64,000 nucleotides of DNA from Halomonas sp. GD1P12 (GTDB taxonomy: Bacteria; Pseudomonadota; Gammaproteobacteria; Pseudomonadales; Halomonadaceae): NCBI RefSeq assembly GCF_025725645.1, contig NZ_CP107007.1:2170001-2234000 (forward strand), in the 5' to 3' direction. Both the position numbers and the translations under genes were made by a program. A model generated the notes under the pieces. That model was not told the origin of the DNA and made no database searches. It saw nothing but the letters and a program-made list of their open reading frames with translations. The stretch's first letter is position 1; every line of letters starts with the position of its first letter. This document shows, in pieces, positions 1 to 64,000 of this stretch.

Positions 1-530
1 TCGGCCACCGGCGCATCCGGCGGTGCGATCGCCTGGGCCTGAGCGGTGGCGCGCTGAGCCTGGATCTCCTGTTCGCGGATCATCGCCTCGATCGGGTCGA
101 TGGGGTTTTCGACCGCGCTTTCGCCGGGGTACTCCAGATCCACCACCAGCCGGTGGCCGTACTGATCGTTCGGCGCCAGCATGAAGTGGCGCGGGGTGAT
201 CGCCCGATTGAGCTCGAGCACGACGCGCAGCCCGCCGCCGTCGAGCCTTCCCGTACGTACCGCATCGATGGCGCTGTCATTAAGCGGCAGCGTCGAGGCG
301 TCGGTGTCAAGCTGGGTGTCGTCGATATCGATGACCAGCCGTGACGGGTTGTCCAGCGAAAAGACGTCGGCGCTGGCGGCGCCGGAGAGATCGAACACCA
401 GCCGCGCGTGGTCCGGCGCCGCCCACAGGCGCATGCTTTCGACCGTCGCGGCCTGAAGGGACGCCGATAGCGCCAAAGTGCCGAGCACGGTTGCCTTGAG
501 CAGACGTTTGAATGGGCTACTCATTTCCAT
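1..530 (-). CDS. amiB: N-acetylmuramoyl-L-alanine amidase, N-terminal part (cut by window edge)
   Basis: Periplasmic amidase that cleaves septal peptidoglycan so that daughter cells separate. Only the first 176 codons or so are present; the frame stays open to base 1. After a short signal peptide (FKRLLKATVLGTLALSASLQA) comes an AMIN domain (about residues 28-130), with the typical pattern of variable strands containing LVFDL, LVIDIDD and LVVDLEY, then a proline/alanine/glutamine-rich linker. The Amidase_3 catalytic domain must lie beyond the left edge. The start could be ATG at 530 or the in-frame ATG at 524. It lies 25 bp downstream of tsaE on the same strand, the usual tsaE-amiB-mutL order. 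The choice of amiB over amiC rests on that context. Confidence 0.85.
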   Translation of the reverse strand, partial: MEMSSPFKRLLKATVLGTLALSASLQAATVESMRLWAAPDHARLVFDLSGAASADVFSLDNPSRLVIDIDDTQLDTDASTLPLNDSAIDAVRTGRLDGGGLRVVLELNRAITPRHFMLAPNDQYGHRLVVDLEYPGESAVENPIDPIEAMIREQEIQAQRATAQAQAIAPPDAPVA

Positions 531-555
531 TGATTCACACCACTTTTGCGGTTTA

Positions 556-1014
556 TCACGTAAACGCCTTCACGTTGGCGAGCACCTGCTCGCCCCACGG
601 GCTCTTTGCCGTCAGCGTGGCCGTTCGTCCCTGGGCGGCCACGCTCAATTCGATGTGCACGTCGGCGCCGGGCAGCCAGCCGGCGCCGCGGCTGGGCCAC
701 TCGATCAAACAGAGCGCCTCGTCACTTAAAATGTCGCGACCGCCGATGAACTCGAGCTCTTCGGGGTCGCCAAGACGGTACAAATCGAGATGATACACGC
801 GCCGGTCGTCGAACTCGTAGGGTTCGACCAGCGTGTAGGTCGGGCTTTTCACCGCGCCCTGATGGCCATAGGCGCGCAGGATGCCACGGGTGAGTGTGGT
901 TTTCCCCGCGCCCAGCTCGCCTTCGAGATACACCCGCCCGCGCCCTTCGAGCGCGCGCCCCAGCGCCTCGCCAAAGGCGACATGGGCGTTTTCGTCATTC
1001 AACTGCACCTGCAT
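556..1014 (-). CDS. tsaE: tRNA threonylcarbamoyladenosine biosynthesis ATPase TsaE
   Basis: Small ATPase that works with TsaB and TsaD to make the t6A modification at position 37 of ANN-decoding tRNAs. The 152-residue protein has a Walker A loop at residues 32-40 (GELGAGKTT), the family motif SPTYTLVEPY and a YHLDLYRL segment, and its length is normal for the family. It starts 9 bp after the end of nnr and runs into amiB, so the three are very probably one operon, as in Escherichia coli. Confidence 0.96.
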   Translation of the reverse strand: MQVQLNDENAHVAFGEALGRALEGRGRVYLEGELGAGKTTLTRGILRAYGHQGAVKSPTYTLVEPYEFDDRRVYHLDLYRLGDPEELEFIGGRDILSDEALCLIEWPSRGAGWLPGADVHIELSVAAQGRTATLTAKSPWGEQVLANVKAFT

Positions 1015-1023
1015 GGAAGGCCT

Positions 1024-2541
1024 TCACGGGTTGATCAAAATGCGTGCATAGGATGCCAGATCGCTTGCCAGCAAGCCACGCTCGCCGTGCTCTTTTGCCG
1101 CCGCGTCGCCGGCCAGTGCGTGCACCATGACGCCCAGGCGCGTCGCAAGCTCGAGATCGTCGAACTGGGCGACGAGCGTGCCGAGCATGCCGCTGAGCAC
1201 ATCGCCCATGCCGCCACAGGCCATACCGGGGTTGCCAAACGGGCACACCACCAAGCCCCCAGGCCCCGCGATCAGGCTACCCGCGCCCTTGAGCACCACG
1301 ATTCCGCCCCGGCTTCGCTGCAGCGCGCGTGCAGCCGCCGGCCGGTTGGCCTGCACCTCAGCGGTGGAGCAGCCCAAAAGCCTTGCCGCCTCGCCCGGAT
1401 GGGGTGTGAGCACCCAGTTGTCGCGAGAAAGCCCCGGCCAGCGCGCCGCCAACACGTTGAGCGCATCGGCATCGACGACCAACGGCGCATCCGTCTTGAG
1501 CGCAGCCTGCAGCACCGCCTGCCCCCAGGCACCCTCGCCCATTCCCGGGCCAACCACGATGACGTCCGCCATACCCGCAAACGCGAGGGCATCGGCGCCG
1601 CCGGTCACGCTGCGGGCCATGACCTCCGGGCAGCGCGTCAGGCTTGCGCTAACGTGCTCGGCGGCGGTGGCCAGGCTGACCTTGCCGGCGCCCAGCCGCG
1701 CCGCCGCCTGGGAGGCCAAAAGCGCAGCGCCGCCAAAGCCCGGCGCGCCGCCCATCACCAGCACGTGGCCGAAAGCGCCCTTGTGCCCGGCGCGGGGCCG
1801 GGGCGCGAAGGCCGGCGCCAGCCAGCTCTCGTCCAGGCGCCAGGCGGCGGGCACGATATCGAAAAAGGCCTGGGCCTTGACCCCGAGCGCGCGAAAATCG
1901 ATTTCGCCGGTGTAGCCCGGCGCATCGCCGGTGTGAAGGCCGATCTTGTCGCCGATGAACGTCACCGTGCAGTGGGCGTGCACCGCGGCGCCCTGTACCG
2001 CGCCGGTATCCGCCGCGATGCCCGACGGCACGTCCAGCGCCAGTACCGGTTGCCCTGCGCGATTGATGTCGTCGATCACCGCGCGCGCCTCGCCTTCGAC
2101 CGGACGCGAAAGCCCGGTGCCGAACAGCGCATCGACGATCACCTCGCCGGTCAGCGCCATGCCTTCGCGGTAGCGCTCAAAGCCTACACCGGCGGCGCTG
2201 GCAAGCTCGGCGGCGCGGACAACGTCGTTTTCAAGCGACTCGAGCGCGCGGGTCGATATGCGCTGCACCTTGAGCCCGGCCTGCATGGCAAGCGCCGCGA
2301 GCACGTGGCCGTCGCCGCCGTTATTACCGCTGCCGCACACCACGGTGACGCTTTTCGCTTGGGGCCAGCGCGAGCGAAAGCTGTGCCAGGCGCTGGAAGC
2401 GGCGCGCTGCATTAGCGCAAAGCTTTCGATGCCGGCGGCGATGGTGCGCCGGTCGAGCTCGCGCACCTGGGCGGCCTTGTAAAGCGGGCGCAGGGCCTCG
2501 ACGGTAAGCGCGGGGTTGAGCGTCTGACCTGAAATCGACAC
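1024..2541 (-). CDS. nnr: Bifunctional NAD(P)HX epimerase / ADP-dependent NAD(P)HX dehydratase
   Basis: Repairs hydrated NADH and NADPH: the N-terminal YjeF_N domain (about residues 20-225) interconverts the R and S hydrates, and the C-terminal ribokinase-like carbohydrate kinase domain (about 235-500) dehydrates the S form using ADP. Diagnostic motifs are CGSGNNGGDG in the first domain, GHKGAFGHVLVMGG at the start of the second, and NPGMACGGMGDVLSG near the C-terminus. The length of 505 residues fits the fused bacterial form. It is divergent from queG and upstream of tsaE. Confidence 0.96.
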   Translation of the reverse strand: MSISGQTLNPALTVEALRPLYKAAQVRELDRRTIAAGIESFALMQRAASSAWHSFRSRWPQAKSVTVVCGSGNNGGDGHVLAALAMQAGLKVQRISTRALESLENDVVRAAELASAAGVGFERYREGMALTGEVIVDALFGTGLSRPVEGEARAVIDDINRAGQPVLALDVPSGIAADTGAVQGAAVHAHCTVTFIGDKIGLHTGDAPGYTGEIDFRALGVKAQAFFDIVPAAWRLDESWLAPAFAPRPRAGHKGAFGHVLVMGGAPGFGGAALLASQAAARLGAGKVSLATAAEHVSASLTRCPEVMARSVTGGADALAFAGMADVIVVGPGMGEGAWGQAVLQAALKTDAPLVVDADALNVLAARWPGLSRDNWVLTPHPGEAARLLGCSTAEVQANRPAAARALQRSRGGIVVLKGAGSLIAGPGGLVVCPFGNPGMACGGMGDVLSGMLGTLVAQFDDLELATRLGVMVHALAGDAAAKEHGERGLLASDLASYARILINP

Positions 2542-2589
2542 GAAAGCTCCTTATGCTATCGGTAAAGGGTCGGTGAACGGGGTCTGGCC

Positions 2590-2619
2590 CACAGTATTGA
2601 TCGACACAGTATGGATCGA
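2590..2619. repeat. Tandem pair of 15-bp direct repeats
   Basis: Two adjacent copies of CACAGTATNGATCGA (2590-2604 and 2605-2619) differ at one base. They lie in the 177-bp divergent gap between nnr and queG. They could be a paired regulator site or a simple local duplication; no known binding motif was recognised. Confidence 0.6.
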
Positions 2620-2718
2620 AATGCATGGCCGTGTCGTCAAAACGACTTATGGGGTAGCATAGCGCGCCCGCGCTTTGCCGTTTCATTCACCTGCCACACT
2701 CATCTACGTTGATCCACC

Positions 2719-3825
2719 ATGGCGACACCCACCGCTTCACTCTCTGTCGATGAACTCGAACGTCTGGCGTCGCTGATCAAGACCTGGGGGCGCGAGCTCG
2801 GCTTTCAGCAGATCGGCATCACCGATACAGACCTTGGCGAGCACGAAGCGCATCTCGAGGCCTGGCTCGATAACGGCTATCAGGGCGAAATGGCCTACAT
2901 GGCCAAACACGGCACCAAGCGTACCCGCCCCGCCGAGCTCGAACCCGGCACCCGACGGGTGATCAGCGCGCGCATGGACTACCTGCCGCCGGAGGTCGAA
3001 ACCACCAGGGTGCTCGGCCAGGGTCGGCTTGCCTACGTCTCGCGCTACGCTTTGGGCCGCGATTACCACAAGCTGATCAGAAAGCGTCTGGCCACGCTTG
3101 CCAAGAAGATCGAGCAGGAGGTGGGCGCGTTTGGCTACCGGGCGTTCGTCGACTCGGCGCCGGTGATGGAGCGGGCGCTGGCGCAGAAGGCGGGGCTTGG
3201 CTGGTTCGGCAAGAACGCCATGCTGCTGAACCCGAAAGCCGGGTCGCTGTTTTTTCTTGGCGAGCTCTATACAGATCTGCCGCTGCCGGTCGATGCGCCT
3301 TTCGACACCGAGCACTGCGGGCGCTGCAACGCCTGCCAAACGGCCTGCCCTACCGGCGCCATCGTCGATGACAAAATCATCGACGCCAACAAGTGCATCT
3401 CGTATCTGACCATCGAGCTTCACGGCGCGATCCCGCTCGAGTTTCGCCGCGCAATGGGCAACCGGGTCTACGGCTGCGACGACTGCCAGCTGGTCTGCCC
3501 CTTCACCCGCTTTACCAGGGCGAGCGCGGAGGAGGACTTCGCCCCCCGCCACGACCTGGACCGCGCCTCGCTGATCTCGCTGTTCGCCTGGAGCGAAGAG
3601 GAGTTTCTCGACAAGACCGCCGGCAGTGCCATTCGCCGCATCGGCTTCGAGCGCTGGCTGAGAAACCTGGCGGTGGGGCTGGGTAACGCCCCCTGGAGCC
3701 GTGAGGTGGAAGCCGCGCTCAGGGCCCGGCGCGCCTACCCAAGCGCGCTCGTGCGCGAGCACGTCGCTTGGGCGCTCGCCGAGCAGCGACAAAAGCGCGG
3801 CGCGCGCATCGCCTCCGCCGTCTAG
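2719..3825 (+). CDS. queG: Epoxyqueuosine reductase
   Basis: Cytoplasmic cobalamin- and iron-sulfur-dependent enzyme that reduces epoxyqueuosine to queuosine in the wobble position of GUN-anticodon tRNAs, the last step of queuosine synthesis. The 368-residue protein carries two ferredoxin-like 4Fe-4S motifs, CGRCNACQTACPTGA and CDDCQLVCPF, and the family segments ARMDYLPP, YALGRDYH and GWFGKNAMLL. It is divergent from nnr, and its stop lies only 1 bp from the stop of the convergent gene orn. This arrangement is conserved in many gammaproteobacteria. Confidence 0.97.
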   Translation: MATPTASLSVDELERLASLIKTWGRELGFQQIGITDTDLGEHEAHLEAWLDNGYQGEMAYMAKHGTKRTRPAELEPGTRRVISARMDYLPPEVETTRVLGQGRLAYVSRYALGRDYHKLIRKRLATLAKKIEQEVGAFGYRAFVDSAPVMERALAQKAGLGWFGKNAMLLNPKAGSLFFLGELYTDLPLPVDAPFDTEHCGRCNACQTACPTGAIVDDKIIDANKCISYLTIELHGAIPLEFRRAMGNRVYGCDDCQLVCPFTRFTRASAEEDFAPRHDLDRASLISLFAWSEEEFLDKTAGSAIRRIGFERWLRNLAVGLGNAPWSREVEAALRARRAYPSALVREHVAWALAEQRQKRGARIASAV

Positions 3826-3826
3826 A

Positions 3827-4396
3827 TTACTGCCCGGCGTCGGCTTTCAAGAACGTCTTGCGGTAGTGGGCAAGCTCGGCGATCGACTCCTTGATGTCAT
3901 CCATCGCCAAGTGTACGTTCTTCTTGCCAAACCCTTCGAGCGCCTTCGGGTTCCAGCGCTTGGCCAGCTCCTTCACGGTAGAGACGTCCAGGTTGCGGTA
4001 GTGGAAAAACGCCCAGAGCGAAGGCATTTCGCGTTCCAGAAAGCGCCGGTCCTGGTGGATGCTGTTGCCACACATCGGCGAGGTGCCGGGCTCGACATAG
4101 CGGCTTAAAAACGCCAGCGTCTCGCGCTCGGCCTGGGCGGTATCCACTTGGCTTGCCTTGACCCGGGAGACGAGACCGGACTCGCCGTGGGTTTTCTGGT
4201 TCCAGTCGTCCATGCCGGCGAGCAGGCGATCACTCTGATTCACCGCGATCACCGGGCCTTCGGCGACCACGTTCAGGTCAGCGTCGGTGACGAGCGTGGC
4301 GACCTCGATGATGCGCTCCTTGTTCGGGTCGAGTCCGGTCATTTCCAGGTCGATCCAGACGAGCAGGTCGCGGCGCGGGGCAGTCGTGTCAGGCAT
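3827..4396 (-). CDS. orn: Oligoribonuclease
   Basis: DEDDh-family 3'-5' exoribonuclease that degrades two- to five-nucleotide RNAs, including the pGpG left by cyclic-di-GMP breakdown. Motifs are [10 protein letters not shown] (DEDD metal ligands) and [12 protein letters not shown], with a C-terminal [11 protein letters not shown]. The start is set at ATG 4396 because GGAG lies 7 bp upstream; an in-frame TTG at 4408 would add four residues but lacks that spacing. The protein is 189 residues, the family norm. It is divergent from rsgA. Confidence 0.97.
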
Positions 4397-4490
4397 GGTG
4401 TTCTCCAAAGCGAGGATCAGGGCGGCGGGGTCGTTACCCGCGCCACGTTAACAGGTACACTAATGCCATTGTACCGATCATCAGGTGGTC

Positions 4491-5522
4491 ATGAGCAAAC
4501 GTAAATTAAGCCGCCAGCAGCGCTGGCGGGTCGAGAAGATCCAGGCCGAGCGCGCCAACCGGGCGCAAAAGCGCGAAACCGACGATAGCGAAAAGCTCGC
4601 CGCCGGCGAATACGGCGCCGAGCAGCCCGGGCGCGTGATGGCGCATTTCGGTCGCACGCTCGAGGTCCGCGATGCCGAAGGCACCCCGGTGCGCTGCCAC
4701 CTGCGCGCCAATCTCGAAGGCCTGGTCACCGGCGACCGGGTGATCTGGCGCGCCGGCCAGGAGGGCTCCGGCGTGGTGGTCGCCCGCGTAGAGCCTGAGA
4801 GCGTGCTCAAGCGCCCGGACGCCCGCGGGCTCTTGAAGCCGGTGGCGGCCAACATCGACCAGATTTTGATCGTTTTCGCCGTCGAGCCCGCCCCTCACCC
4901 CAATCTGATCGACCGCTACCTGGTCGCCGCCGAGGCGACCGGCATCGCGCCGGTGCTGGTGCTCAACAAGACCGACCTTTTACCCGATGACGGCGGCGAG
5001 CTCGGCGCGCTGCTGGAGCGCTACGCAGGCCTTGGCTACCCGGTGGTACGCACCACGACGGCCACGGACGAAGGCCTGAGTGCGCTTCGCGAACAGCTCA
5101 ATGGCCGCACCTCGGTGTTCGTCGGCCAGAGCGGCGTAGGCAAGTCATCGTTGATCGATTTGCTGCTGCCCGAGGAGTCGCTCAGGATCGGCGCGCTCTC
5201 GGAGGATTCGCGCAAGGGCACGCACACCACCACTACCGCCAGGCTCTACACCATGAACGCCCGTGAGGTGGAGGATGGCGAGCTGATCGACTCGCCTGGC
5301 ATTCGCGAGTTCGGGCTCGTTCACCTGAGCGAGCAGGAAGTGACCGACGGCTTCATCGAGTTTCATCCCTTTATCGGCCACTGCCGCTTTCGCGACTGTC
5401 GCCATCGCCAGGAGCCTGGCTGCGCTTTACTTGACGCCGTCGAGGCAGGCAAGATTCATCCTGAACGTTTTGCCAGCTACCGGCGCATACTCGATAGCCT
5501 AAGCGCCCCAGGCGCCCAATGA
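4491..5522 (+). CDS. rsgA: Small ribosomal subunit biogenesis GTPase RsgA
   Basis: Circularly permuted GTPase that acts late in 30S maturation. In order: an OB-fold domain (about residues 45-115), the permuted G domain with G4 NKTD at 159-162, G1 GQSGVGKSS at 212-220 and G3 DSPG at 267-270, and a C-terminal zinc-binding motif using C298, C303, H305 and C311. ATG 4491 is preferred, with AGG five bases upstream, over an in-frame GTG at 4485. The 343-residue length is normal. The sulfurtransferase gene follows after 12 bp. Confidence 0.96.
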   Translation: MSKRKLSRQQRWRVEKIQAERANRAQKRETDDSEKLAAGEYGAEQPGRVMAHFGRTLEVRDAEGTPVRCHLRANLEGLVTGDRVIWRAGQEGSGVVVARVEPESVLKRPDARGLLKPVAANIDQILIVFAVEPAPHPNLIDRYLVAAEATGIAPVLVLNKTDLLPDDGGELGALLERYAGLGYPVVRTTTATDEGLSALREQLNGRTSVFVGQSGVGKSSLIDLLLPEESLRIGALSEDSRKGTHTTTTARLYTMNAREVEDGELIDSPGIREFGLVHLSEQEVTDGFIEFHPFIGHCRFRDCRHRQEPGCALLDAVEAGKIHPERFASYRRILDSLSAPGAQ

Positions 5523-5534
5523 CAGGAGCGGTTC

Positions 5535-6377
5535 ATGAGTGCTGAACACCCATCCAGCGAAGCCAACGTGTTGCCCTTGATCGTCGAGCCAGGAGAGCTT
5601 GCGGCCAAACTGGACGCCCCCGGGCTTTTGATCATCGACGTGCCGGCCAACCCGGACAGCTACCGCCAGGGCCACGTGCCGGGCGCGGTGTATCTCGACT
5701 TTCGTTACCTGCTGCGCGGCGAGGGCCCGGTGCCCAACGACGTGCCGGACGTGGGCTTTCTCTCACAGCTGTTCAGCGCCCTGGGCCTGACCCGCGATAC
5801 CCACGTAATCGCCTACGACGACGAAGGCGGCGGCTGGGCGGCGAGGCTTCTCTGGACGCTGGAGCTCATCGGCCACACCCGCTACTCGTACTTGAACGGC
5901 GGCATTCACGCCTGGCGCGACGAAGGCCTCGATGAGAGCCAGCAGCAGACTCTCCCCACGCCTTCCGAGTACCACGCCGAGATTCTCAATCCGCAGGTGC
6001 TGATCACCTGTGACGAGATCAAGGGCAAGCTCGAGGATCGAAATTTTGCGGTGTGGGATGCACGCTCCAGGGGCGAGTACGACGGCGAAAAAGGCAACAA
6101 CAAGCACCTGGGCCACATTCCGGGCGCGGTGAACATGGACTGGGTCGACGCCATGGACCGAAAACGCGCGCTTCGCATTCGCGACTACGCCGAGCTTGTC
6201 ACCGAGCTCGAGGCGATGGGTCTGACCCCGGACATGGAGATCGCCACCCACTGCCAGAGCCACCACCGCAGCAGTTTTACCTGGCTGGTCGGCAAAGCGC
6301 TCGGGTTCAACATTCGCGGCTATGCCGGCTCCTGGGGTGAATGGGGCAACCGCGACGACACGCCGATCGAAAAGTAG
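5535..6377 (+). CDS. Thiosulfate/3-mercaptopyruvate sulfurtransferase-type protein, two rhodanese domains
   Basis: Tandem rhodanese protein of 280 residues, likely transferring sulfane sulfur from thiosulfate or 3-mercaptopyruvate to an acceptor. The inactive first domain covers about residues 15-140 and the second about 150-275. The active-site loop of the second domain reads CQSHHRSS, with the nucleophilic cysteine in the expected place but a histidine-rich loop unlike the usual CRKGVT or CGSGVT, so the donor cannot be assigned from the loop. It sits between rsgA and psd, 12 bp after rsgA. Confidence 0.85.
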   Translation: MSAEHPSSEANVLPLIVEPGELAAKLDAPGLLIIDVPANPDSYRQGHVPGAVYLDFRYLLRGEGPVPNDVPDVGFLSQLFSALGLTRDTHVIAYDDEGGGWAARLLWTLELIGHTRYSYLNGGIHAWRDEGLDESQQQTLPTPSEYHAEILNPQVLITCDEIKGKLEDRNFAVWDARSRGEYDGEKGNNKHLGHIPGAVNMDWVDAMDRKRALRIRDYAELVTELEAMGLTPDMEIATHCQSHHRSSFTWLVGKALGFNIRGYAGSWGEWGNRDDTPIEK

Positions 6378-6426
6378 TGCCCGCCCCGCGCCGGGATGTT
6401 TGATCCTCTGACGAAAAGAACGCCAC

Positions 6427-7284
6427 GTGACGCTATCTCAAAAAGCTTTTTCGCTGCTTCAGTACCCGCTTCCGCACCACGCGATCTCGCGGCTGACCGG
6501 CGCCTTCGCCCAAAGCGAAACGCCCTGGCTCAAGAACGCGCTGATCAAGGCGTTCATCAAGCGCTTCAACGTCGACATGAGCCAGGCGCTGGAACCCGAG
6601 CCGACGGCCTACCCCCACTTCAACGCGTTCTTTACCCGCGCGCTCAAAGCGGATGCCCGTCCGCTCGGCGACGGCCTTTTGAGCCCTGCGGACGGCGCGC
6701 TTTCGCGCCACGGGCGGATACAGGCTGGCCAGCTTTTGCAAGCCAAAGACCACACCTATTCGGCACAGACGCTTCTGGGCGGCGACGCGGTACTTGCCGA
6801 AGAGTTCATGGGCGGAAGCTTCGCCACGGTGTATCTGTCGCCAAGCGACTACCACCGCGTGCACATGCCCCTGACCGGCACGCTTCGCGAGATGATCTAC
6901 GTGCCCGGGCGCATCTTCTCGGTCAATCAGGCCACGGCTCGCCATGTGCCGAACCTGTTTGCCCGCAACGAGCGGCTGGTGTGCATTTTCGATAGCCCCC
7001 AGGGGGCGTTTTCGATGGTGCTGGTCGGCGCGATGGTGGTGGCCGCGATCGAAACCGTGTGGGCGGGCCAGATCACGCCACTGGCAGGCACGCCGCAGCG
7101 CACCCGCTTCGAGCAACCGATCACCCTCGAGCGCGGCGAGGAGATGGGGCGGTTCAAGCTGGGCTCGACGGTGGTGATGTGCTTCGAGAACCCGGTCGAT
7201 TTCGACGATCTGGCGCCGGAGACACCGGTCCAGATGGGCCAGCGTTTGGCCGATACGCCCGCTATCACGCCGGTCAGCGCCTGA
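6427..7284 (+). CDS. psd: Phosphatidylserine decarboxylase proenzyme
   Basis: Makes phosphatidylethanolamine from phosphatidylserine at the inner membrane. The self-cleavage motif LGST is at residues 245-248; S247 becomes the pyruvoyl group. The catalytic partners appear as D89 (in SPADG) and H146 (in DYHRVHMP). The start is GTG, with a weak ribosome site, and the 285-residue length fits the proteobacterial type I enzyme. Its last 11 bases overlap the end of the convergent TetR gene. The rsgA-psd neighbourhood is conserved in gammaproteobacteria. Confidence 0.96.
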
Positions 7285-7921
7285 CACCCTCCAGAAAGAT
7301 CGCTGCGCAGTGTCGGGCCCGGGCGTTGCAGCGCGCCTCGTCGATGGCCAAGTCCCGGCCGAGCAGCGCATTGATGTGCCACTCGCCCATTAACATGCCC
7401 ATGAAAATGCCCGCCGCTTCCCGGGGCGCCTCGAGTGCCAACCTCCCCTGCTCGACCTGATCACTTAGATAGTCCGCCAGCGCCTCGCGGGTACGGTCCG
7501 GGCCGCGTACGAGAAACAGCTCGCCAAGCGCCGGGGCGCGCTCGGCCTCGAACGCAAGCCCGCGCATCAGCCGAATGACGCCGGGGTCGAACACCAGCAT
7601 CAGCATGCGCCGGCCAAGTTCAAAAAGGACCTGCTCCGGCGCCTGGCGGTCGCGCCGCCCCGCCTCGATCACCGCCCAGGCGGTCTCGATATGGCGCTCC
7701 ATCGCCGCGGTGAATAGCCCCTCCTTGCTGCCGAACTGCTTGTAGAGCGTGGCGAGCGACCCGCCGGCGCGGGCCACCACGTCGTTCACGCTAGCCCCGG
7801 CATACCCCTGTTCCAGAAACACGTCTCTTGCCGCATCCAACAGCCGCTCACGTCGTGCTACGCCCCGGGGGATCCGGGCATCACTATTTTCCTCTGCTTC
7901 CACTGTCCTTTCCGCTCCCAT
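7274..7921 (-). CDS. TetR/AcrR-family repressor of the adjacent efflux genes
   Basis: Predicted repressor of 215 residues with an N-terminal helix-turn-helix (about residues 24-70, [18 protein letters not shown] then [26 protein letters not shown]) and a variable ligand-binding half. An in-frame ATG at 8029 would give 251 residues, but it lies inside the 22-bp palindrome at 8015-8036 and would add 36 residues that look like untranslated leader, so ATG 7921 is preferred. It is divergent from the HlyD/EmrB pair, the classic layout for a drug-sensing repressor. The inducer is unknown. Confidence 0.88.
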
Positions 7922-8006
7922 CGACTTGTTCTTTTCGCGACGCCTGGTCGGCACATTAAAGCTACCCGGCGCCACCGACAAAAAAACTGCGCTGATCTCG
8001 CAGCGC

Positions 8007-8036
8007 TGGATATGTAGTGTAGCATTCATTACACTA
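8007..8036 (+). promoter_or_regulatory. Efflux operon promoter overlapped by a palindromic TetR-type operator
   Basis: TAGTGTA at 8015-8021 and TACACTA at 8030-8036 form perfect 7-bp inverted arms around 8 bases, a 22-bp site typical of TetR-family operators. A plausible promoter for the rightward genes overlaps it: TGGATA at 8007-8012, 17-bp spacer, TACACT at 8030-8035. A repressor bound here would block the polymerase and probably its own divergent promoter as well. Confidence 0.65.
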
Positions 8037-8089
8037 TTGATCCTTATCCTTTCGGCACGCGGCCGAAACGTTCCAACTCAGGAGTAGCC

Positions 8090-9253
8090 ATGGCTCAGGG
8101 CGACGTTCAAGGCGATACCGCCAACCTTTCCCACGGTGCGCCTACCGCGCAGGCCAAACCTAAAAAGCGCGGGCGACAATGGCTCTTGTTGGTCATCGGC
8201 CTGATCGCGCTGGTCGCGTTGGGCTGGTGGCTCGTCGGCTGGTGGCAGGTGGGCCGGTTCATGATCGACACCGACAACGCTTACATACGCACCGACAGCG
8301 TCGCAGTGAGCGCGGAGCTTTCGGCGCGGGTGGTCGATGTGGCGGTGATCGAGAACCAGGCCGTTGAGCAGGGCGATCTGCTCGTGCAGCTCGACGATGC
8401 CAGCTACCGCGACCAGCTCAACCAGGCCCGAGCGCAGCAGGCCGTGGCCGCGGCGTCGTTTGCCCAATCCCAGCGCCAGGTGGCGCTGCAGCAAGCCGCC
8501 ATCGACCAGGCGCGCACTCAGGTGGATGCCGCCCAGGCCGACGTCGACCGTGCGCGCTCGCACCTTGCGCGCTCGTCGTCGCTGGCCGCCAACAACTACG
8601 GTTCGCGCCAACAGCGCGAGGACGACGAGAGCGCGCTGCGCGTGGCCGAGGCCAACCTGGCCAGCCGCCGCGCCGCCGTCGTTTCCGCCGAGCGCCAGCT
8701 GGCGGTGGCCGAAAGCGACGTTACCCGCGCCGAGGCAAGCCAGGAGGCCGCCGCCGCCGATCTGGCCTACGCCCAGCACCAGCTCGACAAGACCCGCCTC
8801 ACCGCTCCGCGCGACGGCGTCATCGGCAACCTGCGGGTCAAAACCGGCGCGCTTGCACAGCCGTCGCTGACGCTGATGCAGCTCGTGCCCATCGAGTCGG
8901 CCTACGTCAGCGCCAACTACAAGGAGACCCAGCTCGAGCGCATCCGCCTGGGCCAACCTGCCGCCGTTCATCTGGACGCCTACCCGGACATCACCTTCGA
9001 AGGCGTGGTCGAGAGCCTGTCGCCGGCCACCGGCACCGAATTCAGCCTGCTGCCTCAGGACAACGCCACCGGCAACTTCAACAAGATCGTGCAGCGCGTG
9101 CCGGTGCGCATTCGCGTGACCGGGCCTCGTGAGTCACTCGGCCTTTTACGTGCCGGGCTTTCTGTGGTGCCCGAGATCGACACGCGTGATCTTGATCCCG
9201 AGCGCGACGATCGACAAACCAACGCCTCGTCCGACGTTCAAGCGACACCATGA
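8090..9253 (+). CDS. HlyD/EmrA-family membrane fusion (periplasmic adaptor) protein
   Basis: Adaptor linking an inner-membrane DHA2 pump to an outer-membrane channel. The 387-residue protein has a cytoplasmic tail of about 28 residues, one membrane segment at about 29-50, a biotinyl-lipoyl-like domain interrupted by a long alanine/glutamine-rich coiled-coil hairpin (about 110-230), then the second half of the lipoyl domain (LTAPRDGVIGNL) and a beta-barrel. CAGGAG lies just upstream of the ATG. Its stop overlaps the next gene by 4 bp. No outer-membrane channel gene is nearby, so it probably shares TolC. Confidence 0.92.
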   Translation: MAQGDVQGDTANLSHGAPTAQAKPKKRGRQWLLLVIGLIALVALGWWLVGWWQVGRFMIDTDNAYIRTDSVAVSAELSARVVDVAVIENQAVEQGDLLVQLDDASYRDQLNQARAQQAVAAASFAQSQRQVALQQAAIDQARTQVDAAQADVDRARSHLARSSSLAANNYGSRQQREDDESALRVAEANLASRRAAVVSAERQLAVAESDVTRAEASQEAAAADLAYAQHQLDKTRLTAPRDGVIGNLRVKTGALAQPSLTLMQLVPIESAYVSANYKETQLERIRLGQPAAVHLDAYPDITFEGVVESLSPATGTEFSLLPQDNATGNFNKIVQRVPVRIRVTGPRESLGLLRAGLSVVPEIDTRDLDPERDDRQTNASSDVQATP

Positions 9254-10800
9254 GCACGACCTCCCCACCAGGCCGCCAGGGCGTCAGCGACATGCCGCCC
9301 TGGCCGCAGCGTATCGGCTTCATCGCCGCGGTATTTGGCATGTTCATGGCGATTCTGGATATCCAGATCGTCGCCAGTTCGCTCACCGAGATCCAGTCCG
9401 GGCTCTCGGCGAGCCAGGATCAGATCTCCTGGGTGCAGACTTCGTATCTGATTGCCGAGATCGTGATGATTCCGCTGTCCGGCATGCTGATGCGCATTCT
9501 CTCCACGCGGGTCGCCTTCACCCTCTCCTGTGCGGGATTTACCCTGGCAAGCCTGGGCTGCGCGCTGGCAGGCTCCATCGAGCAGCTGATCGTGCTGCGC
9601 GCCATTCAGGGCTTCATGGGCGGGGCGATGATCCCGATCACTCAGGCGATCAGTTTCTCGATCTTCCCGCGGCGGGTGATGGGCAGCGTGCAGGCGGTGA
9701 TCGGCATGGTGGTGACCATGGCGCCATCGATCGGCCCGACCATCGGCGGCTACATCACTGAAACCCAGAGCTGGCACTGGCTGTTTCTGGCCAACGTGAT
9801 TCCCGGCATTCTGGTGTGCTGGGCGGCCTGGAATTTTCTGGATATCGACAAGCCCAATCACGCGCTTGCACGCCGGCTCGACGTGATCGGGCTTGCCCTG
9901 ATCGCGCTGTTTCTCGGCTCACTGGAGTTCGTGCTGGAAGAGGGCCCGGGCGAGGACTGGTTCGCCAGCCACGAGATCGTCCTGTTCAGCCTGCTCTGTT
10001 TGGTCACGGGCGTCTGGTTCTTTACTCGAACGCTGAGAAGCGCGCACCCGATCGTCGACCTGCGCGCCTTCGCCAACCGCAACTTCGCCATTGGCGCGGG
10101 CATGGGCTTTATCATCGGCATCGCGCTTTACGGGCTGGTCTACATCATGCCGCTGTTCTTCGGCTACGTGCGCGGCTATTCGAGCCTGCAGATCGGCCAG
10201 GTGATGTTCGTCACCGGGGTGACGATGTTCTTCTGCGCGCCGCTGGTCGGTAAGGCCACCAACCATCTGGACCTGCGCTTGTTGCTGTTCGCGGGCTTTC
10301 TGCTGGTCGGCGTCGGCACGATGATGAATGCGAACCTCACCGTGGAGTCCGGCTTTTGGCAGTTCTGCCTGCCGCAGATCGTGCGCGGCATGGGGTTGAT
10401 CATGTGCATCATCCCCGCCTCACGCATTGCGCTCGGCACGCTGCCGGCCCAGGAAGTCGGCAACGCCAGCGGGCTGTTCAACGTGATGCGCAACCTCGGC
10501 GGCGCCGTGGGGCTGGCGCTCATGGATACGGTGCGCGACATTCGCGAGGACTTTCACTGGAATCAGCTGATTCCGGCCATCGATACCAGCCGCGAGGTGG
10601 TCGTGGCCGAAATCGCCAAATACGAGGCGATGCTCTCGGGCGCCGTCGCCGATGCCCACCAGGCGGCCATCGGACTGATCGCTCAGCGCGTCTCCCAGCA
10701 AGCCCAGGTGCTCGCCTTCAACGACATCTTCACCTGGCTGGGGCTTATCTACATCGTCACGGTACCGCTGGTATTTCTGCTCAAGCGCATCCGCGCCTGA
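9250..10800 (+). CDS. DHA2-family MFS multidrug transporter (EmrB type)
   Basis: Proton-coupled drug exporter of 516 residues with about 14 membrane segments. DHA2 features include FMAILDIQIVASSLTEI in the first helix, QISWVQTSYLIAEIVMIPLSG, and the antiporter motif C region containing APSIGPTIGGY. Translationally coupled to the adaptor gene through an ATGA overlap. The substrate cannot be read from the sequence; the TetR operator upstream suggests induction by a toxic compound. Confidence 0.93.
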   Translation: MSTTSPPGRQGVSDMPPWPQRIGFIAAVFGMFMAILDIQIVASSLTEIQSGLSASQDQISWVQTSYLIAEIVMIPLSGMLMRILSTRVAFTLSCAGFTLASLGCALAGSIEQLIVLRAIQGFMGGAMIPITQAISFSIFPRRVMGSVQAVIGMVVTMAPSIGPTIGGYITETQSWHWLFLANVIPGILVCWAAWNFLDIDKPNHALARRLDVIGLALIALFLGSLEFVLEEGPGEDWFASHEIVLFSLLCLVTGVWFFTRTLRSAHPIVDLRAFANRNFAIGAGMGFIIGIALYGLVYIMPLFFGYVRGYSSLQIGQVMFVTGVTMFFCAPLVGKATNHLDLRLLLFAGFLLVGVGTMMNANLTVESGFWQFCLPQIVRGMGLIMCIIPASRIALGTLPAQEVGNASGLFNVMRNLGGAVGLALMDTVRDIREDFHWNQLIPAIDTSREVVVAEIAKYEAMLSGAVADAHQAAIGLIAQRVSQQAQVLAFNDIFTWLGLIYIVTVPLVFLLKRIRA

Positions 10801-10804
10801 GCTT

Positions 10805-11785
10805 TCAGCAGCGGGGCGTGGCGAACGCGAGCACCTCTTCCAGGCGGTGCTTGCCAAGCGCCAGCTGAATCAGCCGGTCGATGCCCAGCGCTACGCCGGC
10901 GCCTTCGGGCATGCCGTGTTCGAGCGCGGCTAAAAGCCGCTCGTCGATGGCCACCGGCGCAAGGCCGAGTCGCTCGCGCGCGGCGTTATCCTCGATAAAT
11001 CGCGCGCGTTGCTCAGAGGCGTCCGTCAGCTCGTCGTAGCCGTTGGCAAGCTCCAGGCCCTCTACGTAGAGCTCGAAGCGCGAGGCGACCCACTCGCCGT
11101 CATCATCCTGGTGGCGGCGGGCCAGGGCCGCCTGGCTTGCCGGGTAGTCCATCACCACGCTGATTTCGTCACGACCAAGCGTCGGCTCGATCACCACGCT
11201 CATCAGTAGATCCAGACACGTATCGCGTGGCTCTGCCGCCAGATGCCCCGCCGGCATGTGGCCGCGCTGCTCGGCCAGCCGGCGCAGCCCATCGAGCGGC
11301 GCGGTGAACGGGTCCAGGCCAAGGTGACGCTGGAACAGCGCGCGGTAGCCGTAACGTGCAAGTGGCAGGTTGGGTGCGGGCAGCAGCGCCTTGATCAGCG
11401 CGGTCGTTTCCTCGATCAAATCGACCAGGGTGAAACCCGGGCGGTACCACTCGAGCATGGTGAACTCGACGTTATGGCGTGCGCCCACCTCGCCATCGCG
11501 AAAGCTTCGCGCCAACTGAAAGATCGGCCCGCTTCCCGCGGCCAAAAGCCGCTTCATGTGAAACTCCGGCGAGGTTTGGAGCCAGAGCGTGCGCGACTCC
11601 ATGCCGGTCAGCGCGCGGGTCGAAAGCGACGCCAGATGCACGTCGGTGCTGCCGCCCTGACCGAGTACGGGCGTCTCTACCTCCAGCACGCCGCGCTCGG
11701 CAAAGAAGGCGCGTACTCGGGTCAGCAGGCGCGCACGCGCCTTGAGCGTTTCGATCTCCGCGCTGGGGCGCCACTCGATGGCCAT
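10805..11785 (-). CDS. epmA: EF-P lysine lysyltransferase EpmA
   Basis: Class II lysyl-tRNA-synthetase paralogue that attaches (R)-beta-lysine to K34 of EF-P. At 326 residues it contains only the catalytic domain and lacks the tRNA anticodon-binding domain. Class II motifs visible are FRDGEVGARHNVEFTMLEWYRPG (shown here in parts: motif 2 around FRDGE and FTMLEWY) and the C-terminal GVALGIDRLIQLALG. It is immediately followed, on the same strand going left, by the convergent efflux genes, and it lies next to efp and epmB, so all EF-P modification genes are together. Confidence 0.96.
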   Translation of the reverse strand: MAIEWRPSAEIETLKARARLLTRVRAFFAERGVLEVETPVLGQGGSTDVHLASLSTRALTGMESRTLWLQTSPEFHMKRLLAAGSGPIFQLARSFRDGEVGARHNVEFTMLEWYRPGFTLVDLIEETTALIKALLPAPNLPLARYGYRALFQRHLGLDPFTAPLDGLRRLAEQRGHMPAGHLAAEPRDTCLDLLMSVVIEPTLGRDEISVVMDYPASQAALARRHQDDDGEWVASRFELYVEGLELANGYDELTDASEQRARFIEDNAARERLGLAPVAIDERLLAALEHGMPEGAGVALGIDRLIQLALGKHRLEEVLAFATPRC

Positions 11786-11796
11786 TGCCGTATCCT

Positions 11797-11828
11797 TAAA
11801 AAATAAAAGCCACGCATCGGCGTGGCTT
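11797..11828 (-). terminator. Rho-independent terminator after efp
   Basis: A 9-bp stem (AAGCCACGC at 11807-11815 with GCGTGGCTT at 11820-11828, loop ATCG) followed on the minus strand by a T-rich run. It lies between the end of efp and the start of epmA, so epmA probably has its own promoter or relies on read-through. Confidence 0.8.
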
Positions 11829-11868
11829 CAAGGTGAGGCTCGGCGAATGGACGACGAGCCGGGTAACA

Positions 11869-12435
11869 TCACGCGCGCGAAACGTACTCGCCGGAGCGGG
11901 TATCGACTTTCAACACTTCGCCCTGGTTGATGAACAGCGGTACGCGCACCACGGCACCCGAGGAGAGCGTGGCCGGCTTGGAACCGCCCTGGGCGGTGTC
12001 GCCCTTCAGGCCCGGGTCGGTCTCGACGACTTCGAGCTCGATAAAATTGGGGGCCGATACGGCAATCGCTTTGTCATTCCACAAGGTAACGGTATAAGCC
12101 ACCTGCTCTTTCAACCATTTGGCCGTGTCGCCCAGCGCTTTTTTCTCGACCGCGTACTGCTCGAAGGAGCCGTCGGTCTTCATGAAGTGCCACATGTCGC
12201 CGTCGGTGTAGAGATACTCCATCTCGAGTTCCATGACGTCGGCGCCTTCCAGCGATTCGCCGGACTTGAAGGTACGCTCCCAGACGCGGCCGGTCATGAG
12301 GTTACGCAGCTTCACGCGGTTGAACGCCTGGCCCTTGCCGGGCTTGACCAGTTCGTTGTCGACGATCGAACACGGGTCGCCGTCGAGCATTACTTTCAAA
12401 CCGCCCTTGAATTCGTTGGTAGAATAGTTCGCCAT
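11869..12435 (-). CDS. efp: Elongation factor P
   Basis: Translation factor that relieves ribosome stalling at consecutive prolines. The 188-residue protein has the three-domain EF-P fold; the modifiable lysine K34 sits in KPGKGQA, the target of EpmA and EpmB encoded on either side. ATG 12435 is chosen because [10 protein letters not shown] matches the family N-terminus and GAGAG precedes it; a codon four residues upstream is not needed. It is divergent from epmB with about 110 bp between. Confidence 0.97.
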
Positions 12436-12546
12436 GATCTCTCTCACTAATCGGTTGCTGAATAACGCATATCGACGCTGCGGTTAGGCACCTTTTTAGC
12501 GATGCCTTGAACAAGTGCGCGCATGATAACCCGAAGGAGGACTTTT

Positions 12547-13578
12547 TTGCAGGAGAACATGAGGATCCCGACCGCCCGCACCGACGACGGCCAGGATAAT
12601 GCCCGCCCCCTTTGGCAGCGCCAGCTCTCACACGCGATTCGCGACCCCAGGGTTCTGCTCGAGCGCCTGGGGTTGGATGATCGGTGGCTGGCCGGCGCCC
12701 GCCAGGGCCACGCGCTGTTCGAGGTGCGCGTGCCCGAGGCGTATCTTTCGCGCATGGCCTATAACGCCCCGGCGGACCCGCTGCTGCGCCAGGTATTGCC
12801 ACTGGGTGACGAAACGCGAATGTTCGAGGGTTTCGTTCAGGACCCGCTGGAGGAAGCCGAGCACCGCCCCGCCCGCGGCTTGATCCATAAATACCGGGGC
12901 CGAGTGCTCTTGATCGCCAGTCCCGCCTGCGCGATCAACTGCCGCTACTGCTTTCGCCGCCACTTCCCCTACGCCGAGAACTCGCCGTCGCGCGCTCAGT
13001 GGCAGGAAGCCCTCGACTACCTGCGCCAGGACGCCAGCATCCATGAGGCGATTCTCTCCGGCGGCGATCCGCTGGCGGCCAGCGACCGTCAGCTCGCTTG
13101 GCTTGTCGGCGAGCTCGAGGCGATCCCGCACCTCAAGCGCCTGCGTGTCCACACCCGCCTGCCAGTGGTGATCCCTGACCGCATCGATGACACCCTGCTC
13201 GCCTGGCTCTCGACCACGCGCCTGCAAAAAGTGATGGTGCTGCACATCAACCACGCCAACGAGATCGACCAGGCAGTGATCGACGCCTGCAAGCGGCTCA
13301 CGCGCGCCGGGGTAACGCTTTTGAATCAAAGCGTACTGTTACGCGGCGTCAACGACGATATTCCGGTACTGGCCGCGCTCTCCGAGCGGCTGTTCGAAGC
13401 CGGCGTGCTGCCCTACTACCTGCATGTGCTCGACCCGGTGCAAGGCGCGGCGCATTTCGACGTGCCGGACGACGAGGCGCGCGCGCTGGTGGCTCAACTG
13501 CGCGCCCACCTACCCGGTTTTTTGATGCCACGGCTCGTTCGCGAGGTGCCAGGTGAAGTGAGCAAGACGCCGCTTTGA
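12547..13578 (+). CDS. epmB: EF-P beta-lysylation protein EpmB (radical SAM lysine 2,3-aminomutase)
   Basis: Converts (S)-alpha-lysine to (R)-beta-lysine for EF-P modification. The radical SAM cluster motif is CAINCRYCF. It has the aminomutase segments GGDPLAASDRQL and RVHTRLPVVIPDRI, with PLP-binding expected at a lysine near the C-terminus. Three in-frame starts exist: ATG 12523, TTG 12547 and ATG 12559. TTG 12547 has an ideal AAGGAGG six bases upstream and is chosen; the ATG at 12559 has CAGGAG very close. The protein is about 340 residues. Confidence 0.95.
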   Translation: MQENMRIPTARTDDGQDNARPLWQRQLSHAIRDPRVLLERLGLDDRWLAGARQGHALFEVRVPEAYLSRMAYNAPADPLLRQVLPLGDETRMFEGFVQDPLEEAEHRPARGLIHKYRGRVLLIASPACAINCRYCFRRHFPYAENSPSRAQWQEALDYLRQDASIHEAILSGGDPLAASDRQLAWLVGELEAIPHLKRLRVHTRLPVVIPDRIDDTLLAWLSTTRLQKVMVLHINHANEIDQAVIDACKRLTRAGVTLLNQSVLLRGVNDDIPVLAALSERLFEAGVLPYYLHVLDPVQGAAHFDVPDDEARALVAQLRAHLPGFLMPRLVREVPGEVSKTPL

Positions 13579-13599
13579 GGCGCTTCATGCGCTCTTGAC

Positions 13600-13646
13600 T
13601 GCACCAAAACAGCGCCGTCGTTTTTTTTACGCACCAGCAAAGCGCG
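13600..13646 (+). promoter_or_regulatory. Two NtrC-like enhancer elements
   Basis: GCACCAAAACAGCGC at 13601-13615 and GCACCAGCAAAGCGC at 13631-13645 are two copies of GCACCA-N5-GCGC spaced exactly 30 bp apart, about three helical turns. The left halves match the NtrC half-site TGCACCA well (7/7 and 6/7); the right halves match less well. They lie about 110-140 bp upstream of the expected start of the sigma-54-like promoter at 13723, the same geometry as the glnA enhancer. An eight-T run between them could alternatively belong to an epmB terminator. Confidence 0.5.
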
Positions 13647-13722
13647 ACCGCGTGGGTAGTGCTTCCAAGGACAAGCGCAACCCTAAACTCAAGCATCTGA
13701 ATTAAAAGGATTAAAAAAAGGA

Positions 13723-13738
13723 TGGCCGGCATCTTGTA
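13723..13738 (+). promoter_or_regulatory. Candidate sigma-54 promoter of the guanidine cluster
   Basis: TGGCCGGCATCTTGTA keeps the -24 TGGC, the G four bases later, the TTG of the -12 element and its final A, with consensus spacing. Transcription would start near 13749, about 50 bp before the riboswitch. Together with the two upstream NtrC-like elements this implies nitrogen-limitation control. Confidence 0.5.
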
Positions 13739-13799
13739 TTGAATTTAGCGTTGAATACGGGGTATCGGCAGCCAGCTGCCAGACAATCGAGTTTCCAAT

Positions 13800-13915
13800 G
13801 GATCGCTAGGGTTCCGGCACCGTCATAGATACGCCCCGACGGTGTGACTGGTCCGAGAGCGATCGACCCTGCAAGCGCAGGGTTACACGGCGGGATAAAA
13901 GCCCGGGAGGATAAG
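13800..13915 (+). promoter_or_regulatory. Guanidine-I riboswitch (ykkC motif)
   Basis: Conserved blocks of the class are present in order: GCTAGGGTTCCGGC at 13805-13818, ACTGGTCCGAGAGC at 13847-13860, and ACACGGCGGGATAAAAGCC then CGGGAGGAT at 13895-13912. The variable hairpins between them pair (for example CCCTGC at 13867 with GCAGGG at 13877). The class senses free guanidinium and turns expression on. The GGGAGG end of the aptamer could alternatively pair with CCCCCG near 13940, which is followed by ATATTTTATTT, giving a plausible antiterminator/terminator switch. It lies upstream of all seven genes of the cluster. Confidence 0.93.
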
Positions 13916-13968
13916 GCACAGAAATGCGCCGATGCCCCCGATATTTTATTTAGCCGCTGGAGGCTCTC

Positions 13969-15087
13969 ATGACCCGCTACGTTTCAATCGCCGCCGCTTC
14001 TGCTGTAAAAAACCCTTTTCCCATAAAACGTCTGCGCTTGACAGCTTTTCCCTCCGCCGTGCTGGCGACCACACTTGCGCTCTCCACCGTTTCTCCCCCT
14101 GCCGCAGCTCAGGAGCGCGATAGCTTCAGCGTCTGCTGGTCGATTTACGCCGGCTGGATGCCTTGGGCCTACGCCGATGTCGAGGGCATCGTCGATAAAT
14201 GGGCGGATGAATACGGCATTACGATCGATGTCGTCCAGATCAACGACTACGTCGAATCGATCAATCAGTACACCTCGGGCAATGTTGACGGCTGTGCCAT
14301 GACCAACATGGATGCCCTCACCCTTCCCGCCGCCAGCGGCGTGGACTCCACCGCCCTAATCGTTAACGACTACTCCGACGGCAACGACGGCATCGTGCTC
14401 AAGGGCAGCGACAGCCTGGCCGATATCGAGGGCCGCCAGGTCAATCTGGTGCAGTTCAGCGTGTCGCACTACTTCCTCGCCCGGGCGCTCGAAAGTGTAG
14501 GCCTGACCGAGCGAGATATCGAAACCGTCAACACCGCCGATGCCGATATCGTCGGCGTCTTCGCCAGCGCGACTACCGAGGCGGTGGTCGCCTGGAACCC
14601 GCAGCTCGGCACCATCGCCGACATGAACGATGCCAGCGTGGTGTATACCTCGGCGGAAATTCCCGGTGAGATCCTGGATCTAATGGTGGTCAACACTCAA
14701 ACGCTTGCCGACAACCCGGCACTCGGCCATGCGCTGGTCGGCGCCTGGTACGAGGTCATGGGGCTCATTGAGCAGGGCGATGAAGCGGCCCTTTCGACGA
14801 TGGCCGATGCCGCGGGCACCGATCTCGACGGCTACCGCGAACAGCTCGCTGCTACCTACCTCTACACCGACCCCGCCGAGGCGGTCGAGCTGATGGAGAG
14901 CCCGGCGCTGTTGGAGAACATGGAGCGGGTCGCCGAGTTCAGTTTCCGCCACGGGCTGCTGGGCGAAATGGCGCCGGACTACGACATCATCGGCATCGAA
15001 ACTCCCAGCGGCGTCTTCGGCGATGAAAACAACGTGCAACTGCGTTTCGACCCCACCTTCACCCAGGCGTACATGGACGCTCGCTGA
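13969..15087 (+). CDS. ABC transporter substrate-binding protein, NitT/TauT type (predicted guanidine uptake)
   Basis: Periplasmic binding protein of 372 residues. A long N-terminal region precedes the signal-peptide core, and cleavage is likely after PPAAAQ at about residue 47. The mature part has the NMT1/TauA-like pattern (ACWSIYAGWMPW-like opening, VDGCAMTNMDAL, and a VNLVQFSVSHYFLARALE helix). GGAGG lies a few bases before the ATG. It is the first gene behind the guanidine-I riboswitch, so guanidine or a close derivative is the likely ligand; homologues are often annotated as urea or taurine carriers. Confidence 0.88.
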   Translation: MTRYVSIAAASAVKNPFPIKRLRLTAFPSAVLATTLALSTVSPPAAAQERDSFSVCWSIYAGWMPWAYADVEGIVDKWADEYGITIDVVQINDYVESINQYTSGNVDGCAMTNMDALTLPAASGVDSTALIVNDYSDGNDGIVLKGSDSLADIEGRQVNLVQFSVSHYFLARALESVGLTERDIETVNTADADIVGVFASATTEAVVAWNPQLGTIADMNDASVVYTSAEIPGEILDLMVVNTQTLADNPALGHALVGAWYEVMGLIEQGDEAALSTMADAAGTDLDGYREQLAATYLYTDPAEAVELMESPALLENMERVAEFSFRHGLLGEMAPDYDIIGIETPSGVFGDENNVQLRFDPTFTQAYMDAR

Positions 15088-15164
15088 GCCGCCCCGACGT
15101 GCACCGCCCGGCGGCGGGTTGAAAGCCGCCGCCACTCTGGACTCACCCCTGGACGGACACTGCC

Positions 15165-15992
15165 ATGAAGCGCCTTATCAATTTAACGCCTCCGCGAGGC
15201 GGCCGCTGGCTGCTGGGGCTGGTGCCTTTTGCACTGCTCGCCATGCTCTATATCAGCCTGTCGAGCGAGCGCCTGGCGAATAACCCCAATGATCGATTGC
15301 TGCCGGCACCCGCCACCATGGCCCAATCCTTCTACCACCTGGCGAGCGCCGAGAACGTCCGCACCGGCGAGATCACGCTCTGGACCGACACCTTTGCAAG
15401 CCTCGAGCGACTGCTGATCGGCGTTGGTATCAGTGCGCTGCTGGGCCTTCTAATCGGCATTCTGACCGGCGGGCTGCCGATCCTTCGCGCCAAACTCTCG
15501 CCACTAGTCACGGTGCTTTCGCTGATTCCGCCCATGGCGATTTTGCCGATTCTGTTCATCGCCTTCGGGACCGGTGAAGCCTCGAAGATCGCGCTCATCG
15601 TGATCGGCGTCACGCCCTTTCTGATTCGCGACCTGCAGGGTCACGCACTGCGCCTGCCCGATGAACAGCTGATCAAGGCCCAAACCCTGGGCGCCAGCTC
15701 CTGGCAGGTACTGCTGCGCGTTCTTCTGCCGCAGCTGACACCGCGGCTTCTCAACGCCACGCGCCTGGCGCTCGGCACCGCCTGGCTGTTTCTGATTGCC
15801 GCCGAAGCCATCGCCGCGCAGGAAGGGCTGGGCTATCGCATCTTCCTGGTACGCCGCTATCTCTCCATGGACATCATCCTGCCTTATGTCGCCTGGATCA
15901 CGCTGCTCGCCTTCGTGCTCGACCAGCTGTTGGCATGGACCTCAAGGCTCGTTTTCCCGTGGTACCACGCCGGTGAAGGAGACAAGTCATGA
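15165..15992 (+). CDS. ABC transporter permease, NitT/TauT type
   Basis: Inner-membrane permease of 275 residues with about six membrane segments and the cytoplasmic EAA-type loop around EQLIKAQTLGASSWQVLLRVLLP, which contacts the ATPase. It lies 77 bp after the binding-protein gene and overlaps the ATPase gene by 4 bp, so it is the membrane part of the same importer. Confidence 0.92.
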   Translation: MKRLINLTPPRGGRWLLGLVPFALLAMLYISLSSERLANNPNDRLLPAPATMAQSFYHLASAENVRTGEITLWTDTFASLERLLIGVGISALLGLLIGILTGGLPILRAKLSPLVTVLSLIPPMAILPILFIAFGTGEASKIALIVIGVTPFLIRDLQGHALRLPDEQLIKAQTLGASSWQVLLRVLLPQLTPRLLNATRLALGTAWLFLIAAEAIAAQEGLGYRIFLVRRYLSMDIILPYVAWITLLAFVLDQLLAWTSRLVFPWYHAGEGDKS

Positions 15993-16783
15993 GTCTTTTA
16001 ACCGCCAAGCGACTGGAAAAACACTATGGGCACCACGTGGTGCTCGAGAACCTCAACTTCGAGGTCGATGAAGGCGAATTCGTCACTCTGGTAGGCGCCT
16101 CGGGCTGTGGCAAGACCACCTTTCTCAAGATGCTGCTGGGCACCGAAAATGCCTCGAAGGGCGAGCTTGCCCTCGATGGCTGCCCGATTCCCAACGAGCC
16201 TGGCCCGGACCGCGGCGTGGTGTTCCAGAAGTACTCGGTTTTTCCGCATTTGACAGTACTGGGTAACGTCATGATGGCCGAGGAGCTCGAGGCCTCGCCT
16301 CTGCTTGGCAAGAGTTTCGGCCGCGCCCGGCGCCGTGCCATCGAAAACGCCCGCGCACGGATCGATGAGGTGGGCTTGAGCCACGCTCTTAACAAGTATC
16401 CTCACGAACTCTCCGGCGGCATGCAACAGCGCTTGGCGATCGCCCAGGCACTGATGATGCGCCCGCGCATTCTGCTGCTCGACGAACCCTTCGGTGCGCT
16501 CGACCCGGGCATCCGCCAGGACATGCATGCATTGATCACCAAACTCTGGGCGGAGCAGAAACTGACCATTTTCATGATCACCCACGACCTCAAGGAGGCC
16601 TTCGAGCTGGGCACGCGGCTCTGGGTCTTCGACAAGACGCGCCACGACCCTCAGGCGCCAGAGGCCTATGGCGCCACCATCACCTACGACCTGCCGATAT
16701 CGCGCGAGCGCCCGGCCACGGCCCTTACCGAGGCACTGACGCGAGGTGGCGTGAAAACCCATATCGAGGAGACTCTATTATGA
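15989..16783 (+). CDS. ABC transporter ATP-binding protein, NitT/TauT type
   Basis: ATPase of 264 residues with Walker A GASGCGKTT (about residues 37-45), signature LSGGMQQRLAIAQAL, Walker B ILLLDEPFGALD and the H-loop FMITHD. It energises the importer encoded just upstream. It overlaps both neighbours by 4 bp, which implies translational coupling of permease, ATPase and the first DUF1989 gene. Confidence 0.95.
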   Translation: MSLLTAKRLEKHYGHHVVLENLNFEVDEGEFVTLVGASGCGKTTFLKMLLGTENASKGELALDGCPIPNEPGPDRGVVFQKYSVFPHLTVLGNVMMAEELEASPLLGKSFGRARRRAIENARARIDEVGLSHALNKYPHELSGGMQQRLAIAQALMMRPRILLLDEPFGALDPGIRQDMHALITKLWAEQKLTIFMITHDLKEAFELGTRLWVFDKTRHDPQAPEAYGATITYDLPISRERPATALTEALTRGGVKTHIEETLL

Positions 16784-17502
16784 CAAGCGACCCCGCCTAC
16801 ACCACCCATCTGCCCGGCGGGCATCACTGGTCGCTGCGTGTGCGCCGCCACACGACGCTGACGCTGACCGCCCGCGACGCCGACACGAACGTGGGCCTGC
16901 TGTGCTACAACCCGGAAAACCTGCTGGAACGGCTGAACCTGCCGGACACCCTGAAGTGCCAGCACACCTTCAAGCTGACCGAGGGCCACTGCCTTTACTC
17001 CGACATGGGCCGCATCTTCGCCTCTATCACGAAAGACGAGCTGGGCTGGCATGACAGCGTCGGCGGCAACCTGATGGCGCAACACCTGAAGGCCAAGGGC
17101 TGGGCACACCAAAGTTACCAGAAGGCGCGCAATCAGTGGACTCGTACAGGTGTGGATGCCTTTCTCGTCGAGCTTGCCAAGTACGGGCTGGGCCGGCGCG
17201 ACATGGCGGCCAACCTAAACCTCTTCTCGCGGGTGGAAAGCGACAACGAAGGCCGGCTCCGCTACGTGTCCGGCCACTGCCAGCCCGGCAGCCGCGTGAC
17301 GCTGCGCTTTGAGATGGATACCCTCGTGCTGCTGCACACCTGCCCGCACCCGCTCGACCCGGCAAAGGAGTACCCGCATCGCGGCGTCGATATCGCGCTC
17401 GATACCGCCGCCGCGCCGACGATCGACGACCCGTGCTTCCAGTCACGCCCGGAAAACGCTCGAGGGTTCGCCAACAACCGTCTTTATCATCTCGGCCTAT
17501 AA
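16780..17502 (+). CDS. DUF1989 protein, carboxyguanidine deiminase subunit (urea-carboxylase-associated protein)
   Basis: A 240-residue member of the paired DUF1989 proteins long annotated as urea-carboxylase-associated. In guanidine-riboswitch-linked clusters the pair (CgdA/CgdB) forms a deiminase that turns carboxyguanidine into allophanate and ammonia. Visible features are an N-terminal beta-rich segment, [21 protein letters not shown] with likely metal ligands, and a C-terminal [10 protein letters not shown]. The gene overlaps the ATPase gene by 4 bp and is followed after 10 bp by its partner. Which subunit is A or B is not assigned. Confidence 0.88.
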
Positions 17503-17512
17503 GGAGAGCGCC

Positions 17513-18154
17513 ATGATCACCGACAGTCCCCTGAATCCAGACACTGCGCTCAGCCGCACTCGGATCGACGCCGGCGACCACTACATCGGCACCGTCAAGC
17601 GCGGCCAGACCCTGCGCATTCTGGATCTCGAAGGCAACCAAGCCGCCGACACGCTCTTTTTCAGCGCCGAGGACAGCGCAGAGCGCTACAGCGCGATGGA
17701 CACCGTGCGTGAACAGCAGGCGGTCTATCTCACCACCGGCTCGCGTCTGATCTCAAGCGAGGGCCGCGTGATGCTGACCATCACCGCCGACACTTGCGGT
17801 CGCCACGACACCCTGGGCGGCGCCTGTTCGAGCGAAAGCAACACGGTGCGCTACGACCTGGAGAAGCGCCATATGCACTCCTGCCGCGATAACTGGATGG
17901 AAGCGATCGCCAACTATCCGGAGTTCGGACTCACCAAGCGCGACATCACCCACAACATCAATTTCTTCATGAACGTGCCGGTGACCGCCGACGGTGGGCT
18001 GACCTTCGAGGATGGTATTTCCGCTCCGGGCAAGTACGTCGAGATGGTCGCCAATATGGACGTCACCGTACTGGTCTCCAACTGCCCGCAGCTCAACAAC
18101 CCCTGCAACGGCTACAACCCTACCCCGATCGAACTGATCGTCTGGGAAGACTGA
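17513..18154 (+). CDS. DUF1989 protein, second carboxyguanidine deiminase subunit
   Basis: Partner of the preceding gene, 213 residues. ATG 17513 is chosen because AAGGAG lies just upstream and the DUF1989 homology begins there ([32 protein letters not shown] in part). A cysteine/histidine-rich stretch, [19 protein letters not shown] followed by HSCRDNW, is the likely zinc site of the deiminase. A longer in-frame extension to 17309 overlaps the previous gene and is arginine/serine-rich noise. Function is inferred from family and context. Confidence 0.9.
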
Positions 18155-18169
18155 CACGCAGCGAGAGGC

Positions 18170-18214
18170 CCGGGGACGACCCCGGATCGCCTGAACTTAC
18201 GCGGGACGACCCGC
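18170..18214 (+). other. Two small hairpins with identical ACGA loops
   Basis: In the 77-bp gap before the carboxylase gene, CCGGGG-ACGA-CCCCGG (18170-18185) and GCGGG-ACGA-CCCGC (18201-18214) can fold in the mRNA. Neither is followed by a T run, so they are unlikely to be terminators. They may affect mRNA processing or the relative expression of deiminase and carboxylase. Confidence 0.5.
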
Positions 18215-18231
18215 CTTGCTGGTAGGCCGCC

Positions 18232-21200
18232 ATGACACACGCTACCTCTTTCACCAAAGTTTTGATCGCCAACCGCGGCGCCATCGCGACACGGCTTTTG
18301 CGCACGCTGCACCGCCTCGGTATCCAGAGCGTCGTCGTATATGCCGACGCCGACCGCGACGCCCCGTACGTCCACCAGGCCGATGAGGCATATTCACTCG
18401 GCGAAGGCGGCGCCACCGACACCTACCTCGCTATCGATAAACTGATCGCCATCGCCCGCCAGAGCGGCGCCCAAGCGGTGCACCCGGGCTACGGTTTTTT
18501 ATCCGAAAATACCCGCTTTATCGAGGCCTGCGACGCTGCAGGCATTACGTTTCTCGGCCCGACCGCCGAGCAGATTCGCCAGTTCGGTTTGAAGCACGAA
18601 GCGCGCGCGCTGGCCGAACGCGCCGGCGTACCACTGGTGCCGGGATCAAAGCTTCTGAAAAGTCTCGATGAGGCACACGCCAGCGCCGAGCGTATCGGCT
18701 ACCCGGTAATGCTCAAATCTACCGCCGGCGGCGGCGGCATCGGCATGCAGGTTTGCCGCGACCCGGCCGAGCTCTCCCGCGCGTTTGAGTCGGTCAAGGG
18801 GCTGGGTGAGCGCAACTTCGGCGACGACGGCGTGTTTCTGGAAGCCTATATCGCCAGCGCCCGCCACTTGGAGGTGCAGCTTTTTGGCGATGGCAGGGGT
18901 ACGGTCATCGCACTCGGCGAGCGCGACTGCTCCACTCAGCGCCGCCATCAGAAGGTAATCGAAGAGTGCCCGGCACCCAACCTGCCCGAGTCTGTGCGTC
19001 AGGCGCTGCACGCCACCGCAGTCAAACTGGGCGAAGCCGTCGCCTACCGTAGCGCCGGCACTGTCGAGTTCATCTACGATACCAACCGTGAAGCCTTCTA
19101 CTTTCTCGAGGTCAACACCCGCCTGCAGGTCGAGCACGGCGTCACCGAGCTGGTGTACGGCGTCGACATCGTAGAGTGGATGGTGCGGCTGGGCGCGGGC
19201 GAAGCGCTCGACTTGAAAGCACTGGCCGCCGCGCTCGCCCCTCTCGGCCACGCCATGCAAGTACGCCTCTACGCCGAAGACCCGGCCCACGACTTCCGCC
19301 CAAGTGCAGGGCTTCTTACCGAGGTTCACTTCCCAGAGCGCGCCGGGCTCCGGGTCGATCACGCCATCGAATCGGGGCTGGAGGTCTCAGCGCTATTCGA
19401 TCCGATGCTCGCCAAGGTGATGGTGCACACCGACAGTCGCGAACACGCCATCAAGGAGCTCGCCGCCACCCTCGAAGCATCGTCAGTGTATGGCATCGCT
19501 ACCAACCGCACTTGGCTCTCTCACGTGCTGCGCGCCGAGCGCTTCAAGACGGCTGCCATCGACACCCACTGGCTGACCACGCTGGACTGGGCGCCGCCGG
19601 CCATCGAGGTGCTGGCGCCGGGAACGCTGACCACGATTCAGGACCACCCGGGCCGCCAGGGCCACTGGGACGTGGGCGTGCCACCCTCAGGTCCCTTCGA
19701 TGACTGGTCGTTTCGCCTGGGCAACCGCCTGCTCGACAACCCAGCCGAAGCCGCCGGGCTCGAGATTACTCTCAACGGCCCGACCCTGCGCTTTCATCGC
19801 GCCACGCAAATCGTGCTGGCCGGCGCACCGCTTTCCGCCTCGCTCGACGGCAACCCGGTAGATTTCTGGCAGGTACTGGACGTACCGGCCGGCGCCACCC
19901 TGGCCCTTGGCAAGGCCAGTGCCGGCGCACGCGCCTACGTGCTGGTGCGCGGAGGCATCGACTGCCCACGCTATCTGGGCTCGCGCAGCACTTTCACCCT
20001 GGGCCAGTTCGGCGGCCACGGCGGGCGGGCACTACGCAGCGGCGACCTGCTGGATCTGCCTGCACTCGAACCCACGTCTCACCAGACGCTGGACCCCGCA
20101 CTGATACCTGCCATCGACGACCCGGCCAGCGTGGTCGAAATCGCGGTGCTTTACGGCCCCCACGGCGCGCCGGACTTTTTTACCGACCAGGATATCGAGC
20201 AGTTCTTCGCTCACGAGTGGGAAGTGCACTACAACTCGAGCCGCACCGGCGTGCGCCTGATTGGCCCGCGTCCGGAGTGGGCGCGTACGGACGGCGGCGA
20301 GGCGGGTCTACACCCCTCCAACATTCACGACAACGCCTATGCCTTTGGCACCATCGACTTCACCGGCGACATGCCCGTAATTCTGGGCCCGGATGGCCCA
20401 TCGCTTGGCGGCTTCGTCTGCCCGGCGACCGTCGTGCGCGCCGAGCGCTGGAAGCTGGGCCAGCTCACCGCCGGAAGCAAGGTACGCTTCGTGCCGGTCA
20501 CGCTCGAAAGCGCCCGCGCACTCGATGAACGCCAGTGCGAGCAGCTCGCCTCGCTCAGCGCCGCCGGCCAGATCGATATCGAGCGCGACGCCTCGAGCCC
20601 GATCCTGCGCGAGGTTGGCGCCGAGCAGGCCGGCGAGCGCATCGTCTACCGTCGCGCGGGAGATGACTTCCTGCTGATCGAGTTTGGCCCCATGACGCTG
20701 GACATCGCCCTGCGCTTTCGCGCCCATGCCTGGATGCTCTGGCTGCGCGAACATACCCTGCCCGGACTCATGGAGCTGACGCCCGGCATCCGCTCGCTGC
20801 AGGTTCACTACGATCCAAATACCCTGAGCCTTGCAGCGCTACTTGCGCACTTGGCCCGCGCCGAGCACGAACTTGCCGACATCGAATCGCTCGAGGTCGA
20901 ATCCCGCGTGGTGCATCTGCCGCTCTCCTGGGACGACCCGGCCTGCCAAGAGGCGATCGACAAGTATCAGCGCAGCGTGCGCCCTGACGCACCCTGGTGT
21001 CCGAGTAACCTGGATTTCATCCGCCGCATCAACGCGCTCGACAGCGAGCAGCAGGTGCGCGACATCGTCTTCAACGCCCGCTATCTGGTCATGGGGCTGG
21101 GGGATGTCTATCTGGGCGCGCCGGTCGCCACGCCGCTCGACCCGCGCCAGCGTCTGGTAACCACCAAGTACAACCCGGCGCGCACCTGGACGGCGGAAAA

Positions 21201-21855
21201 CTCCGTCGGCATCGGCGGCGCCTATCTATGCGTCTACGGTATGGAAGGGCCCGGGGGCTATCAGTTCGTCGGCCGAACGCTTCAGATGTGGAATCGTTAC
21301 CGCACGACCGAGCACTTTACGAACCCGTGGCTGCTGCGCTTTTTTGATCAGTTGAGCTTTTACGACGTTAGCCATGACGAACTGATGCAAATTCGTCGCG
21401 ATTTCCCCCATGGCCGCTTTGATCTTTCCATCGAAACCACTCGCTTTCGCTTGGCCGACTACCAGGCCGAAATCGACAAGAACGTCGAGGCCATCGAGGC
21501 GTTTCGCCGCAAGCGCGACGAAGCGTTCCAGGCCGAAATGGCCGCCTGGCGCGCCAACGGACAGTTCACCTTCGAGGATCAGGTGCCCGCCAGCGCCGAG
21601 GTGGGAGCGCTCGATGAAAATGAGCGGGGCGTCGAAAGCCCGGTGACGGGCAGCCTATGGAGACTGCTGGTGAAACAGGGCGACCTGGTGGAAGCGGGCC
21701 AGCCCGTGGCACTGGTCGAATCCATGAAGATGGAAGTAGAGATCAGCGCTCAAAGCGCCGGACGCGTGGCTCGCTTACCCCTGGCCGAAGGAGGCGCGGT
21801 GGCGCCGGGCCAGCCGTTGATCGTTCTCGAGGACCCGGTGGATGTCGACTCATAA
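18232..21855 (+). CDS. Biotin-dependent guanidine (urea-type) carboxylase
   Basis: Large carboxylase of 1207 residues. In order: biotin carboxylase (about 1-450; ATP-grasp with GGGGIGMQ and HQKVIEECP), KipA/AHS2-like domain (about 460-770; GPFDDWSFRLGNRLLDN), KipI/AHS1-like domain (about 790-1000) and a C-terminal biotin carrier domain with ESMKMEVE, biotinylated lysine K1166. It uses ATP and bicarbonate to carboxylate an amide-type nitrogen. Homologues are named urea carboxylase, but the guanidine-I riboswitch and the DUF1989 pair point to guanidine giving carboxyguanidine. The ribosome site is weak. Confidence 0.93.
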   Translation: MTHATSFTKVLIANRGAIATRLLRTLHRLGIQSVVVYADADRDAPYVHQADEAYSLGEGGATDTYLAIDKLIAIARQSGAQAVHPGYGFLSENTRFIEACDAAGITFLGPTAEQIRQFGLKHEARALAERAGVPLVPGSKLLKSLDEAHASAERIGYPVMLKSTAGGGGIGMQVCRDPAELSRAFESVKGLGERNFGDDGVFLEAYIASARHLEVQLFGDGRGTVIALGERDCSTQRRHQKVIEECPAPNLPESVRQALHATAVKLGEAVAYRSAGTVEFIYDTNREAFYFLEVNTRLQVEHGVTELVYGVDIVEWMVRLGAGEALDLKALAAALAPLGHAMQVRLYAEDPAHDFRPSAGLLTEVHFPERAGLRVDHAIESGLEVSALFDPMLAKVMVHTDSREHAIKELAATLEASSVYGIATNRTWLSHVLRAERFKTAAIDTHWLTTLDWAPPAIEVLAPGTLTTIQDHPGRQGHWDVGVPPSGPFDDWSFRLGNRLLDNPAEAAGLEITLNGPTLRFHRATQIVLAGAPLSASLDGNPVDFWQVLDVPAGATLALGKASAGARAYVLVRGGIDCPRYLGSRSTFTLGQFGGHGGRALRSGDLLDLPALEPTSHQTLDPALIPAIDDPASVVEIAVLYGPHGAPDFFTDQDIEQFFAHEWEVHYNSSRTGVRLIGPRPEWARTDGGEAGLHPSNIHDNAYAFGTIDFTGDMPVILGPDGPSLGGFVCPATVVRAERWKLGQLTAGSKVRFVPVTLESARALDERQCEQLASLSAAGQIDIERDASSPILREVGAEQAGERIVYRRAGDDFLLIEFGPMTLDIALRFRAHAWMLWLREHTLPGLMELTPGIRSLQVHYDPNTLSLAALLAHLARAEHELADIESLEVESRVVHLPLSWDDPACQEAIDKYQRSVRPDAPWCPSNLDFIRRINALDSEQQVRDIVFNARYLVMGLGDVYLGAPVATPLDPRQRLVTTKYNPARTWTAENSVGIGGAYLCVYGMEGPGGYQFVGRTLQMWNRYRTTEHFTNPWLLRFFDQLSFYDVSHDELMQIRRDFPHGRFDLSIETTRFRLADYQAEIDKNVEAIEAFRRKRDEAFQAEMAAWRANGQFTFEDQVPASAEVGALDENERGVESPVTGSLWRLLVKQGDLVEAGQPVALVESMKMEVEISAQSAGRVARLPLAEGGAVAPGQPLIVLEDPVDVDS

Positions 21856-21910
21856 GCGTTACGCATGCAACACCGCCTCGACACCCACTCCATCACCCAA
21901 GGAGCCGCTC

Positions 21911-23731
21911 ATGACCGCCTTGCGCCCGCTGGACATCAAAAGTCTTCATCAAGCCTATTCAAGCGGTGAGCTGACGCCTGCCAGCTTGATCGACGAGTTG
22001 TTGGACCAGGCTGAACGTCTCGGTCCAAATTCCGCCTGGATCACTCGCCTAACCCGCGAGCAGTTAACGCCCTACCTTCAGAAGCTAGAGGAAGAGTCTC
22101 CCGCTACGTTGCCGCTTTACGGCGTTCCGTTTGCCATCAAGGATAATATCGATCTGGCGGGCGTACCCACTACGGCGGGAAGCCCTGCCTACGCCTACAC
22201 GCCTGACGAGCACGCCTTCGTGGTCCAACAGTTGATCGATGCCGGGGCCCTTCCCTTGGGCAAGACCAACCTGGACCAGTTTGCCACAGGGCTGGTGGGT
22301 GAACGGGCGCTGGATGTGTACGGCACACCGGCCAACGCCTTCGACCCGACATTCATTCCCGGTGGCTCCAGTAGTGGTTCGGCGGTGGTGACCGCGGCGG
22401 GTATGGTGAGCTTTGCGCTGGGCACCGATACCGCGGGCTCGGGGCGCGTGCCCGCCTGTTTCAACAACCTTTACGGCGTCAAGCCGAGCCTTGGGCTTCT
22501 GAGCACCCGCGGCGTCGTCCCTGCCTGCGCCACGCTCGATACCATTAGCCTGTTTACCCTGACCTGCGACGACGCCGCCGCTCTGCTGGCGCTAACTGCG
22601 GTGTACGACGAGCAGTGCGCTTGGTCGCGTCGCTTCGATTTCGCCGTGCAGGGCCAACGCTACGGTCAGCCGCCTGCGGCGTTTCGTTTCGGGGTGCCGC
22701 TAGAATCACAGTGGCAGACCGATGCGGCCTATACCCAAGGCATGCACCAGGCGATTACAAAGCTTGAAGCGCTGGGCGGTGAAAAGGTCGAGCTCGACTG
22801 TACTCCGCTTCTGGCCGCTGCCCGCCTACTCTACGAAGGACCTTGGGTCGCCGAGCGCTACCATGTGATCCAAAAGCTCATGGCCGAAAGCCCAAAGGCC
22901 GTGCATCCAGTGACGTTTCAGATCACCCAGGGCGGAGCAACGCCGCTGGCGGTGGACGCCTTCGATGCTCGCTACAAGCTCGCCGAATACAAACGTCAGG
23001 CCGATGCGTTGATCCAGCAAGTAGACGTCATGCTCTCACCGACGACCGTCACGCATCCGAGTAAGGCCGAGGTCGCCAAGGATCCGATCGGCGCCAATTC
23101 GCGCCTGGGTATTTGGACCAACTTCATGAATCTTCTGGACTACAGCGCGCTGGCCGTGCCGATCGGTTTTACCGAGCGCGAGTTGCCGGTAGGCGTGACG
23201 CTCTTCGGTCCGGCCTTCGCCGACCTGCAGCTTTTGTCGCTGGCGCGCGCACTCGAGGCGCGCACTCGGCTTCCGCTGGGCGCCAGCGGAATCGAGAGAC
23301 CCGCCATCGAGCCACTGGCGACACCGGCTCAAAACGGCACCATGGAGATCGTGGTCTGCGGCGCGCACCTGGAAGGGCTGCCGCTCAATCATCAGTTGAC
23401 CGAGCGCGGCGGTATCAAGGTGGAGAGCACCCAAAGCGCACCGCGTTACAAGCTCTATGCCCTTGCCGGCGGGCCACCCGCGCGCCCGGCGATGGTGCGC
23501 GATGAGCAGGGCCAAGCGATCGAGGTGGAAGTATGGCGCCTGCCCATCGATACCGTAGGCAGTTTCCTGGCGGGCATCCCCGTCCCGCTGGGCCTTGGCC
23601 AGGTCGAGCTCGCGGACGGAAGCTGGAAGTGCGGCTTCATCTGCAGCGCCGGCGCGCTCAACGAGCCCGGCCCCGCCAGGGACGTGAGTGATTACGGCGG
23701 CTGGCGGGGGTGGTTGAAGCAAGCGAAATAA
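21911..23731 (+). CDS. atzF: Allophanate hydrolase
   Basis: Amidase-signature enzyme of 606 residues that splits allophanate into two ammonia and two CO2, the final step of the pathway. The Ser-cisSer-Lys triad is K77 (in FAIKDNID), S153 (in GGSSSGS) and S177 (in TDTAGSG). After the amidase domain (about 1-450) comes the separate C-terminal domain (about 475-600; VVCGAHLEGLPLNHQL) seen in AtzF and DUR1,2. ATG 21911 follows AAGGAG at good spacing; an in-frame start at 21842 overlaps the carboxylase gene and adds 23 unlike residues. Confidence 0.95.
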   Translation: MTALRPLDIKSLHQAYSSGELTPASLIDELLDQAERLGPNSAWITRLTREQLTPYLQKLEEESPATLPLYGVPFAIKDNIDLAGVPTTAGSPAYAYTPDEHAFVVQQLIDAGALPLGKTNLDQFATGLVGERALDVYGTPANAFDPTFIPGGSSSGSAVVTAAGMVSFALGTDTAGSGRVPACFNNLYGVKPSLGLLSTRGVVPACATLDTISLFTLTCDDAAALLALTAVYDEQCAWSRRFDFAVQGQRYGQPPAAFRFGVPLESQWQTDAAYTQGMHQAITKLEALGGEKVELDCTPLLAAARLLYEGPWVAERYHVIQKLMAESPKAVHPVTFQITQGGATPLAVDAFDARYKLAEYKRQADALIQQVDVMLSPTTVTHPSKAEVAKDPIGANSRLGIWTNFMNLLDYSALAVPIGFTERELPVGVTLFGPAFADLQLLSLARALEARTRLPLGASGIERPAIEPLATPAQNGTMEIVVCGAHLEGLPLNHQLTERGGIKVESTQSAPRYKLYALAGGPPARPAMVRDEQGQAIEVEVWRLPIDTVGSFLAGIPVPLGLGQVELADGSWKCGFICSAGALNEPGPARDVSDYGGWRGWLKQAK

Positions 23732-23800
23732 ACACTGGATACAGTTGCAGCGATACCTTTTCACTGTCCCTTTCACTGTATAACGAGCCTTTCTAACCTA

Positions 23801-23840
23801 CCGGTAAGCGACTGTAGTGGAGTCCTAGGCTGCTTACCGG
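23801..23840. other. Inverted repeat between convergent genes
   Basis: CCGGTAAGC at 23801-23809 pairs perfectly with GCTTACCGG at 23832-23840, with a 22-base loop. It lies between the ends of atzF and the LacI-type gene and may be a transcription end signal, though there is no good T run on either side. Alternatively it is a protein-binding palindrome. Confidence 0.4.
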
Positions 23841-24872
23841 CTAGCGCACGGCGGGCAAATTCTCCGAAAAATAGATTTCCATGGCCACGGTGCCGGTGGT
23901 TTCAGCCATTTCGCCGCTGGCGATCTCCATCGCGCGGGCGTAGATGGCGCTGGGGCTTTGGGTGATGACCATGTCCATTGTCCCGTCCACCAGCATGGTG
24001 CGCGTATCCGGCGTGAGCCCGTGGCCCATGAAGTAGACCTCCTTGTCTCGTCTCGATTCTCGCAGGGCGCGGCCGATACCGTCGGAGGAGCCGCCCACGT
24101 TGTAGATACCCACGATATCCGAATGCTTGGCCAACAGGCGGCTTGCGTTAACGTAGTTTTCATCCCGATTGTCGTGACCTTCCTGGGGGCCGATCACCGT
24201 CAGGTGGGGAAAGCTCTCTTCGATCAGCGCCAGAAAGCCCATTTCGCGCTCCATGTGAGCGCGGTAGGCGCGGCTTGCGGCCACCAGCGCCACCTTTCCC
24301 GAGGCGGCGCGGCAAAAACGCCCCATCACTTTGGCGGCCGTGCGCCCGGCGGCGAAGTTATCGATGCCGATGTAGGCGTTTCGACTCGAGGTAGGCAAGT
24401 CGGAAATGATGGTCACCACCCGCTTGCCAAGACTGGTCAACTCGTCGATCACCTGGCGCACTCTGGGGTGCTCAATGGCCATGAAAACCACCACATCCGA
24501 GGGTTTTCCGTAGCGGCGCAGCGCCTGTACCAGCGCTTCGGGATCAAAACTTTCGATGAAGTGGCTGCTGACTTTCAAGGGTTCGACGGAGAGCTTGGCC
24601 ATTTCGCGAACGTAGCGGTTGAGCCCGGTGAGATAGGGATTGCTGCCCTGAGGCAATAGAAAGACCACCTTGGCGAAAGTGGGTCCGAGCCGCCGGTTCA
24701 TGTCCGCTGCGTCCAGATAGCCCACCTCGACGGCGGCCTTGAGTACTCGGGTCAGCGTCACCTTTCGCACGCCAGGGCGACGATTGAGCACGCGATCCAC
24801 GGTTGCCGTCGACACCCCGGCGGCAGAGGCGATATCAGGAATCAGCGGGCGTTTTACATCAAAAACCATCAT
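23841..24872 (-). CDS. LacI-family transcriptional regulator with sugar-binding-protein-like sensor domain
   Basis: Regulator of 343 residues with an N-terminal helix-turn-helix (DIASAAGVSTATVDRVLNRR) and a periplasmic-binding-protein type sensor (about residues 60-340). Start ATG 24872 follows GAGG at good spacing. It is divergent from the TRAP transporter and acid-sugar genes, the usual position for a regulator that senses the substrate or a phosphorylated intermediate of that pathway. The operator is not obvious; the 108-bp gap to dctP must hold both promoters. Confidence 0.9.
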   Translation of the reverse strand: MMVFDVKRPLIPDIASAAGVSTATVDRVLNRRPGVRKVTLTRVLKAAVEVGYLDAADMNRRLGPTFAKVVFLLPQGSNPYLTGLNRYVREMAKLSVEPLKVSSHFIESFDPEALVQALRRYGKPSDVVVFMAIEHPRVRQVIDELTSLGKRVVTIISDLPTSSRNAYIGIDNFAAGRTAAKVMGRFCRAASGKVALVAASRAYRAHMEREMGFLALIEESFPHLTVIGPQEGHDNRDENYVNASRLLAKHSDIVGIYNVGGSSDGIGRALRESRRDKEVYFMGHGLTPDTRTMLVDGTMDMVITQSPSAIYARAMEIASGEMAETTGTVAMEIYFSENLPAVR

Positions 24873-24980
24873 GAATTCCTCATTGCCCAAGCACCCCGAG
24901 CTGCCCTAGCCTCAAACCTGCGGGTGGGTGAAAAACGCCTGGCTGCAAAACAATAAAAAACCATCAGCAGGAGAATAACA

Positions 24981-25985
24981 ATGCTAGCCAAACTGGTACG
25001 CACTAGCCATCTCACGTTACTGGCCGGCGCTCTCGGATTGAGCGTTGCCACTGCCTCGGCTCAGGAAGTCACGCTGCGCTACGGGCACATGCACACGCCC
25101 ACCTCCATCGCCGGCATGCAGGCCGAATGGCTGGCAGAGGCCATCGAGGAGAAAACAGGCGGCGAGGTGAGCGTCGAAATGTACCCGAACTCCCAGCTTG
25201 GTCGGCTTCAGGAGCTTGCCGAGGCGGTCTCGACGGGGTCAATTGCGCTCTCCCATAACACCGCCGGCGCTATTGGCTCGCTCTATGCCCCCTTCGCCGC
25301 CTTTGATACACCCTACCTTTATCGTGATGTCGATCACCTGATGGCGGTGATGGATGTCGACTCGCCGGTCATGAGCGAGCTCAACGAGGAGCTCGCCGCG
25401 GCCTCCGGCGTGCGCCTTCTTTACGCTTTCTATTTCGGCACCCGTCACCTGACGGCGAATCAGGAAATTCTGACGCCCGAGGATCTCGACGGCGTCAAGA
25501 TTCGCTCGATCCCCTTCCCCATCTATATGGCCACCGTCGAAGGCATGGGTGCCATTCCGGTGCCCGTCGACTGGTCGGAAGTGCCCACTGCGCTTGCCAC
25601 CGGCGTGGTCGAGGGGCAGGAGAATCCGGTCAACGTCGTAGTCACCGCCAAGCTCAACGAAGTGCAGAGTCATCTGATGCTGACCGGCCACATCAGCGCC
25701 GCCCAAGTCGTTGTGGTCAGTGACGATACCTGGCAGTCGCTGTCGCCGGAAAACCAGGCAGCGATCGCCGAAGCCGCTCAGGAAGTACGCCAGCGCGCCA
25801 CCGACGCCATGCTGGAGGCCGAAGCCAGTGACCTTGCAACGCTTGCCGAGGCGGGCATGCAGATCGTCGGGCCGGAGCAGGGGCTGGACGTAGAGGCCTT
25901 TAAAAGCCGCGTTCAAGCGCGCATTGCCGAAGAGTTTGACGAGCAGTACGGCGATCTCTACCAGCTGATTCGCGAAACGCGCTAA
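24981..25985 (+). CDS. TRAP transporter substrate-binding protein (DctP family)
   Basis: Periplasmic receptor of 334 residues for a small organic acid. A signal peptide (LTLLAGALGLSVATASAQ, cleavage after about residue 28) precedes a DctP fold with LRYGHMHTPTS, MYPNSQLG, VKIRSIPFPIY and VVEGQENPVN; the conserved arginine that grips a carboxylate is probably in KIRS. CAGGAG lies upstream. First gene of a run that continues to the DUF1537 kinase, so the ligand is probably an acid sugar. Confidence 0.93.
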   Translation: MLAKLVRTSHLTLLAGALGLSVATASAQEVTLRYGHMHTPTSIAGMQAEWLAEAIEEKTGGEVSVEMYPNSQLGRLQELAEAVSTGSIALSHNTAGAIGSLYAPFAAFDTPYLYRDVDHLMAVMDVDSPVMSELNEELAAASGVRLLYAFYFGTRHLTANQEILTPEDLDGVKIRSIPFPIYMATVEGMGAIPVPVDWSEVPTALATGVVEGQENPVNVVVTAKLNEVQSHLMLTGHISAAQVVVVSDDTWQSLSPENQAAIAEAAQEVRQRATDAMLEAEASDLATLAEAGMQIVGPEQGLDVEAFKSRVQARIAEEFDEQYGDLYQLIRETR

Positions 25986-25988
25986 GCC

Positions 25989-26489
25989 ATGAGCACCGAA
26001 AACACTCTATCGACGCGAAGCCTTGGCCGGCTGACCGAGCTCTGTCTGGGGATCGCGATGACGCTACTCGTCATCATCACAGTACTGGTAGTCGCCCAGG
26101 TCATTGCTCGCAACCTGTTCAACACGGGACTTCCCTGGGCGGACGAGGCGGCGCGCTTTGCGGGCATCTCGATGGTGTATCTGGCCACACCCTACTTGCT
26201 CTTTCACGGCCAGCACGTGGCGGTAACGATGCTGGCGGACGCCCTGTCGGGGGTAAAACGCAGGTTATGCCTGGCATTAGGTGAACTTGCCACCCTCGGC
26301 TTCTGCGCGCTGACGCTCTACGGCTTCTACCGGTTTTTGCTACGCGCCGGGCGCTTCGCCTCACCGGCGCTGAGCATTCCAAACCTGTGGCTCTACATGC
26401 CGGCGCTGGTCAGCATCGCACTGCTGGCAGTGGTCTCGCTTCATCGCCTTTCGCGGCTGGCTCACCGGGAGACACCCTCATGTCCCTGA
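25989..26489 (+). CDS. TRAP transporter small membrane subunit (DctQ family)
   Basis: Four-helix small permease subunit, 166 residues, with the family segment RNLFNTGLPWADEAARFAGISMVYLATPYLLF in part (W-x-DE motif PWADE). Begins 3 bp after dctP and overlaps dctM by 10 bp. It bridges the periplasmic receptor and the large channel subunit. Confidence 0.92.
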   Translation: MSTENTLSTRSLGRLTELCLGIAMTLLVIITVLVVAQVIARNLFNTGLPWADEAARFAGISMVYLATPYLLFHGQHVAVTMLADALSGVKRRLCLALGELATLGFCALTLYGFYRFLLRAGRFASPALSIPNLWLYMPALVSIALLAVVSLHRLSRLAHRETPSCP

Positions 26490-27754
26490 CGCTACTGCTG
26501 ATCTTTGCGGCCAGCCTGCTGTTCGGCGCGCCGGTGGCAGTCAGCCTGGGGCTCTCCGCCGGCGCGGTCATTTTTCTCTATGACCTGCCGTTCACGGTGA
26601 TGGCTCAGCGAGCGATCAATACCCTGGACAGCACGCCGCTTCTGGCGGTACCGCTATTCATACTTGCAGCGTCTCTATTGGGCGCGACCGGCGTCACTAC
26701 GCATCTATTCGAGCTGATGCGCATGGTGGTCGGGCGCATTCGCGGCGGAATGGCCCACGTCAACGTGCTCACCAGCCTGATCTTTTCCGGCATGTCCGGC
26801 GCGGCGCTGGCGGACATCGGCGCGCTTGGCGGCATCCAGATTCGCCAGATGGAGCAACAGGGCTATACCAAACGGTTCGCTGCGGGCCTGACCATCGCCG
26901 CGGCGACGATTGGCCCGATCTTTCCACCCTCGATACCGCTGATCATCTTCGCAACGGCAGCGGAGGTATCGACCATTCGGGCGCTGCTGGCCGGGGTGCT
27001 TCCGGCCATTGTCGTGGCGATCGCGCTGATGGTGCAGATCGGCCTCATGGCAAGGCACTACAAGCTCCCCCGGGACGACGTGCAGCCGAGTCTCGAGGCG
27101 CTGGGTAGAAAAACGCTGATTTCGCTGCCTGCGCTTCTGGCACCGGTGCTGCTGGTGGGCGGCATGATCAGCGGCTACTTCGGGCCAACGGAAGCGGCGG
27201 GCGTCACGACGGCCTACGCCCTGCTGATCGGCGTGCTCGTCTACCGCTCGTTGAGTGTGCGCTCGTTTCTGGAATGTACCCGTGAAACCGTGCTGTCGAC
27301 GGCGAACGTGCTGTTCGTGGTGGCCTCGGCGGCGCTGTTTGCCTGGGTGCTGACCATGGACCGCATCCCGGCCCTGGCCGGCGAGTGGCTTTTGAACGTA
27401 TCGGATAACCCGCTCGTCTTGCTGCTGCTATTGAATCTTCTACTGCTGGTCGTGGGCATGTTTCTGGAGGCGATCGTGGCCATATTGATCATCGCACCGA
27501 TCGTCACCCCGGCACTTTTGCAGGCGGGGGTGGCGCCAGAGCAGCTTGGGGTGGTGTTCGTGCTCAACCTGATGCTCGGACTCTTGACGCCGCCGGTGGG
27601 CATGAGCCTCTACATGGTGTCGATCATCACCAAAATGCCGCTTTCGGAGATCATTCGCGGCGTCGTCCCCTTTTATCTCTCACTTTTCGCAGCCCTGGCG
27701 CTGGTCACTCTGGTGCCCGCCCTGTCCACCTGGTTGCCCAACCTTGTCATGTAG
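26480..27754 (+). CDS. TRAP transporter large membrane subunit (DctM family)
   Basis: Transport-forming subunit of 424 residues with about 11-12 membrane segments. DctM motifs include FGAPVAVSLGLSAG, PLLAVPLFILAASLLG, SGAALADIGALGGIQI, IGPIFPPSIPLIIF and the C-terminal GLLTPPVGMSLYMV. The chosen ATG at 26480 begins the family N-terminus MSLTLLLIF; an upstream in-frame start lies within dctQ and adds a non-homologous stretch. Sodium-driven uptake is typical of this family and suits a halophile. Confidence 0.94.
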   Translation: MSLTLLLIFAASLLFGAPVAVSLGLSAGAVIFLYDLPFTVMAQRAINTLDSTPLLAVPLFILAASLLGATGVTTHLFELMRMVVGRIRGGMAHVNVLTSLIFSGMSGAALADIGALGGIQIRQMEQQGYTKRFAAGLTIAAATIGPIFPPSIPLIIFATAAEVSTIRALLAGVLPAIVVAIALMVQIGLMARHYKLPRDDVQPSLEALGRKTLISLPALLAPVLLVGGMISGYFGPTEAAGVTTAYALLIGVLVYRSLSVRSFLECTRETVLSTANVLFVVASAALFAWVLTMDRIPALAGEWLLNVSDNPLVLLLLLNLLLLVVGMFLEAIVAILIIAPIVTPALLQAGVAPEQLGVVFVLNLMLGLLTPPVGMSLYMVSIITKMPLSEIIRGVVPFYLSLFAALALVTLVPALSTWLPNLVM

Positions 27755-27762
27755 GAAACGTC

Positions 27763-28308
27763 ATGAGCCAATATCTTGGAGCGCTTCGCCAACTGGGTTA
27801 CGTGGTCACCGATATCGAAAAAGCCATGGCCTACTGGACCGATGTGATGGGCGTGGGGCCCTTTTTCTACAACCCTCGCGTGCCGATCGAAAACTATCTC
27901 TACGAAGGGGAACATTACGAGGTGCACAACTCGGTGGCGTTGGCCAACGCCGGCTTCATTCAGGTAGAGCTGATCCAGGCGCGCAACGATGCTCCCTCGA
28001 TGTACCGCGATTTTCTTGAAGCGGGTAACACGGGCCTGCAGCACGTTGCGTTCTGGACCGAAACCTTTGATGCGGATCTGGCCGCCATGCAGGCTCGCGG
28101 CTATCGCGTCAAGATGAGCGGCGAAGTGGGCCGTAACGGCCGTTTCGTCTATTTCGACCGCGAGTACCACCCGGGCACCGTCATCGAGCTTTCCGAAGTG
28201 CTCGGCCCCAAGGGACGGATGTTCGAGATGATTCGTGAGGCGTCAGAAAACTGGGACGGCAGCGACCCAATACGTTCTTTCCCCGATCTTTCGGAGCCCC
28301 GGAAATGA
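27763..28308 (+). CDS. VOC-superfamily (glyoxalase-fold) metalloprotein of the acid-sugar operon
   Basis: A 181-residue two-module vicinal-oxygen-chelate protein. The expected metal ligands line up as Q10 (in LRQLGYVV), E69 (in IQVELIQ), H94 (in LQHVAFW) and E142 (in VIELSE), the Q/E/H/E set of eukaryotic glyoxalase I rather than a dioxygenase facial triad. Such enzymes typically catalyse isomerisation or epimerisation through an enediolate. It lies 8 bp after dctM and overlaps the RuBisCO-like gene by 4 bp, so it very likely acts in that pathway. The exact reaction is unknown. Confidence 0.85.
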   Translation: MSQYLGALRQLGYVVTDIEKAMAYWTDVMGVGPFFYNPRVPIENYLYEGEHYEVHNSVALANAGFIQVELIQARNDAPSMYRDFLEAGNTGLQHVAFWTETFDADLAAMQARGYRVKMSGEVGRNGRFVYFDREYHPGTVIELSEVLGPKGRMFEMIREASENWDGSDPIRSFPDLSEPRK

Positions 28309-29552
28309 TTCGCGCCACCTATCATCTGGAAACGCCCCTCGACCCGCACCAGGTGGCAGACATGATGGCCGGTGAACAGAGCTGCGCCACTTTCGTCAGG
28401 CTCGAGAGCGAAACCGACGCCCTACGTGAACGCTTCCGGGCGCGCGTGACGAGGCTCGAAGTGCTCGAGGAACGGGAGGCGCCCACGCTTTACAGCGCCT
28501 ATCTGGCGCGCAAAAACGTGCGCGGCCCCTGGAAGAAGGTAGCGGTCGACATCGAGTACCCCGAGGACAACGTCGGGGTGAACCTGCCGACCCTGGCGGC
28601 AACGGTGGCCGGCAATCTGTTCGATCTGGGCGAGCTGACCGGGCTTCGTCTGATGGCGATTGCGCTCACCCCTGAGTACCGCGACCGCTACCCGCGGCCG
28701 GCGCTGGGGGTGGCGGGTACTCGCGAGGCCGTGGGGGCGTTCGAGCGCCCGCTCTTTGGCACCATCCTCAAGCCCAATATTGGCATGACCCCGGAGGAGA
28801 CCGCCGATCTGGTCGAGCGGCTTTGCGAAGCGGGGGTGGATTTCATCAAGGATGACGAAATCGCCGGCAATCTTCCTCACGCCCCGGTCGAGGCGCGGGT
28901 TAGCGCGGTGATGCCGCGCCTCAAACGCTACCAGGAGCGCAGCGGGCGCAACGTCATGGTGGCGTTCAACATCACCGACGAGCTCGACGCCATGCGCCGC
29001 CACGCCGACCACGTCCAAAGAGAGGGCGGCCACTGCGTGATGGCGAGCCTCAACTGGTGTGGGCTCTCGGCGATGCAGACCCTGCGCGCCTCGACGGAGC
29101 TCGCCATTCACGGCCACCGCAACGGTTTCGGCGCTTTCGCCCGCCACCCGGCGCTGGGCATCGACTTCAACGCCTATCAGACGCTTTACCGCCTGACCGG
29201 GATTGATCACATGCACGTGCACGGCATGAACGGCAAGTTCGCCGACGCCACCGAGGAGGTAGCCCAGGCGGCCAAACTGTCGCTCATGCCTCTCGGCGCC
29301 ACCGACGATCGCGTGATGCCGGTGTTCTCCTCGGGCCAGTGGGCGGGCACGCTGCCCTTCACCGTCGACAAGACCCAAAGTGCCGACTTCATGTTTCTTG
29401 CCGGTGGCGGCATTCTAGCCCACCCCGGCGGTGCGGCGGCGGGAGTCGCAAGCCTTAAAGAAGCCTGGCAGAGCATCGAGGCCGGTGAGCCGCTGTCCTG
29501 CACTCACCGTCCGGCGCTGGCCGAGGCGCTCGACTTTTTCGGCAGCCGTTAG
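28305..29552 (+). CDS. RuBisCO-like protein (RuBisCO large-chain family), predicted acid-sugar phosphate enzyme
   Basis: A 415-residue RuBisCO large-chain homologue. By alignment with spinach RuBisCO it keeps E60 (E24), T65 (T29), N123 (N104), K175 (K156), the KDDE metal site with carbamylatable lysine K201 (K182) and D203/E204 (D184/E185), H294/R295 (H271/R272), H327 (H304), K334 (K311) and S379 (S342). K177 is replaced by N158 and W66 by F30. This fits decarboxylase or hydrolase RuBisCO-like proteins such as 3-oxo-isoapionate-4-phosphate decarboxylase (OiaX) better than CO2 fixation; no phosphoribulokinase or small subunit is nearby. The next gene is a DUF1537 kinase. Confidence 0.9.
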   Translation: MIRATYHLETPLDPHQVADMMAGEQSCATFVRLESETDALRERFRARVTRLEVLEEREAPTLYSAYLARKNVRGPWKKVAVDIEYPEDNVGVNLPTLAATVAGNLFDLGELTGLRLMAIALTPEYRDRYPRPALGVAGTREAVGAFERPLFGTILKPNIGMTPEETADLVERLCEAGVDFIKDDEIAGNLPHAPVEARVSAVMPRLKRYQERSGRNVMVAFNITDELDAMRRHADHVQREGGHCVMASLNWCGLSAMQTLRASTELAIHGHRNGFGAFARHPALGIDFNAYQTLYRLTGIDHMHVHGMNGKFADATEEVAQAAKLSLMPLGATDDRVMPVFSSGQWAGTLPFTVDKTQSADFMFLAGGGILAHPGGAAAGVASLKEAWQSIEAGEPLSCTHRPALAEALDFFGSR

Positions 29553-29554
29553 CC

Positions 29555-30772
29555 ATGCGCTACGTCTTCATCGCCGATGACTTTACCGGCGCCTCGGATA
29601 CGCTGGCCACTCTGTGCCGCGCGGGGCTGCGAGCACGGCTCTATCTCGCCCCCCCCACAGTGGACGAGGTGGCCGACCTGGACGCCTTCGGCATCGCCAC
29701 CTCGGCACGCAGCATGGATCAATCGCGCCTTGCCCAAAAGATGCGCCGTTTGGGCGAACAGCTGCGTCCTCACCACCCGGATATTCTTCATCTGAAGGTG
29801 TGCTCCACCTTCGACAGCAGCGAAACGACCGGCAACATCGCCGTTGCGATCAGAGTGCTGAGCGCCGAGCTCAAGCCCGCGACGACGCTGATCATCGGCG
29901 GCCAGCCGAGCCTGGGACGCTATTGCGTCTTCGGGACTCTTTTCGCCAGGGCAAGCGACGGTCACACCTACCGCATCGACCGTCACCCGGTCATGCAGCG
30001 CCATCCGGTCACGCCCATGAACGAGGCGGACCTGCGCCGTCATTTCGACGCCATGGGGCTTGCAAATGTCACGCTGCTCGATCGCGCGAGCCTTGAAAGC
30101 GATCAGGCGCTGCCCGCCGGCCCACTTCTTTGCGACGCTCTGGAGCAGCGGGATCTCGAGCGGATCGGCCAACGTTTTAGCTCCGAGCCCACGCCCCAGC
30201 TCTGGGTCGGGGCGAGCAGCGTCGCCCAGGCGTTGTACCCCGAGCAACGGACGCTGCCTTCCCCCACCCAGCTGCCCGGCCCGCTGCTCGTATTTGCCGG
30301 CAGCCGCTCCGCCGTGACAGCCGAGCAGGTCGCCGCCGTTCGGCAGTTTGAATGCCTTTCGATTTCGACGCGCAGCCTGGCAGATAATGAAAAGCCCGAT
30401 CGCGAACGCATCGCGCGCCGTTTGCAGGAAGGCCAAAGCGTGCTGGTCGCCCTGGACGCCGACACCACCCACGCCATGAGCCCGCTTGAGGTAGCAAAGC
30501 GCTGCGCCGAACTGATCGCCTCGCTGGTGGCGGCCACGCCGGTCGGCACGCTGCTGATTGCCGGGGGCGATACCTCGAGTTTGGCGCTTCGCCAGCTTGC
30601 GCCGAAAAGTATCGATTATCTCGGCCCTTTCGATACCGGCGTTCCCATCTGCGTGGCGAACCTGGCGGACGGGCGTACGCTTCCCGTCATCATGAAAGGC
30701 GGCCAGATGGGCGCGGTGGAGCTATTCGATCGGGCGTTTCGAATGACGCATCAGCAGGGCGAGGCTCCATAA
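29555..30772 (+). CDS. DUF1537 four-carbon acid-sugar kinase family protein
   Basis: A 405-residue kinase of the OtnK/OiaK/LtnK family, which phosphorylates four-carbon acid sugars or 3-oxo acids such as 3-oxo-isoapionate. The N-terminal domain opens with the conserved FIADDFTGASD (D8, D9); the C-terminal nucleotide-binding domain carries GGDTSS and an IMKGGQMGA stretch where relatives have KSGNFG. It begins 2 bp after the RuBisCO-like gene, so kinase and RuBisCO-like protein probably act one after the other. Its last 51 bases overlap the convergent membrane-protein gene. Confidence 0.91.
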   Translation: MRYVFIADDFTGASDTLATLCRAGLRARLYLAPPTVDEVADLDAFGIATSARSMDQSRLAQKMRRLGEQLRPHHPDILHLKVCSTFDSSETTGNIAVAIRVLSAELKPATTLIIGGQPSLGRYCVFGTLFARASDGHTYRIDRHPVMQRHPVTPMNEADLRRHFDAMGLANVTLLDRASLESDQALPAGPLLCDALEQRDLERIGQRFSSEPTPQLWVGASSVAQALYPEQRTLPSPTQLPGPLLVFAGSRSAVTAEQVAAVRQFECLSISTRSLADNEKPDRERIARRLQEGQSVLVALDADTTHAMSPLEVAKRCAELIASLVAATPVGTLLIAGGDTSSLALRQLAPKSIDYLGPFDTGVPICVANLADGRTLPVIMKGGQMGAVELFDRAFRMTHQQGEAP

Positions 30773-31801
30773 AAGCGGCGCCAGCACCCACCGCCACACA
30801 AACCGCACCACGATCAATAAAGGCAGCAGCACGATCAGCCAGATCGCGAACTGGCCAAGCCAGGCGGGCAGGCCCAGCCACTTTGCCAGGTTGGCGCCCA
30901 GGGCGCTGACCAGCGACGGGTGGCGGATCACCACCACGGCGGTGGCGGTGAAGGCAGCTACTTTCGCCACTCGTGGGAGCGTGGCAAAGCGGGCGGTGCC
31001 GGCAAACGCGCCGGAGCGCGCGCCCGCTTGGGCGCCGCGGGCTTCCACGCTGCCTACCCGGGCACCGCGGGCCAAGCGACCGGCGCGCAGTACCTTCACG
31101 GTGCTCGCCATCAGCAAGAGATCGACCCCGGCCCAGCCGACGTCCGCCGCGCCGATCGCCTCGTCGCGGCGCCACTGCCCTTCCAGCCCGCGTACGCAGC
31201 CGGTGAAGAAGTCCCCCACCCCGGTGACGATACGCTCGCCTTGCAGCCAGTGGATGTCACCGCTCGAGTCCACCGCGAACTGGTTCAACAGCGCGTGGCC
31301 ACCTTCACCAAGTAGCGCAATGCCCATCAGTCCGCGCTGATCCGGGCTCCACTCGGCGGTCTCGACCGGCGTGTCATCGGCTTCGTTCCACCAGCGGCTG
31401 GCCTCGCGGTAGCGCTCGCCCAGCCAGTGCCGGGCTTTGAGCGTTGCGACATCGTGTTCGCGATAGTAGGCAATCGGCAACAGCGCCTGCGCCCCGAAGC
31501 GTGCCAGCACGTCCTGAAAAGCGGGAAGATAGGCATAGGCGAGCAGCGCCTCACGGGCGGCGGAGCCAAAACGCTCCAGCGCCAGGTGCGCGTTCATCCA
31601 GAGCGCGGGGGTGTCGGCGTAGTGCAGAAACACCGCGTTGATCTCGGCGCTCTCCTGGACGAGTGACGCGTCGATCGAGGGCAGCGCGCGCTGCGCCTCC
31701 AGCCGTACCAGGCGCGGCTCGAAGGCCTCACTCGAGGCCAGCGCGGTCAGAAACCCGGCAAGCCCCACGGCCAGTGCAAGAATGATGCGTGCCGGGTTCA
31801 T
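30722..31801 (-). CDS. Membrane protein of unknown function
   Basis: Not recognised. The 359-residue product has an N-terminal hydrophobic segment (residues 4-24), a soluble middle that probably faces the periplasm and contains repeated AL-rich helices (YAYLPAFQDVLARFGAQ), a glycine-rich hydrophobic stretch (GVGDFFTGCVRGLEG then GAADVGWAGVDLLLMAS) and two or three C-terminal membrane helices (about 265-345). Its end overlaps the 3' end of the kinase gene on the other strand by 51 bp. A GGAG-type ribosome site precedes ATG 31801. Coding status rests on length and codon pattern. Confidence 0.75.
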   Translation of the reverse strand: MNPARIILALAVGLAGFLTALASSEAFEPRLVRLEAQRALPSIDASLVQESAEINAVFLHYADTPALWMNAHLALERFGSAAREALLAYAYLPAFQDVLARFGAQALLPIAYYREHDVATLKARHWLGERYREASRWWNEADDTPVETAEWSPDQRGLMGIALLGEGGHALLNQFAVDSSGDIHWLQGERIVTGVGDFFTGCVRGLEGQWRRDEAIGAADVGWAGVDLLLMASTVKVLRAGRLARGARVGSVEARGAQAGARSGAFAGTARFATLPRVAKVAAFTATAVVVIRHPSLVSALGANLAKWLGLPAWLGQFAIWLIVLLPLLIVVRFVWRWVLAPLLWSLALLMRHSKRPIE

Positions 31802-31863
31802 GGGCGCTCCTCCAGGGTGGCCAAAGCGCCCATTAAAGACGAACGCGGCGAAAACTCAAGATG

Positions 31864-31893
31864 AAAGGCGGCGCGCGGGAGCGAGCCGCCTTG
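31864..31893 (-). terminator. Terminator after the TonB-dependent receptor gene
   Basis: AAGGCGGC at 31865-31872 pairs with GCCGCCTT at 31885-31892, and the minus-strand transcript continues in TTT. It lies 12 bp beyond the receptor stop codon. Confidence 0.65.
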
Positions 31894-31904
31894 ACGGGCG
31901 GGCG

Positions 31905-34067
31905 TTAGAAGTCGTAGCTCAGGGTCGCCATGACGTTGGCGGGCGCGCCCGGCATGTTGAAGGTGTTCACGCCGCCGACCCGGTTGTAGTACTCGCGATC
32001 GAAGATATTGTTGAAGTTCAGCTGGCCGCTGACGTTGTCGTTGAAATCGTAGCCAATCATCGCGTCGAACACGGCGTAGCCCGGCGCCTCGACGCCGCTG
32101 CTCGAGTTGAAGTCGCTCATCGCCGTCATGCCGGCGCCCACGCGCAGTCCGCCAAGCGCCTCGCCGGCAAAATCGTACTGGGTCCAGAGGTTGACGACGT
32201 TTTGTGGCATCAGCAGAAAGATGGCGTCCTCACGATCATCACCACTTTGCTGCACCTCGGTGTCGAGATAGGTGTAGCCGGCGATCACGTCCCACTGGTC
32301 GGTGACGCTGCCGGTGACTTCGAACTCGGCGCCCTGGATGCGCATCTTGCCGATCGGCACTGCGTAGCTTGCGCCGGTATCTGGCGGGGTGCCTGCGCGG
32401 TTATCGTCATACAGCCGGAAGGCGCTGAGTCGGGCGTTGAGGTCGCCGCCCAGGTAGCTACCCTTTACGCCGACTTCGTACTGATCGCCTTCGCGCGGCT
32501 CGATCAGGTTGCCGTCCGGGCCCTCGGCGGTCTGCGGCTTGAACACCTGGGAGTAGCTGGCGTAGAGCGAGTGATTGGCGTCGACGTCGAACACCACCCC
32601 GGCGTAGGGCGTGGCTTCGGTGCCGCTGCGATCCTGGTCATTGTCGGCGGCCAGGTCTTCGAAATCGACGGCGTAGTGGCTCACTCGGGCGCCGGCGATC
32701 AGCGCGAGCGGGTCCACCGGGCGCAGCGTCAGCTTGCCGTAGAGGCCGCTCTCCTCCAGCCGGGTATCGGTATGGGCGTAGCCTCTGCCGGTGGCACGCG
32801 CGGCGCCCAGTACGTCGACGTAGCTTATCTCGTTGAGCTCGCCTCGGGTCACGCGGCTGCCGGTCAGGCTACGCGAACGCCCGGACTCGGTATCGGTATC
32901 GAAGCGCTTGTAGTCGGCGCCGAGCACGAACTCGCTGACGCTATCGAAAGCGGCGAAGGGTTGGCTGTAGCTGGCGTCCAGCGCGACCGCCTGCTGGTCG
33001 ATACGACTGCCGATGCCGGCGACCGTCAGGCGCTCGTTCTGGTCCAGGGCGCTGCCGCCGAAGGCGTAGTTATAGCCGGCGTTACGATCGGAGTAGCGCG
33101 CCGCGAGGCGCCCGAAGCCGCCGCCGTCGAAGCGGTGGGTCAGCTCGGCGATCCAGTCGTTGGCATAGCTGTCGAAATCATTCCAGTTTGCGCCATAGAA
33201 ATCCGAACGCGAGCCGTAGAGCAGTTCGCCGCTGGGCCCGACCGGGTGGCCGTTGTTGACGCGGATGTCCTTGCTGTTGTGAATGTAGCCAAGCCCGAAA
33301 GTGGTCGCGTCATCCAGGTCGACATCGATCGCCGCGTAGATATCGTTCTGGCGATTGGTGTTGCGATCGACGAACTCGCCGTGGTGGGTCCGATCGATCA
33401 CCAGCCGCCCGCGCACGCGGCCGTCATCGCCGTCGATGGGGCCGGAGACGTCCACCTGGGCGGCGCGCTGCTGGTCGGTGCCGGCGCCGACGCTGATACG
33501 CCCTTGCGGGTCATGGGTGGGCCGCTTGCGCACCAGGTTGACGATCCCGCCCATCTCGCTGGTGCTGTTGAAAAGCCCGGACGGCCCGCGCATGATCTCG
33601 ACCCGGTCAAACGCCGCAAGCGTTGGCACCGACCCTGTAATGCTGGTCATCGGCGCGGGCAGCCCATCGATGTTGTACTCGTCATACTCGAAGCCGCGGG
33701 CATAGATCGAAGAGCGGCCGTTGTCGTTGGAGAGCACGCGAAGCCCTGGCGTGCGCCGGCCAAGCTCATCGAGGGTGGTGAAGTTCTGATCCTCGATCGC
33801 CTCACGGGTGACGACGCTGACCGACTGCGGAATGTCACGCAGCGATGCCGGCGTTTTCGTGCCTACCGTGGCGGCATCGACGCTATAACCGCCGGTCACT
33901 TCCGAGGGCAGCATCTGGTAAAGGTGATTGCCCTGAACCGTGACCGTCTCAAGCCGTGTGGCTTCGGCGCTCGCCTGGGCCAGTGCATTCGGTGCCCATC
34001 CCAGCAGCAGCGCAGCGCTGCCCGCGGCGGCCACACCTTGATAAATACGCGCTCTATCGAACGTCAT
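31905..34067 (-). CDS. TonB-dependent siderophore receptor
   Basis: Outer-membrane receptor of 720 residues. A signal peptide ends near PNALAQ (about residue 31); a plug domain with the siderophore-receptor signature (ASLRDIPQSVSVVTREAIEDQ, GLRVLSNDNGRSSIYARGFEY in part, VEIMRGPSGLF) is followed by a 22-strand barrel ending in the aromatic terminus SYDF. It probably takes up a ferric hydroxamate or catecholate siderophore. A Fur-like box and four tandem repeats lie upstream, and an AraC-type gene is divergent, a pattern seen for siderophore-inducible receptors. Confidence 0.94.
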   Translation of the reverse strand: MTFDRARIYQGVAAAGSAALLLGWAPNALAQASAEATRLETVTVQGNHLYQMLPSEVTGGYSVDAATVGTKTPASLRDIPQSVSVVTREAIEDQNFTTLDELGRRTPGLRVLSNDNGRSSIYARGFEYDEYNIDGLPAPMTSITGSVPTLAAFDRVEIMRGPSGLFNSTSEMGGIVNLVRKRPTHDPQGRISVGAGTDQQRAAQVDVSGPIDGDDGRVRGRLVIDRTHHGEFVDRNTNRQNDIYAAIDVDLDDATTFGLGYIHNSKDIRVNNGHPVGPSGELLYGSRSDFYGANWNDFDSYANDWIAELTHRFDGGGFGRLAARYSDRNAGYNYAFGGSALDQNERLTVAGIGSRIDQQAVALDASYSQPFAAFDSVSEFVLGADYKRFDTDTESGRSRSLTGSRVTRGELNEISYVDVLGAARATGRGYAHTDTRLEESGLYGKLTLRPVDPLALIAGARVSHYAVDFEDLAADNDQDRSGTEATPYAGVVFDVDANHSLYASYSQVFKPQTAEGPDGNLIEPREGDQYEVGVKGSYLGGDLNARLSAFRLYDDNRAGTPPDTGASYAVPIGKMRIQGAEFEVTGSVTDQWDVIAGYTYLDTEVQQSGDDREDAIFLLMPQNVVNLWTQYDFAGEALGGLRVGAGMTAMSDFNSSSGVEAPGYAVFDAMIGYDFNDNVSGQLNFNNIFDREYYNRVGGVNTFNMPGAPANVMATLSYDF

Positions 34068-34119
34068 GTCAGCTCTCTCTTGATCCCTTGAAATTGGTCA
34101 CGCAACCGGCGTTTTCTTT

Positions 34120-34138
34120 GCGAATGAGAATACGTTGC
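34120..34138 (-). promoter_or_regulatory. Candidate Fur box
   Basis: The 19 bases GCGAATGAGAATACGTTGC match 11 of 19 positions of the classic Fur box, including the core AATGA and AAT. They lie about 55-70 bp upstream of the receptor start, where iron-dependent repression would be expected. Confidence 0.45.
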
Positions 34139-34204
34139 AATAAAATTCGAGGCAGCGGATTATGGCAGCTCGCAACGCCTTTAACCTTTGCAGGCGCGTC
34201 ATAT

Positions 34205-34268
34205 TGCTATGCGAAAACGTTGCTATGCATAAACGTTGCTACGCGTAAACGGTGCCATGCAGAAACAG
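34205..34268. repeat. Four tandem imperfect 16-bp repeats
   Basis: Units begin at 34205, 34221, 34237 and 34253 and share the consensus TGCYAYGCNNAAACG. The first two differ at two bases; the fourth is the most diverged. They lie between the siderophore receptor and the AraC-type regulator, directly before the regulator's ribosome site. Direct repeats of about this length and spacing suit an AraC-family protein binding as several half-sites. Confidence 0.8.
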
Positions 34269-34306
34269 CCAACCCGGTAAGCGGGCTTACCAACAGGACC
34301 AGGGAC

Positions 34307-35266
34307 GTGGATAGCGAAGGCGATAAAGGACAAATCAGCACCACCGACCTGCACGAACACTCGGTGCAGCTCGTCAAACGCCCGCGCTTCGAAGCGCCCA
34401 GCTGGGACCAGCGCGCGCCGCCGCTACTCGGGCGCCTGTGGGTCAGCGAGCTTGAGCCAGGCATGAAGCTGCGCCTGGCGGATGTCGAGGACCGCTTCGG
34501 TCTCAAGAGCCAGGCGCTGCTACCGGCGGGCGTGAAGATCGCGCTGGTCATGGAGGGGGGCGCCCAGGTGCGCTACGGCGAGTGCGATGCACGCCTTGGG
34601 CCCGATGAGCCCGACCGCGCGCTCATCGTCGCGTTGCCGGATAAAACCGCCTTCACGCGGTCCGGGCGTGTGGGCGCGCGCGAGCGCACCTTGACACTGT
34701 CGCTCTCACCTCACTGGCTTTCCCGCCACGGCTACGCGTCGTCGTCGGTCACCTGCGAGCTTCGCCGCTGGACGCCCTCACCGGGGCTTCTGGCGCTGGG
34801 CGATGCGCTCTTCGCCCAACGGTTCGATGCCATGACGCCGGCGACGCGTTTGATGCTTGGCGGGTTTGCCCGGCTTCTGGCCGGTGAGGCGCTTTCGCTT
34901 GCGCCTGTCGAGGCCCCCGCGCCGCGTCAGCGCCGGCTCGACCCCCTCATGGCCCTCATCGACCGGGGCGAGGTGCGCGGGCTCGATCAAAAAGCCCTGG
35001 CCAAACGCCTTGGCATGAGCCTGAGCACTCTGCAGCGGCGCTTTTATCAAGCCCACGGCGAGGCACTGGGGCAGTTTCTGCGCCGCCACCATCTGACGCT
35101 TGCCCGCGAGGCGCTGGAGCGCGGTGCCGCGGATGTGGAAGCGGCCGCGACCCTTGCCGGCTACAGCAGCGCCACCAACTTCGCCACGGCATTCAAGCGC
35201 GAATTCGGCGCCTCCCCGAACGGCTATCGACGCCGCGCGCTTGCCATGGCGCAACGCGGCCGCTGA
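34307..35266 (+). CDS. AraC-family transcriptional regulator
   Basis: A 319-residue regulator with a C-terminal AraC DNA-binding domain holding two helix-turn-helices (about residues 225-310: LDQKALAKRLGMSLSTLQRRF and VEAAATLAGYSSATNFATAFKREFG, shown in part). The N-terminal half resembles PchR-like siderophore-sensing regulators. The start is taken as GTG 34307, preceded by AGGA eight bases upstream; the open frame extends further 5' but through the tandem repeats. Likely an activator of the divergent siderophore receptor gene. Confidence 0.85.
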   Translation: MDSEGDKGQISTTDLHEHSVQLVKRPRFEAPSWDQRAPPLLGRLWVSELEPGMKLRLADVEDRFGLKSQALLPAGVKIALVMEGGAQVRYGECDARLGPDEPDRALIVALPDKTAFTRSGRVGARERTLTLSLSPHWLSRHGYASSSVTCELRRWTPSPGLLALGDALFAQRFDAMTPATRLMLGGFARLLAGEALSLAPVEAPAPRQRRLDPLMALIDRGEVRGLDQKALAKRLGMSLSTLQRRFYQAHGEALGQFLRRHHLTLAREALERGAADVEAAATLAGYSSATNFATAFKREFGASPNGYRRRALAMAQRGR

Positions 35267-35353
35267 TTTTTTCCGAACACTCGACCAGACCTTTGCTAAG
35301 CTAAGGCAGCCTCATGGGCCTACCCATTGATCAATTCAGGAGTTGCACGCGCG

Positions 35354-35719
35354 ATGGATGACGCATCGAAACGCCGCCCGGGCGTTGGAATTTTACTGGT
35401 GGCAAGCCTGGTGGGCGCGGGCCTTGCCCTGTACGCCTACCTGACGCCGCTGACCGGCGTGACCGGAACGCTGGGGGCGCTGACAGCGCTTTTTGGCTGT
35501 ATTGCACTTGCCGTGGCCGCGCTTTTACTTTTCAAGTGGCGCCGGGGAGCCGGTGCCATCGCGCTTCGCGTGCTGGCGCTGATCGGGCTTTTAGGCACCG
35601 GGTTCGCCGCGCTGCTGCTACATCAGTGGTGGCTCTGCGCGGTGCTGATTCTGGGCCTTCTGGGGCTTTTGATCGACACGTTTTCTCGATCGTCATCTTC
35701 CACTTCTGACCGCCGGTGA
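35354..35719 (+). CDS. Small four-helix membrane protein, likely membrane anchor of the adjacent quinoprotein dehydrogenase
   Basis: A 121-residue protein with four predicted membrane segments (about 10-28, 34-55, 65-85, 90-110) and a serine-rich polar tail. It resembles in size and topology the N-terminal membrane domain that is normally fused to membrane-bound glucose dehydrogenase (Gcd). It ends 8 bp before the dehydrogenase gene, which itself begins with a signal peptide. The two together look like a split version of Gcd. ATG 35354 has AGGAG eleven bases upstream. The link to quinone binding is inference. Confidence 0.78.
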   Translation: MDDASKRRPGVGILLVASLVGAGLALYAYLTPLTGVTGTLGALTALFGCIALAVAALLLFKWRRGAGAIALRVLALIGLLGTGFAALLLHQWWLCAVLILGLLGLLIDTFSRSSSSTSDRR

Positions 35720-35727
35720 GCCGCTTT

Positions 35728-37749
35728 ATGTCGACCACGAATAGTCATCGTTTGCGCCCGACCGACGCGTTATCGAAAAGCCTGCCCCGGCTCGGCCTTG
35801 CCACCCTTTTGCTGCCACTCCCGCTGTTCGCCCAGCCGTCGCCGCCCGCCGACGGTGAAGCACAGGCCAGTGAAGCCGCCGCCTCTCCGATTCCTCTGGT
35901 ACCAGAAGGTGCGGTGTGGGATGGCTTTCACGGCCAGCTAAACGCCCAGAAATACAGCCCGCTGGACCAGATCAACGTCGAAAACGTGGGTGATCTCGAA
36001 AAGGCCTGGGAGTTTCATACCGGCGACGTCTCGGACGGCTCCGGCGATACCGCGCCCTCGGTCTGGTCCGCCACGCCGGTGTTCGCCAACGACACGGTTT
36101 ACATCGGCACGCCCATGTATCGCGTCTTTGCCCTGGACCCGGCCACCGGCGAAGAGCGCTGGCAGTTCGACACCCAGTCGTCTCAAGAGGCGCTGACCCA
36201 GCCGGCGCTGAAAAGCCGCGGGGTGGCCTACTGGGAGGCGGATGATCCGGTCGAAGGCGAAGCCTGCCAGAAGATCGTTTATTTTGGCACCATGGATGCT
36301 CAGCTCTTCGCACTCGATGCCGACACCGGCGAGCTGTGCGAGGATTTCGCCGACGGCGGCGTATTGAACGTCAATAGCTGGAACAACATGCCGGAAAACT
36401 GGCCCCTGTCGCTACTGCAGCCGCCCACGGTGGTGGGTGACCGGCTGATTCTCGGCTGGGCGGGCAAGGATTGGGCCGAGAGCGTGGCGCCTGCGGGCAC
36501 GGTGTTTGGCATCAACGCGCGCACCGGCGAGCGCGAATGGACGTTTGAGGCACTTTCTGATGAAATGCGCGAGCGAAGTGGCACCACCAATGTCTGGACG
36601 CACATGAGCGCCGACGAGGAGCTGGGGCTCGTGTATCTGCCCGTGGCCTCGCCTTCGCCCAACTTCTGGGGCGGCAACCGCACCGAGGAAGTGCCGCTTG
36701 CCACCTCGACCACCGCGCTCGATATCGACACCGGCGAAGTGGTCTGGTCGCGCCAGTGGGTGCACCACGACATCTGGGACTACGACATCAACTCTGCCCC
36801 CACGCTGATGGACATCACCGTCGACGGCGAAGAGATTCCCGCGCTGATGCAGGCCACCAAGATGGGCTTTCTGTTCGTGGTCAACCGCGAAACCGGCGAG
36901 GACGTCTGGCCGATCGAGGAGCGCGAGGTGCCCGGTGGCGATGGCAACGTGGAAGGCGAAGTCTACGCGCCTACCCAGCCCTTCCCGACGCTGCCCGCCC
37001 CACTGCTCGATCAGTCCGAGAAGCCCGACATCTGGGCGCTGGCGGATGCGGTGAGTTTCGGACAGTGCTCCGCGCTCTGGGACGATCTCTGGTACGAGGG
37101 CATGTATACCCCACCGACCACCGAGGGCGAAGGCACGCTTGCCTACCCGGACAGCGCCGGCGGCGTTCAGTGGGGCGGCGTGGCCTTCGACCCGGCAAGC
37201 CAAACGGCGGTGGTCAACACCTCGCACATCGTGCAGTACGTCAAGCTCTTCGATCGCGAGGCGTATGAAGAAGCCGACAGCGGCTCGGGTAACGAGAGCG
37301 GCTTCGCGCCTCAACAGGGCGCACCCTACGGTATGCGTCTTGAAGTAGCGCGCAACTGGCTGGGCATGCCCTGCTGGGAGCCGCCCTTCGGCGAACTGGT
37401 GGCCATCGACATGACCACCGGTGAGGTGAAATGGCGCGGCCCGGTCGGCGCCTCTCAGCAGTTCGGCTTCTTCATGCCCGAAAGCTGGGGCTCGCCGACC
37501 ATTGGCGGCCCGGCGGTCACCGCCGGTGGCCTGATCTTCATCGGTGCCTCCATGGATGCCAAGGTGCGTGCCTACTCGCTCGAGACCGGCGAGCAGCTCT
37601 GGTCCGACCAGGCGCAGGCCCCCGTGGTCGCCAACCCGGCGGTCTACGAGTATGAGGGCCGCCAGTACGTGGCCTTCGTGGCCGGCGGTAACACCATCCT
37701 GAAGGACCACGTGGGCGACCAGGTCGTGGTTTACGCGCTGCCGGAGTAA
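35728..37749 (+). CDS. PQQ-dependent membrane-bound glucose-type dehydrogenase, soluble domain
   Basis: Eight-bladed quinoprotein of about 673 residues that oxidises a sugar or polyol in the periplasm and passes electrons to ubiquinone. A signal peptide ends near PLPLFAQ. Family marks are WDGFHGQLNAQKYSPLDQIN at the N-terminus, WVHHDIWDYDINSAP (the mGDH HD-x-WDYD motif), and the closing KVRAYSLETGEQLW and GGNTILKDHVGDQVVVYALP. No cytochrome c domain is present. ATG 35728 is preferred over GTG 35716. No pqq synthesis genes are in the window. The substrate (glucose, quinate or other) is not certain. Confidence 0.91.
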   Translation: MSTTNSHRLRPTDALSKSLPRLGLATLLLPLPLFAQPSPPADGEAQASEAAASPIPLVPEGAVWDGFHGQLNAQKYSPLDQINVENVGDLEKAWEFHTGDVSDGSGDTAPSVWSATPVFANDTVYIGTPMYRVFALDPATGEERWQFDTQSSQEALTQPALKSRGVAYWEADDPVEGEACQKIVYFGTMDAQLFALDADTGELCEDFADGGVLNVNSWNNMPENWPLSLLQPPTVVGDRLILGWAGKDWAESVAPAGTVFGINARTGEREWTFEALSDEMRERSGTTNVWTHMSADEELGLVYLPVASPSPNFWGGNRTEEVPLATSTTALDIDTGEVVWSRQWVHHDIWDYDINSAPTLMDITVDGEEIPALMQATKMGFLFVVNRETGEDVWPIEEREVPGGDGNVEGEVYAPTQPFPTLPAPLLDQSEKPDIWALADAVSFGQCSALWDDLWYEGMYTPPTTEGEGTLAYPDSAGGVQWGGVAFDPASQTAVVNTSHIVQYVKLFDREAYEEADSGSGNESGFAPQQGAPYGMRLEVARNWLGMPCWEPPFGELVAIDMTTGEVKWRGPVGASQQFGFFMPESWGSPTIGGPAVTAGGLIFIGASMDAKVRAYSLETGEQLWSDQAQAPVVANPAVYEYEGRQYVAFVAGGNTILKDHVGDQVVVYALPE

Positions 37750-37763
37750 CGCCGGCACTCGTC

Positions 37764-37793
37764 AAAGGGCGGCCTGCGGGTCGCCCTTTTTTT
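37764..37793 (+). terminator. Rho-independent terminator after the quinoprotein dehydrogenase gene
   Basis: AAAGGGCG at 37764-37771 pairs with CGCCCTTT at 37782-37789, with flanking G-C pairing in the loop, and is followed by a T run. It begins 15 bp after the stop codon. Confidence 0.9.
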
Positions 37794-37903
37794 ATAAGAA
37801 CGCCAAAAAAACCAGCCAAAACAGGATAAAACGGCTGACCGTCAACGCAGTGTCATCTTCGATCACCACAATGGGCGCGCATCGCCCCTCACGTGGAGAA
37901 AAA

Positions 37904-38806
37904 ATGAAGACAACGCTGCCACTTCTGGCCCTCGTCGCTCTTGCCCCGATAGCCGCCTCGGCCCTTGCACAAAATGAGGCCGTGCGTATCGAAACAGTCA
38001 CCCTGGGCGAGCTGCGCCCTACCCAGCCGGCGCTTGGCTACCGCCAGATGGATTACAAGCAGGGCCGCTTCGCCCAAGACCGGGAAAAACTCTTCGACGA
38101 GTACTGCGAAACCGCCGGCCAGAGCGAAATCGCGCGCTTCGACGACGCCTCAACGCTTGAAGATCTAGCGAGCTTCGACTGCGTCGACGCGCCAGGCAGC
38201 CACCCCGAAGACATGAAGACGGCCGTGATCGCCCCAGGCGGCGAGTTCTACCTGACCGATGGCCACCACACGTTCAGCAACTTCATTACCTTGCAGGGCG
38301 ATGCCTTTCGCATGCCAGTGCTGATCACCGACGACTACAGCGACCTTGCGGATAGGCAGACGTTCTGGAACACCCTGCAGGCCGAGCGCCAGGTATGGCT
38401 CGAAAGCCCCTATGGCCCTATTACCGTCGATGAGCTGCCCAAACGGCTCGGTCGCGCGCATCAGGTCGACGACGCTTACCGGTCGCTGGTCTATTTCACT
38501 CGCGGTGTGGGTTACGACAAGCCGGAGACGCCGCCGCCGTTTCTCGAATTCTACTGGGGGCAGTGGCTCGAAGAGCGCATGGCGCTGGCGAATTTTGATC
38601 TGGAGAGCCTTGATGGCTACGCCGAGGCGGTGGAGCACGCGGCGCGCCTGATGGTGAACGCCCCTGCAGACACGGTTATCGCCGAGACGGCCAGCGGCCC
38701 CCTGACCGCCGAGCAGATGGGCCGGCTCGAAGCCTTCGACCAGCCGGCGCTCGACAAGCTGCTCTCCCCTCGTGGCAAGCTCACCTACGCGTTTTCTACC
38801 GAGTAA
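37904..38806 (+). CDS. Exported ParB-like (ParBc_2) protein of unknown function
   Basis: A 300-residue protein with a signal peptide (LPLLALVALAPIAASALAQ, cleavage near residue 23). The rest matches the ParBc_2 family: LRPTQPALGYRQMDYKQGRF, a conserved paired-cysteine region (DEYCETAG and ASFDCVDAPG), GEFYLTDGHHTFSNF and the hydrophilic tail. These proteins are named after ParB-type nucleases, but the signal peptide points to a periplasmic role, and no function is established. GGAG precedes ATG 37904; an upstream in-frame start lacks a signal. It stands alone between two terminators. Confidence 0.82.
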   Translation: MKTTLPLLALVALAPIAASALAQNEAVRIETVTLGELRPTQPALGYRQMDYKQGRFAQDREKLFDEYCETAGQSEIARFDDASTLEDLASFDCVDAPGSHPEDMKTAVIAPGGEFYLTDGHHTFSNFITLQGDAFRMPVLITDDYSDLADRQTFWNTLQAERQVWLESPYGPITVDELPKRLGRAHQVDDAYRSLVYFTRGVGYDKPETPPPFLEFYWGQWLEERMALANFDLESLDGYAEAVEHAARLMVNAPADTVIAETASGPLTAEQMGRLEAFDQPALDKLLSPRGKLTYAFSTE

Positions 38807-38840
38807 AAAGCCGCGCCTCGGCGGGTGCCGAGGCGCGGCT
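38805..38840 (-). terminator. Strong terminator hairpin for the sodium channel gene
   Basis: A perfect 13-bp stem (38810-38822 with 38827-38839, loop GGGT) is followed on the minus strand by TTTTT. It serves the leftward channel gene, 26 bp after its stop, and may also slow rightward transcription of the ParB-like gene although no T run follows in that direction. Confidence 0.88.
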
Positions 38841-38865
38841 CATCGGTGACGCAAAATGAACGGCG

Positions 38866-39729
38866 TTACTGTCCGGACACTGGCCGGTCGGCATTCGAGC
38901 CGTCGCGCTGGCCAGTCATCGCCGCCTCCATACGGTCGAGCTGCGCCTGAAGTTTTTTGACGTCGCCGCGTAGCATCGATATCTCCGCCTCTTCGCCCTC
39001 GCCGTTATCCAGCGCCATCTGGGCGCTCTCCTTTTGCATCACATCGAGCACGATGCCGATCATCATGTTCAGAAATACGAAGGCGTTGAGGAAGATGAAC
39101 GTCAGAAAGTAGATCCAGGCGTAGGGAAACTGCTCCATGGTGGGATACAGCACGGCCGTCGCCCAGCTCTCGAAGGTGGCGACCTGGAAAAGCGTGAGCA
39201 TGGCCAGCGCAATGTTGCCCCAGAGCTGCTCGTCCACCGTATGAAACAGAAAGCTTCCGATCGCGGCGTAGATGTAGAAGATGATGAACATCAAAAGCGC
39301 GACGTAGCCCATTCGTGGAATCGACTTCACCAGCGCCGAGAGCAGCATTTGGAGCTCGGGAATCATCGACACCAGTCGCAGCACGCGGAAAATGCGCAGA
39401 AGCCTGGCCAGCAGCACCATCTCCGACTCATCCATCGGGATCAAACTTGCCGTGACGATCAAAAAGTCGAAGACGTTCCAGCCCTTTTTGAAGAAGTCGC
39501 GCAAGCGCGGCTCGGCGGCCATGCGAATCAGCACCTCGACCAGAAAGAACAGCGTGACCGCTACGTCCAGATAGCCCAGCCACCGCTCGAATCGGCTCAC
39601 CTCGTCGTAGGTGCGCGCACCGATCACCAGTGCCGACAGCACGATGATCGAGATCACGAAGGTTTCGAAGACCTTGTTACTGCGCAGCTTCTCGAAGCGC
39701 GCCTGCCAGGTACTCAGGGAAGCACTCAT
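38866..39729 (-). CDS. Bacterial voltage-gated sodium channel (NaChBac family)
   Basis: Homotetrameric channel subunit of 287 residues with six membrane segments (about 22-39, 52-72, 84-97, 103-125, 143-165, 205-232). The S4 sensor has arginines every third residue (R109, R112, R115, R118), and the pore filter TLFQVATFESW (179-189) matches the NaChBac LESW filter, with F186 in place of leucine; E187 should set sodium selectivity. A C-terminal coiled coil (about 253-272) is typical for tetramer assembly. Such channels in alkaliphiles couple Na+ entry to flagellar motion and pH homeostasis, which fits the Mrp operon nearby. Confidence 0.93.
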   Translation of the reverse strand: MSASLSTWQARFEKLRSNKVFETFVISIIVLSALVIGARTYDEVSRFERWLGYLDVAVTLFFLVEVLIRMAAEPRLRDFFKKGWNVFDFLIVTASLIPMDESEMVLLARLLRIFRVLRLVSMIPELQMLLSALVKSIPRMGYVALLMFIIFYIYAAIGSFLFHTVDEQLWGNIALAMLTLFQVATFESWATAVLYPTMEQFPYAWIYFLTFIFLNAFVFLNMMIGIVLDVMQKESAQMALDNGEGEEAEISMLRGDVKKLQAQLDRMEAAMTGQRDGSNADRPVSGQ

Positions 39730-39968
39730 CTAAACCTATACGCCTTTAAGCCAGGGAAGAAAGAGCACGCGCCGGGCGCGAGCGCTGGCATTCTACCCTA
39801 AAATACGCGTTCGATAGAGCAGACGATATTGATACGACGTTGGAAGTCACGGCTTTTCGTGTCGCAAAAACGCAACGAAAAAGTGCCAGAATGGGGCAGA
39901 GAAGAAACAGGAGCGTAAGGCGTGCAGGCGGCGGCGTTCAGTAGCCGCTGAAATGGCCTTGAAGCGGG

Positions 39969-40079
39969 CAAAAAAAAGCCCCCTTGCGGGGGCGACGGGC
40001 TGCCATCATGGCATCATGCATTCATCCGTGAACGCGATATCCGTATCCAGAAGCGGCGTCCTGCCGCGAACGACTTAAA
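39969..40079 (-). ncRNA. Candidate small RNA with its own promoter and terminator
   Basis: On the minus strand a strong terminator (GCCCCC at 39978-39983, loop TTGC, GGGGGC at 39988-39993, then eight T on the minus strand) ends a region with no coding frame. About 90 bp upstream is a TATAAC -10 element (40080-40085) with a TTGCAT or CTTGCA box 15-16 bp further up. A transcript of about 100 nt is expected. No known RNA family was recognised. Confidence 0.35.
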
Positions 40080-40139
40080 GTTATACCAGCCATGTACAGA
40101 ATGCAAGAAAATGTGCAAACGAATGGCGTAAAAAACGCG

Positions 40140-40168
40140 TTGGCGAATGGGCGTTCGATTACTATAAT
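40140..40168 (+). promoter_or_regulatory. Sigma-70 promoter of the 71-residue gene
   Basis: TTGGCG at 40140-40145, 17-bp spacer, and a perfect TATAAT at 40163-40168. The gene starts 68 bp downstream. The stretch from 39730 to 40235 holds this promoter and the candidate small RNA on the other strand and nothing else that I can support. Confidence 0.7.
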
Positions 40169-40235
40169 CCGCCTCGATCGTTTAAATGATGCTCATCCGT
40201 TCATCTAACATCATGCTTTGGCTAAGGAAAGCCCC

Positions 40236-40451
40236 ATGACCAGGCACCGCGACGTGATCGATACCACGCAACGAATACCTCGCAAGGATCTCGAAGTTCT
40301 CGTCAACGACCGTATAAGCATGGGCGATGTCGTGGCGATTCCCACCGGGCTTTTCCCCGTCGACCGTGCCCACGGCTGCGGCGGCTACTCCGTCGAAGTA
40401 CTCGAGGTCGACGAAAGCGACTACAGCTTCAGAGTCATCGGCACGCTTTAA
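40236..40451 (+). CDS. Small conserved-looking protein of unknown function
   Basis: Not recognised. A 71-residue soluble acidic protein with a predicted beta-rich C-terminal half (GGYSVEVLEVDESDYSFRVIG) and no membrane segment, signal peptide or cysteine motif. AAGGAAAG precedes ATG 40236, and a near-consensus sigma-70 promoter lies 68 bp upstream, so it is probably transcribed strongly and alone. The alternation of charged and hydrophobic residues looks like a real protein rather than a chance frame. Confidence 0.65.
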   Translation: MTRHRDVIDTTQRIPRKDLEVLVNDRISMGDVVAIPTGLFPVDRAHGCGGYSVEVLEVDESDYSFRVIGTL

Positions 40452-40487
40452 AGCGTTCTTGTCCCCGCCGCGGTTGAATGGACGAAA

Positions 40488-40516
40488 TTGACACCAACGT
40501 AGGCGGTCATTTTAAG
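40488..40516 (+). promoter_or_regulatory. Candidate promoter of the Mrp operon
   Basis: A perfect TTGACA at 40488-40493, 17-bp spacer and TTTAAG at 40511-40516 (four of six matches). The first Mrp gene starts about 140 bp downstream, leaving a leader of roughly 135 nt without an evident known riboswitch. Confidence 0.5.
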
Positions 40517-40659
40517 TGTGCGTCTCAGACCAAAGCCGCAAGCCTCCCCGTTAGTGGTATCCTCTTTCGGTTTGTTTACGCTGAGCTGGCTTTAAAGCCC
40601 GAATTCGTTCGAAAGCGCTAAAGGCGCTCGCCACGATTACACCTGTGCTGGATGCCCCG

Positions 40660-43485
40660 ATGACATTGCTCTGGATTGCTTTACTTCCGCTTTTGGGAGT
40701 GTTGGTGCCTCTCATGGCGGGACGGCGCTCCCGCTTGACGTGTTCGCTCGCCACCATGGTCGCGCCCGCGATCGCCCTGGGCCTGACGCTCTGGCAGATT
40801 CCTTCGCTCAACGCGGGGGAGTCGCTTCGGTTTTTCGCCGACTGGCTACCTGAGCTTGGCCTTGCGCTGGCCTTTCGCCTGGACGGCCTGTCGCTGCTGT
40901 TCAACCTCTTGATTCTCGGCATCGGGCTTTTGATTCTGCTTTACGCCCACTTCTATCTCTCCGAAGAGGAGCCGGTGGGGCGTTTTTACAGCTTTTTGAT
41001 GCTGTTCATGGCTTCCATGGTCGGTATATCGCTGTCCAACAACCTGCTCTTGCTGTGGCTTTTCTGGGAACTGACGAGCCTTTCGTCGTTTCTGCTGATC
41101 GGCTTTTGGTCGCACCAGAACGACGCGCGCAAGGGCGCGCGCATGGCGCTGACCGTGACCGGCGCCGGCGGCCTTGCGCTATTGGCGGGGGTTTTGCTGT
41201 TAGGCGATATCGTCGGCAGCTTCGACATGGACCAGGTGCTGGCAAGCGGAGCGCTGATCGTCGAGGATGCGCGCTACCCGGTCATGCTCACGTTGGTGCT
41301 GTTGGGCGCGTTCACGAAATCCGCCCAGTTTCCGTTTCAGTTCTGGCTACCCAACGCCATGGCCGCCCCCACGCCGGTGTCCGCGTATCTGCACTCGGCG
41401 ACCATGGTCAAGGCGGGCATTTTTTTGATGGCGCGCCTGCATCCGGCACTTTCCGATAGCGCGCTTTGGCAGCTCGTGGTGCCCATCGTTGGCATGATCA
41501 CGCTGCTTTACGGCGCCTGGTTCGCGTTCTTGAAGACCGACCTCAAGGGCATTCTCGCGTTTTCGACCGTGAGTCACCTGGGGCTGATCACGGTGCTGTT
41601 GGGCATAGGCACCCCCATGGCGGTGCTGGCAGCGCTTTTCCATATTCTCAACCACGCCACCTTCAAGGCGGCGCTGTTCATGATTTCCGGCATCATCGAT
41701 CACGAAGCGGGCACTCGCGAACTCAAAATGCTCGGCCGGCTCAGAAAGAGCATGCCGATCACCGCCCTTCTGCTGACACTGGCCGCCGCATCCATGGCCG
41801 GGGTGCCGCTGTTCAACGGCTTTCTCTCCAAGGAGATGTTTCTCACCGAAACGCTCGAATCATCGCTGCTGGGCGGGTTGAGCTGGCTGATACCGGTGCT
41901 GGCGACCATCGCCAGCATCCTGTCGGTCGGCTACTCCGTGCGTCTGGTCATCGCGGTGTGCGTCAAAGAGCCTCGCCAGCCGTCGCCCAAGGCGCCCCAC
42001 GAGCCACCGCGGATGATGCGTCTTCCGGTGGAGATTCTGGTGGGGCTGTGCTTGCTGATCGGCATTCTTCCCGCGTTCATGGCAACGGGCCTTTTATCGC
42101 TTGCAAGCCAGGCAGTACTGCAGGAGCCGTTCGATTTCTATCTTTCGATCTGGCACGGCTTCAATCTGCCACTACTGATGAGCGTGGTCGCCTTCGTCAT
42201 CGGCGGCGCGCTTTACTGGCAGCACGCGCACCTGCGCCGCTTCAAGGAGTCCTTCGCGCCGGTCGATGCCACCCGCGTGTTCGAACGCGCGCTGGTGAGT
42301 CTGGGTCAGCGCTGCGAGCAGCTGATCGCCGTCTGGGATGGTCAGTCGCTGCAGCGCTACATGGGCTGGCTGCTGCTGGCGACGTTTGTCATGGGCGCCA
42401 TCGGCCTTGCCCAAATAACCGAGCTGACCGGGGAGCTTGGCAATCAGCCGGTGGATGGCATCGTGGTGCTGGGCGCGGTCATGCTGATCTTCGGGGGCCT
42501 GGCCACGGCCATCACCCACCGCTACCGTCTGATCTCGCTTTTAATGCTGTCGGTGGTGGGGCTTTTCGTGGCGCTGACCTTCGCGCGCTTCTCGGCGCCG
42601 GATCTGGCCCTGACTCAGCTCTCGGTCGAGGTCGTCACGATGATTCTGCTGATGCTGGCGCTGTTTTTCCTGCCGCAAAAGACCCCGCCGGAGTCGAGCG
42701 CCAAGCGTAACTTGCGCGATATCGTACTGGCCGGCGGGCTCGGCGGCGTGGTGGCGAGTCTCAACTACGCCGTCATGACCCGCGAATCGTTTTCGATTTC
42801 GCAGTTTTTCATGGACAACAGCGTGCCCGGCGGCGGTGGCCATAACGTGGTCAACGTCATTCTGGTCGACTTCCGCGGCTTCGATACGCTGGGCGAGATT
42901 ACCGTGCTGGCGCTGGCCGGGCTTGCCATCTTCAAGCTTCTGAACCGGCTACGGCTGTTCATCCCTCACAGCGACAGTGAAGGCCGGATCTGGTCGCCGG
43001 ACCGTTACCCGGCGATTCTCACCTCGATCTCGCTGGCGCTTTTGCCGCTGGCGCTGCTGGTGTCGGCGTTCATCTTCCTGCGCGGGCACAACGAACCCGG
43101 CGGCGGCTTCATTGCCGGGCTGATCACCGCGGTGGCCCTGATTCTTCTCTATATGGCCCGTGGCGTGGAGTGGGCCCAAAGCCGACTGGACTTCCCTTTC
43201 CAGCCGATAGCCGTCGTAGGTGTGGCCGTGGCCACGCTGACCGGGCTTGGCAGCTGGCTCTTCGGCCATCCCTTCCTGACCTCGGCGTTTGGCTACTTTA
43301 GCCTGCCGGTGGTGGGCAAGTTCGAGCTGGCCACGGCGCTGTTGTTCGATCTCGGGGTGTATCTGGCCGTGGTCGGCGCCACGCTGATGATTCTCGCGAA
43401 CCTGGGTAAGGTCACGACCGCCCACCGCCCGGTGGTGAACGCGACCAAATCCGACGACGCCGGCACGAACAAGGAGAGCCTCTAA
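40660..43485 (+). CDS. mrpA: Mrp-type Na+(K+)/H+ antiporter, fused subunits A and B
   Basis: First and largest subunit of the seven-protein antiporter that exports Na+ and keeps the cytoplasm acidic relative to an alkaline or saline medium. Of the 941 residues, about 1-790 are the NuoL-like MrpA ([34 protein letters not shown] in part, with conserved lysines and histidines of the proton path) and about 790-940 are MrpB ([16 protein letters not shown]). The A-B fusion is typical of group 2 Mrp systems, as in Pseudomonas and Sinorhizobium. ATG 40660 is preferred over an upstream GTG. Confidence 0.96.
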
Positions 43486-43486
43486 C

Positions 43487-43819
43487 ATGGAAACGCTTTA
43501 CGCTGTGACCACCGGCGTGCTCAGCGCCTGCGGTCTCTATCTCACACTCAGGGGGCGCACCTTCCCGGTGGTAGTGGGGCTGACGTTACTCTCTTATGCG
43601 GTGAATCTGTTTCTGTTTTCGATGGGCGGGCTCACCACCGACGGCGCAGCGCTGGTGCACGGTGAAGGGGTCTACGCCGACCCGCTGCCCCAGGCGCTGG
43701 TGCTGACCGCCATCGTCATCGGCTTCGCCATGACGGCCTTCGTGGTGATTCTCGCCATGCGCGCGCGAAGCGAGCTGGGTAACGACCAGGTCGACGGCAA
43801 GAAGGAAGACCGCGAATGA
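43487..43819 (+). CDS. mrpC: Mrp antiporter subunit C (NuoK-like)
   Basis: A 110-residue three-helix subunit homologous to NuoK. It has the family segment GLTLLSYAVNLFLFSMGG and the conserved PLPQALVLTAIVIGFAMTAF. It begins 1 bp after mrpA and overlaps mrpD by 4 bp. Confidence 0.96.
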   Translation: METLYAVTTGVLSACGLYLTLRGRTFPVVVGLTLLSYAVNLFLFSMGGLTTDGAALVHGEGVYADPLPQALVLTAIVIGFAMTAFVVILAMRARSELGNDQVDGKKEDRE

Positions 43820-45327
43820 TGCAACACCTTGTAGTTTTTCCCATCGTGGTACCGCTGGTCGCTGGTATTCTGCTGCTCTACCGCCGTGAAGGCTTGGTCC
43901 GTTTCAAGCGTGCGGTCAGCGTCGTGGCTACGCTCATGCTTTTGGCGGTGTCCATGGCGCTGGTCGGGCGCGCGTCAAGCGGCGAGATTCTCTATTACGC
44001 GCTGGGCGACTGGCAGCCGCCGTTCGGCATCGTGCTGGTGCTGGACCGCCTCTCCGCGCTGATGCTGCTGCTCACTTCCGTGCTTGCCCTGGGCGCGGTG
44101 ATGTTCGCCTGCGCCGGCGACGACGAAAAGGGCAGCAACTTTCACGGGCTTTTTCAGTGGCAGCTGTTGGGGATCAACGGCGCCTTTTTGACCGGCGATT
44201 TGTTCAACCTGTTCGTTTTCTTCGAGGTGCTGCTGCTCGCCTCCTACGCCCTGCTGCTTCACGGCGGCGGCAAGGCACGCATTCAGTCCGGCGTCTACTA
44301 CGTGGTGATGAACCTGGCCGGCTCGTCGCTGTTTTTGATCGCCGCGGGCATTCTCTACGGCGCGTTGGGCACCTTGAACATGGCGGACATGGCGCTTCGC
44401 GTGGCCGAGCTTCCCGCCGACCGTCAGGGGCTGGTGACCGCCGGAGGGCTGATTCTGCTGGTGGTGTTCGGGCTCAAATCCGCGATCCTGCCGCTCTATT
44501 TCTGGCTGCCGCGGGCCTACGCCGCAGCGCCTGCGCCGGTGGCGGCGCTTTTTGCGATCATGACCAAGGTGGGCATCTACGCCATCCTGCGCGTTTATCT
44601 GTTGATCTTCGGCGACGCCGCCGGGCCTCTGGCCGCTCTCGAGCAGGCTTGGGTGTGGTGGCTGGGGCTGGCCACACTGGCCGCCTCCGCCGTGGGCATT
44701 CTGTCGTCGCGCGATCTGCGTATGCTCATCGCTTACCTGGTACTTTTGTCGGTGGGTACGCTTCTGGTGAGCGCCGGCATGCGAAGCGAGGTGTCCGCCT
44801 CGGCGCTGCTCTACTATTTGATCCATACCACCCTGATCACCGGCGGGCTCTTTTTGCTCGCCGAGATGATCGGCGTGCAGCGCGGCAAGGCAGGCACGCG
44901 GCTGGTCAAGGCGCGCCCGCTGGTACAGGGCAAGGCACTGGCGCTTTTGTTCTTTATCGGCGCGATTGCCGTGGTCGGCGTGCCACCGCTTTCCGGGGCG
45001 ATCGGCAAGGCGCTGGTGCTGGCCGCCGCCGACAGCACCCAGAGGCTGTGGCTCTGGCCAACGCTTTTGCTTGCAAGTCTTGCGTCGATGATCGCGCTTT
45101 CCCGGGCGGGCTCGACGCTTTTCTGGCGCAGCGCCCACGGTAGCCCTTCCGGCACCAGGCTTCCGGCGCTGCAGTGGTTCGGCGTCATCTGGCTCTTGAG
45201 CGCTGCCCCCCTGCTGGTGGTGTTCGCTCACCCGGTCAGCGTCTATACCCAAGCCACTGCCGAGCAGCTTGCCCATCCCGAGCGCTTGACCGAAACGCTT
45301 CTTTCACCGTCGCGAGGCCAACTATGA
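43816..45327 (+). CDS. mrpD: Mrp antiporter subunit D (NuoM/N-like)
   Basis: A 503-residue proton-channel subunit with about 14 helices. Family marks are GDLFNLFVFFEVLLLASYALL, the lysine-containing KSAILPLYFWLPRAYAAAPAPVAALFA (in part) and FFIGAIAVVGVPPLSGAIGK. Translationally coupled to mrpC and mrpE by ATGA overlaps. Confidence 0.96.
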   Translation: MMQHLVVFPIVVPLVAGILLLYRREGLVRFKRAVSVVATLMLLAVSMALVGRASSGEILYYALGDWQPPFGIVLVLDRLSALMLLLTSVLALGAVMFACAGDDEKGSNFHGLFQWQLLGINGAFLTGDLFNLFVFFEVLLLASYALLLHGGGKARIQSGVYYVVMNLAGSSLFLIAAGILYGALGTLNMADMALRVAELPADRQGLVTAGGLILLVVFGLKSAILPLYFWLPRAYAAAPAPVAALFAIMTKVGIYAILRVYLLIFGDAAGPLAALEQAWVWWLGLATLAASAVGILSSRDLRMLIAYLVLLSVGTLLVSAGMRSEVSASALLYYLIHTTLITGGLFLLAEMIGVQRGKAGTRLVKARPLVQGKALALLFFIGAIAVVGVPPLSGAIGKALVLAAADSTQRLWLWPTLLLASLASMIALSRAGSTLFWRSAHGSPSGTRLPALQWFGVIWLLSAAPLLVVFAHPVSVYTQATAEQLAHPERLTETLLSPSRGQL

Positions 45328-45821
45328 TTACCCCGCGTAAATGGCTGCCCACACCGGTTCTCTCGCTTTTGCTGCTGTTCGTGTGGCTGTTGATGGCGCG
45401 CAGCTACGCCCCGGGGCAGATACTGCTCGGCGGCACGCTGGCCATCCTCATACCGCTGGTGACCTACCGCTTTTGGGACGGCCACATGCAGATCAAAAAG
45501 CCGCGGCTGTTGGCGCGCTTCATTCTGCGCGTACTCAAGGACATCGTGATCGCCAACTTCGAGGTGGCCAGGCTTCTGATCAACCCGTGGAAGCGGCTCA
45601 ACCCGCACTTCATCGAGTACCCCTTGATGCTGGAGGAGCGCTTCACCATCACGGTGCTGGCCAGCACCATCAGCCTGACGCCGGGCACGGTGTCCGCCAA
45701 CCTGCGCCTGGACGGCAAGTCGCTGTTGATCCATGTGCTGGACGTGGAGGACGAGCAGGCGCTGATCGAGCAGATTCGCGAGCGCTACGAGCGCCCTCTC
45801 AAGGAGATTTACGAATGCTGA
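45324..45821 (+). CDS. mrpE: Mrp antiporter subunit E
   Basis: A 165-residue subunit with two N-terminal membrane helices and a cytoplasmic domain carrying the family motif TITVLASTISLTPGTVSANL and a C-terminal LIHVLDVED. ATG 45324 overlaps the mrpD stop by 4 bp; a longer reading frame upstream is inside mrpD. It overlaps mrpF by 7 bp. Confidence 0.95.
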   Translation: MITPRKWLPTPVLSLLLLFVWLLMARSYAPGQILLGGTLAILIPLVTYRFWDGHMQIKKPRLLARFILRVLKDIVIANFEVARLLINPWKRLNPHFIEYPLMLEERFTITVLASTISLTPGTVSANLRLDGKSLLIHVLDVEDEQALIEQIRERYERPLKEIYEC

Positions 45822-46084
45822 GCGTGGCCTTGTACATCACCTCGACGCTGGTGGTGATCGCCCTGATTTTGAACCTGTACCGTTTGGTGATAGGGCCGGA
45901 TTTGCCGGATCGCGTGCTGGCGTTGGACACCATGTACGTCAACTCCATCGCGCTGATCGTGCTGCTCGGGCTGTGGCTCGGCGGCAAGACCTACTTCGAG
46001 TCGGCGCTATTGATCGCCATGCTCGGCTTCATCAGCACCGTTGCGGTGTGCAAATACATTCTGCGAGGGGATATCATCGAATGA
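45815..46084 (+). CDS. mrpF: Mrp antiporter subunit F
   Basis: An 89-residue three-helix subunit with the conserved RLVIGPDLPDRVLALDTM motif. It starts inside the last codons of mrpE and is followed by mrpG after 31 bp. It is too short to stand out in a long-frame scan, but spacing and sequence leave no doubt. Confidence 0.95.
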   Translation: MLSVALYITSTLVVIALILNLYRLVIGPDLPDRVLALDTMYVNSIALIVLLGLWLGGKTYFESALLIAMLGFISTVAVCKYILRGDIIE

Positions 46085-46115
46085 GTCTTCTTTCGACGTT
46101 ACAAGGAGCACGGCC

Positions 46116-46502
46116 ATGGCCTTTCTAATCGAAGCGCTGGTGTCGCTCATGCTGGTGACCGGCGGCGTGTTCGTGTTCATTGGCTCGCTCGGTATGGCGC
46201 ATCTGCGAGACTTCTACATGCGCCTGCACGGGCCGACCAAGGCCTCGACGCTGGGCATCGGCTGTATGCTGGTCGCCTCGATGGGCTACTTCTGGAGCGT
46301 GGATGGCCACATCGACATTCAGGAGATGCTGATTACGCTGTTCCTGTTCATTACAGCTCCCGTCAGCGCCCACCTGCTGGCCAAGACCGGCCTGCACCTG
46401 CGCCTGAAGCACGCCAAAAAGACCGGCGGCGTGCCTTTCGAGCTGCGCGACGAGGAAGTGGGCAAAAAGCCGGTACCGCACCCGGACAAGGGCCACGGCT
46501 AA
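46116..46502 (+). CDS. mrpG: Mrp antiporter subunit G
   Basis: Last subunit of the complex, 128 residues, with three helices and the family segment GMAHLRDFYMRLHGPTKASTLG. AAGGAG precedes ATG 46116. The C-terminal tail is charged (KKTGGVPFELRDEEVGKK). A terminator follows about 55 bp after the stop, ending the operon. Confidence 0.95.
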   Translation: MAFLIEALVSLMLVTGGVFVFIGSLGMAHLRDFYMRLHGPTKASTLGIGCMLVASMGYFWSVDGHIDIQEMLITLFLFITAPVSAHLLAKTGLHLRLKHAKKTGGVPFELRDEEVGKKPVPHPDKGHG

Positions 46503-46532
46503 AAGCCATTTCCCTTTCACCGTTACGGAAAA

Positions 46533-46562
46533 GACAGGTACGAAAACGACAGGTACGAAAAA
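46533..46562. repeat. Tandem 15-bp direct repeat before the Mrp terminator
   Basis: GACAGGTACGAAAAC at 46533-46547 is followed directly by GACAGGTACGAAAAA at 46548-46562, differing only at the last base. It abuts the terminator hairpin and looks like a recent local duplication. Confidence 0.7.
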
Positions 46563-46586
46563 GCGGCGCCTCGAGCGCCGCTTTTT
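46558..46586. terminator. Bidirectional terminator between mrpG and serB
   Basis: A 7-bp GC stem (GCGGCGC at 46563-46569 with GCGCCGC at 46575-46581, loop CTCGA), flanked by five A and five T, so it can end transcripts from both the rightward Mrp operon and the leftward serB gene. Confidence 0.9.
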
Positions 46587-46604
46587 CATGTATCGACCAA
46601 CGCG

Positions 46605-47534
46605 TTAGCGTACCAGCGCTTCTTCAGCGTGGCCCAGAAGGTATAAAAGCCCGTCGAGGCCAACGGTCGACACCGCCTGCCGCGCCTCGGCGCGCACCAG
46701 AGGCTTGGCGTGATAGGCCACGCCCATGCCGGCTTTGGCGAGCATCTTCAGGTCGTTGGCGCCATCCCCTACCGCCACGGCGTGGGCAAGCGATAGCCCT
46801 TCGCGGCGGGCGATCTGCTCCAGAAGCAGCGCCTTGCGCTCGGCGTCGACGATCGGCTCGCTCGTCTCCCCCGTAACCAGGCCATCGCGGATCACCAGCT
46901 CGTTGGCATGGATTTCGTCAAAGCCCAGTCGCGTTTGCAGATGACGGGCGAAGTACGTAAAGCCGCCGGAGAGAATCGCGGTACGATAGCCCAGGCGCTT
47001 CAAGTTCTTCATCAGCCGCTCGGCGCCGTCCATGAGCGGAAGCTCCAACGCGATGCTTTCGAGCACGGTTTCGGACAGCCCCTCGAGCTTGGCCATGCGC
47101 TCGCGAAAGCTCGCCTTGAAGTCGAGCTCGCCGCGCATGGCGCGCTCGGTGACCTCGGCGACCAGCTCACCCACGCCGTGGCGCTTGGCAAGCTCGTCGA
47201 TCACCTCGGCCTTGATCAGGGTCGAATCCATGTCGAAACAGACGAGCTCGAACGCGCGCTCGCCGGCCTCCATCAAAACGATATCCACCGGGTGCGCTTC
47301 GCTGACCTCGAGCGCGGCGTGACGAAGCGCCTGCCACTGCGGGTCGTCCTGCGCAACCGGGGCGCTCACCACGTATTCGATGGCGTCAAGCGGCCCACCC
47401 TCGCCGTGGCTTGCCAAACGGGTGACGCGTTGCTCGGTGAGGTCGAAGCGCGCCATCAGCGCGGCCACTTCCGATTCGATGGCCGGTGTCAGTACCGGCG
47501 CCAGTACGGTCAGGCGTTTCTCGCTACGTGCCAT
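46605..47534 (-). CDS. serB: Phosphoserine phosphatase
   Basis: HAD-family enzyme that makes L-serine from phosphoserine in the cytoplasm. The 309-residue protein has an N-terminal ACT-like region (about 1-90) and a catalytic domain opening with VCFDMDSTLIKAEVIDELA (D101 and D103), then ILSGGFTYFA and VAVGDGANDLKML. It lies 4 bp after parC on the same strand and is probably read in the same transcript. Confidence 0.96.
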   Translation of the reverse strand: MARSEKRLTVLAPVLTPAIESEVAALMARFDLTEQRVTRLASHGEGGPLDAIEYVVSAPVAQDDPQWQALRHAALEVSEAHPVDIVLMEAGERAFELVCFDMDSTLIKAEVIDELAKRHGVGELVAEVTERAMRGELDFKASFRERMAKLEGLSETVLESIALELPLMDGAERLMKNLKRLGYRTAILSGGFTYFARHLQTRLGFDEIHANELVIRDGLVTGETSEPIVDAERKALLLEQIARREGLSLAHAVAVGDGANDLKMLAKAGMGVAYHAKPLVRAEARQAVSTVGLDGLLYLLGHAEEALVR

Positions 47535-47538
47535 GTGG

Positions 47539-49785
47539 CTACTCTCCAGCCTCTAGCCGATCCACTTTCTGAAAACCGCGCGGGAGCTTGCTGCCCCGGC
47601 GCCCGCGTTCGCCGCGGTAGTATGCCAGATCGGCGCTCTTCAGGGTGAGCTTGCGCTTGCCGGCGTGGATGACGAGCTCGGTGGTTTCACTGAGCACCAC
47701 CATATCGCGCACGAACTCTTCGCGCCGCGCGGCGCGAGCGCCGGGAATATCAAGGAGCTTATTGCCCTTGCCCTTGCTCATCTGTGGCAGCTGCTCCAGC
47801 GGGAACAGTAGCAGCCGCCCTTCATTGGACACCAGCGCCACCCACAGCGCCTCGCCTTCCGGCACCGCGACCGGCGGCATGACGGCGCAGCCCTTGGGCA
47901 GGCTGAGCACCGCCTTGCCGGCCTTGTTCTTGCCGGTGAGATCACCAAGCGTTGCCACGAAGCCGTAGCCGCCGTCGCTTGCCAGCACGTAGCGCTGGGT
48001 CGGCGGGGCGAGCATCATGCCGGCCATTTGCGCGCCGGCGGCGACGTTGGCACGCCCGGTGATCGGCTCGCCCTGGCCACGGGCGCTGGGCAGATTGTGG
48101 GCGGATAGCGTATAGGCGCGCCCGGTATCGTCGAGCAGCACCAGCGGCTGGTTGGTCTTGCCGCGGCTGGCCAGCTGGTAACGGTCGCCGGCCTTGAACG
48201 AGAGCCCGGCGGGGTCGATGTCGTGGCCCTTGGCAGCGCGAATCCAGCCCTTTTCGGACACCACCACGGTGATCGGGTCAGCGCCCAGGAGCTCCACTTC
48301 CGAGAGCGCTTTCGCCTCGGCTCGCTCGACCAGCTTTGATCGGCGGGCGTCGCCGTGCTCCTTGCCGGCGGCGCGAATCTCCTTTTCGATCAGCGTGGTC
48401 ATTCTGGCGTCGCTGCCCAGCACGCCGGTGAGCGTCTTGCGCTCCTTTTCCAGCGCATCCTGCTCGCCGCGAATCTTCATCTCCTCGAGCTTGGCCAAGT
48501 GGCGCAGGCGAAGCTCCAGAATCGCCTCGGCTTGCCGCTCGGTCAGTGCGAATGCCTCGATCAGCGCGGCCTTTGGCTCGTCCTCCTCGCGGATGATACG
48601 AATCACCTCGTCCAGGTTCAGGTACGCGGTCAAGAGCCCTTCAAGGATGTGCAGGCGCTCTTCCACCTTACCCAGACGGTGCTCCAGGCGCCGGCGCACC
48701 GTAGCGCGGCGAAAAGTCAGCCACTCGCCAAGCATGTCGGGCAGCGGCATCACCCGCGGGCGGCCATCCAGGCCGATCACGTTCATGTTCACCCGCACGT
48801 TCTTTTCGAGATCCGTGGTGGCGAACAGGTGCGCCATCAGGGATTCGACGTCGACCCGGCTCGAGCGCGGCTCGATCACCAGCCGCGTGGGCTCCTCGTG
48901 GGTCGACTCATCGCGCAGATCCGCCACCATGGGCAGTTTTTTGGCCTGCATCTGGGCGGCAATCTGCTCGAGCACCTTGGCGCCGCTGACCTGGTACGGC
49001 ACCGCGGTGATGACGATATTGGCCTCTTCACGCACGTAGCGGGCGCGCAGCTTCACCGAGCCGCGCCCGGCTTCATACAGCTTACGCAGATCCGCCGCCG
49101 GGGTGATGATCTCGGCGTCGGTGGGAAAGTCCGGCGCGGGGATGAATTCCATCAAATCCGCGGTGGTGGCTTTCGGATTACGCAGCAGGTGACACGTCGC
49201 CTCGACCACTTCACTGACATTGTGCGGCGGAATGTCGGTAGCCATGCCCACGGCAATGCCGGTGCCGCCATTCAACAGCGCGTGGGGCAGGCGCGCCGGC
49301 AGCACTACCGGCTCCTGCATGGTGCCATCGAAGTTCGGCGCCCACTCGACGGTGCCCTGACCGAGCTCAGACAGCAGCACGTCGGCGAATTTCGAAAGCT
49401 TCGCCTCGGTGTAGCGCATCGCGGCGAAGGATTTGGGATCGTCGGGGCTACCCCAGTTACCCTGGCCGTCCACCAGCGGGTAGCGGTAGCTGAACGACTG
49501 CGCCATGAGCACCATGGCCTCGTAGCAGGCGCTGTCGCCGTGGGGGTGGAACTTGCCCAGCACGTCGCCCACGGTACGCGCGGACTTCTTGTACTTGGCG
49601 TTGGCGTTGAGTGAGAGCTCGCGCATGGCGTAGACAATGCGCCGCTGCACCGGCTTCATGCCGTCGCCGATATTGGGCAGCGCGCGGTCAAGAATGACGT
49701 ACATCGAGTAGTCGAGGTACGCCTTTTCGGTGTAGTCGCGAAGAGAGAGGCGCTCGACGTCGCCTTCCGCTACCTGAATATCCAT
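47539..49785 (-). CDS. parC: DNA topoisomerase IV subunit A
   Basis: Decatenates replicated chromosomes together with ParE. From ATG 49785 (AGGG nine bases upstream) the protein is 748 residues. The catalytic tyrosine is Y125 in AAMRYTE, and the quinolone-determining region [13 protein letters not shown] has the wild-type residues S85 and E89. A C-terminal beta-pinwheel covers about 490-730. Two further in-frame ATGs upstream are less well placed. parE lies about 2.2 kb upstream on the same strand, separated by a chemoreceptor gene. Confidence 0.96.
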
Positions 49786-49867
49786 ATGCTTCATACCCTG
49801 GCTTGCAACAAGGCCGCCCTGCACAGGGCGGCGAATGAGCGTTAACGTCGCCGGGTAAACCGGCGCG

Positions 49868-51841
49868 TCATGTTAATTGATAGTGTCGAGCAGCGCCGTT
49901 CGCGACATCCTGAGCGTCGAGTCCCAACGTTTGGGTGGCGCTGCCGTGGAACTCGTCGAGCAGGGCTTTCAACCGCTGCGCCTGGCCTGAAAGCTCGTTG
50001 GTCGCACCGGCGGCCTGATTGACCAGCCCCGCGTTTTGCTGAGTCACGCTATCCATCTGCGTCACTGCTCGATTGATTTCGTCGATCCCGCTGGTCTGCT
50101 CGCTCGATGCCTGGCTGATTTCGCTGATCCGCGATGACACCTCGTCGATGGCAATAATGATCTCGTTCATCGCCGCTTCCGCTTCGCGGGCATAGCCGCT
50201 GCCCGAGGCAATCTGCTCGGAAGTATTCTTGATCAGCGAGTTGATGCTTTTCGCTGACGCGGCGCTGCGCGATGCCAGCTGGCGCACCTCGCTTGCGACC
50301 ACCGCAAACCCTCGCCCGTGCTCGCCGGCGCGCGCGGCCTCGACCGAGGCATTCAGCGCCAGAATATTGGTCTGAAAGGCGATGTTTTCGATCACCTCGA
50401 CAATCGAGGCAATCTCGCCGGAGCTTTCGTTGATCGACTGCATCGAGTTCGCCAGCCGCGATACCTGCTCGCCGCCGCGCTTGACCCGGGTAGCCGACTC
50501 CTTCACGCGCTCATCGGCCTTGCCTGCGTTGTCGGCGTTGCGCTTCACGGTTTCCGCCATCTCTTCCATGGTGGACGATGTCTGCTGAAGCGACGCCGCC
50601 TGCTGCTCGGTGCGGCTTGAAAGCTCGACGTTGCCCGCGGCGATCTCGGTCGACTCACTGGCAATGGCGTCGGCAACGGTGCGTACATCGCTGAACAGAT
50701 GCTGCAGTTTCTCCGCGTAACGGTTGACCGCGTGGCGAAGCTGACCTATTTCGTCTTCGCGGTGGATGGTCAGCGCACGATTCGTTCCTTCCTGGCCCAG
50801 CTGGTCGATCTGAAGGGTAGTGCCGCGGATCTGGGCGATCAGCGCCCGCCCGCCCACCCAGCCGACGAACAGCAAAAGCGCTAGAAGCGGCATGATGAAC
50901 AGCAGCAAGTCACGCGTTAGCGTGCGCGAAAGCGCCGTCACGCGCTCGCTCGGCGTCACCAGGCCCAGCGTCCAGCCGGTGTTGGGCATATCGAACAGAT
51001 GAATCTTGGCCGGCTCATCGACCAGACCGGCACGCTCGACGCTGATTTGCGCGTCACCGTTATCAAGCGCCGTCGACACCGGCGCCAACCACGCCATACT
51101 GGAGGAGGCGTCGCTCAGGCTTTGCATGTCGGGCGAGGTCTGCTCCATGCCGGGCAGGTCGATGATGTTGCGCTCCTTATCCAGCACGAAGGCGTAGCCG
51201 CCGGTGGCGTCTCCCGTTTCCGACAAAAGTGCCGCGACGCCGCCCAGCTCCATATCGAGGGTCGCCACACCGGCAAAATCGCCCTCGAGATAATAAGGGA
51301 TGCTACAGGTCACCATCGCCACGCCGCTGGCCGGGTCGCGATACGCCTCGGACCATACGCAGCGACCCGGGGTCGCCCCGCGCGCGCTTTCATACCAGGG
51401 CTCGCGCTGGTAGGGCGACGCATTGGGCGCGTTGTAGTCATTGAGAAAGTCGAGACTTCCTTGAGCATTGCGCGCCCAGAAAAAGCTGGCCCGCTCGACA
51501 CCGGGTAAAAAGGCGTTTGGCTCGGGCCACACGCCCCCCCCGGCGATGGCCGCGTTGGCGTTATCGTCGATCACGTTGGGAAGTGCTGCCAAATAGAGGC
51601 TTTCATCCCGCGGAAGCGACTCGGCAAGGGCGGCCAGGCTCGCCGTATTTCCCTCGACACGAGCAAGCTCCCCGGCCAGGGCATTGACAATCGAGCCCCC
51701 GGTTTGATCGATCAGTGAATTACTCGCCTGCATGGCCAGCGGCTGCCCCCGCCACGCCATTACGCCGTAAATACCCGCTGCCATCAAAAGAGTGAGTACC
51801 ACCGCGGCAAACGTTAGCTGCCTGGAAATCGTTTTAAGCAA
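49868..51841 (-). CDS. Methyl-accepting chemotaxis protein with dCache-type sensor
   Basis: Transmembrane chemoreceptor of 657 residues. A first membrane helix (about 11-29), a large periplasmic dCache-like sensor (about 35-300, with [36 protein letters not shown] in part), a second helix (about 312-333), HAMP (about 335-390) and a signalling domain whose tip reads [30 protein letters not shown] in part. No C-terminal CheR pentapeptide. The start is TTG 51841, backed by AGGGGG at good spacing. The ligand is unknown; dCache sensors often bind amino acids or organic acids. It interrupts the parE-parC pair. Confidence 0.93.
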
Positions 51842-51980
51842 AGCTGTTCCCCCTGGTTCCTGCCAACATCGTTGGTATGAGTGCCCATACTTTCGTATGA
51901 GCAGCCAACCGTATTCTATATTGGCGGATCGCTCGCTTACCCAAGAGAATCAGGCATTAACACGTCCATTTTAAGCGCTA

Positions 51981-53876
51981 TCACACGTCGATCTCGGCGA
52001 GGTTGCCGTAATCTTCCAGCCACTTCTTACGGTCGCCGGCGCGTTTCTTGGCCAGCAGCATGTCCATCATCTCCATGGTGCCGTCGCCATCATTCAAGGT
52101 GAGCTGCACCAGCCGGCGCGTCTCCACCGCCATGGTGGTTTCCCTGAGCTGCAAGGGGCTCATTTCACCCAGGCCCTTGAAGCGCTGAACGTTGGGGGTG
52201 CCGCGCTTTTTGGCGAGGCTTTTGAGAATGGCCGCCTTTTCGCTCTCGTCCAGGGCGTAGTGTACCTCCTTGCCCAGATCGATACGGTAAAGCGGCGGCA
52301 TGGCAACGAAGACGTGACCGGCGTCCACCAGAGACGGAAAGTGCCGAACGAACAGCGCGCACAGGAGCGTGGCGATATGCAGGCCGTCGGAGTCGGCGTC
52401 GGCGAGAATGCAGATCTTGTGGTAGCGCAGCTTCTCGAGATCGGCGCTGCCCGGGTCGGCGCCGATCGCGACCGCAATGTCGTGCACCTCCTGGGAGCCG
52501 TAGATGTCGTGGGTTTCGACCTCCCAGGTGTTCAGGATCTTGCCGCGCAGCGGTAGGATCGCCTGGGTTTCGCGGTTGCGCGCCTGCTTGGCGCTGCCGC
52601 CGGCGGAGTCACCCTCGACCAGAAACAGCTCGCTTTGAGAGGGGTCCTGGCCGGAGCAGTCGGCGAGCTTGCCGGGCAGCGCCGGGCCCGAGGTGACCTT
52701 CTTGCGCGCGACCTTCTTGGCCTTTTTCTGGCGGCTTTGCGCCGCACTGATGACGAGTTCCGCGAGCTGCTCGGCCTGGTCGACGTGGTGGTTGAGCCAC
52801 AGCGAGAAGGCGTCCTTGACCACGTTGGAGACGAAGGCTGCGATGGTGCGCGAGGAGAGCCGCTCCTTGGTCTGCCCGGCGAACTGCGGGTCGAGCATCT
52901 TGACCGACAGCACGAACGAGGCGCGCTCCCAAAGATCGTCGGCGGTGAGCTTGATGCCGCGAGGCAAGAGGCTTCGGTACTCGCAGAATTCGCGCAGCGC
53001 GTCCAGCAGCCCGGAACGAAAGCCGTTGACGTGGGTGCCACCCTGGGGCGTGGGAATCAGGTTGACGTAGCTTTCCAGCAGCGCCTCGCCGCCTTCCGGC
53101 AGCCACTGGATCGCCCAGTCGACGCCGTGTTCGTCATCGCTGAAGTGGCCGACGAAGGGCTCGGACGGCAGCACCTCATAGCCGTCGGTGGCCTGGGCGA
53201 GATAATCACGCAGCCCGTCGGCGTAGGCCCACTCGGTTTTGGTACCGTCGGGCTCGACCAGCGTCACTGCAAGCCCCGGGCAGAGCACCGCCTTGGCACG
53301 TAAAAGATGTTTCAAGCGGCCAAGCGCGAGCTTGGGGCTATCGAAGTAGCTCTCGTCGGGCCAAAAGCGCACGAGCGTGCCGGTGGCGCGCTTGGCAGCC
53401 TTGCCGATCTCATGAAGCTCTTCGGCCTTTTCGCCGTGTTCGAAAGCGATGGCGTGGCGGGCGCCGTCGCGGGTGACCTCGACCTCCAAACGACGCGATA
53501 GCGCGTTGACCACCGACACCCCAACGCCGTGCAAACCGCCGGAAAAGCGGTAGCTCGACGCCGAGAATTTGCCGCCGGCGTGGAGCTTGGTGAGGATCAG
53601 CTCGACCCCGGAGACGCCGTGCTCCGGGTGGATGTCGATGGGCATACCGCGGCCGTTATCCTTGACCTCGATGGCGCCGTCGCCTGAAAGCACCACTTCG
53701 ATGGCCGTGGCGTGACCCGCCAGCGCCTCGTCGACGCTATTGTCGATGACTTCCTGGGCCAGGTGGTTGGGTCGCGAGGTATCGGTGTACATACCGGGGC
53801 GCTTGCGTACCGGCTCGAGTCCGGAGAGAACCTCGATCGAACTCGCGCCGTACTGGGAGCCGTCAAACTGGGTCAT
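51981..53876 (-). CDS. parE: DNA topoisomerase IV subunit B
   Basis: ATPase subunit of topoisomerase IV, 631 residues. GHKL ATP-site motifs are EVIDNSVDEALAGHA, DNGRGMPIDIHPEHG and SYRFSGGLHGVGVSVVNAL; the TOPRIM domain has LFLVEGDSAGGSAKQARN and ADADSDGLHIATLL. The length and motifs separate it from the larger GyrB. It is followed by the chemoreceptor gene after 139 bp. Confidence 0.97.
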   Translation of the reverse strand: MTQFDGSQYGASSIEVLSGLEPVRKRPGMYTDTSRPNHLAQEVIDNSVDEALAGHATAIEVVLSGDGAIEVKDNGRGMPIDIHPEHGVSGVELILTKLHAGGKFSASSYRFSGGLHGVGVSVVNALSRRLEVEVTRDGARHAIAFEHGEKAEELHEIGKAAKRATGTLVRFWPDESYFDSPKLALGRLKHLLRAKAVLCPGLAVTLVEPDGTKTEWAYADGLRDYLAQATDGYEVLPSEPFVGHFSDDEHGVDWAIQWLPEGGEALLESYVNLIPTPQGGTHVNGFRSGLLDALREFCEYRSLLPRGIKLTADDLWERASFVLSVKMLDPQFAGQTKERLSSRTIAAFVSNVVKDAFSLWLNHHVDQAEQLAELVISAAQSRQKKAKKVARKKVTSGPALPGKLADCSGQDPSQSELFLVEGDSAGGSAKQARNRETQAILPLRGKILNTWEVETHDIYGSQEVHDIAVAIGADPGSADLEKLRYHKICILADADSDGLHIATLLCALFVRHFPSLVDAGHVFVAMPPLYRIDLGKEVHYALDESEKAAILKSLAKKRGTPNVQRFKGLGEMSPLQLRETTMAVETRRLVQLTLNDGDGTMEMMDMLLAKKRAGDRKKWLEDYGNLAEIDV

Positions 53877-54023
53877 GGTGCATCAATTCCTGGAAAACGG
53901 TACTTGGGCCGCGCAAGGGTGAACGGCGCGGCGAAAAAGGCACAGGATAGCGCAAATGCAAACTACTGTATATCCAGCCATGAGTGACCGACACCTCGCC
54001 GGCCACGTTCGCGATAAAATGGA

Positions 54024-55715
54024 TCAGGGTTCGCTCTGCTCGGCGGCCCAGAACGCGCGAATCAGCCCCTGGCTCGAGGCGTCCAGACGGCTCACGTCCC
54101 CCTTGCCTTCCATCAGCGCGCGGGTCTCCTTGGCGATCTCCTTGCCAAGCTCCACCCCCCACTGATCGAACGGGTTGATGTCCCAGATCACCGCCTGCAC
54201 GAACACCTTGTGCTCGTATAGCGCGATCAGCGCACCGAGGGTATGCGGAGTGAGTTCGTCCATCAGCACCGTGGTCGAAGGCTGGTTACCGCGATAGCGC
54301 TTGTGTGCCGGCGGCGCGCCCTCTTCGTCGACGGCGTCATCGCCAAGCATAAGCACCCGCGACTGGGCAAAGCAGTTGGCCAGCGACAGCCGGTGCTGCG
54401 CCTTGAGATGGCGCCGGGTGTCCGGGTCCTCGACATCGTCGTAGCGTTTGAGCGGGGCGATAAAGTCGCACACCACCGGCTGAGTGCCCTGATGGAGAAG
54501 CTGATAAAACGCGTGCTGAGCGTTAGGTCCGAGCTGCCCCCAAAGCACCGGGCAGGTCGAGTAGTTCACGCGCTCGCCCCGCCCGGTGACCGACTTGCCG
54601 TTGGACTCCATTTCGAGCTGCTCGAGATACGCGGCGAAGTACTCAAGGCGCCCGTCGTAGGGCAGAATCGAGTGGGCGCGAATGTCGAGAAAATTGACGT
54701 TCCAGATGCCGGCCAGACCCAGCAGCACCGGCAGGTTCTGCTCGAGCGGCGCCTGGCGAAAGTGGTTGTCCATCGCATGCGCCCCGGCCAGCAGCGCGCG
54801 AAAGTGCTTCATGCCGACGATCAGCGCGATCGGCAGGCCAATGGTGCCCCAAAGGGAATAGCGCCCACCCACCCACTCCCAGAACATCAGCTGATGATCC
54901 GGGGCGATCCCCCACTCGCACATCTTCTCCGGGCTCGCCGACACGCCGATGAAGTGCTGGCGAACGATGAGCTTTGCGCTCACCGGTTTGGCACCGGCCA
55001 TGTCGTCGTGCTCGGAGAGCCGCCCCAGTAGCCAATCCTTCGCCGTATTGGCGTTGGAGAGCGTGTCGATGGTGGTAAACGACTTCGACGACAGAATGAA
55101 CAGCGTGGTTTCCGGATTGAAGCGCGCCAGGTAGTCGGCAAGCTGCGAGCCGTCCATGGTCGAGGCGAAGTGTACGTCCACCGGATGGATGTCCGCGGGC
55201 CGGTAATCCGCCAGCGCGTGGGTGACCATCAAGGGGCCGAGATCCGAGCCGCCCACGCCCAGGTTCACCACGTGGCGAATCGGCTTGCCGGTTGCCCCGC
55301 GCCACTGGCCGGCGTGCAGACGCTCTACCAGTCGCTCCATCTGATTCAGGCTTTCATGAACACAGGCCACGACGTCTTCGCCCTCGACGTCGAGCGTGGC
55401 CTCCACCGGCAGGCGCAGCGCGGTATGAAGCGCCGGGCGATTTTCGCTGATGTTGACCCGCTTGCCGCTCAACAGCGCCTCGATGGCACCGGGTACGCCC
55501 GCCTCCTCGGCCAACGCCAGCAGGTGCACCAGCGTATCGTCGTCAAAGCGCTGTTTCGAGAGATCGAGCGTGAGCCCGTGCACCTCGTGGCTAAACGTCT
55601 CGAAGCGGTCCGGGTCGCCGAAAAGGTCCTTCAGGTGCATCGTTTTCAGCGTTTGCGCGTGCTGCTGGAGCGTTTGCCAGGCGGGCAGCGTATCGGGTGT
55701 GTCGTGTTGTGCCAA
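54024..55715 (-). CDS. pgi: Glucose-6-phosphate isomerase
   Basis: Interconverts glucose 6-phosphate and fructose 6-phosphate. At 563 residues it is of normal length. Family signatures are VNLGVGGSDLGPLMV, FILSSKSFTTIDTL and the C-terminal GVELGKEIAKE. It is divergent from cmoA with about 100 bp between, and 147 bp upstream of parE, so it probably has its own promoter. Confidence 0.97.
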   Translation of the reverse strand: MAQHDTPDTLPAWQTLQQHAQTLKTMHLKDLFGDPDRFETFSHEVHGLTLDLSKQRFDDDTLVHLLALAEEAGVPGAIEALLSGKRVNISENRPALHTALRLPVEATLDVEGEDVVACVHESLNQMERLVERLHAGQWRGATGKPIRHVVNLGVGGSDLGPLMVTHALADYRPADIHPVDVHFASTMDGSQLADYLARFNPETTLFILSSKSFTTIDTLSNANTAKDWLLGRLSEHDDMAGAKPVSAKLIVRQHFIGVSASPEKMCEWGIAPDHQLMFWEWVGGRYSLWGTIGLPIALIVGMKHFRALLAGAHAMDNHFRQAPLEQNLPVLLGLAGIWNVNFLDIRAHSILPYDGRLEYFAAYLEQLEMESNGKSVTGRGERVNYSTCPVLWGQLGPNAQHAFYQLLHQGTQPVVCDFIAPLKRYDDVEDPDTRRHLKAQHRLSLANCFAQSRVLMLGDDAVDEEGAPPAHKRYRGNQPSTTVLMDELTPHTLGALIALYEHKVFVQAVIWDINPFDQWGVELGKEIAKETRALMEGKGDVSRLDASSQGLIRAFWAAEQSEP

Positions 55716-55818
55716 AGCCGTTTCCCTCTTTTTGGCGGGTATCCGAAAGCCCAGGACTGTCGCCTCAAAGCGCGGGGGCGTAAACTACGCCCCTTCCACT
55801 TTTGATCCTGGCTTGCCC

Positions 55819-56562
55819 ATGAGTACCGCATCTTACCGTGACGCCATCTTTTCGACACCCCTTGACCGCGTGGCGCGCTTCTCTTTCGACGAACAGGTAG
55901 TGGCCTGTTTTCCCGACATGATTCGCCGGTCAGTGCCGGGGTACGGCCAGATTCTGGGGATGATGGGCGTGATCGCAAAGCGCCACCTGCGCCACGGCGC
56001 CCACGTGTACGATCTCGGGTGCTCGCTGGGCGCCTCGGGCCTGGCGCTCGCCGGCGCCCTGCCCGCCGATGCGTTTCGCTACACCGGCGTCGACGTATCG
56101 CCGGCGATGGTGGAAAAAGCGCGCCAAACGTTTGAGGCCGAATGCCCCGAGCACGCCATATCAGTGCTCGAAGCGGATATTCGAACCCTCGAGTATACAG
56201 GTTCAGGCATGATCATCCTGAACTTCACGTTGCAGTTTCTGCCGCCCAATGATCGCGACGCGCTGCTGGCGCGCCTCTATGCGGCGCTCGAACCCGGCGG
56301 CGTGCTCATTTTGTCCGAAAAGACCGTCGACCCGGATGAGCGCGACAACGCCTGGCGAGTCGAGCGCTATCATGACTTCAAGCGCGCCAACGGTTACTCG
56401 GATCTGGAAATCAGCCAGAAACGTACCGCGCTCGAGAACGTACTGATTCCCGACAGCCTCGACGGCCTGCACCAGCGGCTGAGCGGTGCCGGCTTCCCCC
56501 GCGCGATGACCTGGTTTCAGTACCTGAACTTCGCCTCCCTGATCGCGTTCAAGGAGAGCTAA
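55819..56562 (+). CDS. cmoA: Carboxy-S-adenosyl-L-methionine synthase
   Basis: Makes carboxy-SAM from SAM and prephenate for the cmo5U modification of wobble uridine in tRNA. The 247-residue methyltransferase-fold protein has MIRRSVPGYGQILGMMGV and the SAM loop VYDLGCSLGASGLAL. ATG 55819 is chosen from the family N-terminus; a longer open frame runs into the pgi coding region on the other strand. cmoB follows after 1 bp. Confidence 0.96.
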   Translation: MSTASYRDAIFSTPLDRVARFSFDEQVVACFPDMIRRSVPGYGQILGMMGVIAKRHLRHGAHVYDLGCSLGASGLALAGALPADAFRYTGVDVSPAMVEKARQTFEAECPEHAISVLEADIRTLEYTGSGMIILNFTLQFLPPNDRDALLARLYAALEPGGVLILSEKTVDPDERDNAWRVERYHDFKRANGYSDLEISQKRTALENVLIPDSLDGLHQRLSGAGFPRAMTWFQYLNFASLIAFKES

Positions 56563-56563
56563 C

Positions 56564-57577
56564 GTGGCGACCCCGCTCCCCGACGACCATCAGGCGCTCT
56601 ACCGTGCGTTTCTCGATCAGGCCGCACACAACGTCGCCCTGCTTGCCTGGCTTGCGCGCCTGCCCGAGCAGCTCAATCAGGGCCTGGATAAAAAACGCCA
56701 CGGCGACCTCTCCGCTTGGGAAAAAGCGGCGAGAAAGCTGCCGACTCTGCCCCAGTCACGAACGGTCGAGCTTGAAAGTGACACCGTTCGCGTGGACGTC
56801 GCACTCGATGAGAGCCAGCGCCGCCAGTGTTTTAACCTGCTCAAAAAACTCGCGCCCTGGCGCAAGGGTCCGTTCAACCTGGGCGGCATCGAGATCGATA
56901 CCGAGTGGCGCTCGGACTGGAAGTGGCAGCGCGTGGCGCCGCACCTGTCCGATTTGAAATATCGCAAGGTACTCGATGTGGGCGGCGGCAGCGGCTACCA
57001 CGCCTGGCGCATGGCCGGCGCGGGGGCGGCGTTTGTGCTGGTGATCGACCCGTCACCGCGGTTTTACTGGCAGTTTCAGGCGGTGCGCCACTTCGTCGGC
57101 GACGCCGATGGCAACCGCACCCACTTTCTACCGGTGGGCATCGAGGACGTGCCGGAGAACCTGGGGTTTTTCGACACCGTGTTTTCCATGGGCGTGCTGT
57201 ATCACCGCGCCTCGCCTTTCGAGCACTTTAATCAGCTAAAAGCCGCGCTGGCACCCGGCGGCGAGCTGGTGCTGGAAACGCTGGTGGTCGAAGGCGACGA
57301 GCAGACGGTGTTCGTCCCCGGCGAGCGCTACGCGGCAATGCCCAACGTCTATTTTCTGCCCTCCTCGAAAGCGCTTTGCCACTGGCTGGAACGCTGCGGG
57401 TTCACCAATGTACGCGTGGTCGATGAAGCCCCAACGACGCTCGATGAGCAGCGCTCCACCGAGTGGATGACCTATCAGTCGCTTGCGGATTTTCTCGACC
57501 CCGAGGACAGGTCGCGCACCATCGAAGGCTACCCGGCGCCGCGCCGCGCGGTGGTGATAGCGAACAAACCGGGTTAA
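56564..57577 (+). CDS. cmoB: tRNA U34 carboxymethyltransferase
   Basis: Transfers the carboxymethyl group from carboxy-SAM to ho5U34 in tRNA. The 337-residue protein has RKGPFNLGGIEIDTEWRSDWKW in part, the SAM motif VLDVGGGSGYHAWRM and SMGVLYHRASPFEHF. The start is GTG, with AAGGAGAG upstream, coupled to cmoA. Its stop faces the zinc-peptidase gene 3 bp away. Confidence 0.96.
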   Translation: MATPLPDDHQALYRAFLDQAAHNVALLAWLARLPEQLNQGLDKKRHGDLSAWEKAARKLPTLPQSRTVELESDTVRVDVALDESQRRQCFNLLKKLAPWRKGPFNLGGIEIDTEWRSDWKWQRVAPHLSDLKYRKVLDVGGGSGYHAWRMAGAGAAFVLVIDPSPRFYWQFQAVRHFVGDADGNRTHFLPVGIEDVPENLGFFDTVFSMGVLYHRASPFEHFNQLKAALAPGGELVLETLVVEGDEQTVFVPGERYAAMPNVYFLPSSKALCHWLERCGFTNVRVVDEAPTTLDEQRSTEWMTYQSLADFLDPEDRSRTIEGYPAPRRAVVIANKPG

Positions 57578-57580
57578 CGC

Positions 57581-58255
57581 TCAGCGGCGCAGAATCATTA
57601 GCCAACGGCCCAGATTCAGAATGCTGGCAAGCGAGGCCGCCACGTAGGTGAACGCGCAGGCGGTGAGCACGTGGCGGGCGCCGGTCATGTCAGAAGGCGG
57701 CACATACTCTTTTAAAAGCGGCAGGGCCCGATTGAAGCTGGCATCGAACTCCACCGGTAGCGTGACCAGATGCACCACCGCGGCGGTGCCAAAGCTGATC
57801 ACCGCCACGGCGATCACCGCGGCCAGGCTACCGGGTAGGCGGGTAAGGAGGAACAGAAACGGCGCGGCCATCATCAACAGTGCGCCGAGTTTCTCGGCTT
57901 TTTGCGCCACGCCCACCATACGGCTTCGGGCAATCAGCGGCGCGTAGCCTTCAGCGTGCTGGAGAGCGTGTCCCACTTCGTGCGCGGCCACCGTTACGGC
58001 GGTGAGCGAGCGGCCGTTGAAATGATCCGGCGAGAGTCGCACCACGCGGTCGATCGGATCGTAGTGGTCGCCCTGCTCGCTCACTTCCACACCTACATTT
58101 TTCAAATCAAAGCGGCGCAGCAAGTGGCTTGCCAGCTCGGCCCCGGTGCCGGGGTAGTCGTTGCGCCCTTTGGTGTGGCGCTTTAATACCCACTGCGCCC
58201 AGAGATTGGGCAGAAGAAAAATAGCCAGCGCCAGCGCGATCAGCAGTACGATCAT
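57581..58255 (-). CDS. Membrane zinc metallopeptidase of the YugP family
   Basis: A 224-residue inner-membrane protein of the Zn_peptidase_2 family with helices at about 2-20, 118-135, 140-165 and 195-215. The metal-binding motif HEVGHALQH (AAHEVGHALQ) and the family LPVEFDASFNRAL are clear. Start ATG 58255 begins the first helix; an upstream in-frame codon at 58309 would add 18 polar residues. Substrates of this family are unknown. Confidence 0.88.
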   Translation of the reverse strand: MIVLLIALALAIFLLPNLWAQWVLKRHTKGRNDYPGTGAELASHLLRRFDLKNVGVEVSEQGDHYDPIDRVVRLSPDHFNGRSLTAVTVAAHEVGHALQHAEGYAPLIARSRMVGVAQKAEKLGALLMMAAPFLFLLTRLPGSLAAVIAVAVISFGTAAVVHLVTLPVEFDASFNRALPLLKEYVPPSDMTGARHVLTACAFTYVAASLASILNLGRWLMILRR

Positions 58256-58341
58256 GGTCAAGTGTCCAGGGCAGTCGCCGGATGACTGACCGTTGTACCA
58301 CGATCGCACCTTGCGTGCACTGGCGGGGTGACTGATGAGGG

Positions 58342-59475
58342 TTAGAGACTCGCCTCTTGCGCCTCTTCCTGGCGATGCTCTCGCACGTCGCGCTTGACCG
58401 CTTCGAGCCCGCGGGCAGAAATGCGGCCCTGCTCGTAAGCGTGTTCGGCCATCAGGACGCTATCGGCGGCGAGAATCAGGTCGCAGTCGCTGCCCTTGAG
58501 CTCGTCGCGCAAACGCTGAATGGCCTCCTGACGCTTGGGGTCCTTGTCCACCCGGCGAATATAGACCGCCTTGATGCGCCCGGGATAAGCCTTGACCACC
58601 TCGGTGTAGACCTCCGGGTCGTGCTGGCCGCTGTCGCCGATCAGCACACAGGGCATGTCGTCGTAGAGTGTCAGCATCCGGTCGATCAAGTCGCGCTTGT
58701 GATCCTCGGCCTTGCGCGGCCAGGGTTTGCGCCAGGAGATACCCCACTCACGCAAAAAAAGAATCGGCCCGACCGGAATGCGGTTGAGCTGGAAAAAGGT
58801 TTCGAGCATTTCGTAAATCGCCCAGGGCCCGCGGGAAACGTAAAGGATGGGCCGCTCGGCCTTGTCGCTTTTGCCGCGGTAAAGCGACTGATAAAGCGAG
58901 GCGACGCCTGGAAACGCGGTACGACGATGGGGTTTGCGCACGAACAGCCGATAGAGCATTTTCAGCTTTTCCGCCACGCCGGTGAACATGACGGTATCGT
59001 CGATATCGCTGATCACCAACAGATCCGCCTCCGGCGGCGGCACGTACACCTCCGCGTTGGTACGCATGGGCGGGTGCCCGTCGGCGCGCACGAGAATATC
59101 GGCGCGATGCCAGGACACATCGATGGGTAAATCGCGCTCGATGGGAATATGGGCGTCGAAGTAGCCGTCACGGTCGGTAATCAGCGACAATTTGTTTTCA
59201 CCGATACGAATTTCGACCTGCGCCTCCTTGAAGCCGCGGCGAAAGATGCGTCGAGCCACGTCCGCGGTATCACGTAAAATGCCGCGCCGGGGAATGGCGC
59301 GGCCGAGTGCCGCCTGTCGAAAGACGCGGCCCATGACGAAAACTTCCTTTTGCGACCCGTAGCCGCGGTAGGGATGCACCACCATCCCTCCTCGGCCGCT
59401 GTCGCGCTTCATGGGCTTGGCGACAACGTGGACAAGCCGCTTAACGAAGCTTGCCCACGGGCTATACCATGGCAT
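58342..59475 (-). CDS. App1-family (DUF2183) phosphatidate phosphatase-like protein
   Basis: A 377-residue protein. The N-terminal half contains a beta-sandwich-like region, and the C-terminal HAD-type App1 catalytic domain opens with ISDIDDTVMFTG (D157, D159, D160), then YVSRGPWAIYEMLETFF, LREWGISW and IGDSGQHDPEVY. In yeast App1 removes phosphate from phosphatidic acid; bacterial members are uncharacterised. Its ATG shares one base with the stop of the upstream DJ-1/PfpI gene (TGATG), so the two are translationally coupled. Confidence 0.88.
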   Translation of the reverse strand: MPWYSPWASFVKRLVHVVAKPMKRDSGRGGMVVHPYRGYGSQKEVFVMGRVFRQAALGRAIPRRGILRDTADVARRIFRRGFKEAQVEIRIGENKLSLITDRDGYFDAHIPIERDLPIDVSWHRADILVRADGHPPMRTNAEVYVPPPEADLLVISDIDDTVMFTGVAEKLKMLYRLFVRKPHRRTAFPGVASLYQSLYRGKSDKAERPILYVSRGPWAIYEMLETFFQLNRIPVGPILFLREWGISWRKPWPRKAEDHKRDLIDRMLTLYDDMPCVLIGDSGQHDPEVYTEVVKAYPGRIKAVYIRRVDKDPKRQEAIQRLRDELKGSDCDLILAADSVLMAEHAYEQGRISARGLEAVKRDVREHRQEEAQEASL

Positions 59476-60038
59476 CAGGCGTGCTGACCCGAGTGCTTGC
59501 CTTCCTGAATTTCTTCAAGAAGCTTGGAGCAGAAAGCATCGAGGTCTTTCGGCGTACGGCTGGTGACCAGCGCTTCGTCGCAGACCACGGCTTCGTCGAC
59601 CCAGTTCACGCCGGCGTTTTTGAGATCCTGCGCGATGCTGTGTACCGAGGTCATCTTGCGACCGTCGACCACGCCTGCGTTGATCAGAATCCAGGGCGCG
59701 TGGCAGATTGCGCCAACCGGTTTACCGGCCTGAAAGAACGCCTTGACGAAGCTCAGCGCGTCGTCGTTGGTACGAAGCTCATCCGGGTTAAACAGACCGC
59801 CCGGCAGCATTAGCGCATGGTAGTCGGACTCGGATACGTCTGATAACGCCTTGTCGGCGTCGTAGGTATCGCCCCACTCGGTTTCGGCCCAGGCACGAAT
59901 ACCCTTGCCATCGGGCGTCACGATGTGAACCTCGACGCCATTTTTTTGCAGCGACGCGCGCGGCACGCTGAGCTCGGACTCTTCAAAACCGTCCGCGGCC
60001 AGAATCGCAACGCGTTTACCATTCAGTGCTTGACTCAT
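59475..60038 (-). CDS. DJ-1/PfpI-family protein
   Basis: A 187-residue class I glutamine-amidotransferase-like protein of the PfpI/YhbO type: DGFEESEL near E20, and the nucleophile elbow GAICHAPWILINAG with C112 and H113. Such proteins are stress-linked deglycases or chaperones and, in some cases, proteases. ATG 60038 follows AAAAGGAGAG; an upstream in-frame codon at 60089 has no ribosome site. Coupled to the App1-type gene downstream. Confidence 0.92.
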   Translation of the reverse strand: MSQALNGKRVAILAADGFEESELSVPRASLQKNGVEVHIVTPDGKGIRAWAETEWGDTYDADKALSDVSESDYHALMLPGGLFNPDELRTNDDALSFVKAFFQAGKPVGAICHAPWILINAGVVDGRKMTSVHSIAQDLKNAGVNWVDEAVVCDEALVTSRTPKDLDAFCSKLLEEIQEGKHSGQHA

Positions 60039-60183
60039 CGTGCTCTCCTTTTCGTGATGAACATGTGCTTTAAACATACGTTGCTTCATCTCCTACAACG
60101 CCTAACAAGTGTGGCTCATCCTGTACAATCGTCAAGCAGTCAAACCACTTAAACCCCCGCTACCATCTCGTTATAAGTTGTAC

Positions 60184-60217
60184 AAAAAAGCCGGCCCCGT
60201 CCGAAAACGGGGCCGGC
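60184..60217 (-). terminator. Strong terminator after cysN
   Basis: A perfect 11-bp stem (60190-60200 with 60207-60217, loop CCGAAA) followed on the minus strand by six T, 31 bp after the cysN stop. It separates cysDN from the downstream PfpI/App1 pair. Confidence 0.92.
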
Positions 60218-60247
60218 TCGAGCGCCTGAAACGAGCGCAGGCTTGCT

Positions 60248-61681
60248 TTAGAACAGCTTGCTGATGTCGCGGGCGTCCCAGTGCGGGAAGTGCTTACGTA
60301 CCAGCGCGTTCAAATCGCGCTCGAAGGCAGCCCAGTCGGTGCCCTGCTCCTGCTCGCCTTGAGCGGCGACGCCGCGAATCATGCCGGCCCCGACGGTCAC
60401 GTTGGTCAGCCGGTCGATAATAATGAAGCTTCCCGTCCCCGGGCTCGAGCGGTAGTCGTCCAGCGGGATGCTTGCGGTAAGCTCGACCTCGCAGCGGGCG
60501 ATCGCGTTGAGCTCGAGCTGCTCGGCCGGATACTGCGCCAGCGTGTTCACATCGACCTGATAGTCGATGGCGCGCACCTGCCCCGAGAGATCGCGGGTGG
60601 CGAGCTTGAAGTCATACAGCTTGCCCGGCGTGAGCGCGTCTTCGTGCATCCACACGATGTCCGCCTTGAAGGCATTGGATAGCGGGATATCGGCGTGCGC
60701 ATCGACCAGCCAATCGCCGCGGGAGATATCGATCTCGTCATCGAGCGTCACGGTGATCGCTTGGCCCGGGTAGGCGGCGCTCAGATCGCCGTCATAAGTG
60801 ACGATGCGCTCGACCGTCGAGGTCTTGCCCGAGGGCAGCACCTTCACGCGGTGGCCCGGGCGCAGAATGCCCGCAGCGAGCGTGCCGCAATAGCCGCGAA
60901 AATCGAGGTTCGGCCGATTGACATACTGCACCGGCAGGCGCAGATCGGTGAGGTTCTGGTCCTGGGTCAGCTCGACGCTTTCCAGAAGCTCGATTAGCGT
61001 GCGGGACTCATAGCCGGGGCCGAAGTACCAGGGCGTACGCTCGCTTTTATTTACCACGTTGTCGCCGGTCAGCGCCGACAGCGGCACGAAACGAATGTCC
61101 GGCGCGTTCAGATTGGTGGCGAACTGCTGATACTCGCGCTTGATCTCGTTGAAGCGCGCCTCTGAAAACTCGACCAGATCCATCTTGTTGACCGCGATCA
61201 CCAAATGCTGAATACCGAGCAGGTCGGCGATGAAGCTGTGGCGTTTGGTCTGGGTCTGCACGCCATAGCGGGCGTCGATCAAAATCACCGCCAGGCTCGC
61301 CGTGGAGGCGCCGGTGGCCATGTTGCGGGTGTACTGCTCATGACCCGGCGTGTCGGCGATGATGAACTTGCGCTTGTCGGTGGAGAAAAAGCGGTACGCG
61401 ACGTCGATGGTAATGCCCTGCTCGCGCTCGGACTGCAGCCCGTCGACCAGAAGCGCCAAATCAACCGTGTCCCCGGTGGTGCCGCTTGTTTTGGACGCTT
61501 GGGTGATCGCGGCGAGCTGGTCCTCGAAAATCATCTTCGAGTCGTGAAGCATTCGCCCGATCAGCGTGGACTTGCCGTCATCGACGCTGCCGCAGGTGAT
61601 GAAGCGCAAAAGATCCTTGTTTTCGTGCTCCTGCAGGTACTGCTCGATGTTGTCGGCGATCAAATTCGACTGGTGTGCCAT
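60248..61681 (-). CDS. cysN: Sulfate adenylyltransferase subunit 1 (GTPase)
   Basis: Regulatory GTPase that drives activation of sulfate to APS with CysD. The 477-residue protein has an EF-Tu-like G domain: [26 protein letters not shown] and NKMDL, followed by two beta-barrel domains. ATG 61681 matches the family N-terminus [16 protein letters not shown]. It begins 1 bp after cysD. There is no fused APS kinase (CysC) domain, and cysC is not in the window. Confidence 0.96.
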
Positions 61682-61682
61682 G

Positions 61683-62645
61683 TTAGAAGTACCCCTCGCG
61701 CTTTTTCTTCTCCATCGACCCGACCTGGTCGCGGTCGATGGCACGCCCACTACGCTCACTGGTGCGCGTCAGCAGCATCTCCTGGATGATCTCGGGGAGC
61801 GTGGCCGCCGTAGACTCGACAGCCCCCGTAAGCGGGTAACAGCCAAGCGTTCTGAAACGCACGGATTTTTGCTCCGGGACCTCACCGGGCGCCAGCGGCA
61901 GGCGCTCGTCATCGACCATTACCTGCATGCCGTCGCGCTCGACGATCGGGCGCGGGGCGGAGTAGTAAAGCGGCACGATCGGGATCGACTCCAGATAGAT
62001 GTACTGCCAGATATCGAGTTCGGTCCAGTTGGAGAGCGGAAATACGCGAATCGACTCGCCCTTGTTGACCTTGGCGTTATAGGTGTTCCAAAGCTCCGGG
62101 CGCTGGCTCTTGGGGTCCCAGCGGTGGTACTTGTCGCGAAAGGAGTAAACTCGCTCTTTTGCGCGCGACGCTTCTTCATCGCGGCGCGCCCCGCCGAAGG
62201 CGGCATCGAAGCCGTACTTGTCCAGCGCCTGCTTGAGCGCCTGGGTCTTCATGATGTCGGTGTACTTGGCGCTGCCGTGATCGAAGGGATTGATGTTCGC
62301 CGCGCGCCCCTCTTCGTTGGTGTGCACCAGAAGCTCCATGCCCGCTTCACTCGCCATGCGGTTGCGAAACTCTATCATCTCGCGAAACTTCCAGGTAGTA
62401 TCGACGTGCAAAAGCGGGAACGGCGGCGGCCCCGGGTAGAAGGCCTTGCGCGCCAGGTGCAACATGACCGAGGAGTCCTTGCCGATGGAGTACATCATCA
62501 CCGGATTGCTGAACTCGGCGGCGACTTCACGGATGATATGAATCGATTCGGCTTCGAGCTGTTTGAGGTGCGTCTGGCGCGCACCGTCGATCGCCACGGT
62601 GGGCTCGCGCCGTTCATCGACCGGCGCAGCGGTAATCTGGGTCAT
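61683..62645 (-). CDS. cysD: Sulfate adenylyltransferase subunit 2
   Basis: Catalytic ATP sulfurylase subunit, 320 residues, making adenosine phosphosulfate from ATP and sulfate. It has the PP-loop motif [30 protein letters not shown] and the C-terminal [11 protein letters not shown]. The N-terminus is about 18 residues longer than in Escherichia coli. GGGAG precedes the ATG. The 205-bp gap upstream is AT-rich with two GTTATTA motifs on the minus strand and may hold CysB sites, which I cannot confirm. Confidence 0.96.
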
Positions 62646-62783
62646 TGCCTACTCCCTCTCAAAGCACCGGGGTGCTGACTAACGGTGCCTGCAAACGGTG
62701 TTTGCCTGATGATCGTCACTGCAAGTAGGGTAACGCCGAAAAGTAATAACCTGAAAGAATTAATAACTATCTTTTTATTCTTT

Positions 62784-62808
62784 AAAAAACTATAGAAGCT
62801 CTTCTATA
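62784..62808 (-). terminator. AT-rich hairpin terminator after cpdA
   Basis: TATAGAAG at 62791-62798 and CTTCTATA at 62801-62808 form a perfect inverted repeat, followed on the minus strand by GTTTTTT. It lies about 45 bp after the cpdA stop. As a palindrome it could also be a protein site upstream of cysD. Confidence 0.55.
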
Positions 62809-62850
62809 AGAACCAAAGCGCACTCAATAGGGAGCGCGAAAAAAGGCGAT

Positions 62851-63588
62851 CTACATGCCGACCCGCTCGATCCAGGTCTGCCACTCGCCACCGCTGCGAA
62901 GCTCCACTACCCGATACCCGGGTCTCGAGGCTTGATCGACGGCGAACTCGAGGGCGCCGGGCATGAACTGATCCGCCAGCGCCGGGCAGCCATATACCGA
63001 CACCTCATGATCGCCGAGAGCAAGCGTCTGCGCGAAGCCCTGGTGAGCATGGCCAAACAGCAAGACGCGAGCCAGGGGAAAGCGCTCGAGCACCTGCCAA
63101 AAGGCGTCGCGATCGAGCAGGCCAATAGCGTCCATCCACGCGGCGCCCACGTCGACCGGCGGGTGGTGCAGGCCAACGACGGTAGGCTGCTCGCTCGATT
63201 CGAGCCGCTCAACGAGCGCTTCGAGCTGCTCAGCGCCCAACTCCCCGTGCGGTTTGCCCTCGACTCGGGTATCGAGCAGGAGCAGGCGCCACTCGCCGAG
63301 ATCGACTTCGCTCAAAAGCGGGTGGCACTCGGCCATGAACTCGACTTGATCGTGGTTGCCGGGAATCCAGAACCAGGGGCACGGCAGGCGCGCCAGTGCC
63401 TGACAGGCGTGCTGATAGGAGACCAGGGTTTCGTCCTGGCTAACGTCGCCACTCAGCAGCACCACGTCCGGGCGCTCCTGGATGACCGCCTCCAGCACGC
63501 GCTCGAACTGACGCCAGGGGACGCCGGTGCGCGAGCGCGCGTGTTTATCGGCGTAGAGGTGGGCGTCGGTGATCTGAATCAGGCGCAT
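62851..63588 (-). CDS. cpdA: 3',5'-cyclic-AMP phosphodiesterase (CpdA family)
   Basis: Class III metallophosphodiesterase of 245 residues that hydrolyses cAMP in the cytoplasm. The dinuclear metal motifs appear in order: ITDAHL (D8, H10), SGDVSQD, PGNHD, LHHPP and GHAHQG. ATG 63588 overlaps the stop of yqiB (TGATG), so an upstream extension inside yqiB is rejected. The yqiB-cpdA-parE association is conserved in gammaproteobacteria, though here parE is about 9 kb away. Confidence 0.94.
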   Translation of the reverse strand: MRLIQITDAHLYADKHARSRTGVPWRQFERVLEAVIQERPDVVLLSGDVSQDETLVSYQHACQALARLPCPWFWIPGNHDQVEFMAECHPLLSEVDLGEWRLLLLDTRVEGKPHGELGAEQLEALVERLESSEQPTVVGLHHPPVDVGAAWMDAIGLLDRDAFWQVLERFPLARVLLFGHAHQGFAQTLALGDHEVSVYGCPALADQFMPGALEFAVDQASRPGYRVVELRSGGEWQTWIERVGM

Positions 63589-64000
63589 CAAGGATACTCG
63601 GGGATATCGTAGGCGTGACCGTGGGTCAACCCATGAGCCAGCCACTCGCCCAGAAAGCGATTGAGCTGCAGCTTTTCATCGGGCTGGTGCATTTTGGCGT
63701 TGGGATAGCGGTAGCGGCCATTGAAGTGGCGCTGGCGCTGAAAGTCGGTCACCTCTGCCATGCGCACATCGTGATACAGGTGCACGCGCATTTTGGGTCC
63801 TTCCAGCACGCCGTCCAGCGGCCCGCTTTGGGTGACCTCGACCATGGTGGTGTAGGGCGCCTGCTCCAGCACGGCCAAGTGAAGCGCGCCAAGCTCCCGC
63901 CCTTTGCTGTGTAGGGTGATATCGCGCTGCTGACCGGCGTCCATATCGCTCACCAGCCGCAGCAGGCGCGCGTAGTTGGCGCTGCACTCCCCTTGCAGGG
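63588..64000 (-). CDS. yqiB: DUF1249 family protein YqiB (5' end beyond the window)
   Basis: Function unknown. About 137 codons are present; the frame is open to the right edge, where it reads LQGECSANYARLLRLV, matching the N-terminal region of YqiB. Conserved family features are YTTMVEVTQ, MRVHLYHDVRMAEV and YPNAKMHQPDEKLQLNRFLGEWL. An internal GTG at 63953 is not the true start because homology continues upstream. Coupled to cpdA. Confidence 0.92.
   Translation of the reverse strand, partial: LQGECSANYARLLRLVSDMDAGQQRDITLHSKGRELGALHLAVLEQAPYTTMVEVTQSGPLDGVLEGPKMRVHLYHDVRMAEVTDFQRQRHFNGRYRYPNAKMHQPDEKLQLNRFLGEWLAHGLTHGHAYDIPEYP

Follow-up and report, generated by a model that had tools for sequence, protein, structure and literature searches.

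The window analysed here, a 64,000-nucleotide stretch of the Halomonas sp. GD1P12 genome, carries an operon that runs from dctP to a DUF1537 kinase gene and faces a divergent LacI-type regulator gene (Table 1). The packing of these genes, with gaps of at most 8 bp or overlaps, and the divergent regulator had been described before, and the ORF coordinates confirm both. All seven encoded proteins, regulator included, pass their Pfam cut-offs, and DctP, DctQ and DctM are encoded side by side, as a TRAP transporter requires. The regulator is taken to start at an ATG, while an alternative TTG start would move the gene end to 24890. Neither the ORFs nor the Pfam matches include a dehydrogenase or the oxidoisomerase ApnO within the operon, which supports the idea of the earlier note that the VOC protein stands in the oxidoisomerase's place in a catabolic operon. 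Judged by its genes, the operon probably imports a small sugar acid and degrades it with the help of an isomerase, a kinase and a RuBisCO relative, and the gene set recurs in many bacteria.

Table 1. Genes and operator-like repeats of the operon, in window positions.
Feature	Position	Strand	Evidence and remarks
LacI-family regulator (LacI HTH + Peripla_BP_4)	23841..24872	-	divergent; ORF list and Pfam
Operator-like direct repeat CATCAAAAACCATCA	24857..24871	+	overlaps LacI start
Second, weaker repeat copy (2 mismatches)	24952..24966	+	14 bases before dctP
DctP, TRAP solute-binding protein type A	24981..25985	+	Pfam DctP; AF2 model pLDDT 89.8
DctQ, TRAP small permease	25989..26489	+	Pfam DctQ; 3-bp gap after DctP
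DctM, TRAP large permease	26480..27754	+	Pfam DctM; 10-bp overlap with DctQ
VOC protein (Glyoxalase_4), proposed isomerase	27763..28308	+	Pfam; 8-bp gap after DctM
VOC-clade RuBisCO-like protein (RLP)	28305..29552	+	RuBisCO_large + RuBisCO_large_N; 4-bp overlap with VOC
DUF1537 acid-sugar kinase	29555..30772	+	Pfam SBD_N + NBD_C; 2-bp gap after RLP

Relatives of the operon were examined in 80 retrieved loci out of 217 confirmed ones. All 80 encode RLP, VOC and kinase side by side in one locus, and 79 have a LacI homologue upstream, on the opposite strand, the exception (L069) beginning inside the operon, so the gene set is not a matter of chance. Neighbourhoods without the VOC gene would have made its role incidental, and the proposed role survived this comparison. 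Oxidoreductase matches are scattered in the flanks of 17 of the 80 loci and fall inside the operon only in L050, according to a gene-order table filled in for those loci whose labels gave LacI as well as the kinase as window type. The stronger repeat is the sole match at one mismatch or fewer in the 3.78-Mb genome, and a degenerate form, derived from the VOC loci themselves, is found in 63 of the 80 loci, in 33 of a set of 36 VOC loci and in none of 65 loci that lack a VOC-RLP operon. LacI would control this one operon.

Alignment to epimerases, with the human set taken from PMC8849047, places a putative metal site of the VOC protein at Q10, E69, H94 and E142, a Q-E-H-E quartet that is invariant in the 63 alignment rows (covering 51 of the 80 loci). 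By these predicted ligands the protein fits the glyoxalase-I type. The methylmalonyl-CoA epimerase profile TIGR03081 gave 30.1 bits against a cut-off of 114.95. The 2-His-1-carboxylate motif marks dioxygenases, and a role as such an enzyme was ruled out by the Q, E, H and E at the aligned ligand positions. VOC proteins of unrelated loci share these metal-site letters, which counts against the pathway proposed below.

D-apionate catabolism clusters, reportedly described by Carter et al. in 2018 (a study cited in PMC6302742), combine ApnO with a DUF1537 kinase and an RLP that may or may not be OiaX. The earlier comparison of the window proteins with OiaX and OiaK proved wrong: the RLP scores 377 bits with the OiaX profile (NCBIfam NF042437) and the kinase 182 bits with the OiaK profile (NF042436), both against cut-offs of 700, and window positions 24, 104, 302 and 304 are E, N, H and H where all four OiaX rows have D, G, Q and Q. 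Membership of the RuBisCO superfamily is plain from the RuBisCO_large domain, the lysine and metal-binding acids K182, D184 and E185, and K156 and K311; in a numbering that we assume, RuBisCO Lys177 corresponds to Asn158 and Trp66 to Phe30. In a tree of 74 rows (28 of the 80 loci), the window RLP falls in a clade apart from the ApnO-linked non-OiaX RLPs, while its RuBisCO-type catalytic residues are common to ApnO-linked and SDR-linked RLPs. Since it retains catalytic residues missing in OiaX, the protein more likely cleaves its substrate by hydrolysis than decarboxylates it. The VOC-clade RLPs are unlike the ApnO clade at N158, H306, W346 and T349, so the substituent R of the substrate may differ.

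We propose that the locus is a self-contained operon for acid-sugar import and breakdown under LacI control, a scheme that, on sequence evidence, we hold to be evenly balanced between right and wrong. The TRAP transporter would import a small branched hydroxy- or oxo-acid, which the VOC protein, by metal-dependent proton transfer and without NAD, would isomerise, yielding a ketol acid that belongs to the 3-oxo-isoapionate class and has the form HOOC-C(OH)(R)-C(=O)-CH2OH. The DUF1537 kinase, as its family suggests, would phosphorylate the terminal hydroxyl, and the RLP would then break a C-C bond, more likely along the transcarboxylase/hydrolase route of D-apionate catabolism than by OiaX-type decarboxylation. 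The transcarboxylase/hydrolase RLP of that pathway (OiaT) yields 3-phosphoglycerate and glycolate, which would also be the products here with R = CH2OH. Because such cleavage would give central metabolites, no aldolase or dehydrogenase would be needed.

A more specific version, in itself quite doubtful, makes the VOC protein a redox-free aldose-ketose isomerase of the glyoxalase-I type acting on a branched 3-C-carboxy aldose, either apiuronate or aceric acid, a rare sugar of pectin rhamnogalacturonan II; the RLP would split the phosphorylated ketol acid into 3-phosphoglycerate and glycolate (apiuronate) or lactate (aceric acid). Aceric acid is hinted at by locus L130, a glycan locus where RLP and kinase lie directly downstream of a GH127-type glycosidase, the group of BT1003, which PMC10850190 gives as an aceric acid hydrolase.

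Natural exchanges of parts hint at the nature of the middle compound. One genus has 19 VOC-positive genomes, and in 14 of them the operon RLP comes from a different clade, whose members in other loci go with ApnO or an SDR; the rows closest to the swapped RLPs in a tree of 47 rows are one ApnO-linked and three SDR-linked. This mix counts against the proposed pathway, as does a TAG within the VOC reading frame of one of these 14 operons (G883). In one Azospirillum, the LacI-TRAP-VOC front end is retained, and a kinase, PdxA2 and an aldolase replace the RLP. Kinase, PdxA2, DeoR and a DhnA-type aldolase accompany a VOC protein of window type in L215 and VOC proteins at 60-64% in L181-L183. PdxA2 normally oxidises a 3-hydroxyl, and this partner counts against the proposed pathway, because a 3-oxo acid would need no such oxidation.

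It is rather unlikely that the 3-oxo acid itself is imported, with kinase and RLP acting directly on it and the VOC protein serving as an auxiliary (as an epimerase, in repair, or in dealing with a lactone or hydrate). What speaks for it are the type-B solute-binding proteins, which resemble PDB 4oan, presumably modelled with a 2-hydroxy-2-methyl-3-oxo acid; the window DctP is of type A and 26-28% identical to them, so that the clue does not carry over directly. As a direct orthologue of these proteins 4oan was rejected, its 84-87% relatives sitting outside RLP operons in the two loci read (L148 and L149). An auxiliary role is also at odds with the rank of VOC as the most conserved of the three enzymes, with its retention through two kinds of downstream swap, and with L179, whose VOC protein is altered at three conserved sites and where a read of 16.5 kb showed neither RLP nor kinase.

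An unlikely alternative holds that the VOC protein is a ketol-acid isomerase shifting the hydroxymethyl group of 2-oxo-apionate, as in the second half of the reaction of ApnO, an enzyme that moves this group, with the oxidation taking place elsewhere, in a periplasmic dehydrogenase or another organism. The VOC gene does lie upstream of an RLP exchangeable for the ApnO/SDR-linked clade, and five loci (L050, L082, L177, L178 and L210) have an SDR gene added to the operon, as would be expected if some substrates first had to be brought to the oxo level. Yet the chemistry of the VOC fold is proton transfer or O2 chemistry; we know of no VOC enzyme with alkyl migration, nor of 2-oxo-apionate as a common nutrient.

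Tetronate pathways proceed through OtnI, OtnK and OtnC or through DtnK and PdxA2, and a tetronate-type reading, with VOC as OtnI (2-oxo to 3-oxo tetronate), the kinase as OtnK and the RLP as OtnC, appears quite improbable. The structural neighbours of the DctP AF2 model include 4pdd, 4nq8, 4pdh, 4p9k and 4xeq, which we take to be erythronate or pantoate binders, and the kinase reaches 137 bits with the 3-oxo-tetronate kinase profile. That score is lower than the one with OiaK, however, a separate OtnK-OtnC pair exists in the same genome, and the RLP is exchangeable for the ApnO/SDR-linked clade; the kinase tree has 64 rows covering 13 of the 80 loci.

That the operon belongs to the established D-apionate pathway and relies on an ApnO gene at another site, as the RLP and kinase families might suggest, is very improbable and largely refuted: a query positive in 8 of 31 genomes, known ApnO genomes among them, found no ApnO in the Halomonas sp. 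GD1P12 genome, it found none in 12 of 16 VOC-type Halomonadaceae either, and the operator-like repeat occurs at this operon only, so that the refuting case named in the earlier note, an ApnO gene elsewhere under the same LacI, found no counterpart. A Pfam PGDH_C search was uninformative, as its control gave no match either. In the two ApnO-positive VOC-type Halomonadaceae whose loci were read, ApnO belongs to another operon.

To our knowledge, RuBisCO-like proteins have few known jobs. The operon marks out a clade of RLPs for which a structure has been solved (3NWR) but no function turned up in a literature search covering few subscription papers, and it offers a concrete, testable pathway built of exchangeable modules. 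If VOC indeed feeds an RLP route without oxidation, this would be, as far as we know, a new activity of the VOC superfamily, and it would give bacteria of soil, plants and the sea another starting point for metabolising branched acid sugars. The apiuronate or aceric acid version, if true, would be a novel route feeding RuBisCO-like catabolism and, for aceric acid, the first bacterial breakdown route known to us.

Among known systems, the tetronate pathways likewise isomerise or oxidise, phosphorylate with a DUF1537 kinase and lose carbon, but they have an OtnC-type aldolase or PdxA2 where the window has an RLP, and no VOC protein. Glyoxalase I and methylmalonyl-CoA epimerase have the fold and four metal-ligand positions in common with the window VOC protein, which differs in its operon partners and is at most 26% identical to any chain listed. 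The nearest solved relative of the RLP is PDB 3NWR (listed as 'a rubisco-like protein' with no function given), of the same clade (539 bits over full length) and identical at the 25 active-site positions compared, although from a different organism, presumably Paraburkholderia fungorum. The D-apionate clusters likewise set a DUF1537 kinase beside an RLP in which the metal-binding and lysine residues of RuBisCO are retained, with a regulator and transporter of their own; they have ApnO where the window operon has VOC, their OiaX and OiaK cut-offs lie above the window proteins, and the OiaX-ApnO loci L212 and L214 pair a NanR-type regulator with a ribose-type ABC transporter instead of LacI and TRAP. 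According to PMC11747546, a Rhodobacteraceae strain able to grow on D-apiose has a cluster encoding ApnO, kinase and decarboxylase.

The operon is a real, conserved variant of RuBisCO-like protein (RLP)-kinase acid-sugar catabolism in which a VOC protein stands in the place of the oxidoisomerase. As far as the accessible literature shows, the variant is apparently uncharacterised: no publication joining a VOC protein with this RLP and kinase was found there, the key D-apiose catabolism paper lying outside that coverage. According to one study, a Rhodobacteraceae strain growing on D-apiose has an ApnO-kinase-decarboxylase cluster (PMC11747546). The earlier note had described a divergent LacI gene and six packed genes, with which our coordinates and the spacings read from the ORFs between DctP and the kinase (3, -10, 8, -4, and 2 bp) agree, and all seven proteins match their own Pfam family above the cut-off.

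Operon genes and close surroundings (positions in the window, itself 2170001-2234000 of a 3.78-Mb genome)
Feature	Position	Strand	Basis
Urea carboxylase-type (biotin carboxylase, CT_A_B, CT_C_D) and allophanate hydrolase genes	18232-23731	+	
LacI	23841-24872	-	ORF reading and Pfam match over cut-off
DctP, DctQ, DctM, VOC, RLP, DUF1537 kinase	24981-30772	+	ORF reading and Pfam matches over cut-off
359-aa ORF	30722-31801	-	
TonB-dependent receptor (-), AraC-type regulator (+), PQQ-dependent dehydrogenase (+)	31905-37749		

Nothing indicates operon membership for the urea carboxylase and allophanate hydrolase genes immediately upstream. The 359-aa ORF, convergent with the kinase and covering its final 51 bases, has no Pfam match at 1e-10 and finds relatives of 67-79% identity in 6 of the best 80 RLP loci. 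Further downstream, the PQQ-dependent dehydrogenase, as a periplasmic enzyme, might in theory provide an oxo acid; against such a role, just 5 of these 80 loci have 86-92% relatives close to the operon, plus a 37% one in L023.

An RLP scan of genome contigs yielded 217 confirmed loci, the nearest in Halomonas and Vreelandella, and counts refer to the best 80. In every one of these, the RLP (57-81% identity) is accompanied by a VOC protein (67-89%) and a kinase (36-72%). A search of the window's genome with an ApnO-type oxidoisomerase did not find ApnO. The VOC gene proved constant rather than incidental in these 80 loci, and the central idea of the earlier note, that it occupies the oxidoisomerase's place, stands. 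LacI is present in 79 of the 80, the exception (L069) starting within the operon, and the 80 are spread over Halomonadaceae, Rhodobacterales, Hyphomicrobiales, Azospirillaceae, Thalassospira, Acetobacteraceae, Burkholderiales, and other groups. Transporters vary, with the window's substrate-binding protein (SBP) type in 50 loci and a second TRAP type in 28; judging from its ORFs, L073 has a polar amino-acid-type ABC transporter, L069 is incomplete at this point, and a DctM homologue was not found in five of the 80 loci searched (L021, L071, L073, L075, L078). Conservation extends to 97.5% or more of 81 rows at 84 of 181 positions in the VOC protein, 140 of 415 in the RLP, and 62 of 405 in the kinase. 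On annotated plasmids, RLPs of at least 55% identity are accompanied by VOC proteins of at least 66% in 18 of 18 records, the next-best matches being 49% and 47%, respectively; the sole further VOC record is from Azospirillum thermophilum. The neighbourhood survey showed no steady RLP neighbour family beyond the operon genes, and an SDR is added to the operon in L050, L082, L177, L178, and L210.

A putative LacI operator, the direct repeat CATCAAAAACCATCA, overlaps the start of LacI; a weaker second copy precedes dctP. The repeat has a single match in the genome when at most one mismatch is allowed. Its degenerate form, derived from the same VOC loci in which it was counted, is present in 63 of the 80 best loci and in 33 of another 36 VOC loci; the 65 loci without the VOC-RLP operon (1.14 Mb in all) have none. 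On this evidence, the LacI regulon would be this operon alone. The earlier note had named an oxidoisomerase elsewhere under the same LacI, together with apionate binding by DctP, as the sign of a known pathway; the test for such a distant gene was negative, the repeat being found only at the operon.

Equating the window RLP and kinase with OiaX and OiaK, the decarboxylase and kinase of D-apionate catabolism with which they had been compared, was rejected, as they score 377 and 182 bits in NCBIfam versus cut-offs of 700. In a 74-row RLP tree, one clade (100/99) unites PDB entry 3NWR with 37 of the 38 VOC-operon RLPs; outside it lie RLPs of mixed context, tied to ApnO, SDR, epimerase/dehydratase, or LacI-kinase genes, with five context changes for ApnO and five for SDR. 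Residues common to all 73 other rows and absent from four OiaX rows include E24, N104, H302, and H304, which we take to be RuBisCO E60, N123, H325, and H327. The window RLP retains these four together with K156, K182, D184, E185, H271, R272, K311, and S343. Since OiaX loci (L212, L214) and non-OiaX loci (L127, L128, L131) have in common an ApnO-type gene, ABC genes, and a DUF2291 protein, the non-OiaX, ApnO-linked RLPs are the presumed carriers of the second (transcarboxylase/hydrolase) activity, and the window RLP may resemble them in chemistry. For the RLP step, the retained RuBisCO-type residues, which OiaX lacks, would favour hydrolytic cleavage and disfavour decarboxylation, the other outcome proposed earlier.

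The front end (LacI-SBP-TRAP-VOC) sets the substrate and the back ends are interchangeable, a reading drawn from three natural cases. The first concerns one genus, probably Bradyrhizobium, in which 19 of 265 genomes carry a close VOC protein. In 14 (L162, L193-L205), the front-end unit adjoins an RLP 71-75% identical to that of ApnO-linked L131; in the other five (L206-L210, the TRAP permease of L210 being unlabelled), the RLP shares 67-79% identity with that of L037, a VOC-clade member. In a second, 47-row tree, the five fall within the VOC clade and the 14 form one clade (100/99), nested in an 18-row group (100/99) with ApnO-linked L131 and SDR-linked L160, L085, and L126. The L162 kinase, the only one of the 14 in the kinase tree, is sister to that of L131 (98/89). 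The L162 RLP match is reported to contain a TGA, which falls, as read, where the alignment overruns the end of its 404-aa ORF, RLP ORFs of this type measuring 401-413 aa except L199, called at 318; in L194 (G883), a TAG lies inside the VOC frame.

In the second case, the unit of A. thermophilum (L215), which carries the operator-like 15-base repeat without mismatch, lacks an RLP behind it and adjoins a DUF1537 kinase, PdxA2, DeoR, and an aldolase. The same set accompanies VOC proteins of 60-64% identity in three genomes (L181-L183), in which an RLP search gave nothing above 32% identity; the DhnA-type aldolase, DeoR, and PdxA2, present in all four loci, constitute an alternative back end. In the third, L179 retains LacI, SBP, and VOC, the last altered at N56, R74, and N75, with no RLP or kinase within the 16.5 kb read; its genome carries a 48% RLP beside ApnO at another place. 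VOC proteins of at least 60% identity occur in 13 genomes of a 295-genome family sample; among the 12 examined (all but G643), eight have an adjacent RLP, three the PdxA2 set, and one (L179) neither. A second VOC subfamily in the same bacterial family (L184-L192; about 50% identity, same metal-site letters) lies in loci without RLP or kinase.

If back ends can replace each other, their starting compounds should be identical or nearly so. The clade of the swapped RLPs is tied to ApnO in L131 and to SDR in three others, inside a larger ApnO-rich group. Since ApnO yields 3-oxo-isoapionate, the VOC protein probably forms this compound or an analogue carrying a different C2 group. The back end with PdxA2 is harder to reconcile with this assignment and counts against it, since PdxA2 normally oxidises a 3-hydroxyl; PdxA2 might here be a decarboxylase, or the VOC product may be present as another isomer. 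For the window's type of DctP, the search gave no solved relative whose ligand could be read; entries structurally close to it presumably include erythronate and pantoate binders. Two SBPs of the second type match PDB entry 4oan, which we take to be 2-acetolactate-bound, at 423 and 433 bits. The TRAP ligands of the screen concerned include 2-acetolactate and pantoate/D-erythronate, according to PMC5812351. The nearest 4oan relatives were not in RLP operons in the two loci read, so this match hints at ligand class only. A GlcD-like protein in the window's genome (555 bits, slightly short of the 568-bit cut-off) perhaps makes glycolate use possible, and the presence of an OtnK-OtnC pair elsewhere lowers the likelihood of a second tetronate route.

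Related RLP-kinase arrangements were seen in other settings. Four Halomonadaceae loci (L100, L103, L105, L108) combine TRAP, RLP, and kinase, and L100, the one read, has an NAD-dependent epimerase/dehydratase-family protein at ApnO's place. Two haloarchaeal plasmids (L129, L084) carry RLP and kinase, L129 also an ApnO-like protein and a GntP permease. In Croceibacterium (L130, 6172-10525), both genes come straight after a GH127-type gene in surroundings that include fucosidase, galactosidase, BNR, and GDSL genes, placing the RLP within an apparent plant-glycan locus.

The ApnO query, run over 31 genomes, gave matches in eight, including genomes whose ApnO loci had already been read. ApnO is present in 4 of 16 VOC-type Halomonadaceae: in G143 and G164, it belongs to another operon, which also encodes a second RLP (48% and 44% identity; L101 and L118), and in G187 and G151, by position, within about 5 kb of a second RLP on the same contig. 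In the genomes examined for both, the ApnO and VOC routes coexist and are not one pathway.
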